This document shows, piece after piece, positions 1 through 64,000 of a stretch of DNA of 64,000 nt. Position 1 is the first letter of the stretch, and the number at the start of each line of letters is the position of its first letter. The notes below the pieces were generated by a model that saw only the letters and a list, made by a program, of their open reading frames with translations, had not been told where the DNA came from and searched no databases. The position numbers were made by a program, and so were the translations under genes. The DNA comes from Brachionus manjavacas. Taxonomy: Eukaryota; Rotifera; Eurotatoria; Ploima; Brachionidae. The stretch lies in assembly GCA_019054805.1 (NCBI GenBank), contig JAHQIY010000008.1:2341501-2405500 (forward strand). The letters run 5' to 3'.

Positions 1-461
1 AATTTTATTTTATCTTTTAATTTTTTGAAATAAAATTTGAAAAAAATGATAAGATTTTTATTTTAAAATGTTTTTTTCTAAATAAAAAAAAAAAAAAAAT
101 ACAAATATCAAATCTTTAAAAATATCTTATTTGTATTGATAAATTAGGCATTGTGAAATTTCATACAAAATTCGATTTCCAAATTCCATCTGAAGTTTGA
201 TTTTATGTAATAGTTGAAATTTTCTTGTGACATTTAGTATTTTATTAAGCTACTTTAAAATTTTTTATTTTCTAATAGAAATAAATACATCTGAGTAAAA
301 ATTTAATTTTTTTTAAATGTGACATTTCAGTATATTGCCTGATTTTTATTAGTATTAAAAAATATTAAAAAAAAATCATATTTACTATATGTGGGTTTCA
401 AATAGTTAATGAATAATTAATTATATTGATAAATTAAGTGAAATCATTTTTTTAATAGCAA
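1..461. other. AT-rich spacer
   Basis: No coding exon, RNA gene or repeat could be recognised here; only long A and T runs upstream of the first tRNA gene. Confidence 0.6.
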
Positions 462-533
462 GGTTCTATGGTGTAACGGTTAGCACTCTGGACTTTGAAT
501 CCAGCGATCCGAGTTCAAATCTCGGTAGAACCT
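462..533 (+). tRNA. tRNA-Gln (UUG)
   Basis: A complete 72 nt cloverleaf. The acceptor stem GGTTCTA pairs with TAGAACC and is followed by a T discriminator. The anticodon loop CTTTGAA has anticodon TTG at 495-497, which reads CAA (and CAG) as glutamine. The T arm contains the internal Pol III B-box core GTTCAAATC. A T run follows within about 10 nt and can serve as terminator. It is the only one of the six identical copies on the plus strand, converging on the copy at 875. Confidence 0.97.
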
Positions 534-874
534 TTCGAATTTTTTCAAACTCCGGTTCAATTTTTTATTAAAAATATTTTTAAACTGCAAAAAAGTTTTT
601 TTAATTAAATTTTTAAATTTCATTTAAAGATTTTTTTTTTAATTTGACCAAATTTACATTACTTTACCAAATATTTGAGTGACTAAATTTTCCAAAAACT
701 TAAATCTTCTGAGCAAAAAATGTTCAAAAAATTTTAAAATAAATGTGTCCAAATAAAATTTTTTTGTCAAATCCATAAAATTAAAAAGTTTTCGAAATTC
801 TGTTCAAAAACATTATTTTACAGTTTAAAAATTTTTCTAATAAAAACGTGAGTCAGACTTGGAAAAAAATGTAA
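534..874. other. spacer between convergent tRNA genes
   Basis: AT-rich, with no feature apart from the T-rich Pol III termination tracts that flank each tRNA. Confidence 0.5.
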
Positions 875-946
875 AGGTTCTACCGAGATTTGAACTCGGA
901 TCGCTGGATTCAAAGTCCAGAGTGCTAACCGTTACACCATAGAACC
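875..946 (-). tRNA. tRNA-Gln (UUG)
   Basis: Identical over 72 nt to the copy at 462-533 but on the minus strand. Its flanks (TTTACATTTTTT after the gene and AAGATGAGTG-like sequence before it) match those of the copies at 2186 and 5184, so these three form one flank type. It lies about 90 bp downstream of the dynein stop codon and on the same strand as dynein. Confidence 0.97.
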
Positions 947-1033
947 ACTCATCTTAAATTAAATTTTAGCAAAAATTTATTGATTTTTTTTAATTTTATT
1001 GAAATAACAAACATTTACAAAGCTTTAAAAGTT

Positions 1034-4000
1034 TTAAATTTGTTTTGATCTTGTAAAACTCTTTTGAAGTTCTGGTGGCAATGGTGGCCCATTCGGAGAC
1101 ATAGGTTTATAACTGAGTTGTGACTCAGGTGATTTTGTCACTTCTGCACTTGCTTCTCTAATTTGTTGTAATGTTTGGTTAGACCTTGACAGAGTTTGCT
1201 TCATTGATGCTCCAGCCACCGATAAGTTGGGAGATAGATCATTTTGCATATTCATAGAAGATTGGATTTGATTCGAAATTATGTTTGACAAAACCGGTCT
1301 ATACAGTCTTCTCGAATGTTCCTCATCATTTTCGCAATCAAAAGCCAAATAAGGCATTGATTCGGTGCAGTTATTTGGTATTTTAATTTTGGCAACAAAA
1401 TATTGTCTCAGGTTGGTAGAATAAGCACAAATTTCATTATCAACTTTATTTGCATCTAGATTTATCTTGTTGGCATATACAAAAAGTGGAGGAAGCTTGT
1501 TCACAAGATTTCTATTTTAATTAATTTTATAATTGGATATTTTTTTAACAAAAACTCGAAATTACTCTGATTTAGTGATACACTTTCCGGATGCATCCCA
1601 TTTGCCACCTATAATCTTAATGTCATCTAAAAATACTCCATCAGCATTTGAATTTAGTTTCCCGTCTTCTTTTACTACAAAATTCAACTCGACCTTAAAA
1701 AAAAATAATTGTTATACTTTATGGACATGGTAATTTTTATAATTCAATGAAATTACATCAGTCAGGCTTAGATTTTCTTTGAAGCACTTTTGAATAATAA
1801 TAGAAGTTAATAAATTATTTGGCTGTTTTAAAATTGACGCATTGATTTCTGATACGTGAGAAAAATTGTCAAAAGACAGTTTTTTTAATTGATTGTACCG
1901 AATATTCTGTTCTAAAATTCAAAATTTTAGTATAAATATTTTTTAATTTTAGAAAAATAAAACAAATTCGAAAGGTTCTACCGAGATTTGAACTCGGATC
2001 GCTGGATTCAAAGTCCAGAGTGCTAACCGTTACACCATAGAACCTACGATTAGATTTAAATAAATTTTGAAATAAAAAAATATTTTAAAGAAAGCAAAAT
2101 TGATAAAAAATATAGGTTAAAAACTATTGAAGCAAATCGAAAGTTTGACTACTATTTGATTTAATTATTTTTTTAAAAAATGTAAAGGTTCTACCGAGAT
2201 TTGAACTCGGATCGCTGGATTCAAAGTCCAGAGTGCTAACCGTTACACCATAGAACCACTTATCTTAAACTAAATATTTTACTAATTTTATTTTTTTGAT
2301 AAACTCTAGTATTATTTCATGATAAATTTTTTTAACTAAATGAATTATTATAATAAAAATTAATAGTAAAAATATTTTAAGAAATTATTTAGGATACATA
2401 TCCGTATCCGAAATACATGTTAATCTCGGGTTTTTCAAACAGTAAAAATTTTAAATTTCATGAAAAGAACTAAATTTTAGTTGAGAATTATTATATTTTT
2501 TTATTAAATTAAAGTATTTTTTTATTATTTATTATTTTAAACTTTTTATTTCTATGTCAAAGTTAATTAAAAAAAAAATATTTGCTTTTTCTAAAACAAA
2601 ATAATAATAATAAAATAAAAATAGATTATTTAAATTTCTCATATTAAGATGCCAAGACAAACTCGCGATTTTAACCGTCGAATTACAACTTCGAAATTAA
2701 CATGTTCCTTAGCTGATCAAACTCGAGTTAATCAGGGAAATATTCGAATATATAATAATCTGATATTTATTTATTTTTTAATACTTTTTAAATATTAATA
2801 GAACTAGAATTTTCTTTTATAAATATATTATATAGCTTACATTCAAGTCTTATCAAACTCAGGTCGATGTTTCACGAACCAATAAATTATACGAAATAAG
2901 GGCTGAATGTTCTTCTTTTATAGATTTTATTTGTGATGCTAAAAATAGACAAAAAAAAGCATTTTGGAGACAATATAGCTAAAAGTATATAAAAGTAAGT
3001 TTGGCTAAAGTTTCAATTAAAGCTTTCTTAAAACCGACATCAAGTGATTACATATAAAGATTTTTCGGCATTTGTGGTATAGTTTGTGATAAGAGATTAA
3101 TAAACATTCCCGAAACACTAATTGAAAGAGTAATGTTTAGAGCAAATATTTATTGAATTGAATTTAGACTAAAATATAAAAACATCATAATTTACTAAAA
3201 TTTAAAATTTTTCCTGTTTTGAAAAACCCGAGATTAACGTGTAATTCGGATACGGGTACGTGTACTGGTAAAAACAGAAAAGAATAAATTTTAGCTCTTT
3301 ATTCTTACATATTTCATTAATATAAAGAAAACAAATCAAAAATTTATTGAGATATATTTTAAATTTAATTTTAAATTTTTTGTGAATAAGATCACAATTT
3401 ACTAAGACATGATTTGAAATATTTAATTAGACCCAGAATTGTTTAAAAGTCTCAAATTTAAGTGCAATTAATAAAAAAAGTCCATTTCCGGACTTGGACA
3501 TGACTTGAGACTTGTGACTTTTTAACGACTCTAATTTAAACTTTAAACATTAATTTTTTGGAATCAACAGCAGATCCATCTTAAGAGTATATTTAAGAAA
3601 AAGATTATTTTTGACAAATCTGAAGAAAAAAATTCTAATTTTTCATTTTTTTATTTCACAGCTGCTCTTAGTAAGTAATCAAAAATTCTTCAAAATAATT
3701 AATGAATTAAAAGAGATCAGATTTTTTAGATATTTTTACTTACGAGCTATCCAAGACTTCAATGGTCTTACACTTGGTCTTGTCGATTCATGTTCCCATT
3801 TTTCCGGTACTCTTTGAGACTGAAGCGACAAAGCTATATTCTTCCACTCTTTTGGAAACAATTCAGAATTAAGCAGAAGATATTTTTCAATATTTTTCAA
3901 ATCTGATTTAATAAATTTCATTTGTTGATTAAAAATTTTATATTCCTTTAATAAATAAATTAAATAATAAAATTTGAGATGCATTTTTGTTTTAAAGTTA

Positions 4001-7000
4001 CTTTAAATATTGCAAAAGCAACAGAATTGCTAGGGTCAAATTTAAGTTCGGATTTAATTAATTTAGGCAACAGAGGCGGAAGTTTTTCATTACACAATTT
4101 AATAGAATAATAGAGCCAGTCTTGATCAAGCTCTTCATTTAATTTTGGCACATTACTCGAGCTAGTCTCCCACAGTTGCTCCAATTTTTCGATAAAATTT
4201 TCCGCTCTTATGGTGTTGTAAAATTTGATTAGTTCATTATGCAATTGCAGAACTTTGGAATCAATTTTTCGATCAGGAATTTTTTCTTCCAACCAATTGG
4301 GATATTCATTTATTGATATGGTCGGATCTGGCATTGGTATTTTTACTCCATTTATGGTTAAATTTTCTGATTTGACAGAATTAGTCAGCAATTTTAGTAA
4401 GTCCAAAACATAACTTCTATCCATCTCATCATCGATGTAATTTGAATAAACATTTTTGATCAGATGCTGGGGTAGTTTTCCAAGATCATTTGTATCAAAT
4501 TGTTTGATAGATACAAATATTTGAAGTAAAGATGATAAACCCCATGGTATAAATTTTTGAATGCCACTACAAGTCAAGCTTTGTCTGCTTTGTAATAAAC
4601 CCTGGATTAGACAAATGACAAAGCCCAGGAATTTTCTATCACTTGGAAAATTTTGAATGTACGCCGATATTTCTTCATTGTTAGCGAGGTTAAGTGAATG
4701 CTGAACCGCATTGAAAATAACAGTCTCAGGTCGAATCAGACAAGTGTCCAAAATCAATTTTTTATTTCTCTCAATCGAATTATGGGCCAGAATATCAATA
4801 ACATCAAATGAAACTTGCAGACTTTGGTTTGTAATCGCAAAAGGCAAATCATGGTCAAACACTTTAGTCATTATTAAACGCCAGCTTGGTTTTTTCTCAT
4901 TATCGGCTAAAAATCAATTTATTTTAAAATATAAATTTTAATTTGGATTTAAATTTTTTAAAAAATTCGAAAGGTTCTACCGAGATTTGAACTCGGATCG
5001 CTGGATTCAAAGTCCAGAGTGCTAACCGTTACACCATAGAACCTACGATTAGATTTAAATAAATTTTGAAATAAAAAATATTTTAAAGAAAGCAAAATTG
5101 ATAAAAAATATAGGTTAAAAACTATTGAAGCAAATCGAAAGTTTGACTACTATTTGATTTAATTATTTTTTTAAAAAATGTAAAGGTTCTACCGAGATTT
5201 GAACTCGGATCGCTGGATTCAAAGTCCAGAGTGCTAACCGTTACACCATAGAACCACTTATCTTAAACTAAATATTTTACTAATTTTATTTTTTTGATAA
5301 ACTCTAGTATTATTTCATGATAAATTTTTTTAACTAAATGAATTATTATAATAAAAATTAGTAGTAAAAATATTTTACGAAAATTTTTTTAGGCAAATAG
5401 GAGCTATAATGAGTTTTATAACTAGATGTCTTTGTTTCTTGTTTGTCTTGAATAAGACAATTTTAATTTTTTTAATCTCTAGTTTAATATTTTGAAGCTG
5501 TTCTGTTGTTTTTTCACCATAATTTGTAACAATAAAACTAAGCTAATTTAAAAACTGAATTCAATTTAGTTAACAATATTTTAATATTTTCTGTTCTTAA
5601 AATACAAATTAAAATGTGATTTAAATACTTTGAATTAAGTATTTCAGACTAATAAATTACTTAAAAAACGGATGAAGATCAAAAACTAAGTAATTTTAGG
5701 GATATTTTCTTAGTGATATTTGAAAAAAAAAATAATTCAGGTCAGGATTAAATTTTTTGAATAGAATTCTTGGTTTAGATGAGTCCCATTAACCTCATTT
5801 TTGGCACGTATACGAGGATACATAAAATGTCTATATGTATCCTTCGGTACATAGTTATATGTGATATGTCAGCAGAAACATACAATGTCAAATCAACAAA
5901 GTCAGCTGTTGTTGAAGCATAATTAGCCATCTTCCTTGCCTACATTGTAATTGATTGAGAAAGGAGTAAAAACTTTAAAAAAAAAAAGGTTGAACCAGAA
6001 CAGATAGAAAACACAGGAACAGAATCTTTTAATTTTGATAAAATAAAAGGAAATTACCAGAATTTCAAAGAGCTTTTTGATTTAAAAAGTGATGAATCAA
6101 AAAGAAGATTAAAATAAAATGAAGAAATTCCTAATCTTTTACTAAGTATTCCTGGGGTTTCTGAACCTACAAAGCAATCAGAAAGAGTTTTACATTTAAG
6201 CCTTGTTACTTTATTTGAATTGATTAATGAATTGTAGTTTTTCAAAAAAGTTATTTTCTTTTTTAATAGCTTTATGCTTATTTTTAGTTTTTTTTCCCAG
6301 CATTTTAATTTTTATTTTGTATCATAGGATTAAAAAAATTTATAAAAAAAAAATTTGATTCAAATTCGCAATCTGTACATGCATCCCCAAATGTATCAAT
6401 TGATACATATTGTATCTCAGGATACATATTACATATATATGGTAATATACATATGTATTTTAAAAAAAAATATTTTCGAAAGGATACATAAAATATGTAT
6501 TCTCGTATAAAAAAAAAATTGTATTTATTTGATTCACAAAATACCTTTTGTTTTCAGTCGAGTCTTGTTATAGCGATATTCGCTTTATAACGATAGTTTT
6601 TTTCATAATTTACATTCTCCAATATAATAACATGTTAAATTTATTTGTTAATACGATGTTTCTTTAATACGATATCTAATTTATACGATAGGTTTATTCA
6701 CAAAAAAACAAACAAATCAGTGCTAATTCATCGTTTTTAATACGGTATTGATCTTTTAAATAAAAAAAATTGAAATTTCGAATTATTTTAATAAAAATAA
6801 TCTGACTGTCACGGAACTTGTGAAAAAATATAATAGACCTCAGAGTACTGTTTCTTCTATTCTTAAGGCAGAGAATCAGGAAAAGAGCTCTAAAAGAATG
6901 AGAGGTTCTAATTATGTTAAAATTGAAGAGGGCCTTGATCACTGGTTCAAATCAGTTATGTCATATAAAAAAGTTACTCATAAGGGTCCATTGATTCAAG

Positions 7001-10000
7001 CCCAGGCTATCAAATATGCTATGCTAAATCAAACTGATTTAAAGCTAGCAATTGATGGTTAAACGGGTTTAAAAAAAGGCATAATATTTCCTTTAAAACT
7101 ATTGCATAGATAAACTACGATTGTATTTTGCCCAAAAGAACGAAGACTGTTCTTTATTCATTTATCAGTTGTCTAAAATGGATCAATTTTGTGGCGTCGA
7201 TCAGTCAGATATATATTTTTCTTTTAAATTTATTTTTTAATAAACAATAATTTCTTGAAAAAAAATTATATTCGGTTTTTTTCCTCCCATCCTTTAACAT
7301 GCAAAATTTGATTAATACGATATTGGTTAATACGATGTCCATTTTTTCCGCCTAAACACATCGAATTATCCAGACTCGACTTTATATTTTGACATTAAAT
7401 TATTTTTTTGCCTGATAAGCTTTTTAGAAATTTTTAGTTCCTATATAAAACTGAACAATAAAATATTTATGTACTATGATTAAAAATTTATCGTTAAATA
7501 TCGTCAAAAAGGATTCTTTATTTTATAAAACTGTACAATTTGGAGATGTTCAATAAAATAAAAATAAAGTAGTCAGAATTGTCGGATTTAGCGATCTAAA
7601 AATATATTTTTGTCAATAAAATATAACAATATAGTATGTGATAGATATAAAATGTATAATAATATAATAAAAAAATTAAACACAAGTATCTCATTTAAAT
7701 TATTAGTTCACATATTAATTGTAAATTCACTTTTTTTTGTCTAAAAATTTTCGTGCACGTAATTTTCAGTTCACATTTCAGAAATATGTCTGTATTTTTT
7801 TAAAATAATATATTAAATTTGATCAAAATTTTTTTAAAATAATTAATAATACCAATAGTTATTTCAGAATGTTAAATCGCAAGCCTTTTAAGTATAAATC
7901 TTAACTAAACAAAATTTTTTACTTACTATTAAAAGAATTGCATAAGCTTTTGATAAAATCAATACTATCTTTGCTAGCCAAGTGAATATTTTTAAGTAAC
8001 ACAAATCCATCTTTAACATTCTTTACTGCAACTCTTAGCTCACTAAGACTTAAAAAATTGCAGTTTAGTGCAGTCAAAGTTTGGTTATATTGTTTGACTA
8101 TTTTGAACAAATTTTTATGAATTCGACTCATGCTTGAAGTGTTAGATATATTCGATTTAGAACCCATATTGATAATTATTGACTTAAATATTTCATTTTG
8201 AAATACAAAATTAAAATCAATTTCTTTAGGACTAAATTCAAGTGACTTGTTCACATATTCACTCAGAACAATGATATAAGTGTCTGGTCTAAGAACTTTG
8301 TGAAGAATAAGTTTTCTGAATTCATTGAGTTCAATCATTTCGGTCTCTTTGGAAAAAAAATTTAAAAAGTCAATTTCTGAATTTTTAATTTGGGCGAAAA
8401 ATTTACTTGATGAATTTTCAATTTCCATTTCAACTTTTGGAAACGAAGCAGTCAAAGGATTTTGAAACCAATTTTTCCATTCTTTTTCACAACTGACAAT
8501 TGCAATTACAAAATGATCTAAGTCACCAGAGATTAAGGACATTGCCAAAAGGTCATTCCAATTGTCTTTTGGAATCCAATTAGGAACTTTTGTTGTCTCA
8601 GAGACTCCAAAATCATGCAGCGTAATGTTAATGTTAGAGTTGTATTTTCCTCTCATCAAAAATTCAAGTTCCATGCCCGAGAAATCGGCTTTTTCCTCTG
8701 ATTTTATGTAGAAACATATCAATGTTAAAAGATAGAGACGATGCTCGGGAAGCAATGATCTTTTTTAAATTTAATTAATAAGATAAATATAAAATTAATT
8801 TTCAGAATTCCTTTACATTATTATGTTATTCAAAAAAGTAACAGTCAAATGTTTAGTTAATAATTCGATATCTTCTGGTTTGTAATTGGAAATGGTTTTG
8901 TCGATAATTTTCTCAGTTGATGGTATAACTGGAAGTTTGGACTCAATGTCTTGATTATGAAAAGATTATTTTTTTTAAATATAAAAATGTTTTTCACGCG
9001 ATTTTTTAATAGCAAAAATAATTATAAATTATTCATTAATGATTATAATATAAGAAGGACACAGACGTACAATTAGAAAAGTATTCAATAAATACTTAAA
9101 TATTTATTGTAAAATGTAAAAAGTGCTAAAATAATTGTATTTTAAATAAATAGACATTGTTCGTCTATATCCTTTAATTATTTTTTTATTAATTTCATGA
9201 TTAAATATACAGTTATTTTCAAAACTTTAAGACATCAAAATATGAAAATCTTTTCTAAAATTTTTTCAGAATTTGTTATGATTTTAAAAAGAGACAAAAT
9301 AAATTATCATTCTGTTTCTTTTATCTAAAATTGAATTATTTTTTGAAATGAAGTTAACTGATTTCTCATAATTTCAGGATTTCAAAATGAGCAAAACATT
9401 TTAGACAGGCAATTAGATTTCTTTAGAAATTACAATCCTTTTTCTTGTGAATTTAAAAAAAAAACTTGTAAACTTTAAATTTCAAATTATTTTTAAAATC
9501 TGAAATTTGATCATAAATTTCACTTTTTCAATCACATTTTAAATGATTGACGAAAAGTAGAATTTTCTAGATAATTGTAGATTAATCTATTTTTACTGGC
9601 ATATTCAATTTTAAAAATTAATTGATAATAAATTTTCATTTTAATTCAAATGAGTTAACAACTTAATTGAAGTCACTGAAAAATTAAATTTTTTTTAATC
9701 GCAGAATAAGATTAAATCTATTTTATTTTTAAAATTAAGTTTTTTAAATTAATATTTTTTATAAATTAATTACATTAAAATTTAAAGATGTCTTAAATTT
9801 TTGAAAAAGACTTGATAAAAAATAATTGCAATAGAATATTAGTCAGCTAATGTTTTAGAATTTTTTAACTAAAATTTAGCTTAAACTTTTGTTCATGAGA
9901 GCAAGCTAAAAAGACTTGATGATTTGAATATTATTAGTTGGCCCAGACTTTACTTTTTTTTAATTTTATCATATTTTCATCGAATTGTCCTTAAATAAAT

Positions 10001-13000
10001 TGAGTTTTATTTAGTTAAAAAATAGCATAGCTCAGTTTAACTGCAATTTTCCAAAATTAATATTCATACCTTTTATTTGACTTTCATTAGCATCTTCATT
10101 TAGTTGTATGTCATCGATTTTTAATTGAGTTTTTAAATTAAGCTCCTTAATAAAAAATATGGTTTGTTAAAGGAAGTTAAAAATGAAATTTACTTGTTTA
10201 AATGATTTCACTAATGTAGCCAAAGACATAATTATGAATTCAATGATATTAATGGAAAATTCGTAATTTTTTGATATAAGCTTCATTTTTAACGAAAGAG
10301 TCATTAGAAGCGAAGCTCTAATAGCCAAGGGGGACAAAATTTTCATCAATTCATTAATTGTTGAGAGATAGTCCTGACAGTAATCGAAAACTTCACCAAT
10401 TTTATATTTTCTTTGCAATGCTAATTTTGTTAACAAAATTTTATCATCACCGAAACCATCCCTGAAATTTTGAAATTTTAAATTAAAATAGCATTTTTGA
10501 ATAAAAAATATTTACTTTTTCCATTGAGTCTTTAAAAGATCATCGACCTGTTTTAATTTATCAGTGCACTCGTTCATACAATCAAGGAGTATTTTTCTCT
10601 TGTTGTATTCTTCTGGAAAAAGATTTTCAAATAAACTTAGCTGAAATTGGTCAATCAAATTTTCCACTGAAGAACTGTAAGAAATTGGCGTTGTACATGT
10701 AAGAGTATTGGGACTAAATGAATCAAGTGGAATTGATGTTTCAAAGTACATTTGAAATTGCGGGTTGCAAAATAAGCGCCGATTTGAGAAAAAAACCAAT
10801 CTTGAATCTTGAAAAATTTAGTTAATAATAAAAAATTGAATCAATAAATTTTAATTCAAATTTTTTGAGTCAAAATTTACCATCTGCGCTTGGCACTTGG
10901 TTCATAGAATTTTTATAATAAATCAATGGCAGAAGAATTGAATCGATTTCAGTACAATTTGTGTAAAGGGTTTGGCCACCTGATTGAAATGATTTTTCAA
11001 TTGATAATAAATCTTCCGAATTTCTAAAATTTACAGTAAAATATTTTACAAAGAAAAAATAATATATATATATTGGCATCACCTTGTTTCTAGATCTATT
11101 ATTAAATTGGTCTTTTTTAAGACCCAATTAGTTCCTATAGAAAATGGATCATATATTATAGGTGGATGTTTGCCCGAAAACTCAATGATAGTGCCGTTTT
11201 CCAACTCCAAAGTAGATGCATTTTCAGACATCCACTTAATGCACTGATCTTCCCCAATTACGTATTGTATTAAAGCAATTACAAATTGTCTATAACTTGA
11301 AGCGGTGACATAGTAATCGCCAATTTCATTATGCTTTAAAAAAATTTTAACACATGATAATACTATAATTTTAAATAAAAATTCTTTTTAAATTAAAAAT
11401 GAAAAAAAAATTTAAATATTAATTTCTTAGAAATATGAATTAAATGTCAGTTTCTCATCAGCTGCATAAAAATTAGCAAGATTTATCCTTATCACCTATC
11501 TCAAAATCAAGACACTTTCACCACTAAATAAACACATAAAGATAAAGGTACAGTGCGTGTATAAAAGGTCCAGAATTGGCTAAATTACCTAATTCTGCAT
11601 TTTATTTTTAGTAAGCTAACGTTATTTTGCATGAATATTAGTCGGAAAGGATAACTAAAATTTACGTAAAATTACGTAAGCCTACATTAAAATTCGTTAC
11701 TTTCAATAAGATCATTACAAAAAAAATGAAAAAATTCACTTATTTTTCAAAATTTTTAATTAATTTTATTATGAAAAAATAAAAAAATCATTTACTAATT
11801 AGACTTTTTTTTCTATTTTTCTTAAGCATGATATTAAATGCATTGTGATTTATTTTAAATCCAAAAATGTACCCATGTACTAATTCTTTTAAATAATTAC
11901 AATTTATATAATAGTTAAAACTTGGTTTGATCATTTGAGCATCAAAAATTAATCAGAAACTTTAAAATGCCATTAAAGAAATCCATTGATCACCGAAATT
12001 TCTTTTATTTGATGAAATACGGTACTAGATAATATTGAAAAAAACAGAGGCCTTCAATCAAGTTTTCTTTGAATTTAGTGAAAAAAAACTTGAAAAAATT
12101 TCGATCCATAGACATATTACTGCTTTTTAGAGACTAGCAGTATCAGGTCCCATTTTATCAATTGGAGAAAATAGTATTAATTGTTTAGTATTAGTTTTTT
12201 AATTAAAAAAATAATCAATAAAAATAAAAATTAGTACCAAATAATTAAAAATATCCTGAAATTGGTCTAAGGTGAAATTTTATCAAAAATTTTCTTTTTT
12301 GATACTAATAATGATTCTTTTGTTAAGTTTTGAACTTATTCAATATTTGATTTATTTTATATTCAAAGTTTAATTACCGAAATTCTAGACATGGTAGTAT
12401 TAGCATTATTTTCGATTTTAATGGCTGATTCTTCTTCATTGTGGGTTTTAGCATCCGTTTCCAACATTTCACTATCAACATTAAGTATTTCTTCATTCTT
12501 TTCATTTATTTTAACTGCTTTGTTCGCATTTTCTTTTTGCTTTTCGACATCATCATTCATTTTATCCTCATTCTCATCTTGACTTTCTTCATCTTGTTTA
12601 TTTTCCTCATTCATCTCAGTGCTTGGAACTTTAAGAGGAAACAGTAAACAAACTAATTTAAAAAAATACTTTATTTACCTATAAATGGTTCATTGGTAAT
12701 TTGATCTGAAGCAAAATGAACTTTCCACTCCTCGCCTGGAATAGAAACTTCAGCAGAAAACGGCAGCAAATGAGAAAGACTTTCCATCTGCCATCTAACA
12801 ATTCTTCCTTTGATCAAATTCAATGAATCAATTACCAATGGTAAGCCACGGTCACTCAAACATTTGACCCACACTGAAGTAAGCATCAATCTCCTGAATT
12901 GAAATTGATATGGACCAAGGTAAATTAGAAAACCGGATGCTAGTGCACTTGCCCCCGGTAAGCAAAATATCCTCTCTTGTAAAGACTCGTAAATTTGCAT

Positions 13001-16000
13001 GTTACGGTCGAATTCTTTTGCCAAAATCATATTCAGTTCGGATGCAGTTTGAAGTTGATTTTTCATTTTAATCACCTTTTCCTCTTGTTCTTCTTTATCG
13101 ACCGTAGCTTCTTCAAAGTTTTGTGCCAAGTCTTTGAGACGAGCGTTCAATGCTTCGCTCTTGCGGTTCAAAGTGGTCAATTTTTGATCAGCTTCTTTGA
13201 CTTCTTTTTCTATTTCTTCGACCTTTTTGTGCAAAGGCTTCACATGCTTTATCATTAGTATATGATAGCGAAGAACACCTTTAATCCATTGGTTCAGTGT
13301 TCTCAGCGCTTCCAAGTGCAAACCAGTACGGCTTGACTCGTCTTTTGAATCATTTGAGTCTATTTTTTTGATCAAATCTTCTAAAAGTTTTATTGTGTTT
13401 TCGCTTATTTCTCTTTCGTCAAAAGACTGAAGTTCTTCGAGAAATCGATCTAAATTGGCCATTTGACGCTTGGCACCTTTTTGCCATGTGACATCAGCAG
13501 TTGGACTTTTCACTAAAAATCATTTAAATTTAAAATTAAGCTTAAATTATAAATACTTAAAAATTCATTAAGTTTTTATTCTATTTTTATATTATTTTTA
13601 ATAGGAATTAGCTTTAGCTGGTTAGCTGTAAAACCTATACCTAAAAGAATTGTAAAAAAACAACAACACCGGGTGTAAATCATAAACAATAACAAAAAGT
13701 CAATTTTTTTTTTCGATTTACTTATTACTGCTAACCTGAATTTAATTTTAACCCTTTTTCATCTAAAAGAAATCATCATCATTATTAAATTTTAACTCTC
13801 CAGACACATCCAAAAGTTGATGATTTTTTTTTTTAAATTTCTATAAAGAATTTAGTTTTTATAAATTAATTTTTTTTGCCATAAACAATTAAAAAAAATT
13901 AAAATAAAAGACCATTTTATACCAAATCAATCAATTTCTCTTTCAAAAAGAGACCAAAAAACTATCCAAAGTCAAAGTCCATACTTGACTTTGATTTCAT
14001 CACTTAAAAAAATTTGTCCTTTTTGACAATTTTCATGATTTACACCTTTTAGCTCGGTTCAGATAAACAAATAACTAAAAAGAATTAATTTATTTACAGA
14101 TCATGATTACTGCTGCTAGAATATCTTCCATTTTACTGTCGGGTTTCTGAATGCTTCTCAGTTCTTGGAGACTATTCATGTTAATATTTTGAATTAGTTT
14201 TTTTGTATTGGCCACAATTGCCACAGTTTTGTAAACATTTCGTTCATGAGCTGATTGATATTCAGGAAGAATCTGTAAATAAATTATTTAGCTGGTTGCA
14301 GATTTTTTGAAAATTTTATTAACCCTTTTTAATTGAACTGTTTTTTTAGTTTGCATGTTATGAACTTTGAGCTGTTGTTCGGTCATTGTCATGTCCTGAC
14401 CAATTTGCTGCAACATTTTATTAGTACTCTTTAAAAAAATTTATTTATCTTTTATTTTCTAGATAAAAGAAATCAATTACATTTATTCTTTCCTCAAGTA
14501 CCATGTTTTCCTGCTGCAACTGGACTAGTAATTTTTTAGCTGTACTATGCTGCTTTTGAATATTCTCGAGAAGTCTACATACATTTTTGTGTGAGTGCTC
14601 GATTTCATTGTATTTATTGATTAATAAATCTTTGAATCTAATTGAAAAATTAATTTCGTTTCTTTTCCAAAAAAAAATATTCTTTACTTTTCAACAAATT
14701 TTGTATATGTAATGTTGTTTAGGTGGGCCGATGCACTTGTATCATTTTCTCGAATTGAATTATGCATCGAAGCCAACAAGTGAGCTAAATTTTCTCGTGT
14801 TGAAGAGTCAAGCCATTTGATATCTAAAATGATTTTGTTAATAATTTTAAAATTTTAAAATTTTATCTATTTAATTTTTTATAATAAAATAGAATAGAAT
14901 TTTTTTTTCTCTTGTTCAATAAATTATTCAAGCTTTTGATAATTTTTTTCTTAAATTGATTACCTTTAAAGTGATATAAAGCATTATCAACTAATTGTTT
15001 CAGACTCCAATGCTGAATCCATATTAGTTCCATATTGTTAAATAAAGAGGGATTTTCAAGGCCTAGGTTTTGGAATTTTTTTGCATTTTCATTCAAAACA
15101 ATTACGATTCGGGTATTTTCCCGAATATTTCTATGATAAGAAAAAATTTTAAAATTTTTGAATTATAATCTTGAAATTTAAGTACTTAACAAAAAATTCC
15201 CATGCAGTTTCTCTAGTGTACACTAGGCCAGATTGAACGACCTGAGTTCGTATGGAATTAAGAATTGTGGTCTCTTCTTCAATTGTAAATAAATGCATGA
15301 CTTCTTCAGATATCAAAAATTCAGTGATATAAGCCAAAAATTCTTTCTGATCCATTTCTTCCTCTGTTAAACAAAGCATTACTTTTTCGCCCTTTAGCCC
15401 AAAAATAATAAAAGTGAAAAAACAGAATTTTATTTTTTTTACTCTTATTCCAGCTTTGTAATATGATGAAATAAGCCTAGTCTTGAGTTGCTGGAAAAAC
15501 GCCTCTTTACTATACATAAACTGACTTGCTTTAAATTGAACCAAGCTGTATTGCATTAGAGAGGCGACTAATTGCAGAATAAAAGGAGATATTCCACCAT
15601 CAGCTACAATACAACAATTTCCCGCAACACACTGTGTAGTATGACACAATCTAGATATCAACATTACTGTCGATTCATACAAAGGAATTGATATACGCTG
15701 GTTTTCTTTGTTGTACTCATTTACAGCTATTTGAATCAAATGTCTAATCTGAATTATGTCATCAGTTGGTTCGTATCCATCAATAAAAATATTAGAACCG
15801 TAGTTTGAGCTATTGGCAGTGTTTAGTCCAGCCATGACTATACCACTCTCGGTTTCCTTCAAATTCGAGTAGTAGACTTGGCGATTCAACAGGGCCAATT
15901 CATGCTGATCAGTAAAATTCATTTTGATTACAGTTTTGTAAGCCAGTTGGTATCTTTCAACATCTACAGTATCTATCATTCGTTGTCCGTATAACCAGTC

Positions 16001-19000
16001 ACATTCATGGTGCCACAGGAGCAGTATTTGTTTTTTACTACATTCAGGTGTTAATGACACACACATGTGTCTGAATAGAGAAGTCAAAGCTCGCAGAGTA
16101 AAAATATAATGCAATCTTTCCGATTTTTCAAGATAAAGTGAACGCATCTTGTGGTTCAAATCGATCGATGACTGAATTATATTTTTTAACACTGTCTGAA
16201 GACTCTTTAGTCTTCCAACAATTGCTGCATTTACCTTTTAAGTTAAATAAATTGAGTTTACATACATTACACGAATAAAACTTTGAGGAATAATAAATAT
16301 TTCTTCCTCTTACTTAAAAGTTGAGCCTTCGACAATGAGCGTATTTTTATAGCTAAATTTTCTTTTGTGTTCTTTGCTTAGTAATTCTTTACTTTGTTTC
16401 TGGCTAATTTAACAAATAAAAAAGCTTCTAACTTATTTTAATTCACCCGATTCCCTAAATCAGGGCTTATCCTGAAACGACAAAGCTCAAGACAGATTTT
16501 CTCCACAAAAATAAATAAAGGACCAAAGAACACAAAAAAAAATTTAGCATTAAAAATAAGCTCATTGTTAATCCATATAAAAGTTAGAGGAATCTACAGT
16601 TTCTTTTTTTTTAATATATTTTTCATTATTTAATCCTTTTTTTCTATTTTATCTTATTTAACTTTATTTTTAATTTTATTTATTTTTATTTTTTAATAAA
16701 GTGATCTAATCAGGGTCTATTAACAATTATTTTAATCAAATTAATAATTAAGTCAGCATCAATTTGATTCCTTTTTAATTATTTTTTTTTCGTTTTTAAA
16801 GAAATAAGGTTATTAATGATTTTAATTTAGCTTTTTGAAGATTGATTGCTGTTTAAAATACCGTTGAGACCTTAAGGCCTTACAATTTAAGCGGAAATAC
16901 TATAAAATAAAACGTATTCTTTTTCAAAGATAAAAAATACAAATAAAATAATTAGATCGGTACATTTATATATTCTTGTTTTAAAGGATATGCAAAAATG
17001 TTATTAAAATAAATTGAAATACCTTAGCATTGCTGGATTCGTTTTCAACATCGCCTATTAAGTGTCTATACAGTAGCTTGGTGTAAATTCCATGTATTTG
17101 AGCATTGCTAAAAAAAGAAACGATTTTAACAAAAAAAATTAAAATTTTAATTTTAGTAAGAAATACAGTTTTAAACCAGAAATTTAAAAAAATGAATTCA
17201 ATTCTATAAAACCTTGGTTGAACTCATTTTTTCTGATTTTTAACTCAAAAAGAATTAAATTAAACAAAAGTAAATCTATTTTTTATAAAAAATGAATTGA
17301 CATAATCTTGAATTTTTAATTATTTAAAATTTTTGTATTTAGAATATTTTTAGAAGACTTTAAAAAAAAAATTAGCTTTACACTAACAATTCGAAAATTG
17401 AATTCAAATTTTAAAATTAACATCAAAAAATTTGAATCAAGATAAAATCTCACTTAATTTTCTGCTTTCAGCTAATGGAAAATGTCAAATTAAAAGTAAA
17501 ACAAATATAAATATCACAAATATTTCATTTATTCCTATAAAATTAACTAAATATTCAATTTGACTTTGATTTCTTTACCATAGTCAAATTGAATATTTAG
17601 TTAATTATTTAGTTAATTGTAAGCAAAATAAAAATACTGAATCTGCTAAATATTTATTTTTTTGACTCGTCTTTCATCCCGTTAGCTTTTAAAAATGAAA
17701 CTGAAATTACAGTTAATACTTAACTAGGTGAATTTTTTTAAATTTACATTTTAGAAATAACCAGCTCCTTGAAAATTTAGCACCCTTTTTTTTTAGGCAA
17801 AAAAAAGGAAAAAATTAAAAAAATTATGTTTCTTTTTCTATTGATATTAAAAATACTCAATTTAATTTAGGATTTTGGTTTTTGTTCAAGTAAATCTTAG
17901 AAAAGTCATAATCATATGATTTTTTTCAGAATCACAACAATCAAAGGTAAATTAGCAAAAATTTTACTTTGGAAAATGCTGGGCAACAACATGGAAGTGC
18001 TTAAGAACTTTGTTCGATACAGAATTTGAAGGTGAGTAAACTCGAGTATTAAATGTACTTATGTAAGTAATGTTTTTAGTTTTTTGCCATTTCTTGTTAG
18101 CAAAGTCGTAGATTCTTTGAGTGTCTAAATGCTGACGCAAAAATTCCACAGCTGTTTGTCTATTATACTCATTTACTTCTGCTTGGTGTATATCATCAAT
18201 AAAACAATACATTCTCTTATTACCCTTTGGAACGTAATACGAGCTGTGCACCCAAGAGAGGTGGTGGTTAATTCTTTTCTGTAAATATGCACTGTTTGTC
18301 AACCGATTTGAATTGATTGTGATGTAAAAAAGTTCTGTCAAATCACCGGAACATGAAGTTTTGAGTTTGTCTGAAATCAAGGATGTCTTTCCAGTACCGG
18401 CTTCTCCGACAATCATAAAAGATTCGTCCAAATTCATCATTATATCAAGCATTGAGCTCAAAAACATAGTGCTTGATGTATGAACAAAAATGTTTAATGG
18501 TATGCCCTGATGGACAGGACAACTAAAGGTGGGTATATTTTCAGACCATAGTTGAAATTGATGCGAATCAATATCATAAAAGTACTCATAAATCTTTTTT
18601 TTTATATTTTAATAAAATTAAGATAATTAAATAAAATTTAAGTTACTGGTCCTTCGTTAGGATACTTATTCAAAAATGACTTAGACCATGAATCAAAAGC
18701 TTCTCTACCTTCTTGAGTCATCGCTGCTGTTATTCCACTTGCAACACAATATTGGCTGATTCCAGCTATATCAATTTCATCCCAACGATCATTATTCTTT
18801 ATCATGCTCTAAAAATTAATATTTAAAAAAAATATTTTTCTTATTTCGATCATTTTTACTTTGAGAATAGAAAGGACTAGTCTAACTTTGGATTCGAATG
18901 TAACTGGTAGGACATCCGAGTAGAAATAAGAATTTAAAGAAATTTCTGATTTTACAAGCCTTAATTGACTTATAAGTTCAATTTTCAGCTTAGACAAGCT

Positions 19001-22000
19001 AGATTGGGATCCATAGTTCATTGATTGAAATGTGGACTCAATTAAATGTTCCCATGTGATCATATTTTCGTTTAAAAATAAAAGATTCGAAGTGGAAATT
19101 ACACTCGGACTCAAATTTGATAGATCATCAGACTTTTAGATAAAATTAGCCTCTAATTTTACAAAAAAATATTTCATAAAAATCTTACTTCCCAAACAAG
19201 TTTTAGTTTATTTAAATTTAATTCAGTTTTTTCACTATTTTGATTCAAAAATAAATGTTCATTGGTAAATAATGACTCGAAAAGATAAAAATTATCTGTT
19301 GAGCTCTAAAGAATAAAAAATTTAAAAAATTTTAAAATTTTACTTATGAAAATTACCTCTCCAACTACATGTAAAAGATTGAAGTCGGAATTTTTTTCAA
19401 AATTTCTCAATGTATTGGGTATCAGACCTTCTTTGAGCGATCTTAAATATTTAAAAAAGTAAATACTTAGGAAAATGAATTATTATTTTATTACCCCGAT
19501 TTTGAAGCTGAATGTCCGAAAAGATCGCTATTTGAATAGCTATTGATAAATACATGTTGATAATCAAACCCGTAGCCTAGCTCAGCGAAGGCGGCGATGG
19601 CTGTCTTTAACAAAGATGTTTTACCAATACCACTTTTCCCAATCAACAAAAGCTTTTGTCAAATATAAATTAAAAAGAAAAAAAATAACTAAAATTAAAC
19701 CATACATTTTTAAATGTGAAAAGATTTTCTATTATGCAAACAACTTTGGTTTGAAATAAAACTGACGGTGCCAGTTTTAACTTATTGGTAGCTAAAACAA
19801 CAGCATCTGGTATGTTGTTCAACTTTATCTTATCCTCAATCTGCATGACTGTTTCTTTTTCGAAAAATATTGGCAAATTCAAAAAATTTACTCCTTAAAA
19901 TACAAATTAAAAATTATGAGTTTGATGAAAAATTATAGAAATTAAATTTAAAATTTTTTAAAGATGTTCTTGAAAAAAGGCTTTTTTAATAATTTAATAT
20001 GATGATTATTATGTTGTTAATTCAAAACATCATATTTTTTTTTAATGTCCATTTTAAATCGCCTTTCTTGCGTAAAAAAGATAGTGTTATTTTCATATAT
20101 TCTATTTAAATGGATTAATAGATTTCAGCCTGTTTTTTAAATTTTTTTACTAATTAAAAAAGATTTTTTTAATTATCTTATGCAAAATTTAAAATTTTTG
20201 TATTCTTTTTTAAAGGAAATCAAAGAAATAGTAAGAAAAGAGCTAAATTTAAAATAATGCCAAAAATGAGTAAAAAATATATGATTCACTTTTTAGACTT
20301 TTTTCTATTATAACTCACCTTAGAATTAATAAAAAAGATCTACGAAATTAATTAAATATCAAAAAAAATTTATAAGGAATAAAAGTATCTTGATTAAATC
20401 AATCTATGTTTTGAATTATTTTATCAGTAATAATCCTTTTTTATTTTCTTAAATCAAAATTTTAAAATATAATTTGAGATGTTGATAATTTTTATAAAAT
20501 AGATAATTAAAAATATTGATCAATTATAGAAGGGACTAAAATAAAATTAGTTGCATTTTTTTGATTCAGATCTTGTGGGTTTATCGAAAGAAAATATTTT
20601 GATAAAGGTAAAATATTAAGCCGTCATATCAATGATTTAATCGTCATATAAAAAAAATTGATTGTCATGTAAAAATTAAGGGAGACAGGACAGAGCCTGG
20701 TTTAGGGATTCGGGTATACTGTAGATTAGAGAACTACTAGTCAAAATTAAAATTAATAGTTAAACTTTAAATCCAATCCATCCATCTGACGATATTATTT
20801 AATTTCAAATGACAATTTAATTATTAATTTGACGGGTTTATAATAATCCATCCTTTGAAAAATACCTGATAAAATCATCAGTGTCGTTTAAAAGTTCCAA
20901 ATTGTCATCAAAAATTTCAAGTCATTAAAAAAGTCTTTGCCTTGGACTTGACTTGTGACTTTTAAACAACTCTGAAATTATACATCAACTTTTAAATATC
21001 TCAATATAATTTAATTTCGAATATTTTCAACAAATCCACATAATATAAATTAAAATTTTCAAAAGAATCCTACAGATAGATTGCTAAAAAAGCTTTCGAT
21101 ATCCAACAATCAACAAAAAAAAAACATTCCTTTAAAAATGCAACACAACATTTTTAAATTCGACTGCAATTATAAAATTTATTTAATGGCTTCCGAAAAT
21201 TATTGGCAATTTTGTTTTTTTTATTTTTTAAAATTGATTCACTAAATGATTATTATTTTAATTTAGATTAAACACTTTTTAATATTTTATTATTACTCAG
21301 TAGAAAATAGAAGAAAAAACTTACCATTTTCGAGTAAAAATTCGTTCCTGTATGCGATTTTAATTTCTGGCCAAACTGATCTGAAATAATTGAACAACAT
21401 TCGACCACTGTTTTTATCTAGCCGTGGAAGAATATAATTGCTTAACACTTGAACAATGGATTCTTGCTCCACTTAAAAAATAAATTTTTCACTCAATGCA
21501 TAAATTTTAAGTAAAAAAAAGCTAAAATAGATAACTATTGATTGACCACAGCTTTAGCATAATATCAAAAATATTACCAAACTCTTTTGTAATGAATCAA
21601 AACCTGTAGAAATCATGAAAATACCTTTATCTGGAGATGGTTGAGAATCATTTTCATCATTCTTTAATGCTTTAGTGTTAATCAAATAGCTAGCTTCTCT
21701 GATCAAAAAAGAAAGCAAGTGAGGGTCAAGAAGCGAAAAGTTTTGATCTTGAAAAAAAAATTATTTTAATCAAAATTTGGTTTTTAAAAAAAACATTACA
21801 GCTTTTTTTGGCATTCGACTGTAGCATGCTGTTGTATATTTTGACTATACGCAATATTTCATTTGAAAGTAAATCACTTTGAGAGAATCCATTTGACATA
21901 AGATTTAAGTTAAGATAATTTTTTAAATTTTCAAAATCAGATTTAATCAGTCGGAATTTTTCGAACAAATCCTTTGAAATAAGATTGAAGTAATGGTCAA

Positions 22001-25000
22001 TTTTGGTGATTCGCATCGAATCAATATGAGAAGTGATGCTGGAATAATTGGAAGGTTCGATGGTAGCAAAATATGTGAAAGTTCCATTTTTTAAGACTAG
22101 CGATGTTGTATAAGGATCATTGTTTATAACTATAGAGTCCTTTCGCTCATTTACCTGTGTCAGGACATTTGACAATGCGCTCATTAGCTGAACAGACAAG
22201 TTGTTTAAATTCATAAATGTAATCCAATAACCTGATATAACCATAGCTTTACAAATATTATTAAGTGAATCATTAGTCGTGTACTCGGAGCAAAGATAAA
22301 AATTATTTTCATAGCCTAAAAATTGACTCAAACATCTAAGAAGACTTTTATTCTAAAAAAAAAAAAATAAAGATTCAAAAAAAATTAATTTGATATCACT
22401 TTTTTTCCGTGTAAAAGGGAGCTTGATTTTGATTGAATTATGTTAACCAAATGGGTTAAAATCACTTCAACTTGTTTAGACTGATAGATTAGTGAACATT
22501 CGTCGTCATTGTGACAAGAAAAGTACTGAAAACCATAATTAATTTCAAAATTAAGAATTTTAATTGTAACTTTAGTGTCAGTGTCTTTGACAAAATAAAA
22601 TTTTGGCGTTTCTAACCACTGAATCGAGTCTATATTCAGATTTTTAGTTATTATCTCTGTTATTAAATTTTTGTAGTAAATGAAAATTTTGATAATTAAA
22701 TTAAATTTTTCATTCTGTTCGGAGCTCATGATAATAGCCGATTTATCATCTGTTTTTTCTTCATTCTGCTCATTTGATTCACTTGAGTTGTTCCTGAATT
22801 GATAAGAATTTAGCTGCTTGTTATAAAATCCAATCAAGTCTACAACTTTAGCCTCTAATTTCTTAATAAAAAAAATTAAAAAAAACTTTAAATTCTTAAA
22901 ATTTTTAACCAACCTTAAGATCGTCAATTTTAGATTCTTTTAGGCATTTTTCAATTTGATTAGTCATTAAAATTCTCAAGCTTAGTTCGATTATTTGTCT
23001 TGTATGCTGGAATAACCAGGAAAATACCGATTGACTTGAAGGAAACTCATTGTTCTCATTGATTGAAGGAAGTGGCCGATTTTGAGCTATGTTGTAATTA
23101 AATGTATGAAAAATTATCAATTTAATAAAAAAAAAGTACATTGAAGCTTAGTTTCAGATGCCTTTGGATCACTTTTAGCAGAATTTGCATTAAATGGAGG
23201 TGGATTTCCGTTAAGGGAAAGTTCTAGTAAAAATTTAAGAGATTCTGGTATGGCCCTTTCAATTGTATTGATAAATTCTTCGATTCCGCCTTTAAATAGA
23301 ACAGGCTAAAGGAATTAAAAAAAAAATTTTAACATCAATATTTCAAATTTTTGTTTGACTTTTTAAATACATTTTTAAATTGAAAAAATTCATCATTTCT
23401 TCCGATGCAACCAGTGATCTTTTTTTCTCCACTAGTTACTTCACTTATTTCCACTGCCTTTATCTCGTTAAATACGCGACAAATGTTCTCAGACAAACTT
23501 TCCAAATTCGAACCACAGCACAACACTTCAAGCATGTCTTCGTCAGTTAATAAATACAACCTGGGACATTTAGATCGCTTTTTGGACATTTCACCGATCA
23601 AAGATTCATAGCATGTTTCTAAGTTATGATGCAGATGCTTCAAAATATTTAAAATATCTAAAAAATGAATTTTCAAAAAATTTTTATTCCAGTAAGTTCA
23701 GCCAAACAGAATGATTTTACTTACTTTTTCGTTGACAACATTTAAGAATGTTAGGATTTCGATGTGTGGCTTTCATCAGAGTTCTAAAGTCTTTATCAGT
23801 TTTGTAAAAATTAGTCGAATCTTGTGGCAAGATTGTATGAATCTCGTATGATGAATAAATCTAAAATTTTATTCATTAAAAAAAAAATATTTAAATCTTT
23901 TAATTTACTGGTTCCAAGCGTTTCCATTTAAGCTGAACCTTGTTCCATTCATACAAAATAGCTTCGATATTTTGCAATGTATTCTGCCATTTAATTATTT
24001 CATCATAAAACGAGCCTGCTGATTGATTTTGCAATAGCTCCTCAAGTACTATTTGATGATGTTCTAATTCTGCAAAAAGTTGTTCTGCATTTTCAAACAG
24101 GTAAACTGGATCGTTTTCCTTTAAATGAAATTTAAAAATAAGTAAAAAAAAACAAACTAATTTTACAGATAAAGGTTCGACTCCTATTAAAGATTGTGGT
24201 AAAGAACCAATACTGAGACGCTTTGTGCTTTTCGTGGACATAGTAGGGAACATTCCAATACGAGATTGTGATGATCTGCGATCATGAGATGATTTATCCT
24301 AAAATTAAACTTCAATCTAAATTCAGCAACCAAAATATAAAAATACGTCTTCTTCATTTAGAATCTTATCTGATGATTCCGATCTGGGATACACATAAAC
24401 TTTTAAACTAAATACTTTGCTCAGCCATATTTCTTCGTAAGTTTTAATGGTTTGTTCAATACTCAAATCTTTGACAGCCTTTTGGACAATAAATTTAACC
24501 TCTTCAACATGACCATGCAAATTTAGATCCAACAATTGACCAAAGGTGAGCATTTTCAAAGTTTCATTATCAACTAAATTAGTTCCGCCAGAAATACGTA
24601 TCAATTGCTTCCAGTGTCTAGTTCTCATTGCCGGATTAGCTATCTCTTCAATAATGGGTAAGCAATTCTAAAATTTAAAAATAATCAAAATTTATCATTG
24701 ATTAAAAAATCAGAAAAAAAATCAACTTTTATGTTATTTATATCAGCTACAGTCCCAGTGTAAGCGTCCCAGACATGAGCTTCTACTGGCAAGTTTTCCA
24801 GCATTTCTAACTGCTTGTCGGTTTCCTCTTGAGCCAATTTTATATTCACTTTTTGCCATCTAATCGATTTCCATTCATTGTGTCGGCAGCGTATGTCTCT
24901 TTGATTTTGTTTTTTATTAAATTTAATTATTTCACTTTTTAATAAAATTCTCACTTGATTGTTTTCCAAGTTTGTTTTAGAATAATAAGGGTAGCTTTTG

Positions 25001-28000
25001 ATTGAATTAAAATCCCGAAATCAACCACATCGGATTCAAGAAGTTCCTGAAGTTGTTTTAGATCCTCAGCTTGGTTTTGTAGACTGTCATATTTTTCATT
25101 AAAAGAGTCTATTAATTTAAATGCTCGCTCATATTCGCATCCCCTGTCAAACACGTACGAGCTTAGTATATCATTTAACAAATTGTTAATCACTGTTGAA
25201 AATTTTTTTAAATCCTAAGCAATTTGAATTAGAAAAATAGATAAAATTTAATTCGAAAGCTACTTCAATGATGATTTTTGATTCTTCTTGAATTGTGGGC
25301 CCAAGTCTTTGTTTTGCCAAAGTAACTTTGGACTTTAAATTGGTCCATCTGACTGGAGTACTGTTGAATTTGGCCTCCAAATCTACGACATCTAATCGCT
25401 TGTACTTCTTAAGCAAGTTCAATGTTCGCTTCATTAGCTCAAATTTAACTTCCATTTCCTGCTGTTTGGACGAAACTTCATTGAACATGCGCATGATTTT
25501 CATAAATGTGGCTGTATCTCTTTCTTCGCCTGTAATTTTTTCAATATCAGGCTCCATTCTTTTCAAAAATTGGTCCAACTCATTCAGTGTTGTTTTTATC
25601 TTTAAAAATTCAGTTGCATTAAGAATTCTAGATTTTGTTTTTAAAATTAATAAAAAAAGTAATCAATTAATTACTTGATCAGATAAAAAACTGGTAAATT
25701 TCCATATTAGTTTATTGGTAATAGTAATCAAAACATCGATGGTAGGCTGTAGTTTGACTCTTATCCAATCTACATCCTGGTAGCTCTGTAAAACTTTGAT
25801 TTTTTCTTGAGCGTTCTTATTAAAAAAATTTCAAATTTTTTTTAATTTAAATTTAATACAAATTCATACCACATAAACTGCAATTTCAGTATTAAAGTCT
25901 TCCAAAAGTGGGGTGGATGTGTTTTCTTTTTCTTGTTTAGACATACTTTGGTAGTAGGGAGACAAAAATGTTCGCTCGATATTTGCTATTGCTTCTGGAG
26001 TAAGAACACTTCCAAGCGAAGCAATGCTCCTTAAAAAAAAATGTTATAATTTTTTATTTGATTTTTAATTAAAAACTACTTTGCCACATTTCTGTTACTC
26101 ATAAAATTTTTAGACGGTGGTCGTGGATTTTTCGATCCAGATAATGAAGCAATTCCTTTCAAAAAGTTAACAAATGTTTCGTGAATATCCGCTGTCCACA
26201 AAAAACTAAATCCATTAAAGTAGTCAAATATTTTCTTGCAATCACTACATGCTTTTTCAATTGAGGAATTTATTTTGTTAACCATTTCATAGATAGTTTC
26301 ATCGCGAGCCACCAATTGATCATAATTATTCTAGAAATAACCAAAAATATATTTATTTAAACAATTTGATAAAATCTTTAATTAAAAATAGTACTCTATT
26401 TTTTCCCAAAACTTGCATGTAACTACCACGTGAAATAAACGTATTTATAAAATCAAACAAAATCTCTTGCAAATTTTTAACATGGCTATTTTCATCTAAT
26501 GGAGGATTGAACAACAATTTTGAATCGATAAGCTCAAGATTGATACAAACAAACGGAGTCTTTAATTCCTTTAAAATTTGAAACCTAAAATAAAATAAGT
26601 TACAAAAAATTTATTTTTACTTCCAGATCTGTCATTGAATTGAGCATATTTTTTAAACTTGACAAAGAGGAAATTCTGAATCCACTAAAAATTATTTCAT
26701 TCATATAGTTTAGATATTCTTGCCAGCCCGGTGATGCCTCGCTGATCCCAACAGCCTCCAAGGTCGACGAAATCAATAAATGAATCTTATTTCCGCCTCT
26801 TGTAATCTCTTTTTTGAAAGCATTGTGTAATTCCCTATTTATAGAAGTTTATTTAATATAAACCAAAAAAATTTACTTAAAATTACATTTGTTTTTCTTC
26901 AAGCTCTTTGGCGCCTTGGCTCAAGCTAAGGTCTCTTTGCATAAAAACATCTGACTTGAAATCACACCAATCATTTACTATTGTGTAAATTTCCTTTGAA
27001 TTTGATTGACAAAGTTCCAAATTTTGGTAAACATCGGTACATATTACCGAATGAGCATTTTCGATATAATCAGGTATTTCTACCGTATTCCATGTAACAT
27101 TTAGAATACCTTGTTCAACAATCTTTAAGAAAAAAAATATGATTTTAAGTTTTGAAATTTTTTTTGTAAATTTTACACTATCAATTTTGGCAAGACGAAA
27201 TTCAAAAAGAGGTTGTTCCTCGTTTTGAATATTCTTCATGATTAAATTGTATTTATCAGCAATTGAATGCATCCTAGTTGCGTATAGTCTCAGCTTGTTT
27301 TCATCCTTTAATTGACTAAATTTGTCTTTTAGAACATCAGTTAAGTCCAAATTAAACGGTGGCATTTCTAAATAGTGAATTTCTTTGAGAAATTTTTCCA
27401 ATTCGAAATCAAAATTGACTTCTATTGAGCTTGGTCTCTTGGCCAGAAGTTCATCAAGAGAGGAATTTTTCAAAACTGTTTGTTGTAGTTTATCAGTCAA
27501 AGACTCTGTAATAGATAATTCCCATTTTTTAAAAGTATCATTTTTACTTCTAAAATCAAAAATTGCATAATTTTATAAATTGTAAAAAATTATAAACACA
27601 AACTTTTCGATCATATCAAGTGTACTTTTGTAAGTTTCTCTTAAATTGTAACCAAGATCGCCTTGCAATAAATTCGGATATAAATGACTAAATTTTTCCA
27701 TTGGTACTTTAATTCGCTGTTCCAGGCCATGATACCAGAAACACTTGTTGACAATATTGGGCATTACTGATTGAACTTCTTCTGTACTATTTGCCAATTG
27801 CTTTACATTACTAAACTCTTTAAGCATCTCGTTCATTAACCAGACATACTCGGATGACAGATGAGTCTAATTTTTTGAACAAAAATTAATTTAATTATTA
27901 TTTTAGATTTTTTATTTAGATTTTTTAGACAAAATTTTAAATGTGTTCTTTAGATCTTCTTTTTTGTTGAAGACAACTCAAAAGTAAAAATAATTTAAAA

Positions 28001-30324
28001 AAATTTTTTTTTTTCAGCTAATTTTTCAAATAATATAAAAGTTTTTGCCTTAATTAATAATAAATGATAAAAAAAATACAATTTTTAAGATAGCATAGAA
28101 TAGCATATTTAAGCAAATTTTTTTTTTTAATAAATTTATTCTGAAATTTCTGGTAGCTAAAATTTAAAAGTCTTTGACTTTAAACCAACTCTGTTTTTGC
28201 CTTAATAATTTTTCTTTGTTAGAGTTTCAAAAAATATTTTATGTTGCTTTCAATTACAAATTAAATTATTGCGACTGGTAATGGTCAGGTAAAAGTTTTT
28301 TATTTTTCAAAGATTCCATTAAATATTTTCTCAATTTTTTAAAAATCAAAATTCATTTTTGTTTATTTTTTAACTATTTTTAAAACATACTTGAATGACA
28401 TCTCTTTCGTGTACTCCTTCAAATACTTCTAAAAGTCTTAGTTTGGAGCCAATAGTGGTGCAGTGTTTAATGCTTAGATCTAAAATTCTAGATAATTCCC
28501 TTTCCAATTCCTTTAAAAAAAAAATAAATTTAAAAAAAAAAATTGATTAATTACTTTTATTGTTGTTCTTAGGTTAAAAAATGACACTTCAAAATTTTGT
28601 TCTTGATTATCGAAATTCATGACATCTTTAACATTATTTTGAAATTCGTTGATTGCTCTTTGATATTTGGCATGAATTTCTTGGGCCAAAAAGTCCATGT
28701 TTATGTTATCAGAGCCTCCGATAGAAACTGTTTTGGACAAAATTTGAAAATGTCTCATAGTTTGAACCAATTCAAGCACATCATTACATCTTTCCATGAA
28801 CACATTTAGATAATAAAAACAAGGATGATTTCTTCTGGGCCATGGACTATGCTCCCTCATTACTTCAAAGTCATCGTCTTCGTTCATATTTTGGCGATTA
28901 GCCGAGTAAAACTGAATCCACCAAATGTCTTTTTCGTTAAAATCAATTCTTTAAAAATTTTAAATTGAAAATAAAATTCAAAAAATCAATTTTCAACTAC
29001 TTTTTTTCCAGCTTGTGAAATTTAGAGTTTAATGCATCGGCCTTTTCTTTAAAATCTAGATACGTTCCTCTGAACATGGCACATATTCTCAATGCTTCTT
29101 TCAGCTTCGAATATGACTTTATGAAGATTTAAATTTAAACCAGAAAAAAAAACAAAAAAAGGTTTAATTTTACTCTTAATGGATCATCTAAAATATTGTT
29201 GCCGACCACATTTTTGGAAACGTAGACAATTTCGTTTGACAAGAATGAGAGCATATGCGCAAACCTTTCTTTCATGTGGTAGTATTTTGAATTTTGCCAG
29301 ATTAAAAGTAAAGTATGAAAAAGTCCAGTAAAAAGATACTGCGACTCGTCAACTAAATTGGCAATTTTAATCTTGTGCACCCACGGAGTTAAAGTACTAA
29401 TGTATCTGAGATTTACTTCAGCCGACTTTATAGCTAATTTAATTTCAGACTTGATAGAATTAAATGGCTGCAAATAAGCGCTGTTATTATTTTCCAAATT
29501 GATCAAAATATCTTTGACATGAGGTGCGTCTAGTTGAACTAATAAATTATTAAGTTTGTTAATGCAAGAAGTCCAAAGCTGAATTTCGTCTTTGGTGTAA
29601 AAATTAGAATTTGAATTCGAAATGTCTGGTTGCTGCTTTAGAGTTGTTTTGATCAATTTTTGCCAATTGATTAGCGTGGTTTCTAGAATGTGAAGTACTG
29701 ATAGACGTCTGTTGGGATTTGTGGCTGCTAATGCTAAAACATTTAGAGCTGGAAGTGGAAGTGAGACCGAGTCTTCGATGTGAGACTGAGCTACAGCCAC
29801 TTGGGACATAATTCGATGCATTAAGTCCATTAATTTGTCACTATTGTCCTCAACACATAAAAGTGGCATGAATACTTCACGAGTCATTAGGTCCATGTGT
29901 TCCAAAATTCTGTTCGATGACTCAAAATAAGTCACTTGGTTATCTGAAAGGATCAAATTTACAAAATGAAGTTCATTTTTGGAGAAGAATTTTACTCATG
30001 GTCTCGGGAGTGAGTTTTGAGGTATTGGAAATTTTTAGGAAAAAAATTCCCTTGTCTGAACTGTTCTCAGTGGTGCAAGCACGAGAAGCGATCAGATGCG
30101 TCGGAGACTTGGCATAAATATAGAGTTGCTTGACATCCTCATTGTTTAGAAATTCCATAACAATAAGTCTTTAAGAAGAGTTAATTAGGATTTATAGATT
30201 GGAATTTATGAAATAAATACTTGTTGTCTTCGTTTTCAATAAAATTTACTAGAGCTTCTCGTTTAGGATTTAAACAAGAAGCTATTCGTTTCTCTAACCA
30301 CTGATAGCGTGGATCAGATTCCAT
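1034..30324 (-). CDS. divergent axonemal-type dynein heavy chain, AAA1 degenerate
   Basis: A ~29 kb gene of roughly fifty exons coding for about 4,000 residues. The start at 30324 (MESDPRYQWLEKR) has an A-rich context (AAAATGG). The first exons give the N-terminal tail typical of DNAH proteins, including a KGIFFLK motif. Then follow the stem, linker (RLYLLTDEDMLEVL, compare FPRFYFLSDDELLEIL), AAA1-AAA4, a coiled-coil stalk with microtubule-binding region, AAA5-AAA6, the D6 region and the C-terminal domain, ending at 1034 after a Ser/Gln-rich tail of about 95 residues. Splice phases agree at every junction I checked (exons 30221-30324, 29996-30168, 29174-29943, 21800-22352, 1034-1511 and others), and I saw no in-frame stop. 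AAA1 has lost its P-loop and Walker B residues and AAA4 its P-loop, while AAA2 and AAA3 keep Walker A. Family membership is certain. Which DNAH class it belongs to, or whether it is DNHD1-like, is unresolved. A role in cilia is inferred from the family and the X-box at 30449. Confidence 0.93.
1973..2044 (-). tRNA. tRNA-Gln (UUG), intronic
   Basis: Identical 72 nt tRNA-Gln with anticodon TTG. It lies inside a dynein intron on the same strand as dynein. Its 3' flank (TTTCGAATTT) matches that of the copies at 462 and 4972. Confidence 0.96.
2186..2257 (-). tRNA. tRNA-Gln (UUG), intronic
   Basis: Identical 72 nt tRNA-Gln with anticodon TTG, the second gene of duplicated block copy A. Its flanks are of the TTTACATTTTTT type shared with the copies at 875 and 5184. 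Confidence 0.96.
2391..3270. mobile_element. ~0.88 kb TIR DNA element in dynein intron
   Basis: About 65 bp at the left edge (2395-2460) is the reverse complement of the right edge (3199-3270) with few mismatches; both share the core TTAATCTCGGGTTTTTCAAA and the outer CCGTATCCGAA. This is the structure of a terminal-inverted-repeat DNA transposon. No recognisable transposase lies inside, so it is probably non-autonomous. It inserted in the same intron as tRNA block copy A. Confidence 0.75.
2649..2982 (+). CDS. possible two-exon 74-residue ORF inside TIR element
   Basis: An ATG at 2649 opens 26 codons (MPRQTRDFNRRITTSK...) up to a possible GTTAAT donor at 2727. A possible acceptor at 2835 then opens 49 codons ending ...KKAFWRQYS and a stop at 2982. 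Both exons are phase 0 and the product is basic. No family was recognised. It could be a captured or decayed element gene, or chance. Confidence 0.22.
3432..3534. repeat. short MITE-like repeat
   Basis: The edges CAGAATTGTTTAAAAGTC and GACTTTTTAACGACTCT are imperfect inverted repeats. Inside is a run of GACTTGGACATGACTTGAGACTTGTGAC type. A relative with the same edges and GACTTG-rich core lies at 20882-20975 in another dynein intron. Confidence 0.45.
4972..5043 (-). tRNA. tRNA-Gln (UUG), intronic
   Basis: Identical 72 nt tRNA-Gln with anticodon TTG, the first gene of block copy B and equivalent to the copy at 1973. Confidence 0.96.
5184..5255 (-). tRNA. tRNA-Gln (UUG), intronic
   Basis: Identical 72 nt tRNA-Gln with anticodon TTG, the second gene of block copy B and equivalent to the copy at 2186. 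Confidence 0.96.
5805..6515. mobile_element. ~0.7 kb TIR element with decayed ORF
   Basis: The left edge (TATACGAGGATACATAAAATG then TATGTATCCTTCGG) is the imperfect inverted repeat of the right edge (CGAAAGGATACATAAAATATG then CTCGTATA). The interior (about 5989-6236, plus) reads as a broken ORF with one internal stop, containing LLLSIPGVSEP and QSERVLHLS. That faintly recalls the C-terminal end of hAT transposases; the assignment is weak. Confidence 0.55.
6555..7381 (+). mobile_element. pogo/Tigger-like transposon relic
   Basis: The left end starts CAGTCGAGTC followed by TTATAGCGATATTCGC and TATAACGA; the right end finishes AGACTCGACTT. These are typical pogo/Tigger-type termini. The ORF ending at 7062 (plus) encodes a CENP-B/Tc5-type helix-turn-helix pair: NNLTVTELVKKYNRPQSTVS, then KIEEGLDHWFKSVMSYK and GPLIQAQAIKYAM. 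It stops before any DDE domain, so the copy is internally deleted and inactive. It sits in a dynein intron, opposite to the gene. Confidence 0.8.
7919..11350 (-). other. dynein segment: AAA5 end, AAA6 and D6 region
   Basis: The exon at about 11140-11340 contains ENGTIIEFSGKHPPIIYDPF and NWVLKK, equivalent to ENGxIxxxxxRWPLxIDPQxQAxxWI. The next gives SGGQTLYTNCTEIDSILLPL, then FCNPQFQMYFETSIP (the NPxFRLYLTTK motif), then AAA6 helices. The large exon at about 7924-8755 has RLYLLTLICFYIKSEEK, VPNWIPKDNWNDLLAMS, FRKLILHKVLRPDTYIIVL and VKDGFVLLKNIHLA, all hallmarks of the Dynein_heavy region. An intron of about 1 kb (9000-10050) shows nothing recognisable. Confidence 0.88.
8956..10050. other. 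large dynein intron, nothing recognised
   Basis: AT-rich intron between AAA6-region exons. I saw no coding remnant, tRNA or clear inverted repeat. Confidence 0.5.
11352..12388. other. large dynein intron, nothing recognised
   Basis: AT-rich intron of about 1 kb separating the acidic-insert exon from the following AAA5 exon. No gene or clear repeat was seen. Confidence 0.5.
12389..12630 (-). other. dynein segment: acidic low-complexity insert exon
   Basis: A whole exon of about 80 codons (VPSTEMNEENKQDEESQ... to TTMSRIS), dominated by Glu, Asp, Asn and Lys. The phase-1 acceptor and phase-0 donor (GTAATT) fit the flanking exons. It interrupts AAA5 between FASDQITNEPFIG and the exon starting HNEIGDYYV. 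Dyneins I know have no such insert there. Confidence 0.7.
12670..14820 (-). other. dynein segment: stalk and start of AAA5
   Basis: The exons at about 14460-14820 and 14113-14440 give the first coiled-coil helix and the IQKPDSKMEDILAAVIMIC region. The exon at 12679-13513 supplies the microtubule-binding region (DRFLEELQSFD, LEALRTLNQWIKGVLRYH) and the second coiled-coil helix (VKPLHKKVEEIEKEVKEADQ onward). AAA5 then begins with PGASALASGFLIYLGPY. Stalk length looks normal, so microtubule binding may be kept even though AAA1 is degenerate. Confidence 0.85.
14960..17105 (-). other. dynein segment: AAA4 without a P-loop
   Basis: The exon at about 15190-16197 (LHYIFTLRALTSLFRHM, WLYGQRMIDTVDVERY, FIDGYEPTDD) is the D4/AAA4 region. 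Where AAA4 normally has GxGGSGKQS the protein reads VADGGISPF (about 15581-15610), with no Lys-Ser/Thr. The Walker B area reads MLCLTEEEMDQKEFLAYI, keeping a TxxEM/DxxFL-like frame. The next exon (about 14960-15142) gives NIELIWIQHW-type sequence matching the CTTIDWFxxWP motif. A short exon of the region lies at 17025-17105. Confidence 0.82.
16332..16568. repeat. 237 bp MITE with 45 bp inverted ends
   Basis: The left arm 16332-16376 (ACAATGAGCGTATTTTTATA...) and right arm 16524-16568 are near-perfect inverted repeats; both contain TTGTGTTCTTTG. The element lies in the intron between AAA4 exons and has no coding capacity. Confidence 0.8.
17110..17960. other. dynein intron
   Basis: An ~850 bp AT-rich intron between the AAA3 and AAA4 exons. 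The only structure seen is the perfect hairpin at 17543-17604. Confidence 0.5.
17543..17604. repeat. perfect 23 bp hairpin
   Basis: TTAACTAAATATTCAATTTG followed by ACT (17543-17565) is exactly the reverse complement of 17582-17604, with a 16 nt loop. It is probably a fold-back remnant of a small TIR element. Confidence 0.8.
17964..18600 (-). other. dynein segment: AAA3 with intact Walker A and B
   Basis: The Walker A motif GEAGTGKTS is encoded at 18381-18407. Walker B reads YCFIDDIHQ, matching the VFVDDLNMP consensus of AAA3. The RQTAVEFLRQHLD helix and LKHFHVVAQHFP match the PPIELLRQWLD and FTRHFNIISI positions. The GGGR loop of normal dyneins is absent. In known dyneins AAA3 is a regulatory ATPase. 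Confidence 0.87.
18640..19890 (-). other. dynein segment: AAA2 with intact Walker A
   Basis: Walker A GKSGIGKTS is encoded at 19614-19640 in the exon LLLIGKSGIGKTSLLKTA. Following exons give FESLFTNEHLFLNQ and LKLVWESDDLSNLSPSVIS, matching the NSVLDDNKxLTLxNGE and FExDDLSQASPATVSR motifs of AAA2. The usual Walker B VFDGPVD is replaced by LLHVVGES. Confidence 0.85.
19920..21320. other. large dynein intron with a small MITE
   Basis: A 1.4 kb intron within the AAA1/AAA2 region. A GACTTG-rich short repeat with inverted edges lies at 20882-20975 (relative of 3432-3534). Nothing else was recognised. Confidence 0.5.
21320..22861 (-). other. dynein segment: AAA1 with destroyed ATP site
   Basis: The exon 22400-22861 (FEINYGFQYFSC...SSSLLHGKK) splices phase 0 to the exon 21800-22352 (NKSLLRCLSQFLGYENNF). 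The P-loop position thus reads HGKKNKSLL instead of GPAGTGKTE: two residues shorter, with no second glycine. Walker B reads YWITFMNLNNL (about 22196-22224) instead of WACFDEFNRI, losing the Asp-Glu pair. Sensor 1 reads YFATIEPSN instead of VFITMNPGY. YGFQYF, FYLCSEY and NEILRIVKIYN align well to AAA1, so this is a true AAA1 that has decayed, not a missing exon. Confidence 0.88.
22862..25200 (-). other. dynein segment: linker (DHC_N2)
   Basis: Exons read RGCEYERAFKLIDSFNEKYD, NEWKSIRWQKVNIK, AMRTRHWKQLIRISGG (compare LRxRHWxxL), DLSIEQTIKTYEEIW, LQNIEAILYEWNKVQLKWKR and RLYLLTDEDMLEVLCCGSNL. These are the ordered signatures of the linker. A Ser/Arg-rich loop (DRRSSQSRIG, STKSTKRLSIGS) at about 24180-24300 replaces part of the segment after the EEIW helix. 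Confidence 0.88.
26400..30324 (-). other. dynein segment: N-terminal tail and stem (DHC_N1)
   Basis: The tail includes LIVMEFLNNEDVKQLY, KGIFFLKISNTSKLTPETM, MTREVFMPLLCVED and SLPLPALNVLALAATN, equivalent to the opening domain of DNAH outer-arm and related heavy chains. Stem exons follow with WLMNEMLKEFSNVKQLA, LEQRIKVPMEKFSHLYP and FLKEIHYLEMPPF, matching DHC_N1. The exon 29174-29943 alone is 770 bp. An intron at 27870-28390 is empty AT-rich DNA. Confidence 0.86.
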
Positions 30325-30448
30325 TTTTGATCTAATTTATCTTTTTTTTTGTATAATCTTAATTTTTATTCAATTTTCAAAATTCAAAAGTTATTTTTTT
30401 TCAAACATAGTAACTAAACGTTATTTGTGTTAAGTTTTTTTTCTAAGT

Positions 30449-30462
30449 GTTACCATGGAAAC
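30449..30462. promoter_or_regulatory. RFX X-box upstream of dynein
   Basis: GTTACCATGGAAAC fits the 14 bp X-box consensus (GTTNCCATGGNAAC) at every defined position and is near-palindromic. It lies 125-138 bp upstream of the dynein ATG, in the distance range usual for RFX-driven cilia genes in nematodes and flies. RFX binding is inferred from sequence only. Confidence 0.75.
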
Positions 30463-31238
30463 CAAGTGTCGAAAGCTATAATAAGCTTAATTTGTATTTT
30501 TAAAATATGTTCATTTCTTAAATAAATAGCTGTTAAACACGTATTTAAATTCAAATATATAAATATTTAATATTTAAAAATTTAGATAACATAAACAATT
30601 AAATTTAGCATATTACTAAAGGAATTTTTTTTGGTTCAGTATTTGCGCTATATTTAATTAGAGCCTTGGCCTCTGAAAATTTTGAGCAAGAGATGCCAAG
30701 CTTAAAAATTCATGCAAGTTGAATTTTTTGATTTCTTGAATTGATGAGCTGATTTTTCTTAGTAATAATTTTTGTCCTAGAATTTAAAATTTTAAATCAA
30801 TTAATTAAATTTTTTTAAATCAAATTAAGGAGAATGTATTTGCTTAATTGGTATCATATGATTAGTATTTTGTTTACGGATTTAATTTTGAGTCTCTATA
30901 ATTTAATTGTTTTTCTAAAAAAAACTAGCTAAAATAAAATAAAAAAATTTTATCTTTGTTATTTAATTAGTAAATTTCTTCAATCAGATAAAATTTTTTT
31001 AAATTTCTGCAAAAATGTATAAAATTTTGAACTATGTCATATTTATTAGACAAATAAAATAGTTCAACAAAAAAAGAAATCATTTTGAATCCATCAAAGA
31101 CGTACATAAAAAAAAGCTAATTTTTTAAAAAAAGACTTTGAAATTTAGTTGTTTTGAATTTTGTTAATTTTTTGTATTTTTCAATTAATAAAAGTAAAAT
31201 TACAACGTTAAAATGGAAATTTAAATGTAAAAATAATT
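30463..31238. other. upstream intergenic DNA
   Basis: AT-rich DNA between the dynein promoter and the first copy of the 1.2 kb TIR element. No gene seen. Confidence 0.5.
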
Positions 31239-32506
31239 GGTTTAATTTTTTGTGTCTGAATTACAAAATGTATCAAATGTTGAAATAACATTAAAAAAGT
31301 GAGATGTTTCAAATTATTTTTTCAGTCGCAAATAAAAAAATAATTTTAAGTTAATATTGCAAGCATTTTCATTAAACCCTTTAGTGAAATCGAAGAGTTT
31401 AATTTTTATTTTAAAATCTGAACAAAATATTGAAAATTCTTTTTTAAATTTTAAATAATTCATTTATTTATTTTTTCCCGAGCAAATGCTCATTCAGACT
31501 AGAAACATATGAAAAAACTAAAAACACAGTTAAATAATAAAAAATTTAATAATAAAAAAGAATAAAAATGAGCATTAAAAAGAAAAAAAAATAGATAAAT
31601 AATTCATTTTGATTAAATTTTATATTCAATCATTAAAAAACTTGATCTAGTGGGTTAGGTGAACAATAGTTCACTTATTATTCGAAATATTTTGTTAAAA
31701 ATTTATTAGAATGTCTTTTTCTCGAAACTGATATAAAGATTAGTTAATAATTATTTTATTTTAATTTGAAGGAGCTTTAGAAATAGTTAAGCATTTTCTA
31801 TGATCTGGTTGACTTGGTATTACTCTTTCTATAATCCCAAATACCTAAATGCGCTCTTTACTTAAATCTTTGCCTTTCAGCATAAAATAATAAAAATTAA
31901 AGAAAATTAAAATTTAATTTTTCACCCATTAAGTGTTTGACTTTGGGGGACAAAGATTCATCTATTCGCAAAATTTACCTACTCCTCCAAACTTTAAATT
32001 TTCCATGTAATTATTTATTCTATCTTATTTTTATCATTACATTAGCTTTTTTCTAAATAGATGAAAAAATTTCAAAATAGGTGAACAATTTTTAGATTAG
32101 GTCAACTGAAAATTTATAAAACCCGAGAACAAGAATCGTTCCAGTAACGGGTTAAACATAGTTTACCTAACGAACTAGACCCGAAAAACTTTGTTTTCTT
32201 CTCATAAAATTTTGACTATAATGATAATTTACTTTCGTTTGGTACATTCTAGTAAATACTTAATTTATGAAAAAAAGAAAAGAGAGCGTAGTTAGTTTTT
32301 TAAACTACAAATTTTGTCTTAAAGGATCATCATATCACATACCCAGAGTCAAAATTTATGAAAAAAAAACTAAGTTTTTCATGTTTGCATTACCAACTTA
32401 AAATTATTTTTTTTTAAACTGAAAAATAAATTTGAAACATCGCACTTTTTCAATGTTATTTCTACATTGGATACCTTTTGTAATTCAGACACAAAATAAT
32501 TAAACC
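31239..32506. mobile_element. 1.27 kb TIR element, copy 1
   Basis: It starts GGTTTAATTTTTTGTGTCTG and ends with the reverse complement. The inverted termini extend about 130 bp with mismatches (AAGTGAGATGTTTCAAATT versus AAGTGCGATGTTTCAAATT). The full sequence recurs in opposite orientation at 37094-38276. Copy 1 carries about 85 bp (near 32040-32125) that copy 2 lacks. There is no ORF of note, so it is a non-autonomous DNA transposon. Confidence 0.85.
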
Positions 32507-34394
32507 ATTTCAAATGTTATTTATTTAATAACCAAGTAGAAAACTGGAATTTTCTTAAATACAATTTTCTGTTTCCCAATTTCTCTTTCAAACCAGACTG
32601 AGCTTCTTTGAAAAGGCAAGCAATGAAACTTGCTTGATGTGATGCATGTCGAGTCGCATATTGACGTCGTATGTGAACACTAGTCGAAGCTAATTTGTAT
32701 TTATGTAATGATGACAGTCTAATGTTTGATTCATTTTAATAAAAACCAAAATCACTGAATTAAATTGAGCCTCTTTTAAAAATTCAAAATTGTCTTTGAT
32801 TTATTTTATTTTATCCAATTTGAACTTCTGATTTTATTTAAACTGAAATTAATATTTAAATTAAAAAAATGATAAATTATTTTTATGTTTTGTTCATTAA
32901 ACCTTTAATCAATTTTCGACATGAGTTCAAATACGAAATTCATCTTATTTTACAAATGAATAAAATTATGTTCTTTTAATCAAAAATTTATCTTTCGTTA
33001 TAACTCATTGACAATTTTTTTCCATATTTTGCTCGATCATTTAATTCGAACCATCTCAAATTTATGAAGATGAATCACTTTATGTAACTAATTACTTTTT
33101 AATGTGTTGTCAATGCACTGTTTATCCTCTCAATGTGTTCAACATTATTGATCGATTCTTATTTTCTTGACATGTTACCTTCAATTCATTACCATATCTA
33201 GAAAATTTGTACCAGAAAATCGAGCTTGAATTATTTTTTATTCTTTCAAAACTAAAATGGTTTTCAAATTCTACATTTAGATTACATCGAGATCCATTGA
33301 ATTTATATATTTTTTAAATTTTATCAAATACAACTGGAAGGTGGTTATAGGCTAACCATTTCCTTATTATCAATGAAGTTTGGTGTCTTTCAAGACTTTT
33401 GTTTTGAGACTGCAGTTATCTAATATTTCAAATATTAGAATATCTTATCTAATATAATAAATATTAATAATCTTTCAAAAAGAATGTTTCGTAGAATTTG
33501 TATGTTTAGATTTTATTCACTTCTTTCAAAGTTTAATTTAAGAAAAATACTTATCAAAGAATTGAAACAGGTAACCTCTTTGAGCCAAATGTAAATAAAA
33601 ATTAGTAAAGATTATAATGATTTGAAATTTTTAACAAAAAATAATCTGAAAAAAATATTTTTTAATTAAATTTCATAAAAATTAAAAATAATTAATCATA
33701 TTGAGCTATAATAAAAAAAATCAAACACTTTATCAGCTTTTAAAATATAATTAATATATAATTATTTCATTAATTAAGTCATTAAACTATTAGGATTAGT
33801 TTTATTACACAATAATTAGTTCTGGATGCTTTTTCTGAATATTATGAAATAAAGTGACGTGGACAATTTAAAAATATAATTAAAAAATCCTGTTGTGACA
33901 GCAAATTCGATTTTATCTTAAGATTATGAAAATTGTTTAAATTAAAGATATAAAAAATAGCAGGAATTAAAACACCTTTATTATGCAATATTAGGTTTTT
34001 ACTTTTGAGATATATTGACTTTGCAGGATATGATCGCTAAGATAAAATATCAAAGTATATCTTAATCGCCTTTAAAACATAATCTCAAAACAAAATCTAC
34101 AAGAATAATGTTTGCGAAAGGTTTGTTCATTCGATAAACAAAAATAAAACATTAGATAACAAAAATTCTAAAATAAAACCTGTTAATTTATTTCTTATAA
34201 ATTGAAAATATCTTTAAATAAACTATTTAATAAAAGTGTCTATTTTGACAAATAAGCCACCAGGTAACAAGATTTGTGTTTGTAAAAATTTATCGCTTTC
34301 ACCTAAAATTTTAGGCTGTAACCTGCATATGATAATTTGGTCATTTAAAATATAAACTAAAGTTCTTAAATTTTTTGAACAATATTGTCTAATA

Positions 34395-34445
34395 TTTTTT
34401 TTTAATCAATTTGTTTTGTGTACCGAGCTAAAGCTCCTTCATAAT
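34395..34445 (-). mobile_element. non-LTR retrotransposon 3' end fragment
   Basis: Read on the minus strand it contains GAAGGAGCTTTAGCTCGGTA then CACAAAACAAAT. This matches the 3' terminus of the jockey-like element at 41255-41290 (GAAGGAGCTCTAGCTCGGTA then CAGAAAACAAAT). Confidence 0.5.
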
Positions 34446-34499
34446 AAGAATAATATATAAAATCAAAATAAATTGCTTTCTTACTATTTCTTATTTTTT

Positions 34500-34690
34500 T
34501 ACCTGAAGCTTCTACTTTGTAAACATGTGCCACATGAATCATTCTTTTTAAATGCCTTTTTATTTTTATTTTACTTTATTTTGATTTTTAGTTGAAATAA
34601 TTTTATCCTACTTTTTTGTTTAATCTAAAAGAGCTTTAGCTCGGTTATCTGTATTTATTTACTGAAAGCAAATATATAAAGTTAAATAAG
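34500..34690 (+). mobile_element. non-LTR retrotransposon 3' end, 5'-truncated
   Basis: It begins ACCTGAAGCTTCTACTTTGT, contains CATGTGCCACATG, and ends GAGCTTTAGCTCGGTTATCTG. These match, in the same order, the 3' region of the jockey-like element at 41075-41290, so this is a short 5'-truncated insertion of the same family. Confidence 0.55.
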
Positions 34691-35326
34691 TTAAAATAAA
34701 ATTATTATATTTATTTTATTAAAAAAAATAATAATAATAAGAAATATAATTAATTCAAAATTTCAATTAAATTTAAACAATGTAATAAAATAAAATGAAC
34801 ACTTAATGATCTTCGTTCAGAAAATTCGGCAAAGATCAAGCAAACGTGAGTATTTGTTAATTGCAGATTAGATGTTTACATTGATAGACAGGCAATATAT
34901 GACATGAATTTTGAAAGCTAATACTGACACTGAAGGTTTAGGTTGACAGATTAGCAGCTTGAGTATTGTGGTTTTTCTTTGATCATCAAAACAAGATCAC
35001 TAGCCGAACCGATTTTTAAATATTTACGTACTTAAAATATTTTAGCCTATTTAAGCCGGATTATGCAAGTCAGTTATTTTTAGAATTATTTGTCCGGAAA
35101 AATTGTCTGTTAAATATTTTTAAAAATTCCTGTTAACACCTTTTTTTTGACAAATTGAGTTACTTAATCTTAGCCATGCAAAATTTTAATTTAACTCAGA
35201 AATTTTCATCCACAATTTGACAAGACTGTTTCAAATTAGTGTTGTTACAGTGAAATGTAACTAATTGAAAAAATGCTATTTTTTTTAATCAAATTAACTT
35301 TAGATAAACCCAATCAAGATATAAAC

Positions 35327-35334
35327 TATAAATA
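35327..35334 (+). promoter_or_regulatory. TATA box of SH2 gene
   Basis: TATAAATA lies 52-59 bp upstream of the ATG at 35386, leaving room for a start site about 30 bp downstream and a short 5' leader. Confidence 0.5.
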
Positions 35335-35385
35335 CCTTCTTAAACTTCCGGACAGAATCAAAATCCAGTTCAATTTCAACACAAA

Positions 35386-35931
35386 ATGAAACAATCATTC
35401 ATCCAAAAGTTAAAAATTAAACTAAAATCTGAACAAAATCAAAATGTCCAAACCGAAAAGTTGCCAGTATGGTTTGTGGACAGCATGACTCGTGATCAAG
35501 CTGAACAAATGCTTATACCTAAAGAAATCGGATTGTTTGTTGTTCGCCGGAGTGAATCAATGTCTGATTGCTATGTACTATCTGTCAAAGTTCCTAAATA
35601 CATGAACTCAAACCAAGTCTCACATTTCTTGATTGTCAAAAGCAAAAAAGGATTTTTCATAAAAGGATCCATGCATAAACAATTCCAAGATATTAAATCC
35701 TTGGTCACTCATTGTTCTTTTATGCGTGATCTAATTCCGATATGCCTCAATTTAGATTATTACAATGACAATAAGCGCAAATTCAATGAGTTCATTTATT
35801 ATTTTAATAGTACTACATCTCTTGATTCATTATCTAGTTCTCATTCAGATTTCTCAGATCTAAACGAACTTGATATTCCACCTTCTAATTCTACATCGAA
35901 ATCAAGCGGTTGTTTCGATGATAGTTTCTGA
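35386..35931 (+). CDS. small SH2-domain protein
   Basis: An intronless gene of 181 residues with a single SH2 domain at about residues 28-125. It opens with WFVDSMTRDQAEQML. The phosphotyrosine-binding Arg is in GLFVVRRSES (equivalent to FLVRESES), the betaD His in SHFLIVKSKKGFFI, and the C-terminal helix region reads FQDIKSLVTHCSFM. The last ~55 residues are Ser-rich and disordered (TTSLDSLSSSHSDFSDL, ending SGCFDDSF), with no SH3 or kinase domain. It is therefore probably an adaptor-like or free SH2 protein binding phosphotyrosine sites in the cytoplasm. No orthologue was recognised. The gene has a TATA box at 35327 and AATAAA at 36002, and lies between two inverted copies of a TIR element. 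Its lack of introns contrasts with all neighbours and may mean a retroposed origin. Confidence 0.87.
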   Translation: MKQSFIQKLKIKLKSEQNQNVQTEKLPVWFVDSMTRDQAEQMLIPKEIGLFVVRRSESMSDCYVLSVKVPKYMNSNQVSHFLIVKSKKGFFIKGSMHKQFQDIKSLVTHCSFMRDLIPICLNLDYYNDNKRKFNEFIYYFNSTTSLDSLSSSHSDFSDLNELDIPPSNSTSKSSGCFDDSF

Positions 35932-36001
35932 AAAAATTATTGCTTATTTTTTTTCTAATTTTCTTCTAATTCAGTCCATTTTATTTATTAATTTTATATT
36001 G

Positions 36002-36007
36002 AATAAA
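36002..36007 (+). terminator. poly(A) signal of SH2 gene
   Basis: AATAAA about 70 bp after the SH2 stop codon, in a T/A-rich 3' end. Confidence 0.5.
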
Positions 36008-37093
36008 TTTTTTAAAATTAAACATTTTTTTCTCAAATTATATTTTATTTAAACCATATACCTTATTTAAATAAAAAGAACAGTATTATTAAAAATCACT
36101 CTGATATCTCTCTTTCAGAGTACGTCCCTCTTTGCTCAATGCATTAAACAACTTATCAAATTATCAATATTCCTATTATATTTCTTATTTTTGAACAATT
36201 GAATTTCTTAAAATAATACTAATTACATAAACAAAAAAATATGAATAAATTAAAATGAATAAACTTAATTTTTGTATTTTTAAAGACTTTAGTTTTTTTC
36301 GAACATCATTTTTTAGCCAAAAAACTGATAGACGTAAAAAAAATTTTAATACCCGATAGCTAAGTAACGCAAAACTGTTCGGTTATGATTTCAATGTAAA
36401 TTATGGTAAAATATTTCTAAAAAATTAGCTATGTTTATAAGACGATTTGCTTAATATGCCATGAAAAATTTAATTTTCAAAAAGATTCAAGAAAATGAAC
36501 ATCTGATAATTTAAACTTAATAATAAAAATAAAATTAAATAGATATTTAGAAAAATCATTTTTCAAAAAATTAACAAAAAATTTGTAAGAAGCAACGACA
36601 AAGAATATATACTTTAATCAGGAAAAGATGCAAAAATAAATAATAACTAAGGGTTTTGTGAAGTTCAGTACAAAATAACAGAACAAAGTTTAAAGATATT
36701 AAAAACTTTTTTTCTAAAAGTCTAAAATTGGTTCTGTGAATGCAGCATGGTGCAACATTTAAAGTTGCATCGACAGTTAAGTTCAGCTAATTATGTGCAA
36801 AAAATTTACCACGCTAGATTATTTATTTTTTTATTAAAAATATTATTTATTTTAATTTATTATTTTTTTATATTTATATTTTTATATTGAAATTAATTCC
36901 TGCTAAACTGTGCAAATTTAGCAGGAATTAAATTTTTCTACATTTCTTTCTGTTCTTTTTTTCATTTTGTCTTTAATTTCACAAAACCTTAATAAGAGAA
37001 ATCTTATTTAAATTATTTTAATAAATTTCAAACAAGTATTTAGAAAAAATAATATAATTATAACAATATTCAATTACTTTCTATATTATTTAA
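36008..37093. other. intergenic DNA
   Basis: No gene seen. It contains the hairpin at 36893-36931. Confidence 0.5.
36893..36931. repeat. perfect 15 bp hairpin
   Basis: TTAATTCCTGCTAAA (36893-36907) is the exact reverse complement of TTTAGCAGGAATTAA (36917-36931) with a 9 nt loop. Confidence 0.75.
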
Positions 37094-38276
37094 TATTTAA
37101 ATTTTTTGTGTCTGAATTACAAAATGTATCCAATGTAGAAATAACATTGAAAAAGTGCGATGTTTCAAATTTATTTTTCAGTTTAAAAAAAAATAATTTT
37201 AAGTTGGTAATGCAAACATGAAAAACTTAGTTTTTTTTTCATAAATTTTGACTCTGGGTATGTGATATGATGATCCTTTAAGACAAAATTTGTAGTTTAA
37301 AAAACTAACTACGCTCTGTTTTCTATTTTTCATAAATTAAGTATTTACTAGAATGCACCAAACGAAAGTAAATTATCACTATAGTCAAAATTTTATGAGA
37401 AGAAAACAAAGTTTTTCGGGTCTAGTTCGTTAGGTAAACTATGTTTAACCCGTTACTGGAACGATTCTTGTTCTAGAAAATTTAAATAAGATAAAATAAA
37501 TAATTACATAGAAAATTTAAAGTTTGGAGGAGTAGGTAAATTTTGCGAAATAGATGAATCTTTGTCCCCCAAAGTCAAACACTTAATGGGTGAAAAATTA
37601 AATTTTAATTTTCTTTAATTTTTATTATTTTATGCTGAAAGGCAAAGATTTAAGTAAAGAGCGCATTTAGGTATTTGGGATTATAGAAAGAGTAATACCA
37701 AGTCAACCAGATCATAGAAAATGCTTAACTATTTCTAAAGCTCTTTCAAATTAAAATAAAATAATTATTAACTAATCTTTATATCAGTTTCGAGAAAAAG
37801 ACATTCTAATAAATTTTTAACAAAATATTTCGAATAATAAGTGAACTATTGTTCACCTAACCCACTAGATCAAGTTTTTTAATGATTGAATATAAAATTT
37901 AATCAAAATGAATTATTTATCTATTTTTTTTCTTTTTAATGCTCATTTTTATTCTTTTTTATTATTAAATTTTTTATTATCTAACTGTGTTTTTAGTTTT
38001 TTCATATGTTTCTAGTCTGAATGAGCATTTGCTCGGGAAAAAATAAATAAATGAATTATTTAAAATTTAAAAAAGAATTTTCAATATTTTGTTCAGATTT
38101 TAAAATAAAAATTTAACTCTTCGATTTCACTAAAGGGTTTAATGAAAATGCTTGCAATATTAACTTTAAAATTATTTTTTTATTTGCGACTGAAAAAATA
38201 TTTTGAAACATCTCACTTTTTTTATGTTATTTCAACATTTGATACATTTTGTAATTCAGACACAAAAAATTAAACC
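37094..38276. mobile_element. 1.18 kb TIR element, copy 2 (inverted)
   Basis: Near-identical reverse-complement copy of 31239-32506, with the same inverted termini (TTTTTTGTGTCTGAATTACA at the left). It lacks an ~85 bp segment present in copy 1. Together the two copies bracket 4.6 kb including the SH2 gene. Confidence 0.85.
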
Positions 38277-38689
38277 ATATAAAATCTTATTTATTTTTTT
38301 TGATTGAAAAATAAGAATAAAAATTTTTCTGTAAAGAAGTTTCAGAAAAAAATCCAAACCCATAAGTTATGATACATTTTCGAATAATTAATTTGGTCAA
38401 AACTTTTATTTGATCAAATATTCAGTGTTTTTTGATCGGTTGGTGCTTTGAATGTAGCACTTCTTGGCTACATGACTCGATAAAATACTTTTTTTACCCG
38501 ATTGCTAAGTAGACAATTAATTCTAAATTAAAATTTTCGATCTTTTTTCTATTTATCACCCATTTTAAAATTTGTCCATGGGACTTAAACTATAATTAAA
38601 TAAAAATTCATTTATTTAGCTAAAAACAAAATCCAGTTCTACAAAATTATGAAAAGATAGTAAATAACATATACAGTGGTGTTCCGGAC

Positions 38690-39430
38690 ATAGTATTTTG
38701 TATTTTATTTCGTATTTTAGAAAGCAACATCTTTTGTACGCAAAGTGACAGAATCACTGCTTAATTCCGACCCAAATTCATAACAAAATAGTAGTTGTAG
38801 TAGTAGAAATAACTGCGACTCGAATGACGATCGTAATTTACAACTCTATTAATGATAAAGTTGAAACCTAATGGACAATTTTTGATAAGTTCTCCTTTAA
38901 GTATTTTTGTGTTGCCTTTTAGTTTATAATTACTTCTTTCAGCGTATCTAATTCCACTTTCCAACCTGATAGATTATTGATTATTTTAAAAATTTGCATT
39001 AAATCGCCTCTTCTTCTTCTAGTATTCAGTAATGTTAGCCCACGTAATCGCCAAGCTTGAATGGGAATCTAAATCCTTTTGTAAAGCTAAATTATCAGAA
39101 AGTCGGTAAATAGCTGCAATTATTTTCATATCGTCAAAATATACTTTTGTTTTATTGCTAAAAAATTCAGACAAATCGTTTTTAAAAATAACAAATAAAA
39201 GAGGACCAAGCACTGAGCCTTGTGAAACACCATCAGTAACATCCAGTCATTTCGATTCTGCGCTACAAAGGACAACTCTTTGCCTACTTCCACTTAAAAA
39301 ATTTCTTATCCAATTTAATATTTCTTCTTCAAATCCATAAGCATATAACTTATAAAGCAGGAGTCGATGTGAAACTTTTTCAAATGCTTTGGAACATGGC
39401 AATTGATGTCAATTAAAATAAAAAGAAGGA
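38690..39430 (-). pseudogene. CR1/L2-like reverse transcriptase fossil
   Basis: Read on the minus strand: SKAFEKVSHRLLLYKLYAYG, LNWIRNFLSGSRQRVVL, then a TGA where Trp is usual, then GVSQGSVLGPLLFVIF and KVYFDDMKI (the ADD active-site motif as FDD). An internal deletion then joins LTLLNTRRRRGDLMQIFKI and a NRVVN-type C-terminus. Stops, frameshift and deletion make it dead. It is 5'-truncated, as is normal for non-LTR copies. Confidence 0.85.
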
Positions 39431-40087
39431 TGATAGTCAGAAAATTAAAAAGGTATTAAAACATTAATAAAATTTAATATTAATTTTCTTTTTTAAAAAA
39501 AATGTTTTTATACGATTTTTTACCATAATATACTTTAAAAAAATTAAATTTTGCTAAAATTTACGTAAATTTCGGTAAATTTTTTTCCAGAAATTTCTTG
39601 TTTGAACAATTTGCAAATTTTGATAAAATCAAAGTTTTTTTAAAAAAATGATTAAATTTTTCAATATTTTGGAAATTTTTTGTTTTTACAACAATTTACG
39701 TAAGAAATTGAAATTTTACCTAAAATTAGCAATATTTTACGGAAATTATGAAAAATTTACCATAATTGTTTATACAATATGTTGCAAAGACTTTTTTTCC
39801 TTGCAATATGATATATCACCCTATGCTCCACAAGGAGTGAATAAGGGAAAAAAAATTCGATATGTCACACTCGGTATATTAATCTAATTACTTTTAAATA
39901 TTTATAATCAAAATACTTTCTATAAAAACATAAAAATAAATTTTAGAAACTTGAGAAACTCGGATCATTCAAGATTAAATAATTATAACAATCTTTTTTC
40001 ACACTTCTTACATATTTTCAAATTTTGATTAATTGTGCTCTTATACTGCTTAATTTGAATACTCTCCAATTCCTCATGTTTGTTTTT
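39431..40087. other. spacer between retrotransposon fossils
   Basis: AT-rich DNA with GGTAAATTT/AAATTTACC-type short repeats (also seen near 45110-45200). No gene; the AT-rich ORF here has no family features. Confidence 0.45.
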
Positions 40088-41300
40088 TAATAAAGCCTTT
40101 GATAGGGTTTAGCATGAAGGTTTACTTTTTAAACTGATTAAAATGAATCCACCTCATTTCTTGACTAACTGAATTAGATCCTTTTTAGATAGTAGGACAT
40201 TTAAGGTAAATGTGAATAACCATCTGAACGAAGAATACCAAATAACCGCAGGTGTCCTTCAAGGCTCAGTAATCAGTTCTCTTTATTTAGTTTGTATATT
40301 AATGACATTCCCAAAAGAAACAAAACAAATAATGAATTCTCTTTGCTTTTTGCTGATGACTTGGTCACATTTTATATTTTTAAGAAAAAAGGAAATCTAG
40401 AAAATAAGATAAATAAATACACCAACGAACTTGAACAATGGCTTATTAAATGGAAAATGAAGATATCAGTTGAAAAGTCGTGTTCAGTAGTCTTTTCTAA
40501 ATACAAAAAAGAGAGTGATAATCTTAACTTAAAAATTTATGGAAACAGAATATAGAGCCAAAATAAATCAAGTTTTTTGGTATTAAATTTGATTCTAAGT
40601 TAAATTTTAACAGACTGATAGACGAAATTAAAGAACGCTACAATAAAAGGCTAAATATTATTAAGATATTGTCATGCAAAAAATGGGGTCTTAATCAAAA
40701 TAAACTAGGAAAATTTAAATAAATCTTTAGTCGGATCAATTTTAGACTATTCTTTTCCTTGTTTAAATTCATTTTCAGAAAATAATCTCAAAAAACTACA
40801 AGCAATTCAGAATGCAGCAGTCAGATCTATCCTTAAGTTAAAATATAATACTCCCTCCAACATCGTGCATCATGAGGCTTTTAATAAACTTAATTTGCTA
40901 ACAATCTCGAATCGGCTTTTTGAGTAGAGTGAGAGAAATGTTGGGGACAGGATTGAGTCATTCTATTCCATTGGTTATCAGACTAGTGGATGAATACAAA
41001 GAAGGTTTCTAATCAAGATATTTTGAATACCCAACTCCATTGTGTAATTGCCACCTTACTATTTCCTCTTTTTTTCCTGAAACTTGAACTATGTAAGCAT
41101 GTGCCACATGTAAAAATCTATTTCAATATATGTCTTCTTAGCTTTCTTTTCATTTTTTTAGCTTATTTACTTTACTTTTTATTTCTATTTGATCTTATTT
41201 TATTAAATTTATTTTAATTTGTATTTTTTTTATACTTTAATTTTAAAAATTTATCCTGAAGGAGCTCTAGCTCGGTACAGAAAACAAATAAATAAATAAA
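40088..41300 (+). pseudogene. jockey-like non-LTR retrotransposon, truncated
   Basis: It begins NKAFDRV-stop-HEGLLFKLIKM, then ITAGVLQGSVISS, a frameshift, YINDIPKRNKTNNEFSLLFA with the FADD catalytic motif, and LEQWLIKWKMKISVEKS. The region after 40740 reads SVGSILDYSFPCLNSFSENN and AIQNAAVRSILKLKYNTPSN, the usual C-terminal end. The 3' tail ends GGAGCTCTAGCTCGGTACAG followed by AAATAAATAAATAAATAA repeats. Several stops and frameshifts make it inactive. Two further 3' ends of the family lie at 34.4-34.7 kb. Confidence 0.87.
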
Positions 41301-41383
41301 TAATGTCCTTTCAAAATAACATTACCAAATAACCTTTATTTTGCCAAAGAATTGGTATAAAAAATGTGTCTAGTCCACTAAAA

Positions 41384-41500
41384 TGCAGATCGTGGGTCTG
41401 CTAAAAAGCGTAGATAAAAAGCAAAATGAAATTGCCAAACTGTTAGGTGTATCTCCAAAATGTGTCTCTCCGACTTGAAAAAAGATTCAGAAACTGGTGC
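41384..41500 (+). pseudogene. Tc1/mariner-like transposase N-terminal fragment
   Basis: MQIVGLLKSVDKKQNEIAKL then LGVSPKCVS, a stop, and KKIQKLVL resemble the first helix-turn-helix of Tc1-type transposases (IxxLxxxxxSxxEIAxxLGVSxxTV). No catalytic domain follows. Confidence 0.5.
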
Positions 41501-42403
41501 TGTGTCTAATCTAAGCAGTTTAAAATTAACTATTTTAATAAACTCAATGAACTAAATGTATTGGCAAGCAGAATTAAACATTATATCTTTATAAGCGAAA
41601 AACTATCAATTTGAGTTATTAAAAAGTTTATTTTATAAATCAAAAAAAAAAAAATTTGGTAGAAATAAATTTAAAATTTTACTAGATTAAAAAAAAAAAT
41701 AATTTATGTTTAATGAAATTTTAATTTATCAAGAAATTAAATATTATTTTGGATAAGGAACAAGTCTTTCAATTAAAAGCTAGAAAAAAAACAAAACCAT
41801 TGAATTTTTAAAAGCAAAAAAAAATATAAATTTTGAATCTTTAACGATTTTATTTCATAATTTAAAAAAAAAAAAACAATTTGGTAGCAATAAATTTAAA
41901 ATTTTGCTAGATTAAAAAAAAACTTCTTGTTGAAATATTTTATGTTTAATCAAATTTTAATTTATTAACCAAGAAATTAAAAAAAATAAAAAGACAAAAA
42001 TATTTCAATCAAATGTAAGATAAATAAAAAAATAACGCGACAAAAGATTGATATTCATTTTTGCTATTGAACTTTAATAAATGATTACAAAAAAAGGAAA
42101 CAAAAAATCAATTTCAATCCCAAAAAAATTTATTTTAGAACTAAAAATATATTTGTGAAAAAAAAACAAAAAACAAACTTCAATTAACATATTAAGACAA
42201 ATTTACTGCACTGATCAAAATCTTGTAAAAAACATATACGACTTAAAATAATTTTTTTATTGTTGTTGCTAAATTAAAATTTTATGTTCAGCGAAAAAAA
42301 AATAAAAAACAAGACCAAATAATTCATCAAAATCTAGTAGAAAATAAAAGCGAAAAAAAACGCCAACCTAAACCCTAGACCATCCCGTAACTGTGATCCA
42401 AGG
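41501..42403. other. AT-rich DNA upstream of cyclin K
   Basis: A-rich tracts with a locally repeated segment: TTTGGTAG then AATAAATTTAAAATTTT occurs at about 41655 and 41880. No gene. The change to GC-rich sequence near 42360 is abrupt. Confidence 0.45.
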
Positions 42404-44167
42404 ATGCCTTTTTGGTATTTTAGCAAGGCCGAATTAGCTAATACACCTTCACACCGAGATGGCATTGAACCCGAACGAGAGGCTCGATACAGACGAGAGG
42501 GTGCTCGGTTCCTGGTCGACTGCGGCAACACCATGGGACTGTAAGTCAGCCAGCTCATCTAGTCTTCTCTATCTAAAACATTTGCTTTTCTTTTTTTCAA
42601 GACGCTACGACACCATGGCCACTGGCGTTGTTTTCTTTCACCGCTTCTACATGTTCCACTCGTTCAACGAATTTCCCAGATATGTACGTAAACCAACTAA
42701 ACTGATAAGGAGGCTTTATTAATTTTGCGCTTTAGATCACGGCCGCATGCTGCCTCTTCTTGGCCGGCAAAGTAGAAGAAACGCCCAAAAAGTGCAAGGA
42801 CATAGTGCGCGCGGCCAAGCTGTACCTCGAGAGCTTGGCGGGCCAGGAGTCGAAGCCGGCGCCAGAGCGCCAGTACCTCAAGAAACATGCCGACTCATTC
42901 AACGAGGAAACAATCAGAGACATAATGACATACGAAAAAATCCTGCTGCAGACCATCAAGTTTGACCTTCAGGTAGACCATCCGTACGGCTATTTGGTCA
43001 AGTATGCCAAAACGCTCAAGGGCAACCAGGAGCAAATTCACTCGCTGGTCCAGATGACATGGGGCTTCATAAACGACAGCTACAGCACCACGCTGTGCTT
43101 GCAATGGGAGCCGGAAATAGTGGCCATAGCGCTCATGTATTTGACGAGCAAGCTGTCCAAGTTTGAGATAAAGGACTGGACTAGCAAAAAAGAGGGCAGT
43201 GGTAAACAGCACTGGTGGGACCAATTTGTCGAAGGACTTCACATTGATATACTAGAAGGTGTGTTATCACATAAATATCACTAGAGATCTTTTTTTTATT
43301 TTTTTTGCTTCCTCTCTCCTCCTAAATTGAAGACATCTGTCACCAGCTTCTTGACTTGTATGTGAAGCAACCGGGCTCGTCTTCGCCCAGCAAGCCAATC
43401 GCCTGCCAAAACGGAACATCTGTTAGCACTGCTCAGCCTAGTCTGGCGAACAAGAGAGTAATTTTGAAAAATTTAAAACAAGGTCCGGTCCCACAACCTT
43501 TTGCCCAAGTTAAATAAAATTTTTTGCTTTTCTCTTTTTTTTTCTCCTGTTTGTTCGCGAGTCCACAGGATCGGACCGAGCAACTGACAACAAATTTAAT
43601 AGGCCTGAATTTAAGAAGTCGCCGCCGGACTCGTCTCTGACACCCACGCTGCCTTCAGTGGGCTACACCGAGCCTACCAGTCCGACTTCAGCCAAACTGA
43701 TGAAAACTCTCAGCGAGCCGAATGCACAGTACCCGGCCTACCAAATGAGCCAGTCGTACTACCAGGAATACCAGCAGCAATACCACTCGTATTCGCATCC
43801 GCCGCCGCCTCCACCGCCGTCTGCTCCCCAGCCTCCGTATCCAAACTATGCATATTACCCATCTCCCGGTAATCCACCCATGCCTGTCATCCCTCACCAG
43901 TTCTCCTATTCTGCGCAGCAATCGACAAAGCCGTACAATGTTCACCACCAGTACAGCATGGCTCCAGGCGCTCCCGCCGCAGACCTTTTAAACCATTCGT
44001 ACCATCACGTGCACCACAATGGACCCAAAGAACAATCTCATGTAAATATAAATAATAAAATGTACAATTCGACGTTTATATCTTCGTCCAATTCAAATAA
44101 CACATCCAGTTCCCAAGTGAGATCAAGTGCACTAAAGACTGTTAACATAACTGATAGACCGGTATAA
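42404..44167 (+). CDS. CCNK: cyclin K
   Basis: Cyclin K is the regulatory partner of CDK12/CDK13, which phosphorylate the RNA polymerase II C-terminal domain in the nucleus. Exons are 42404-42540, 42602-42683, 42736-43258, 43333-43457 (or to 43509) and 43562-44167, about 490 residues. The start [16 protein letters not shown] aligns to CWYWDKKDLAHTPS, and [18 protein letters not shown] sequence follows. The diagnostic [57 protein letters not shown] and [10 protein letters not shown] all match cyclin K. A charged insert ([20 protein letters not shown]) enlarges the loop before the helix [13 protein letters not shown]. The C-terminus is Pro/Tyr/His-rich, as in animal cyclin K. Codons are strikingly G/C-ending compared with every neighbour. 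The exon 4 donor is ambiguous: GTAATT at 43458 or GTTAAA at 43510, both in phase. Confidence 0.93.
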
Positions 44168-44250
44168 AAAAAAAAAAGTTCTAATAAAAAGTCCTCTTGT
44201 TTTGTTTTACTTTAAAATTTTAATTATATTTTCTGTGATGACTTTTATTC

Positions 44251-44256
44251 AATAAA
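44251..44256 (+). terminator. poly(A) signal of cyclin K
   Basis: AATAAA about 85 bp after the cyclin K stop codon. Confidence 0.45.
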
Positions 44257-46328
44257 AAACAAAAATGATAGCTAAATTTGTATTTATTTGAGTCAAGAGG
44301 CCTAAAGAACAGTGCATGGTTCGGCTCATGGTTTATTTAATTAGGCAACACAAGACTTAAATTATTTAAATGTTAATAAATTTCTTCAAAATGATACTAT
44401 TTAATTTTTGAAGTGTTTTTTTTCTTTCTTTTTTTTAATGTTTATATTCAATTGATTTGTTACGAATTTGTTTGTTCAGTCCTTGGATCGACTCAGGGAT
44501 ATAAGGGTGATTTTGTACAATTGTTTTTTATTTTTTATCTATTCAATGGCAAATATATGTACATAAATCTTTCAATTTTTTTTTTAAATAATTTTTTAGA
44601 TTTTATTTTATTAATAAAATTAAAACATCGATTATTAATTTTTTTTTTAATTTAGTTTTAAAAGTTATATTTTCAAGTTTCAGATTTCGAAAATTTAAAA
44701 AAAATACACTGAGCCAAAATTTGCAAGTCTCTTAACTATTTTGTGTAATTAGTCAATAGATTTAATGTGTAAGCAATAAATGATCAATATAGAATTTATC
44801 ATCTATTTTAAAATCAAATCCTTGTTGATTTTTTTGAATCCCGATCGAACAGTAGCTCCTTCAGAGAACAAAAATATCAAAAATAGAAAAATGTTATTTA
44901 TCTAAAAGATGATATTCAAAAATCAAAATTAATTGCTTATATTTTTTTTAAGCTTAATATTTATCTCAAATTTCGAATTCAAGAACATGTTGATGAATAA
45001 GGGTCTCTATAACATGGGATCTTAGGTGCCTAGACCTGGTGAAAATTAAATTTTAGAGTTAATAACATTTAATTTTACGATGGTTTTCCAAAATTTTGTT
45101 CAATTTACTGGAGTTTAGGTAAATTTAAGAAAAATCGCCAAGGTGAAAAAAGGTAAATTTACCGAAATTTTAGTAAATTGACCAAAATTTTGGTAAATTC
45201 ACCTTAATTCTCGTAAAATCATTGTAACAAATCAGTACTGTAGATTACTGTGGTGTTTTTATAATTTAGAAACTGTAATTTTGACAATTTTTTGTTTGTT
45301 GACCAAACAACAGTGGGCTTTTCATTGAGACCAATTTATCATCTCAAAATATCCAAATGCGTTTGCGAGCTCATAAAGGGGCTACAGATTTTGCAGTTGT
45401 TTTTTTTCTATTATCTATTACATTAATATAAAATGCACAAGAGTTTCAAACAGAACACGGATTCAGTGCTATAAGGGGAAATAATGTCAGAATATTTGTT
45501 ACAACTAAATTCGTTTTTGAATTCCATTTGATTCGAAACACAGTAATTTCTCAATGGATTTAAGAATTAAAAATAGATGCTTTAAATTAAAATTTGAATT
45601 AACTTATTTAAGATTTCTTGTATACAAAAGACAAATTATTTAAGTTCTTTCTGTCTTTTTTAAAATCTTTAAAAAAAGTGATCTTAAACAAAACACTAAA
45701 CCACTGTGGCAGAAGAATATCAAATTTTTTTATTTAACCTAGAAATCTAAAAAATTTTTTTTACAAAAAAAATGAAAGAAAAACTTTTAATTGCAAAAAT
45801 TTATGTCTTTTAGAAAAAAAAAAAAATTAAATATATTTTTTCTCAAGATTCGTTTTCGAAATAATTTTAGTAAAGGACGCATTACTTATTAGAAAATACT
45901 TAATTACTTTCTTTTTTTTAACTATTAATTTTTCAAATAAATTTTGAAATTTTCATTAATTGGTTCTATTTTGACTTCTATTCCTTTTTTAAAATTGTTT
46001 CTTTAAAATCACCTCTTTAAAGATCTGTAACCGAAATATGAGGCAAAACTTACTCTAGTACAAAATAAATAGGAAATCAAGATCTTAATTTTACAATAAT
46101 TGCTTTTAAAATATCTTCGAAGCTTTTTAAATATTTTTTAAATTTCTTAATTGGTTTTTTAGCTATGTTTAGCTATTCAAGAGTTATATAAGAAAAAAAC
46201 TATGTATCATTTATGTATCATTTACGTATCATTTTTTTTTATTTTCTTTACTTGATAAAGAAAAAATTTTAAATTCAAATAATTCCCTTAAAATAATGAA
46301 ATAAAAAATTCATATGATAAATCTTCAT
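44257..46328. other. intergenic DNA
   Basis: AT-rich, no gene seen. It includes a stretch of GGTAAATTTACC-like repeats near 45110-45200 and the tandem 11-mer at 46203. Confidence 0.45.
46203..46235. repeat. three tandem 11-mers
   Basis: TATGTATCATT occurs three times in a row with one C/T change in the last unit, just downstream of the secreted-protein gene. Confidence 0.6.
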
Positions 46329-46952
46329 CTATAAACACATTACTATATCTTTTACAACTATTGACTCTATTTTCAGTGCATGACAAACCTGCCCTTGCTT
46401 CAACATATCTTCTAGTATTTTGACAAGGTATACAATTGTTATATCCCCACATTTTGAAGCCTCTTGCTCCTCTATATTTAAAAACGCTTCTGCTGTTCTA
46501 CTCATGAGGATAAAGAACATATCTATATTTGTAGCTAAAGAAACCACATTTAACTTTGGTCAATATAGCGAAATTCCGCATGAACATGACTCAGCGTTTT
46601 TACTTTCAGATTCAGTAACTCCTGTTACACAATGGCCAGATTTTCCCAATTCTTCTAGCATTTTCTTATTGAATTCAGAGCGGCATTCAGTTGGGGTAAA
46701 TGATCCACTTTGCAACATGTTCAATATTATTGTTGATGCAATAATAACAGCTTTTGAGGCAACACTATATAAAAATATAATCATATGTGGGGCTAATGCT
46801 CTTTGGTGCCCAAATTCAATGATGTTAATTATTTGAGCAAAATCAGTTTGATTTTGCAACTGAGCTGTGCAGTTAAAACTTATGAAAGATAATAAAAAAA
46901 ATGCCATAACATAATTTAAGTAAATCATTTTGCTAGTTTTAAATAATTCCAT
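46329..46952 (-). CDS. small secreted protein, family unknown
   Basis: Two exons. Exon 1 starts at 46952 (or at the in-frame Met at 46928) with a signal peptide (MIYLNYVMAFFLLSFISFNC). A 69 bp intron with a GTAAAA donor and TTTCTTTAG acceptor removes the only in-frame TGA (46560-46562) and keeps the frame, joining VTESE to TNIDMFFILM. Exon 2 ends IVVKDIVMCL at 46329. The mature chain is about 160 residues, mostly amphipathic helix (FAQIINIIEFGHQRALA, KAVIIASTIILNMLQ, RTAEAFLNIEEQE) with conserved-looking Cys (TECRSEF, GHCVTG, SKCGD, QVCHAL). I do not recognise the family. The gene stands alone between transposon-rich stretches. Confidence 0.6.
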
Positions 46953-47904
46953 AAGAAATTTTAATATAAAAAAATTCGAAATTTAATTTATAGTAGATAT
47001 TTTAATTTAAAAATTAATAATAGCTCAATTTCTGTCATTTGTAGTTAATTCTGAAAGAAAGTAAATTTTTTCGAATAAAAATGACCTAAATTAATTTAGA
47101 TCTTTTTTTGAAAGATTTCTGATCGAGAAATCATTCAAAATTTTATAGAATTTTTCCGAAAAATTACATTGCTTGACAAGAATTACTCTTTGAATTAATA
47201 TTATCCTAGACTAAATTAAAGAATACGATCAAATAATTTTTCTTGAATTTTTGGCATTTTTTTTTTCTAAATAATTTTAGGTTTTAACTAAATCTAGACA
47301 TCATTTTTTTTAATTGTACTAAAAATGATAAAGAAAATTTTGACATGTATTTAAATCGTCAGTATTTTAAATAAATATAAAAAAGAAGAAAATAAATTTT
47401 TTATACACAGGGTTCCAAAAATAGCAAACCCTTTAAAAAGTTGTTGTTCTTTAAGACTCAAAATCTCAAAGATAAAACTTAAATATACTAAAAAAGTATA
47501 TATAACTGAAAGAGCATAAAATTCTCTACATGCTAATGTAATTTACAACAAAAAAAAAGGGTGTAGCGGTTTTTGTTTGCTAAAAAAAAGAAAAAAAAAA
47601 AGTGTTTTTTCTGGTTTTTGGTTTAAATCGTAACTCCTTCGAGGGATCAATTATGAGCCCACTTTTATTTTTTTTAAAATCTAGAAAAAATTCTGAACAA
47701 ATCTATGGTTTTACTTTTTTACATTAATCTATGGTTTCATTGCTTTATTTTTCTTAAAAAATCTCTTCAAATCATGTGATTTTTAACAAATTTGTCAAAT
47801 TTTAATTCTTTTATTAGAATTTTTAGATTAAACTAAAAAAATCGATATTTTTAGGTGCTAAACTACTGTTTTTTTTTATTTTCCTGAAAAATATGCTTTT
47901 AGGA
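46953..47904. other. intergenic DNA with possible transposon end
   Basis: No gene. CACAGGGTTCCAAAAATAGC then AAACCCTTT at about 47406 resembles the terminus of a Tc1/mariner-type element and precedes the transposase fragment at 47905. Confidence 0.4.
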
Positions 47905-48110
47905 CTTGACCACCATCGATATGTCGCACCATTATTGTTACATCCTAAACACCGCCAAAATCGTCTAATTAATGAAATTTAGGCAAAAAAACAATTTTAT
48001 GTCTTATGAGCTCAATCCGAAAGAAGGTCTTTGGTGTTATTTAAAACAGCATATTGGAGTAAGAACAAATCAGACATTTCCAATAATATTTATTTGGGCG
48101 ATGAATAATG
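47905..48110 (+). pseudogene. DDE transposase C-terminal fragment
   Basis: The frame reads LTTIDMSHHYCYILN, a stop, then SYELNPKEGLWCYLKQHIGV and TFPIIFIWAMNN. The NPKEGLWCYLKQ stretch is the (S/P)xLNPIExxWxxLK signature near the third catalytic acid of Tc1/mariner-type transposases. Stops show it is dead. Confidence 0.6.
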
Positions 48111-48300
48111 AAAATGAGCGGTGAATTGTCCAAAGAGATCAAAACGAAGCGTTGAAGTGCCCGATCTGTCTCGATGTCTAATCCAGTGAGCGTAAGGTTG
48201 TTGCTTTATTTTTTTCCCACATGCTTTGTAGCCAGTGTCATTAACGGTTGATTGAGCTCGATACAATTTCCCTCTGTCCTATGTGTCGAGAGATGGAGAT
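48110..48300 (+). pseudogene. RING-finger pseudogene
   Basis: The plus-strand frame reads ALKCPICLDV, stop, SSERKVVALFFSHMLCSQCH, stop, RLIELDTISLCPMCREMEI. Cys/His spacing (CPIC...H..C..CH...CPMC) is that of a C3HC4 RING finger as in E3 ubiquitin ligases. Two stop codons interrupt it, and an upstream ATG (MSGELSKEIKTK) is out of frame. It directly follows the transposase fragment, so it may have been carried by the element or be a separate retrocopy. Confidence 0.7.
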
Positions 48301-50665
48301 TAGTAATTGTTTAAATTTATTTTAAGATTAAATTTTTCTTTGTATTGTTACATTTTCTTTATGTGTTGTGTTCATGTTTATCTTACTCAGGGCCATTCAC
48401 CTCTTTATTGAGGGGAAGGTATGTTAAATAACCCAAATTTAAAGTCATATTAAATTTGAGTTATAGATAGTTACAATTTCTATTTTCAACAGTTACAGTA
48501 GTTTTTATTTTCTAGTCATAATTTTTTATATATCAATGCTTGTTTTTCATTTATTAGTTTCAGATTCAAATATATTTCAAATTAAGATTTACCCACGATA
48601 AACAAAAGCTACGTTTATTATAATAACCAAAATCAATTCTTATAAGGATATATATTTACATGATAAATCATTTTTAAAGTCCGGCTTAAAATGTCGGATA
48701 ATTTCTGTATGTGGTCATTTTTTAAAATTTTCTTAATTAAAAGAAAATTTTTTTTATTCTAATTGAAAATATTGGAATTCATTATTTCAATTAACTAAAA
48801 TAATACAATTTCATGAAAAATTATTTCAATTATCTGACATATATTTCTAACAAAATCAAACAAAATTTTTGTTAACATTACTCTGTAATCATGACAAATA
48901 AAAAAGATACAAGAACACTCGATTATTTGCGACGAACGAGCAGTGCGTGACAAGCATATTTAGCCTATACACACGTGAATAAAAAACAAATACTGAATAG
49001 TTATTAAAAAAATTCTGGACATAAATCGTCAACAGAGAATATGCATTAATTGATAAATTACATGTAATTTTTTACTTTTTCGAAACTAATAAATTAATAA
49101 ACATGCAAATAAAACATAACATTAAAGTTAAAAATTAATGCCTTGTTACTCGCAATTATAAAGCCCTGCTTCCCTATCTTAAATAATGAAATTTTTTTTG
49201 TTTGACATATTAATCGGATAGATAATGTTGACATTGACAAATACGTTCAATGTTGTAATAATTAAAAGAAAAAATGAAAATCCAGTTGTAAAAAAATCAA
49301 GAAAGTCTTGTTATAAAATAAGCGATATTGATATTAAGGGCTTTTGAGAAATGGATCAAGAATAATTCACACATTTTTACAATAAGATCATGGAATATTT
49401 ATGAAAGAAAGCATAAAAGAGACATTTATTGTAAATGAACTTAAACAATAATGATCAATTTTTCTAAGGACAAACTTTAAAATTAAATTTTTTATATTGA
49501 ATTTATTTTTGGTTATTTGAATTAAAAAAAAACTCACATAAATAAATCAATTTTGTTATTTTCTCTAATCCGAGATTTTTTATTTTTTTCTTCATTTTCA
49601 TAATTAAGATTCCGACATTAAATTGTAGAACCAAATGGATCGGATTATCGAGGGTTGACTGTACCACTTTTGATTTCTTTCCTCACCATTTTTAGACAAA
49701 TAACTTATTTTCCCGAATTGAGTGACTTGTCACTATAGCATCTTTTTCATGTAATAACAGCATGCCGCTAAAGTTGAAAATTCAATTTTATGACATGTGA
49801 CACAATTCAGATATTTAATTTTATTCACAAATTTTTGCACTTTATGCTAAAGGTTTAAATTGATGTCTATATATTATCAAATGTTGCTTATCTTAGACTT
49901 GAATTTAACTCAGTAACTCAATAACTCGGGAAAATGCAAAAAAAAGCATCTAGTTTTTCTTGAATCATATTTTTATAATTTGTGTAATTTGTCATAAACC
50001 ATACATAATGAAAATTTAGTTTCATGAAATGTAAAAATAAATTTTAATTAAATAAAATAAAATTATTTTCTTATTAATAAAAAATAGAGATCTCTTACTT
50101 ATTTAACGAAAAATTTACGCTAAGTAGTATCCGCTAAATTATATCTATTGGTAAATTTTTGAGAATTTTTATTTTAATTTTTGTCTATTTTTTGCAAATT
50201 AATTTTATTTGGCTTGTTGGTGTTTTAATTCGAATTAATAAATAAAATAAAATGAAAAAAGTAGCTTACTGATTTTAAAAACAGTCATTGACAATGGTTA
50301 GAGGGACTAAAAAGTGATGGCAAAAACACATAAAAATAAACTATCATAGTTAGTTTAAATTTTATTAAGTTAAAAAAAATTAATTAAAAAAATTTGAACT
50401 GTGCTTTTAAAACCAAGCATAAATCAGATTAATTTGTGTGCCTCTATTTTTGAATTTCCTTACTTAAAAATTTTTGACTAAATTGTCTTTGTAAAAATAT
50501 TGACTAAAATTTGAAAATACTCGATAAAATTAACTAAATATATGTCTAACAAGAATATTCATTTAGAAGAAAAAAATCCTAATCTAAAAACACAAAATAA
50601 AATTAAAAAAAAAAAAATTTTATAATATTGATTAATACAATTAAAATTTTATAAGAATGACTAGA
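48301..50665. other. intergenic DNA
   Basis: AT-rich, no gene seen. It contains the solitary pogo-like end at 49629-49661. Confidence 0.5.
49629..49661 (-). mobile_element. solitary pogo/Tigger-like terminus
   Basis: On the minus strand, directly after a TA, the sequence begins CAGTCAACCCTCGATAATCC, the classic form of pogo/Tigger ends. The opposite end was not found in the window. Confidence 0.55.
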
Positions 50666-53600
50666 TTATAAATTGACTGGTTCTGAATGATTTTGATTAA
50701 AATTCACGATAATATATCTTGTCTGTCGGTCCAAATTATCCATTTTTATAGTACCATCTTTTTGTTTGTTTTCATTATTAAATTTCCATGCATCTTTTGG
50801 TCTCATTAATTTTTTAATTCGCTTTAATAGCTAATTTAGAAAAGAAAATTTTAAAAGAAATAACTTTACTTCTTTAAATGTTCCTTCAGTTTTATAAACA
50901 CGATAGACCGCATAAATAAATATGAGCGATATAGGCACAGCTACAATTAAGCTTGCGTACACCTCTCCATTTCCTTTGTAGACATATCCATTTCCGTATT
51001 CCAAAGGAGCCTCAATCATGCCTCTCGAAATCATAAAAGTAATGCACTATTTTAAATTAATCAAAAGAACACCATAAAAATGAACGTCGTTTGAACTTAC
51101 CACAACAATTGCTGGACTAATGTATTTCCAGCAGTAGATCCAAAAAAAATTAGGAACCCTGTTAATCATTGATTTTAAATCCTCACAAAATCTTTCACAT
51201 CCTTAAAAATTGTTTATTAAATTAATTTGATTATTTAAAAAATTCAAATTACCATAAGCATACATAACTCCAATAATTTCCAAAAAAACCACTATTAGAA
51301 TAGCAGGCGCAACTGCATAGCTGTCGAATAAATGCACAATATAAGGTCCACCATATGTAACGGTTGGAATGGCTGCAATGAAGCACATACTTATCAATCC
51401 TAGCACAAACCAAGACCGCTTTTTTCCAGTCAATTGCGGAAAAGTATCACAAACTCCGGTTATTACCGCTTCGAGCCCCCCAAACTATTTTAGTATTCAA
51501 AAAAGTTTTCAACAGATTATTTTAAAAGTTTATTTTTAATTACCGTGCTATCTATGCCCAGAGTAAAAAGCATGAAGAAAAATATGACGGCCCAGAAAGG
51601 GGCCCATGGCATTAGACTAATAGCTTGTGGGTATGTGATGAAAATTAAACCCGGTCCTGGCTCTGTTACTTCTTGGATGGTTTTTCCTTGGACGTGAGCC
51701 ATATGTCCAAGAGTTGAAAAAACCACAAATCCTGATAAAATGCTTGTTAAGCAATTGATAAAGCTAGTCAATAGAGCATCTCTTGAAAAAATATTTAAAA
51801 TTTTTTTTTTAGATTAAATTAAAAAACACTTGTAGCAGTTGTTGTTTCTTTTATTATAGCTACTCAAAGCAATGATAGTTCCAAATCCTGGACCAAGCGA
51901 GAAAAATATTTGAGTAGCTGCATCGACCCAAACTTTCATCTCAAATAAACTTCCCCAATCATCTACACTTAGATAAAATTTTATTCCAATCCAACAACCT
52001 TCTAACGTAAGTCCGCGGATAAGCAAAATGAACATGACTATGTACGGTGCGATAGCAGTGATCCATACAGCTTTTCCAGCGCTTTTAATTCCTTTCCATA
52101 GAGCAAAATACACCGTAACAAATACCACAAACAGACTGAGAATTATTTCCCATTTTATGCCACCCAGTTGTTCCAAGCCAGTTGACTTATGCATCTCAGT
52201 TAGATAGCGCGTAAAAAACTCTTGAGTCGGATTGTTGAATTTTTTTTCACAATTAAGAAATACAGTCACTGATTGATTGACATAAGCTTGACTTATCTGT
52301 TCCTCAATTAAATTTGTAAGTAAAATTGGATCAAAAAAATATTTTGGTATAGATTCTGTGAGAAGATCAATTTTCGGTGCTCCGTAGATCGTCTGATTGA
52401 CCAAAACATAGTAGGAGCTTATCCAGTTTTCGATTTGCGATCTTAATGTGTCATTAAATGCTGCTTTAGTTTGTTTGATTGGGACTGAAAAATTGTTACT
52501 ACCAGTTATGTATCTACCAAGTTCAGTTACAGCTTGATTGCCAATATTTTGAACGCTTTGTCCATTTTTTTTATTGTTAAAAATCACAATTCTCCTCTCT
52601 ATTGATCTACTTTCGAATGGATACACCTTGGTTACATACGATCCGTCCATGCTCAGCTGATAATTTGTGTTATATATTGAAAAATTGTCTGTTTTCATGT
52701 GATTATTGTTGTTAATTGGCAAGCAGCAAAGAGTATTCCATGATTTGTCACAGTCTTTCCATGGAAGTTCAGATTTAAAAGACAGCATAAGATAGTACAC
52801 AGCCCATGCGATCACCGTGTTGTAAAACATGGCCATAAAAAGATCAATCACAAACGATGTTAGTGCAAGACCTACAATTTACTTTTTTAATTGAATTATT
52901 TTAATAAAATGTAATGCTATGAACCTTTTAATATTGGGCATATTTTTTCCATTAAAGTGAACAGACCGGTTTGATGATATTGACCTAAGATCAATTCCAT
53001 AAAAAAAAGTGGCAGGCCACAGAAAGCTAGCTGAACAAAGTAAGGGATCAAGAATCTACCACCACCATTTTCATACACAACTTTGGGAACTGAAAAAAAA
53101 AAATAACTATCAAAATTTATATAATTTAAATTAATACATCTCCAGATATTTCCCAAATCGACACTGAAACCAATAATAGCTAGCAGAAATTCAGTTTTAT
53201 GGCTCCATTTTTCTCTCGGAATACTCGCATTGGATATAGTTTCTGACCTTTTTTCAGCCTCAACTGCATCCATTTTGGATTCTGTAATATCAGTTTGAAT
53301 ATTGGTCAAATATGAGTTTCCAATTTGATTTTCGCTCAATATGTCTTCAACTAAAGTTTCTTTAATTTTTATATTTTTTGAATTTTTTGTAAATGGCATT
53401 ATAATGTAGGGTATGATGGGTGCCCGAATTACTGGTTGAGAAAATTCAGCATTAGGATCATCAATATTTTGTTGATTTAAACTAATTGGCATTTCTCCAA
53501 TGATCAAAGCACCTGATGTTTTAATGGACAAAGATTTTGTTTCTTCATCCGGTTTCGTGCTCGATGCTGGATTCTCGTTCATGATAGATTTTTCTTTTAC

Positions 53601-53729
53601 AGTCTCTAAACTGGAAAGCTTTTTCTGCGGTGTATTTACTACAAGAAGCTCTTCATCGCTCTCATGATGATCAAACTTAAAATGATGATTGAATGATATT
53701 AAAGGTGCAGTTTTGGCTTCTTTATCCAT
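50666..53729 (-). CDS. SLC6 monoamine-type neurotransmitter transporter, enlarged
   Basis: A Na+/Cl- dependent symporter of the plasma membrane with twelve TM helices. Eight exons (53138-53729, 52925-53089, 51830-52871, 51544-51781, 51253-51484, 51101-51201, 50870-51046, 50666-50830) join in phase to 903 residues, against about 630 for serotonin transporters. TM1 reads GFSVDLGNIWRFPKVVYENG; the Asp is the amine-binding residue (Asp98 of SERT) that amino-acid and GABA transporters lack. TM6 reads [18 protein letters not shown] and TM8 ends TLGIDS, both as in SERT. The cytoplasmic N-terminus is about 170 residues long, and extracellular loop 2 between PWKDCDKSWNTLCC and YLTEMHKSTGLEQLGGIKW is expanded to about 175 residues with several N-glycosylation sites. 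Substrate is inferred as a monoamine only. It is a tandem paralogue of 54352-57548. Confidence 0.93.
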
Positions 53730-54351
53730 AATGAAAAATTTATTAAAAACTTAGATCAAATTTGAAAGGAATTATTTTGTACAGAAAAAAAGGAATAGAT
53801 TGTGATTAAAAGAATATTGTATTTCATGCCAGTACCTAGTTTGGCGAAATGTGTCAAAATAAAGAAAAGCAACTACTTAAATTATTGAAAATTTAATTAA
53901 TATTTTAATTTTTGAATGATTTTAAAAGCTTTTTCTATTCGAATACATTAGTTTTCTAATTAAGAAATATAATTAATGACAAATCTTATCATTTTTTTTA
54001 TTAAAAGATAAGTTTCAAATATTAATTTATAAACTGGCTGGGTTTCGCATTTGAATAAAAGATACCAAAATAGCGATCATTCGGCTTCAGTTGATTTTTC
54101 TAAAGTATCTTTAGTCAAATTTTGAATTAATTAAATTTTTTTCTTGTTCTTTTTTATATCCAATATATGCGTTCTAATTAAAGATCAAATTTGCTAAGAT
54201 TTCAAAAAGTCATCAATCAGATATAATGGAATTTCACGTTTTTCAAAAAAATATATTAGTTTTCCAAAAGTTCTATTAAAAACAAAATTTAATACTAATC
54301 ATATGAACATTTAAATTAAATTCTATGCTATTTTAATCACAAATACACAAA
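53730..54351. other. spacer between tandem SLC6 genes
   Basis: About 620 bp of AT-rich DNA that must contain the promoter of the downstream gene and the 3' end of the upstream one. No specific site was identified. Confidence 0.45.
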
Positions 54352-57300
54352 TTAGCAGATATTTGAATTCTTGACTTGTTCCGAAGTGATTGCAGTTGGC
54401 AGCAGTTGATCCTCTTTACCCTCATTTTTTACTTTTTGGTCTCGCTCTGGAGTAATTGTGAAAATCAATCGCTTAAAATATAATTTTAAAAATATTTTTA
54501 TCAACAAAATTTTCAAAAAATAAATTATCCAACTTCTTTGAATGATCCTTTAGCAACTATTAACCTGTAAATTGCGACCAGTGGAATAAGGATGCATGAT
54601 GAAGCCGCAACTATCCAACCTGCAAAATTTGACCACTCTGGGTACAAATAAGAGCTGTTTGTTCTCATTATTTCCAATGGCCGATAACCATAGATTCCCG
54701 TAGCTAAGATAAGCTAAAAAAAATTTAAAAAATTTGAAAAAAATTTAAAATAAATCTAATTTTACAGCAATGCATGAAGGAGTTATATATTTCCAGCAGT
54801 AACACCAAAATTTTCCCGGATAAATGTCAATCATTTCTTTTATGTCATTGCAGAATCGATCAGTTCCTTAGATAAAATCATTTTATTTAGCTTTGATTTC
54901 TTTCATTTTTTACCATAAAGCCAAGCAATCGCAATATTTTCAATCAATACTGCGAACAGAATTGAATATACAGCTGAGTAGTTATTTAAAAATTCGACCA
55001 AAAAATATCCCCCTTCGGTACAGCTTGGCAACCCGGTAATCAAATAAAATGAAAAAAGAAATGCGACAAAAATTTCGCGTCTCTTCCTCAAAATAGGATA
55101 CTCATCCGATAGGGCTGTAATGATTGCTTCGCTTCCACCAAACTAACAATTATTATTAGAATAATTAAGAAAAATAATTTAGAAAAATAATTTTTTACTG
55201 AACTGTCTAGACCCAAGGTGATGAGCATCAAAAAAAAGATTACAGACCAAAATTGAGGAACTGGCAAAATGCTGATTGCTTCTGGGTAGACTATGAAAAC
55301 CAAGCTTGAGCCTTCTTTGGCCACTTCTTGTATCGACTTGTTTGAAACTTGACTCATGTATCCCAAATACATAAAAATTACTGCGCCAGACACAAAACTC
55401 GATAGATAGTTAATTATTACTGTGATAATTGCATCTCTTTTTTATTTAAATTAAAAATTAAAATTTTAATTAATAAAAAATTCACTTGTAAATGTTGTTA
55501 TTGAATGGATTGTAACTCGAAAAGGCGAGCAAGACTCCGAAACCAGGGCCGAGAGAAAAAAATACTTGAGATGCAGCGTCCATCCAAACCTATTGGGAGA
55601 AAACTTGAATAAAACCATTGATTTAAATAGGAAAAAAATACTAATGGGTTTTTTAATAATGCCATTTCAGGAGTAAGATAATATTTTAAGCCTTCTAGAG
55701 AGCCTGTTAAAAACAAGGCTCTAATAGCAAGGATGATCAAGACAACATAAGGCGCCAAAGCTGTAAACCATACAACCTAGAAAATTATAAATTTAAAAAA
55801 AAACAAATGATTTTTAAAAAAAATTCACTTTTCCAGATGTTTGAACTCCTTTCCACATACTGAAATAGCAAATTATATAAATAAGTAGTAAGCAGCCAAC
55901 GTTTTCCCATAAAATGTTCCCAAAGTTATCCATGCCCAAATTGTCGCTGAATCGATACATTCGGTTGCTAAAAAAAAATTTTCTGTAAATTAAAAAAAAA
56001 TAAAAAACAAATTTGAAATACAAAAAATATTCTTCAGATGAAGAAATTAAGTTAGATGTATTTTTTAAATTTATTGATAAATTTAAATTAGCTGAGATAT
56101 TTGAATCAATATTTTGTTTAAGTATTGATGATATTTCATAGCAGTTTTCTGAATTCCATGAATTTTCTTAAATTGAAAAAAGTTAAAAAAATCCAAAATT
56201 TTTTTTTTTTTTGTTACTGCAGGTTCCCCAGGGAAGTTTACTCGAAAACGATCCAAACAAATAGTACAAACCCCACGATATGACAACATTGTAAAAAAAA
56301 TCAGTATAGAATGCTATTAAAACGACTGCATATCCGACTCCAGATAGTAGAGGACAAACTTTTTTCCAACAAGTAATCGCTCCACGTTTATAATATTGAC
56401 CAAGTGCCAGTTCCATAAAAAATAGTGGTAAACCGAGCAAAAATAGCATTATTGTGTAAGGTATTAAAAATGCGCCTAAAAAAATTTATTATTAAAAATT
56501 TATTATTAAAAATTTAAAATGAAAAAATTATTTTATATTTGAAATACCTCCACCGTTTTTAAAGCATAAATATGGAAATCTCCAAATCGAAGCTAAATCG
56601 ACTGAGAAACCGATAATAGACATCAAGAAGTCGAATTTTTTTGACCATGTCTCACGTGTTTCTTGACTAGTTGACTTATCATCTTTATCATTGCTATCCT
56701 CTAACATTTTGTTTGAATCAATTTTTGTCATTATATCATTTTCAATAAATTTCTTATCTTAAATTAAAAGGATATAGATTAATTGTAAAAAATAGAAATA
56801 AAAATGAGCTTTAAGACTTAATTTTAAAAGTCTAAAAGCATTTGTTGGTTTCAATAATAAAGCGATTAATTTTCAATTAAAAGAATCAATAGACTATTTT
56901 TAATTTTTATTTAAACAATTAATTATACGAAGGAACTTTTTTTAAATTTTATATTCAAGGCTTTAAGTATAGAAAACTCTAAATTATTTTCAAAACAATT
57001 TAATTCCGAACTCAAATTTTAAAAAATTTAAAGGATAATATAATTGATTTTTATTTAATCTAAATTTCGGCAAAATAGCAAAAATTTCTTCATCGGTAAA
57101 AATAGATCCGTTTTAAAGTAGTCCTTAAAGAAAAAATTTCCGCATCAAAAGAAATCTTTGTCAAAAATTTCCATCTTAAGTCATTTGAAGTCTACAATTT
57201 TATATTTTATTTAAGTAATCTGTTTTTTAAATAAAAAAAAATATAAAATTAATAATAAAAAAATTTAATCCGATAATTTGTTTTCCATTTTTGATAAGAA

Positions 57301-57548
57301 AATTTATCTAAAATTATAAGTAATTTATCCCCTTTTAGGATAAAGTCCCTAAAATCAAAGCTAAAAACTATTAAGTCAGTTAAAAAGTATTTATCTAAAT
57401 CGGAACAATATCTGGATATAATTAAAATAAAAATACCCTGTTGATTATTTGTGCCCATAGAAGAAAGTGTTTGACTTTTGGCAAGTGGCACTGACTCAAA
57501 TTTAAAATCGTTACTTTGCATCGATATTTTGCGTATTTCTTGGTTCAT
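54352..57548 (-). CDS. SLC6 monoamine-type neurotransmitter transporter
   Basis: Twelve exons join in phase to 656 residues, the usual size for the family: 57437-57548, 56548-56757, 56218-56475, 56022-56166, 55829-55967, 55642-55776, 55486-55589, 55199-55436, 54914-55142, 54766-54866, 54534-54713 and 54352-54471. TM1 reads [20 protein letters not shown], with the amine-binding Asp. Loop 2 begins [15 protein letters not shown], almost the SERT LPWTSCKNSWNTGNC, so the disulphide Cys pair is present. TM6 reads [18 protein letters not shown] and TM8 TLGLDSS (ion sites). The first exon supplies only cytoplasmic residues and is separated by a ~680 bp intron. Exons from TM7 onward have the same boundaries and phases as the gene at 50666, so the two are tandem duplicates. 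Serotonin-, dopamine- or octopamine-like substrate is inferred, not shown. Confidence 0.93.
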
Positions 57549-58961
57549 CTTAAACTAAAAGGACATCTAAAACAAAGCTAAAAAATGAAAATTTAGACAT
57601 GTGACATTTAGAGTTTAAGGAATTAAAAACATGACTGGAAAGATAGAGAAAAAATATTTTAAATCAATCAAACCAGTCGGTAAATGATGTGTCATCACTT
57701 TCTCATAAACTTGCATTTGTTGATCACCTAAATTGAGTTAAATTAACTTTGAGGAACGATCGAAGAAAAATTATATGATTGTTTATTTTATAAAAATGGT
57801 TTTATTTATTCCTCTTAAAAAAAGATACTTACACAATAATTATTATTTTAATTAGATATAATGGATTTCTAAAAGCTAGAGAAAATACTCTTAAAAAATA
57901 TGCCAGTCTGTGCTGACTTAATCCTTTTATTTAAATTGTATTCCAGAAAAGGTAAAACAAGAATTTACTCAAACTAGATTTTTTAAAAGATTGATAAACT
58001 AAGTCGTGGAAACTCAATTCTATGTAAAATTTTATTCGAGATAAAATTGGAATATTTTCGTCGAAATTTAATTTCCGAAGAAATGTCAGTCATCTCAATT
58101 TTTATCAATAATTTTTATTTTATCAAATATCAATCAAAAGGTATTAGAATTATTCAAAGTTTACAACTAGATAAAATACATAGAGAAAATAAATTATTTG
58201 ATTACGTAAAAAGACCTAAAATAATACCATTCGATTTACTGTTAAGATAAACACTTGCTTGGATATTATGATTGATTTCTTAAACCGGGAAAATAGACCT
58301 AATTTAATGCATGGCTTTTAAATCTTAATCCTCATTTACTCAAGAATAAAGTCTGAAAAAAACAATTTTTTATTTAATTGTAAATTATTTTGATCGAAAA
58401 GACAATAAATAAAGGACAAAAAGATAAAAAAAATCAAAAACATTTATGTTTAAAATTTATTATAAAATATACAAAAATAGAAAAATTTTCTCAATTTATT
58501 TTTCAAGATGAATATCTTGACTAGAAAATTCCCAAAGTATTTTAAAATAATAAATTGTCTCAATCTTGATGACTCCAAGTTCCGAGATTCCAAAGTCAAT
58601 TTTTTCTCCCATTTTACAAATTAATCAAATTAATTTTCCTGTTTTTCCATTTATCCTAGAGTAATTATTCTAGGAAAGTTATTTTTAACGGAAGATCACG
58701 AAAATTTCCGCCTAGTTCTCAACTCCTGTCAAAGCATTTTTGCCAGTCATTTTTCATTGCTTAACATGATCGTGAGATTTTCTTTGCATTCAATGAATGT
58801 GAAGGCTTTTATGTTAAAATTGCAAGAAAATTTTGAAATATGGCAAATCTATATGCATTAGACAACCCAAGAGTATATAAATTTTTTGATATAAAACCTG
58901 ATATAGCAAATTTAAAAAAAATTTAATTTAATTCCATCATAATTTTGTAAAAGATAATAAA
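57549..58961. other. intergenic DNA between divergent genes
   Basis: AT-rich spacer between the minus-strand SLC6 gene and the plus-strand PSMC3. A 67-codon ORF at 58047-58250 has no family features and AT-driven composition; I do not call it a gene. Confidence 0.45.
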
Positions 58962-60304
58962 ATGACTAAAGGTAGTTCAAAAGAAATTTGGGACGATGCG
59001 CCCGAAGACTTGAACGAGGACATTCTCAAGCTTCCAACAGAAGACATAGTCTCACGAACCCGTCTATTAGACAATGAAGTAAAGATCCTTAAATCCGAAA
59101 TAATGAGAATATCCCACGAGCATCAGTCGCAAAAAGAAAAGATCAAAGAAAACAAGGAAAAGATAAAAATGAACAAGACACTGCCCTATTTGGTCTCAAA
59201 TGTTATCGAAATATTGGACATTGATCCGCAGGGCGATGAGGAAGAGGGCGCCAATGTGGACTTGGACTCTCAGCGAAAAGGCAAATGTGCAGTTGTTAAA
59301 ACATCCACAAGACAAACCTACTTCTTGCCTGTTATTGGTCTTGTCGAGCCAGAAGAAATGAAGCCAGGCGAACTAGTCGGTGTCAATAAAGATTCTTATC
59401 TAGTATTAGAAAAGCTTCCAGTTGAGTACGATTCGAGAGTCAAGGCCATGGAAGTGGATGAGCGGCCGACTGAAAAATACGGTGATATTGGAGGTCTAGA
59501 TAAGCAGATAGAGGAGTTAATTGAGGCTGTGGTCTTGCCTATGACTCATAAAGACAGATTTGAAAATTTAGGTATTCATCCACCTAAGGGTGTTTTGCTA
59601 TACGGACCTCCGGGTACCGGAAAAACATTGCTTGCCAGGGCTTGTGCTGCGCAGACAAAGTCAACATTTTTAAAGCTTGCCGGACCCCAATTAGTCCAAA
59701 TGTTTATTGGCGATGGTGCCAAATTGGTCCGAGATGCATTCGCTTTGGCCAAAGAAAAGGCCCCAGCCATCATTTTTATTGATGAATTGGACGCTATTGG
59801 AACCAAACGTTTTGACAGTGAGAAGGCTGGTGATCGCGAGGTTCAGCGTACCATGTTAGAACTGCTGAATCAATTGGACGGATTTCAGCCAAATCAGGAT
59901 ATCAAAGTTATTGCAGCCACGAACCGTGTTGATATTCTAGATCCAGCTTTGTTACGTTCGGGGCGTTTAGACCGTAAAATAGAGTTTCCACACCCGAACG
60001 AAGAAGCCCGAGCTCGTATTATGCAGATCCACAGCAGAAAAATGAATGTTAATAAAAATGTCAATTTTGAAGAATTAGCTCGTTGTACAGATGATTTTAA
60101 TGGAGCTCAATGCAAGGCTGTGTGCATCGAAGCTGTGAGTTTATTTTTTTTCTAAGAGTTAGTTTTAATAATTTTATTTGAAAATTTTTAAAGGGTATGA
60201 TTGCTTTAAGACGTAATGCCACCGAGGTCAATCATGAAGACTACATGGATGCCATTTTGGAGGTACAAGCCAAAAAGAAAACCAACCTTAATTATTATGC
60301 TTAA
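58962..60304 (+). CDS. PSMC3: 26S proteasome regulatory subunit 6A (Rpt5)
   Basis: One of the six AAA+ ATPases of the 19S base that unfold ubiquitylated substrates and open the 20S gate. Exons 58962-60134 and 60194-60304 join at phase 0 to 427 residues (human 439). The protein has an N-terminal coiled coil (residues ~30-70), an OB-like domain, and an AAA+ domain with Walker A GPPGTGKT (about residue 215), Walker [12 protein letters not shown] (about 270) and the second region of homology [14 protein letters not shown]. The C-terminal NYYA is the HbYX motif that docks into the 20S alpha ring. [20 protein letters not shown] and [18 protein letters not shown] identify the Rpt5 paralogue. No oddities seen. 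Confidence 0.97.
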
Positions 60305-61577
60305 TTTAACTTGTCCCAAAAAAAAAACAATGTTTTATAAGCGATCGTTGTCGATAAATCGATTTTTTTCTATAATTTTAAATCTTGATTAAATATAATT
60401 AATAAAGTTTTAAAAACTCTAAAAAATTAAATGATTTTATTTCTCAAGGTAATCACAAACCTTTTTTTAGAATTTTTTATTACTATTTAGCGAAATAGAA
60501 TATTTTTTTTAAGACCAAAGATTAAACATTAATTAATATTTAAAGTTTTGAATATTTAAAAAAAATCGTTAACACTGGAAACATGAATTTTTTTAATAAT
60601 TTATTTTAATGACAAATTATTAAGTAAATTTTCATGATGATAGTTTTTTTTTCAAAAAAAAAGAAAAGTTTGCATAATTATTTAAAATTTTTTAAAAAAA
60701 AATTCTGATAAATTACCGACATTTAGGAATAAAAATTAATTTTGATAAATTTTCAAACTAGTATTATTTATGATATAATTAAAAGTCAAAATGTTATTTA
60801 CCAAAGCATTCATTTATTCAAATTTTCCTTAAAAAAATACTCATAAAATGTATGAGACTCAAATATTTAAGCAAAAGAACATGAACTCACAAAATAATGT
60901 TCTGAAAATAATTTGCCATTTTTATGTTGCTTGATTAAAATTGGTGATTATTTAGAAATTTTGGTTAATTTGATTAAAACAAGCCTTTAAATTAATTTTG
61001 TTCGGAAAACTAATTTTAGTTTTTTTTTAGATTTACTGCTGATTCTAGCTTTTGAGGTCCTAAAATGCTTAAAAATGTTTACCGAAATATATAATTTTTT
61101 TCCCATCAAATTACTTTTCAAAAGTTGATCACGTGAGGTAAAATTTGGTGAACACTGTTAACACAATTACCCCTTTTTCACCAATTTAGACAAAAAATCC
61201 CAATTTTTTAGTAAAACAAGAAAAATGTTTTTTTAATAGAAGGATATTATAATATTTAAACGTTTGACTGGGATACAATTTTTTTTTTCAAAAAAAAAAT
61301 ATCTTCACTTTTTTGTAAACAATATGCGATTCTTGCATTTTTAAATTTATTTAAGATCAAAAAATTTTGTGTTAAATATGGAGGAAATGGGGTGATTTTT
61401 GCGGAGGAAATGATTACCCAAACAAACCGTTTTTGGAAATTGACATTTTTTAGAAAACTATAAACTTTAAATAATTTGTTTTTGAATTATTCTTTAAAAG
61501 AATGATAAAAAATGTATGAGCTCTAGGAATGGATTGACAATGAGATTAAACTGTCAAAAAGCCATTTCCCATTTTTT
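60305..61577. other. intergenic DNA
   Basis: Holds the PSMC3 3' end (AATAAA at 60401-60406) and otherwise AT-rich DNA without a recognised gene. Confidence 0.5.
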
Positions 61578-61830
61578 ACTTTTTGTACTTTGTCTGAATA
61601 TTAATTTTATCTGACCCTGCTTCTTTTTGTACTTTCTGCACTTGATCGTTCCGATGCGGAGCCCCATGTTTTAGATTAGAGAACTTGTAGTTAAAATAAA
61701 AATATATAATTTTACTATTAATTAATTAACAAGTCAAACATATTCCGATAAAATATAGAAAGATAAAATACAGAAAGTACGGAAAGGAACAGGGCTAATT
61801 AAATAAAAATTTAGACAAAGTACAAAAAGT
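61578..61830. repeat. 253 bp MITE upstream of neugrin
   Basis: The left arm 61578-61640 (ACTTTTTGTACTTTGTCTGA...) and right arm 61770-61830 are imperfect inverted repeats of about 60 bp, both containing GTACTTTCTG inward. No coding capacity. It ends about 95 bp before the neugrin ATG and so may lie in the promoter. Confidence 0.75.
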
Positions 61831-61924
61831 TCATAAATGATATTTATTTTAAATATTTTCATTGTCTTTACCTCTGTAAATAGACCATTTGACAATATTT
61901 AAAAAATTTGAAATTTGAATTTAG

Positions 61925-63113
61925 ATGATAAGATATTTATCGAAAAAGATTGGTTCCAATTTAGATGTTTCTATTTTCGCTACTAGAGGAATAAGATATG
62001 GTAATAAAACAGATATACGAACATTTGATAAACCCAAAGAGAAAAATACTCTCACTGTGGCTAATTTAAATGAGGCAAAATTAAGAAGATTTAAATTACC
62101 ATTGAATCTAGTTAATGAGGAAAAAAAATTTTTTCTAAAGGGAAAAAGTTCACATTTAACAAGCAATATTGGCGATGATGATCCTGAAGCGTTGTTAAAA
62201 AATGAAGAAGATTTGGATTTGTATTCAATGAGCGAAAATTTATATCATAAAAAAGTTGTTGATGAAGATATGAGAAAAAAGAAAAAAGTTAAATTTGGCA
62301 TTATAAAAAAGAAAATTGACAAATTAGAGGGATTAGATGAAAAATATGTGAATTTGTTGACCTGGGATGCTAAAGAACAGATCAAACACTTGCATTTGTC
62401 CGATCCAGGTATGGTATGAGTTGTTGTTAGTGGTTTTTATTTTTCTTTTTTAAAGAAACATGGACTCCAGAGCGAATTTCGGAAAGTTTTCCAATTACTT
62501 TGGTTAGCTGTAAAAAGCTTTTGAAATCAAAATGGGCTCCAAAGACTTTGGATGAGCTTGAAAGGCATGATGAAAAAGTAATTCAAAATTGGAAAATGCT
62601 CAAGAAGATAGAGAATAATCCCATTTCAGGTAATAAAATGAAAAATTTTAATTTTTAAAAATAATTTTCTTTTTTAAAGCTGGTCCGGCTATCAACATAT
62701 ACACGGAATACAAAAATATGAACAAGTTAAATTTATTGAGAAATGCGACTGGATTAACTGGAATTAATTTTGAAAGAAAATCACATATCTTTAGCGATTC
62801 TTATGCACTTCACGAGTCTCTTTTATGCGTAAGTTTAGTTGAATTTTTATTTTATTTTTCCAATTTAAGATTTTAGGAACCCGGTTCATTTTCGAAAATT
62901 GTTGTACACGAAGATAATTATGTGAAAAAAGTGTTCGGTCGAAATTTAGAAGAGGAAGAAGTGAAAAAAAGCGCTAAAAATGATCAGACAAAAGATAAAG
63001 ATTTATTTGACGAGCATTTAATGTTCACCAAAAATCAATTGAAAAAAATTTTGTCAAACATATTTGCAGATGATAAAAAAATAAAAAATAAATTTTTTTT
63101 CAAAATTTTTTAA
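61925..63113 (+). CDS. NGRN: neugrin-like protein
   Basis: Neugrin binds the mitochondrial large-subunit (16S) rRNA in vertebrates and supports mitoribosome assembly. Exons 61925-62408, 62456-62629, 62680-62828 and 62877-63113 join in phase to 347 residues. The family core is clear: LTWDAKEQIKHLHLSDPETW then TPERISESFPIT and KKLLKSKWAPKT, matching LTREAMEQIRYLHxEFPESW, VPRLAEGFDVS and RRVLKSKFxPT. The first residues (MIRYLSKKIGSNLDVSIFATRGIRYG) are basic and lack acidic residues early, fitting a mitochondrial presequence. The C-terminus (EEEVKKSAKNDQTKDKD) is Lys/Glu-rich. A MITE lies directly upstream. Confidence 0.85.
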
Positions 63114-63121
63114 TCTAGTTA

Positions 63122-63127
63122 AATAAA
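63122..63127 (+). terminator. poly(A) signal of neugrin gene
   Basis: AATAAA within 15 bp of the stop codon; a second AATAAA lies about 50 bp further on. Either could serve. Confidence 0.4.
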
Positions 63128-63798
63128 AAACAAAAAAAGTATTTTGTACTTTATTTTGTATTTGGTCAATTAATAAAAAAAATTATGACGTTTTATTTGC
63201 GTTTAGATATTTTTTTCCACTTTTTTGTTTGTTTATTTTTTATTTAGCTCTTATAAGGTAAAAATTAATCTTTTGAGGTAAAAATAGATTAGCCTTTAGA
63301 AGTCCAGTTTTTGGCTATTTAATCGATTTAATTTAGAAAATTTTAGAAAAAATGAATCATCATTATAAAGAAAAATAAATTAGAATTAAATAGAGATATG
63401 AAGAATTTTGAAGAACAAAAAGTTTTCTTTAGGTTACAAATTTACTATTTTACTTTATTAAATTTTTGGTTCAACTTTTAAAAGAGTTAATAAAGCATTT
63501 CAATACATTGATTACCAACATATGAGAATTGGAAATATGTTTAGCAAAAAAAGCATTTATTAGAGAATAATTTTTTAATAATTTTTATAATACCCAAAAA
63601 TAATTTTTATAAATATCGACAAAAATTTGTTTGTACCCAGTTTTTATTTCTTTTTCAATAATTTTGACAAAAAATAAATACCCAAAATATATTTATTTTA
63701 CACCCAAATAATTAATATAAATACCCATTTAATAATAATCCATATGTTTTTAGATATTTTTAAGCTTATTTTTTTCAAAAGTAAGTTTTGTGTACAAC
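63128..63798. other. intergenic DNA with ACCCA-repeats
   Basis: AT-rich. Between 63590 and 63730 the motif AAATACCCA/ACACCCAAA recurs about six times at irregular spacing. No gene. Confidence 0.4.
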
Positions 63799-63852
63799 AT
63801 GACTGAAAGGAAAGACCAAGTTCTATTCTTAACTGCCAGAACTCGTTCGTTG
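63799..63852 (+). CDS. possible first exon of a gene leaving the window
   Basis: ATG at 63799 opens 18 codons (MTERKDQVLFLTARTRSL) followed directly by a good GTAAAAATT donor at 63853. Codon use is less AT-biased than the surroundings. The following acceptor could not be fixed before the window ends. No family was recognised. Confidence 0.33.
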
Positions 63853-64000
63853 GTAAAAATTATATTTAAAATAAAGAAAAAAAACTCTATTAAATTTTCG
63901 AGAAAAAATGTGAAAGAAAAAAGACAAATTATTTTTTAAGCTTAATTTAATAATCAAATTATGGAATTGATTCAAGGAAATAAATGCCAAAATTATTTTT

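What the first reader, a model, noticed from the sequence alone, without database searches (positions are those of the whole stretch)
21320..22861. Axonemal-type dynein heavy chain with a dead AAA1 ATPase site
Seen: the P-loop position reads HGKKNKSLL (normal GPAGTGKTE), Walker B reads ITFMNLNN (normal CFDEFNR), and sensor 1 has lost its Asn. The flanking AAA1 sequence aligns well and splices in phase. Known: AAA1 hydrolysis drives the power stroke in all motile dyneins. The remaining architecture (tail, linker, stalk, AAA2-6, C-terminus) is kept without stops in the traced exons. Inference: a non-motor or regulatory/scaffold dynein, possibly a heavy chain that heterodimerises with an active one. 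It should be compared with DNHD1 and other divergent dyneins.
Basis: partly seen in the sequence, partly recalled or inferred. Interest (0 to 1): 0.88.

Follow-up and report, generated by a model that had tools for sequence, protein, structure and literature searches.

The report
Animal-wide dead-motor dynein heavy chain
The window holds a complete gene for a giant cilium-type motor protein whose engine site is destroyed; relatives with the same destroyed site occur in animals from rotifers and oysters to sea urchins and frogs, so it looks like a conserved non-motor relative of the outer arm motors of cilia rather than a decaying gene.

Summary
A 57-exon, 5101-residue dynein heavy chain lies on the minus strand (30324-1034). 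AAA1 reads HGKKNKS (P-loop) and ITFMNLNN (Walker B); no splice near it restores a P-loop. AAA4 is dead too.

It is no private decay. Two searches gave 65 relatives from rotifers, molluscs, echinoderms, amphibians and other animals. Intact motifs: AAA1 Walker A 0 of 61, Walker B 0 of 61, AAA4 0 of 65, but AAA2 63 of 64 and AAA3 65 of 66. The microtubule-binding stalk is the best conserved part. The family is the sister of outer-arm beta chains DNAH9/11/17.

A second divergent family, sister of DNAH5/8, keeps the AAA1 Walker motifs but has a remodelled stalk. Both families are listed in 20 species and in this genome. Animal outer arms pair a DNAH5-type with a DNAH9-type chain (recalled), so I propose a non-motor "ghost outer arm". 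Pairing, location and function are inferred; DNHD1 could not be compared.

The parts
1034..30324 (-). Whole gene: 57 exons, 5101 aa dynein heavy chain (tail, linker, AAA1-AAA6, stalk, C-terminal region)
   Evidence: Computed exon chain, 56 GT-AG introns, no in-frame stop; hand-edited at a few junctions
27177..29943 (-). Tail (DHC_N1) exons
   Evidence: Pfam DHC_N1 105.5 bits (29941-29174) and 50.9 bits (27548-27177)
23371..24667 (-). Linker (DHC_N2) exons
   Evidence: Pfam DHC_N2 70.6 and 60.0 bits
21325..22854 (-). AAA1 exons (22854-22400, 22352-21800, 21747-21625, 21471-21325); nucleotide site destroyed
   Evidence: model; AAA_6 34.1 bits; motifs HGKKNKS / ITFMNLNN / YFATIEPS
19495..19652 (-). 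AAA2 P-loop exon, GKSGIGKTS kept (the Walker B position, in the next exon, reads HVVGE)
17968..18593 (-). AAA3 exon, GEAGTGKTS and FIDDIH kept
   Evidence: Pfam AAA_7 123.4 bits
15443..16234 (-). AAA3 lid and AAA4 start; AAA4 P-loop reads ADGGISPF (lost)
14098..14637 (-). Start of the stalk: first coiled coil and entry to the microtubule-binding domain (14637-14481, 14428-14324, 14272-14098)
   Evidence: model and alignment slice
12679..13512 (-). Microtubule-binding domain, second stalk helix and start of AAA5; family signature TWxKGAKRQMAN
   Evidence: Pfam MT 64.7 bits; 35 of 277 residues invariant in 17 aligned sequences
12378..12628 (-). Acidic low-complexity insert in the AAA5 region (placement inferred from the order of the chain)
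   Evidence: Read
7927..8759 (-). AAA6 region exon (assignment by position)
   Evidence: Position in the chain; no Pfam match on its own
1034..4906 (-). AAA6 lid and C-terminal exons, including the Dynein_C match at 3966-3742
   Evidence: Dynein_C 28.7 bits, cut-off 25.7, at C8:2345242-2345466; exons 4906-4002, 3945-3744, 1911-1757, 1693-1566, 1511-1034

Best explanation
The gene is the rotifer member of an animal-wide family of pseudo-motor dynein heavy chains ("beta-ghost", my label) that split from the outer-arm beta class (DNAH9/11/17). SHOWN: AAA1 lacks the GxxxxGK[ST] P-loop and the acidic Walker B pair in every member tested, AAA4 lacks its P-loop, nearly all keep the AAA2 and AAA3 P-loops, and in the window gene the tail, linker and a very conserved stalk with microtubule-binding domain are kept. 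INFERRED: without ATP turnover at AAA1 and AAA4 the linker stays docked and no power stroke occurs, so the head works as an ATP-insensitive, or only AAA3-tuned, microtubule-binding cross-link on the axoneme (a static arm, brake or spacer). INFERRED: it dimerises through its tail with a DNAH5/8-derived divergent chain ("gamma-ghost"; in this genome at contig C2, about 1109-1132 kb) in place of the usual DNAH5/8 partner. INFERRED: it acts in somatic cilia, because bdelloid rotifers, described as entirely parthenogenetic, keep it.
For: Motif counts over 66 rows (window gene plus 65; rows lacking the region set aside): AAA1 Walker A 0 of 61, AAA1 Walker B 0 of 61, AAA4 0 of 65, AAA2 63 of 64, AAA3 Walker A 65 of 66, AAA3 Walker B 61 of 64; 25 control chains: AAA1 25 of 25 and 25 of 25, AAA3 Walker A 19 of 25, AAA4 23 of 25. 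Trees: the family rows tried (20, 14) form one clade, SH-aLRT 100 and 100/100, sister of DNAH9/11/17 with the EukProt entry Nk52 between; one search left the motif columns out. PDB best matches of the Lingula member: DNAH17, outer-arm beta, DNAH9. Conservation: stalk/MTBD 94% to B. calyciflorus and 50% to Lingula against 69% and 21% for AAA1; 35 of 277 invariant positions in the stalk exon against 5 of 184 in the AAA1 exon. Selection: neutral drift to the observed identity gives on average 36-39 stops per lineage over 3790 codons (minimum 17 in 200 runs), none in the model. Gamma-ghost rows: one clade, sister of DNAH5/8, 100/99; 20 of the 34 species in its list also have a listed beta-ghost. 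Loss of ATP binding at AAA4 alone stops yeast dynein, through linker undocking (PMC7683685, passages).
Against: No expression, localisation or biochemistry. 33 of 61 rows still hold G....GK (Ser/Thr replaced) and 6 of 61 an Asp near Walker B by a loose pattern, so weak nucleotide binding at AAA1 is not excluded outside rotifers. Co-occurrence is mostly amphibian (19 of the 20 species); Latimeria shows only gamma and sturgeon, gar and bichir only beta, in lists that are not exhaustive. Both families are long branches, and the tree tool warns of odd letter make-up for several rows, the window gene among them. Only 19 of the 65 relatives went into a tree. No DNA of a second species was at hand, so no dN/dS. 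DNHD1 was not compared, and the main dynein census (Kollmar 2016) could not be read.
Confidence: 0.6

Rival explanations
1. The dead head is one half of an active motor: beta-ghost pairs with a chain that still hydrolyses ATP (gamma-ghost, or canonical DNAH5/8), and serves as the passive microtubule-gripping foot of a slow or one-headed arm.
For: Gamma-ghost rows keep AAA1 Walker A in 35 of 35 and D[DE] at Walker B in 36 of 36, with the full DE in 4 of 36: rotifer, two sea urchins and oyster; the stalk slice of the five rows measured is 399-409 residues against 268 in DNAH5, so the two chains look complementary.
Against: Gamma-ghost lacks the AAA4 P-loop in 35 of 35, and loss of AAA4 ATP binding stops yeast dynein (PMC7683685, passages); the AAA1 sensor NPG is seen in only 1 of 18 gamma rows covered, and 32 of 36 have Asp for the Walker B Glu. 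No pairing data.
Confidence: 0.25
2. The family is the invertebrate and amphibian form of DNHD1, the orphan or ghost dynein heavy chain of mammals, so it is already known in outline.
For: DNHD1 is described as an orphan DHC, maybe a duplication remnant (PMC8754002, passages), and its mutations affect sperm flagella (PMC9916431, passages).
Against: No row named DNHD1 among the listed hits although mammalian DNAH rows are there; but the word filter could miss it, and many rows carry no name. A third divergent chain in this genome is another candidate for it.
Confidence: 0.12
3. A pseudogene or an assembly or splicing artefact.
For: AAA1 is among the least conserved stretches; no transcript was seen.
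Against: 81% identity to B. calyciflorus over the whole query, 56 GT-AG introns, exon GC 0.333 against intron GC 0.205 and no stop where drift would give on average 36-39, and the same motif losses across animals.
Confidence: 0.03
4. A non-ciliary role, for example a cytoplasmic microtubule cross-linker.
For: No localisation data exist here.
Against: The sister classes are axonemal outer-arm chains, and the tail is kept.
Confidence: 0.1

Closest known systems
Outer-arm beta dynein heavy chains DNAH9/DNAH11/DNAH17
   Same: Sister class in the trees; same tail and linker domains, stalk of nearly equal length (262-265 residues in six family members against 261 in DNAH17), AAA2 and AAA3 P-loops
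   Different: AAA1 Walker A and B and the AAA4 P-loop lost; the stalk, not AAA1, is the conserved core; own MTBD signature TWxKGAKRQMAN
DNHD1 (orphan mammalian dynein heavy chain)
   Same: Divergent, full-size, called orphan or ghost gene (PMC8754002, passages)
   Different: Not comparable here: no sequence obtained; the listed family rows hold no mammal
DNAH5/8 and the divergent DNAH5/8-related family found here (gamma-ghost)
   Same: Parallel divergent family in many of the same species and in this genome; also AAA4-dead
   Different: Keeps the AAA1 Walker motifs; remodelled stalk with an insert; Pfam stalk domain PF12777 in 0 of 35 listed rows (two are truncated near 3000 residues) against 63 of 65 for the window family (lists)

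Membership tests
Dynein heavy chains | Tail DHC_N1, linker DHC_N2, dynein AAA modules, MT stalk | tested here: met
   Pfam on ten window exons: DHC_N1, DHC_N2, AAA_6, AAA_7, AAA lids and MT over cut-off in eight, no match in two; Dynein_C at 3742-3966
Canonical outer-arm beta motors (DNAH9/11/17) | Intact AAA1 ATPase site | tested here: not met
Canonical outer-arm beta motors (DNAH9/11/17) | Falls inside the DNAH9/11/17 clade | tested here: not met
   Separate clade, sister to it, 100/100
Beta-ghost family (defined here) | One clade with rotifer, mollusc, echinoderm and amphibian members | tested here: met
   100/100 with 14 rows; SH-aLRT 100 with 20 rows
Beta-ghost family (defined here) | AAA1 and AAA4 lost, AAA2 and AAA3 P-loops kept, stalk kept | tested here: met
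DNHD1 | Clusters with mammalian DNHD1 | not testable with these tools
   No DNHD1 sequence among the listed hits; Kollmar 2016 not held under the DOI I recalled
Pseudogene | Stops, frameshifts, no constraint | tested here: not met
   simulation; 81% identity at 100% coverage; dN/dS not run

The most novel reading that the evidence does not exclude
Animals carry a second, non-motor outer-dynein-arm-like complex: a heterodimer of two heavy chains that arose in parallel from the two classes of the outer arm. The DNAH9-type chain lost its engine but kept the foot; the DNAH5-type chain kept the AAA1 Walker motifs but had its foot rebuilt with an insert. It would be a static or load-sensing arm in somatic cilia, dispensable in the lineages for which no member was listed (mammals, birds, teleosts, arthropods). 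It may have begun before animals, since the EukProt relative Nk52 still has the AAA1 Walker A but already lacks the Walker B pair.
Probability: 0.35. Interest if true: 0.9.

Novelty: new variant of a known kind. Interest (0 to 1): 0.8.

Why it matters
AAA1 hydrolysis is held to power dyneins. A giant dynein family that has lost this site, yet kept its microtubule-binding stalk best of all across a wide range of animals, would say that natural selection uses the dynein frame as something other than a motor. If it sits in cilia, the list of outer-arm components known from mammals and algae misses one that many animals have. It makes the "ghost" dynein question testable in frogs and sea urchins, and it supplies a natural engine-dead dynein with only AAA3 left among the three ATPase sites AAA1, AAA3 and AAA4.

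Tried and rejected
Alternative exon or splice that restores the P-loop: none possible in 21900-22900, no third motif in the gene span. Pseudogene: disfavoured. First automatic gene models failed on weak coding statistics; retrained, then edited by hand: false short introns merged in AAA2 and AAA6, tRNA-like and other spurious exons removed, one 48-nt AAA1 exon (21583-21536) left out, the 1756/1693 junction chosen over a 24-nt intron. DNHD1: sought by name in papers and in three protein searches, not reached. P0235 was first suspected to be DNHD1; one search showed a separate DNAH5/8-related family and no row of that name. Structure: the model of the AAA1 exon (184 residues, starting just after the splice junction in the P-loop; mean pLDDT 74.3, pTM 0.57) matches chains of 2245 residues or more from dynein and axonemal doublet entries in the 50 rows shown, but TM-scores are about 0.5, so it says only that the fold is plausible; the stalk exon model (pLDDT 67.2, pTM 0.33) is uninformative and was not searched. 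Paper searches for an AAA1-dead conserved DHC family or DNHD1 (some listings capped, empty) listed none that I recognised as describing one. The 2007 census (PMC2239267, passages) set a score threshold that left out extremely divergent sequences. The sea-urchin cilia proteome (PMC3812683, passages) lists DNAH8 with 123/135 and DNAH11 with 15/21 counts; these labels might hide the ghost pair (the sea urchin gamma-ghost P0266 is itself named DNAH8), but the gene ids could not be mapped.
Full report
WHAT IS THERE. The window is C8:2341501-2405500 of a 114 Mb genome. By 81% identity to a Brachionus calyciflorus protein the source is probably a related rotifer (inference). On the minus strand an exon chain from 30324 to 1034 gives 57 exons, 56 GT-AG introns and 5101 residues without an internal stop. 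The model was trained on dynein exons of the same genome and on open stretches of the window, then edited by hand (see Tried and rejected). Pfam on ten window exons finds DHC_N1, DHC_N2, AAA_6 (34.1 bits), AAA_7 (123.4 bits) and the MT stalk (64.7 bits); two exons of the AAA6 and C-terminal region have no match on their own, while Dynein_C matches at 3742-3966 (28.7 bits).

THE OBSERVATION. AAA2 keeps GKSGIGKTS, AAA3 keeps GEAGTGKTS and FIDDIH, AAA4 reads ADGGISPF. In six frames over 1000-30400 the motif G....GK[ST] occurs twice only, in the AAA2 and AAA3 exons; no GT-AG pair in 21900-22900 makes another.

A FAMILY, NOT A WRECK. A protein search with a 2685-residue piece of the model, from the end of the tail to AAA5, gave ten proteins at 1014-4785 bits, then a drop to 543 bits and ordinary DNAH chains (120 of 175 hits listed). 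A second search from the Lingula member gave an annelid, molluscs, a nemertean, echinoderms, amphioxus, tunicates, sturgeon, gar, bichir, frogs, salamanders, bdelloids, an acoel and a hydrozoan (120 of 125 listed). I counted 65 proteins as family by score (P0001-P0010 and P0121-P0175). Over these plus the window gene, with rows lacking the region set aside: AAA1 Walker A 0 of 61, AAA1 Walker B 0 of 61, AAA2 Walker A 63 of 64, AAA3 Walker A 65 of 66, AAA3 Walker B 61 of 64, AAA4 Walker A 0 of 65. Twenty-five ordinary chains gave AAA1 25 of 25 and 25 of 25, AAA2 25 of 25, AAA3 Walker A 19 of 25, AAA4 23 of 25. The sensor NPG is seen in 1 of 61 family rows. Against a total loss: 33 of 61 rows still hold G....GK with the Ser/Thr replaced, and 6 of 61 have an Asp near Walker B by a loose pattern. 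So erosion is graded, and is greater in rotifers, where the motif is also shortened. Row P0166 carries a transposon-like insert in its gene model and was kept in the counts.

CONSTRAINT. Window gene against B. calyciflorus: stalk/MTBD 94%, tail 93% (269 aligned residues only), AAA3 91%, AAA4 90%, linker 82%, AAA5 79%, AAA2 75%, AAA6 74%, AAA1 69%, C-terminal part 65%. Against Lingula: stalk 50, AAA4 38, AAA3 37, AAA2 24, AAA1 21%. The stalk was the highest in 7 of 7 comparisons. In 17 aligned sequences, 35 of 277 positions of the stalk exon are invariant against 5 of 184 of the AAA1 exon. Neutral drift to the same identity would leave on average 36 to 39 stops per lineage over 3790 codons, minimum 17 in 200 runs; the simulation has no indels, and gene models, mine and the relative's, could hide stops. 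Exon GC is 0.333, intron GC 0.205.

ORIGIN. A maximum-likelihood tree of 53 rows and 1855 columns (quick), and a careful one of 39 rows and 1764 columns with the AAA1 and AAA4 motif columns left out, both make the family rows one clade and sister of DNAH9/11/17, with the EukProt entry Nk52 (P0176) as nearest outgroup (100 and 99; 100/100). For the careful tree 14 of the 53 rows were dropped, long branches and near-duplicates. Both runs warn that several rows, the window gene among them, have an odd letter make-up, and flags the hydrozoan and DYNC2 rows as long. I recall Nk52 as the ichthyosporean Chromosphaera perkinsii; the taxonomy look-ups found no such name. P0176 has the AAA1 Walker A but no Walker B pair, and an intact AAA4 P-loop. 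The PDB best matches of the Lingula member are DNAH17, outer-arm beta and DNAH9.

A SECOND FAMILY. The same genome has at C2:1108001-1138000 a chain that matches a frog protein (P0235) far better than DNAH5/8. A search from P0235 gave 35 family rows of 34 species: amphibians, Latimeria, sea urchins, Styela and an oyster (63 hits in all, only the 1178 candidates sharing most words were scored). Motifs over these 35 plus the rotifer chain, rows lacking the region set aside: AAA1 Walker A 35 of 35, Walker B 36 of 36, AAA3 33 of 36, AAA4 0 of 35; but the Walker B Glu is Asp in 32 of 36 and the sensor NPG is seen in 1 of 18. The stalk slice of five rows is 399-409 residues against 268 in DNAH5, and PF12777 is in 0 of 35 listed rows (two of them truncated) against 63 of 65 of the window family (lists). 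It is the sister of DNAH5/8 (100/99). Twenty of its 34 species also have a listed member of the window family (19 amphibians and Strongylocentrotus purpuratus), and so has this genome. Ordinary chains are present here too: DNAH17-like L006, DNAH5-like L008 and L017, DNAH2, DNAH10, DNAH1, DNAH6, DYNC1 and DYNC2 types. So the divergent pair is extra.

MECHANISM. Established knowledge: AAA1 turnover drives the stroke and stalk registry (also stated in PMC12338079, passages); blocking ATP binding at AAA4 stops yeast dynein because the linker cannot undock (PMC7683685, passages). A head without AAA1 and AAA4 sites should therefore stay with a docked linker and grip microtubules without cycling, perhaps tuned by AAA3. 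Canonical animal outer arms pair a DNAH5-type with a DNAH9-type chain (recalled), so the two ghost families are the natural candidates for one another. Bdelloids keep the gene (P0005, P0006, P0173), and Bdelloidea are described as entirely parthenogenetic (PMC2784805, search listing), so a purely sperm role is unlikely. All of this paragraph beyond the citations is inference.

NOVELTY. DNHD1 is the known orphan DHC (PMC8754002, passages). I could not compare it. Nine paper searches listed nothing that I recognised as a description of either family, but their listings are partly capped and most subscription papers are not held. Kollmar 2016 is not held under the DOI I recalled, and it may contain these families among its classes. 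I therefore score it as a new variant of a known kind.

Noticed in passing
L009-L011 (G000:C2:1108001-1138000, + strand): A second divergent DHC, rotifer member of a DNAH5/8-related family with AAA1 Walker A GKPNSGKTQ and Walker B FDEL kept, AAA4 P-loop lost and an enlarged stalk.
   Followed up: partly
L012-L016 (G000:C8:236001-282000, + strand): A third divergent, apparently coding DHC, nearest to DNAH6 among 20 references (352 bits in 6 pieces), with a stalk-like stretch; a possible DNHD1 or DNAH14 relative.
   Followed up: partly
L024-L028 (contigs C30, C3, C29, C24): Partial AAA1 fragments, several with stops, of DNAH6- or DNAH5-like type; they look like pseudogene pieces, some repeated.
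   Followed up: no
window 461-5255: Six tRNA-Gln (ttg) genes; two pairs (1972-2257 and 4971-5255) sit in introns of the dynein gene within a duplicated stretch.
   Followed up: no
window 35344-60155: Other genes: SH2 protein (35344-35931 +), cyclin (42736-43284 +, in a GC-rich patch; CycT2-like match just under its cut-off), sodium:neurotransmitter symporter (53750-51817 -), proteasomal-type AAA ATPase (58932-60155 +).
   Followed up: no
P0176 (EukProt Nk52): Nearest outgroup of the dead family: AAA1 Walker A intact, Walker B pair lost, AAA4 P-loop intact; looks like a half-way state.
   Followed up: partly
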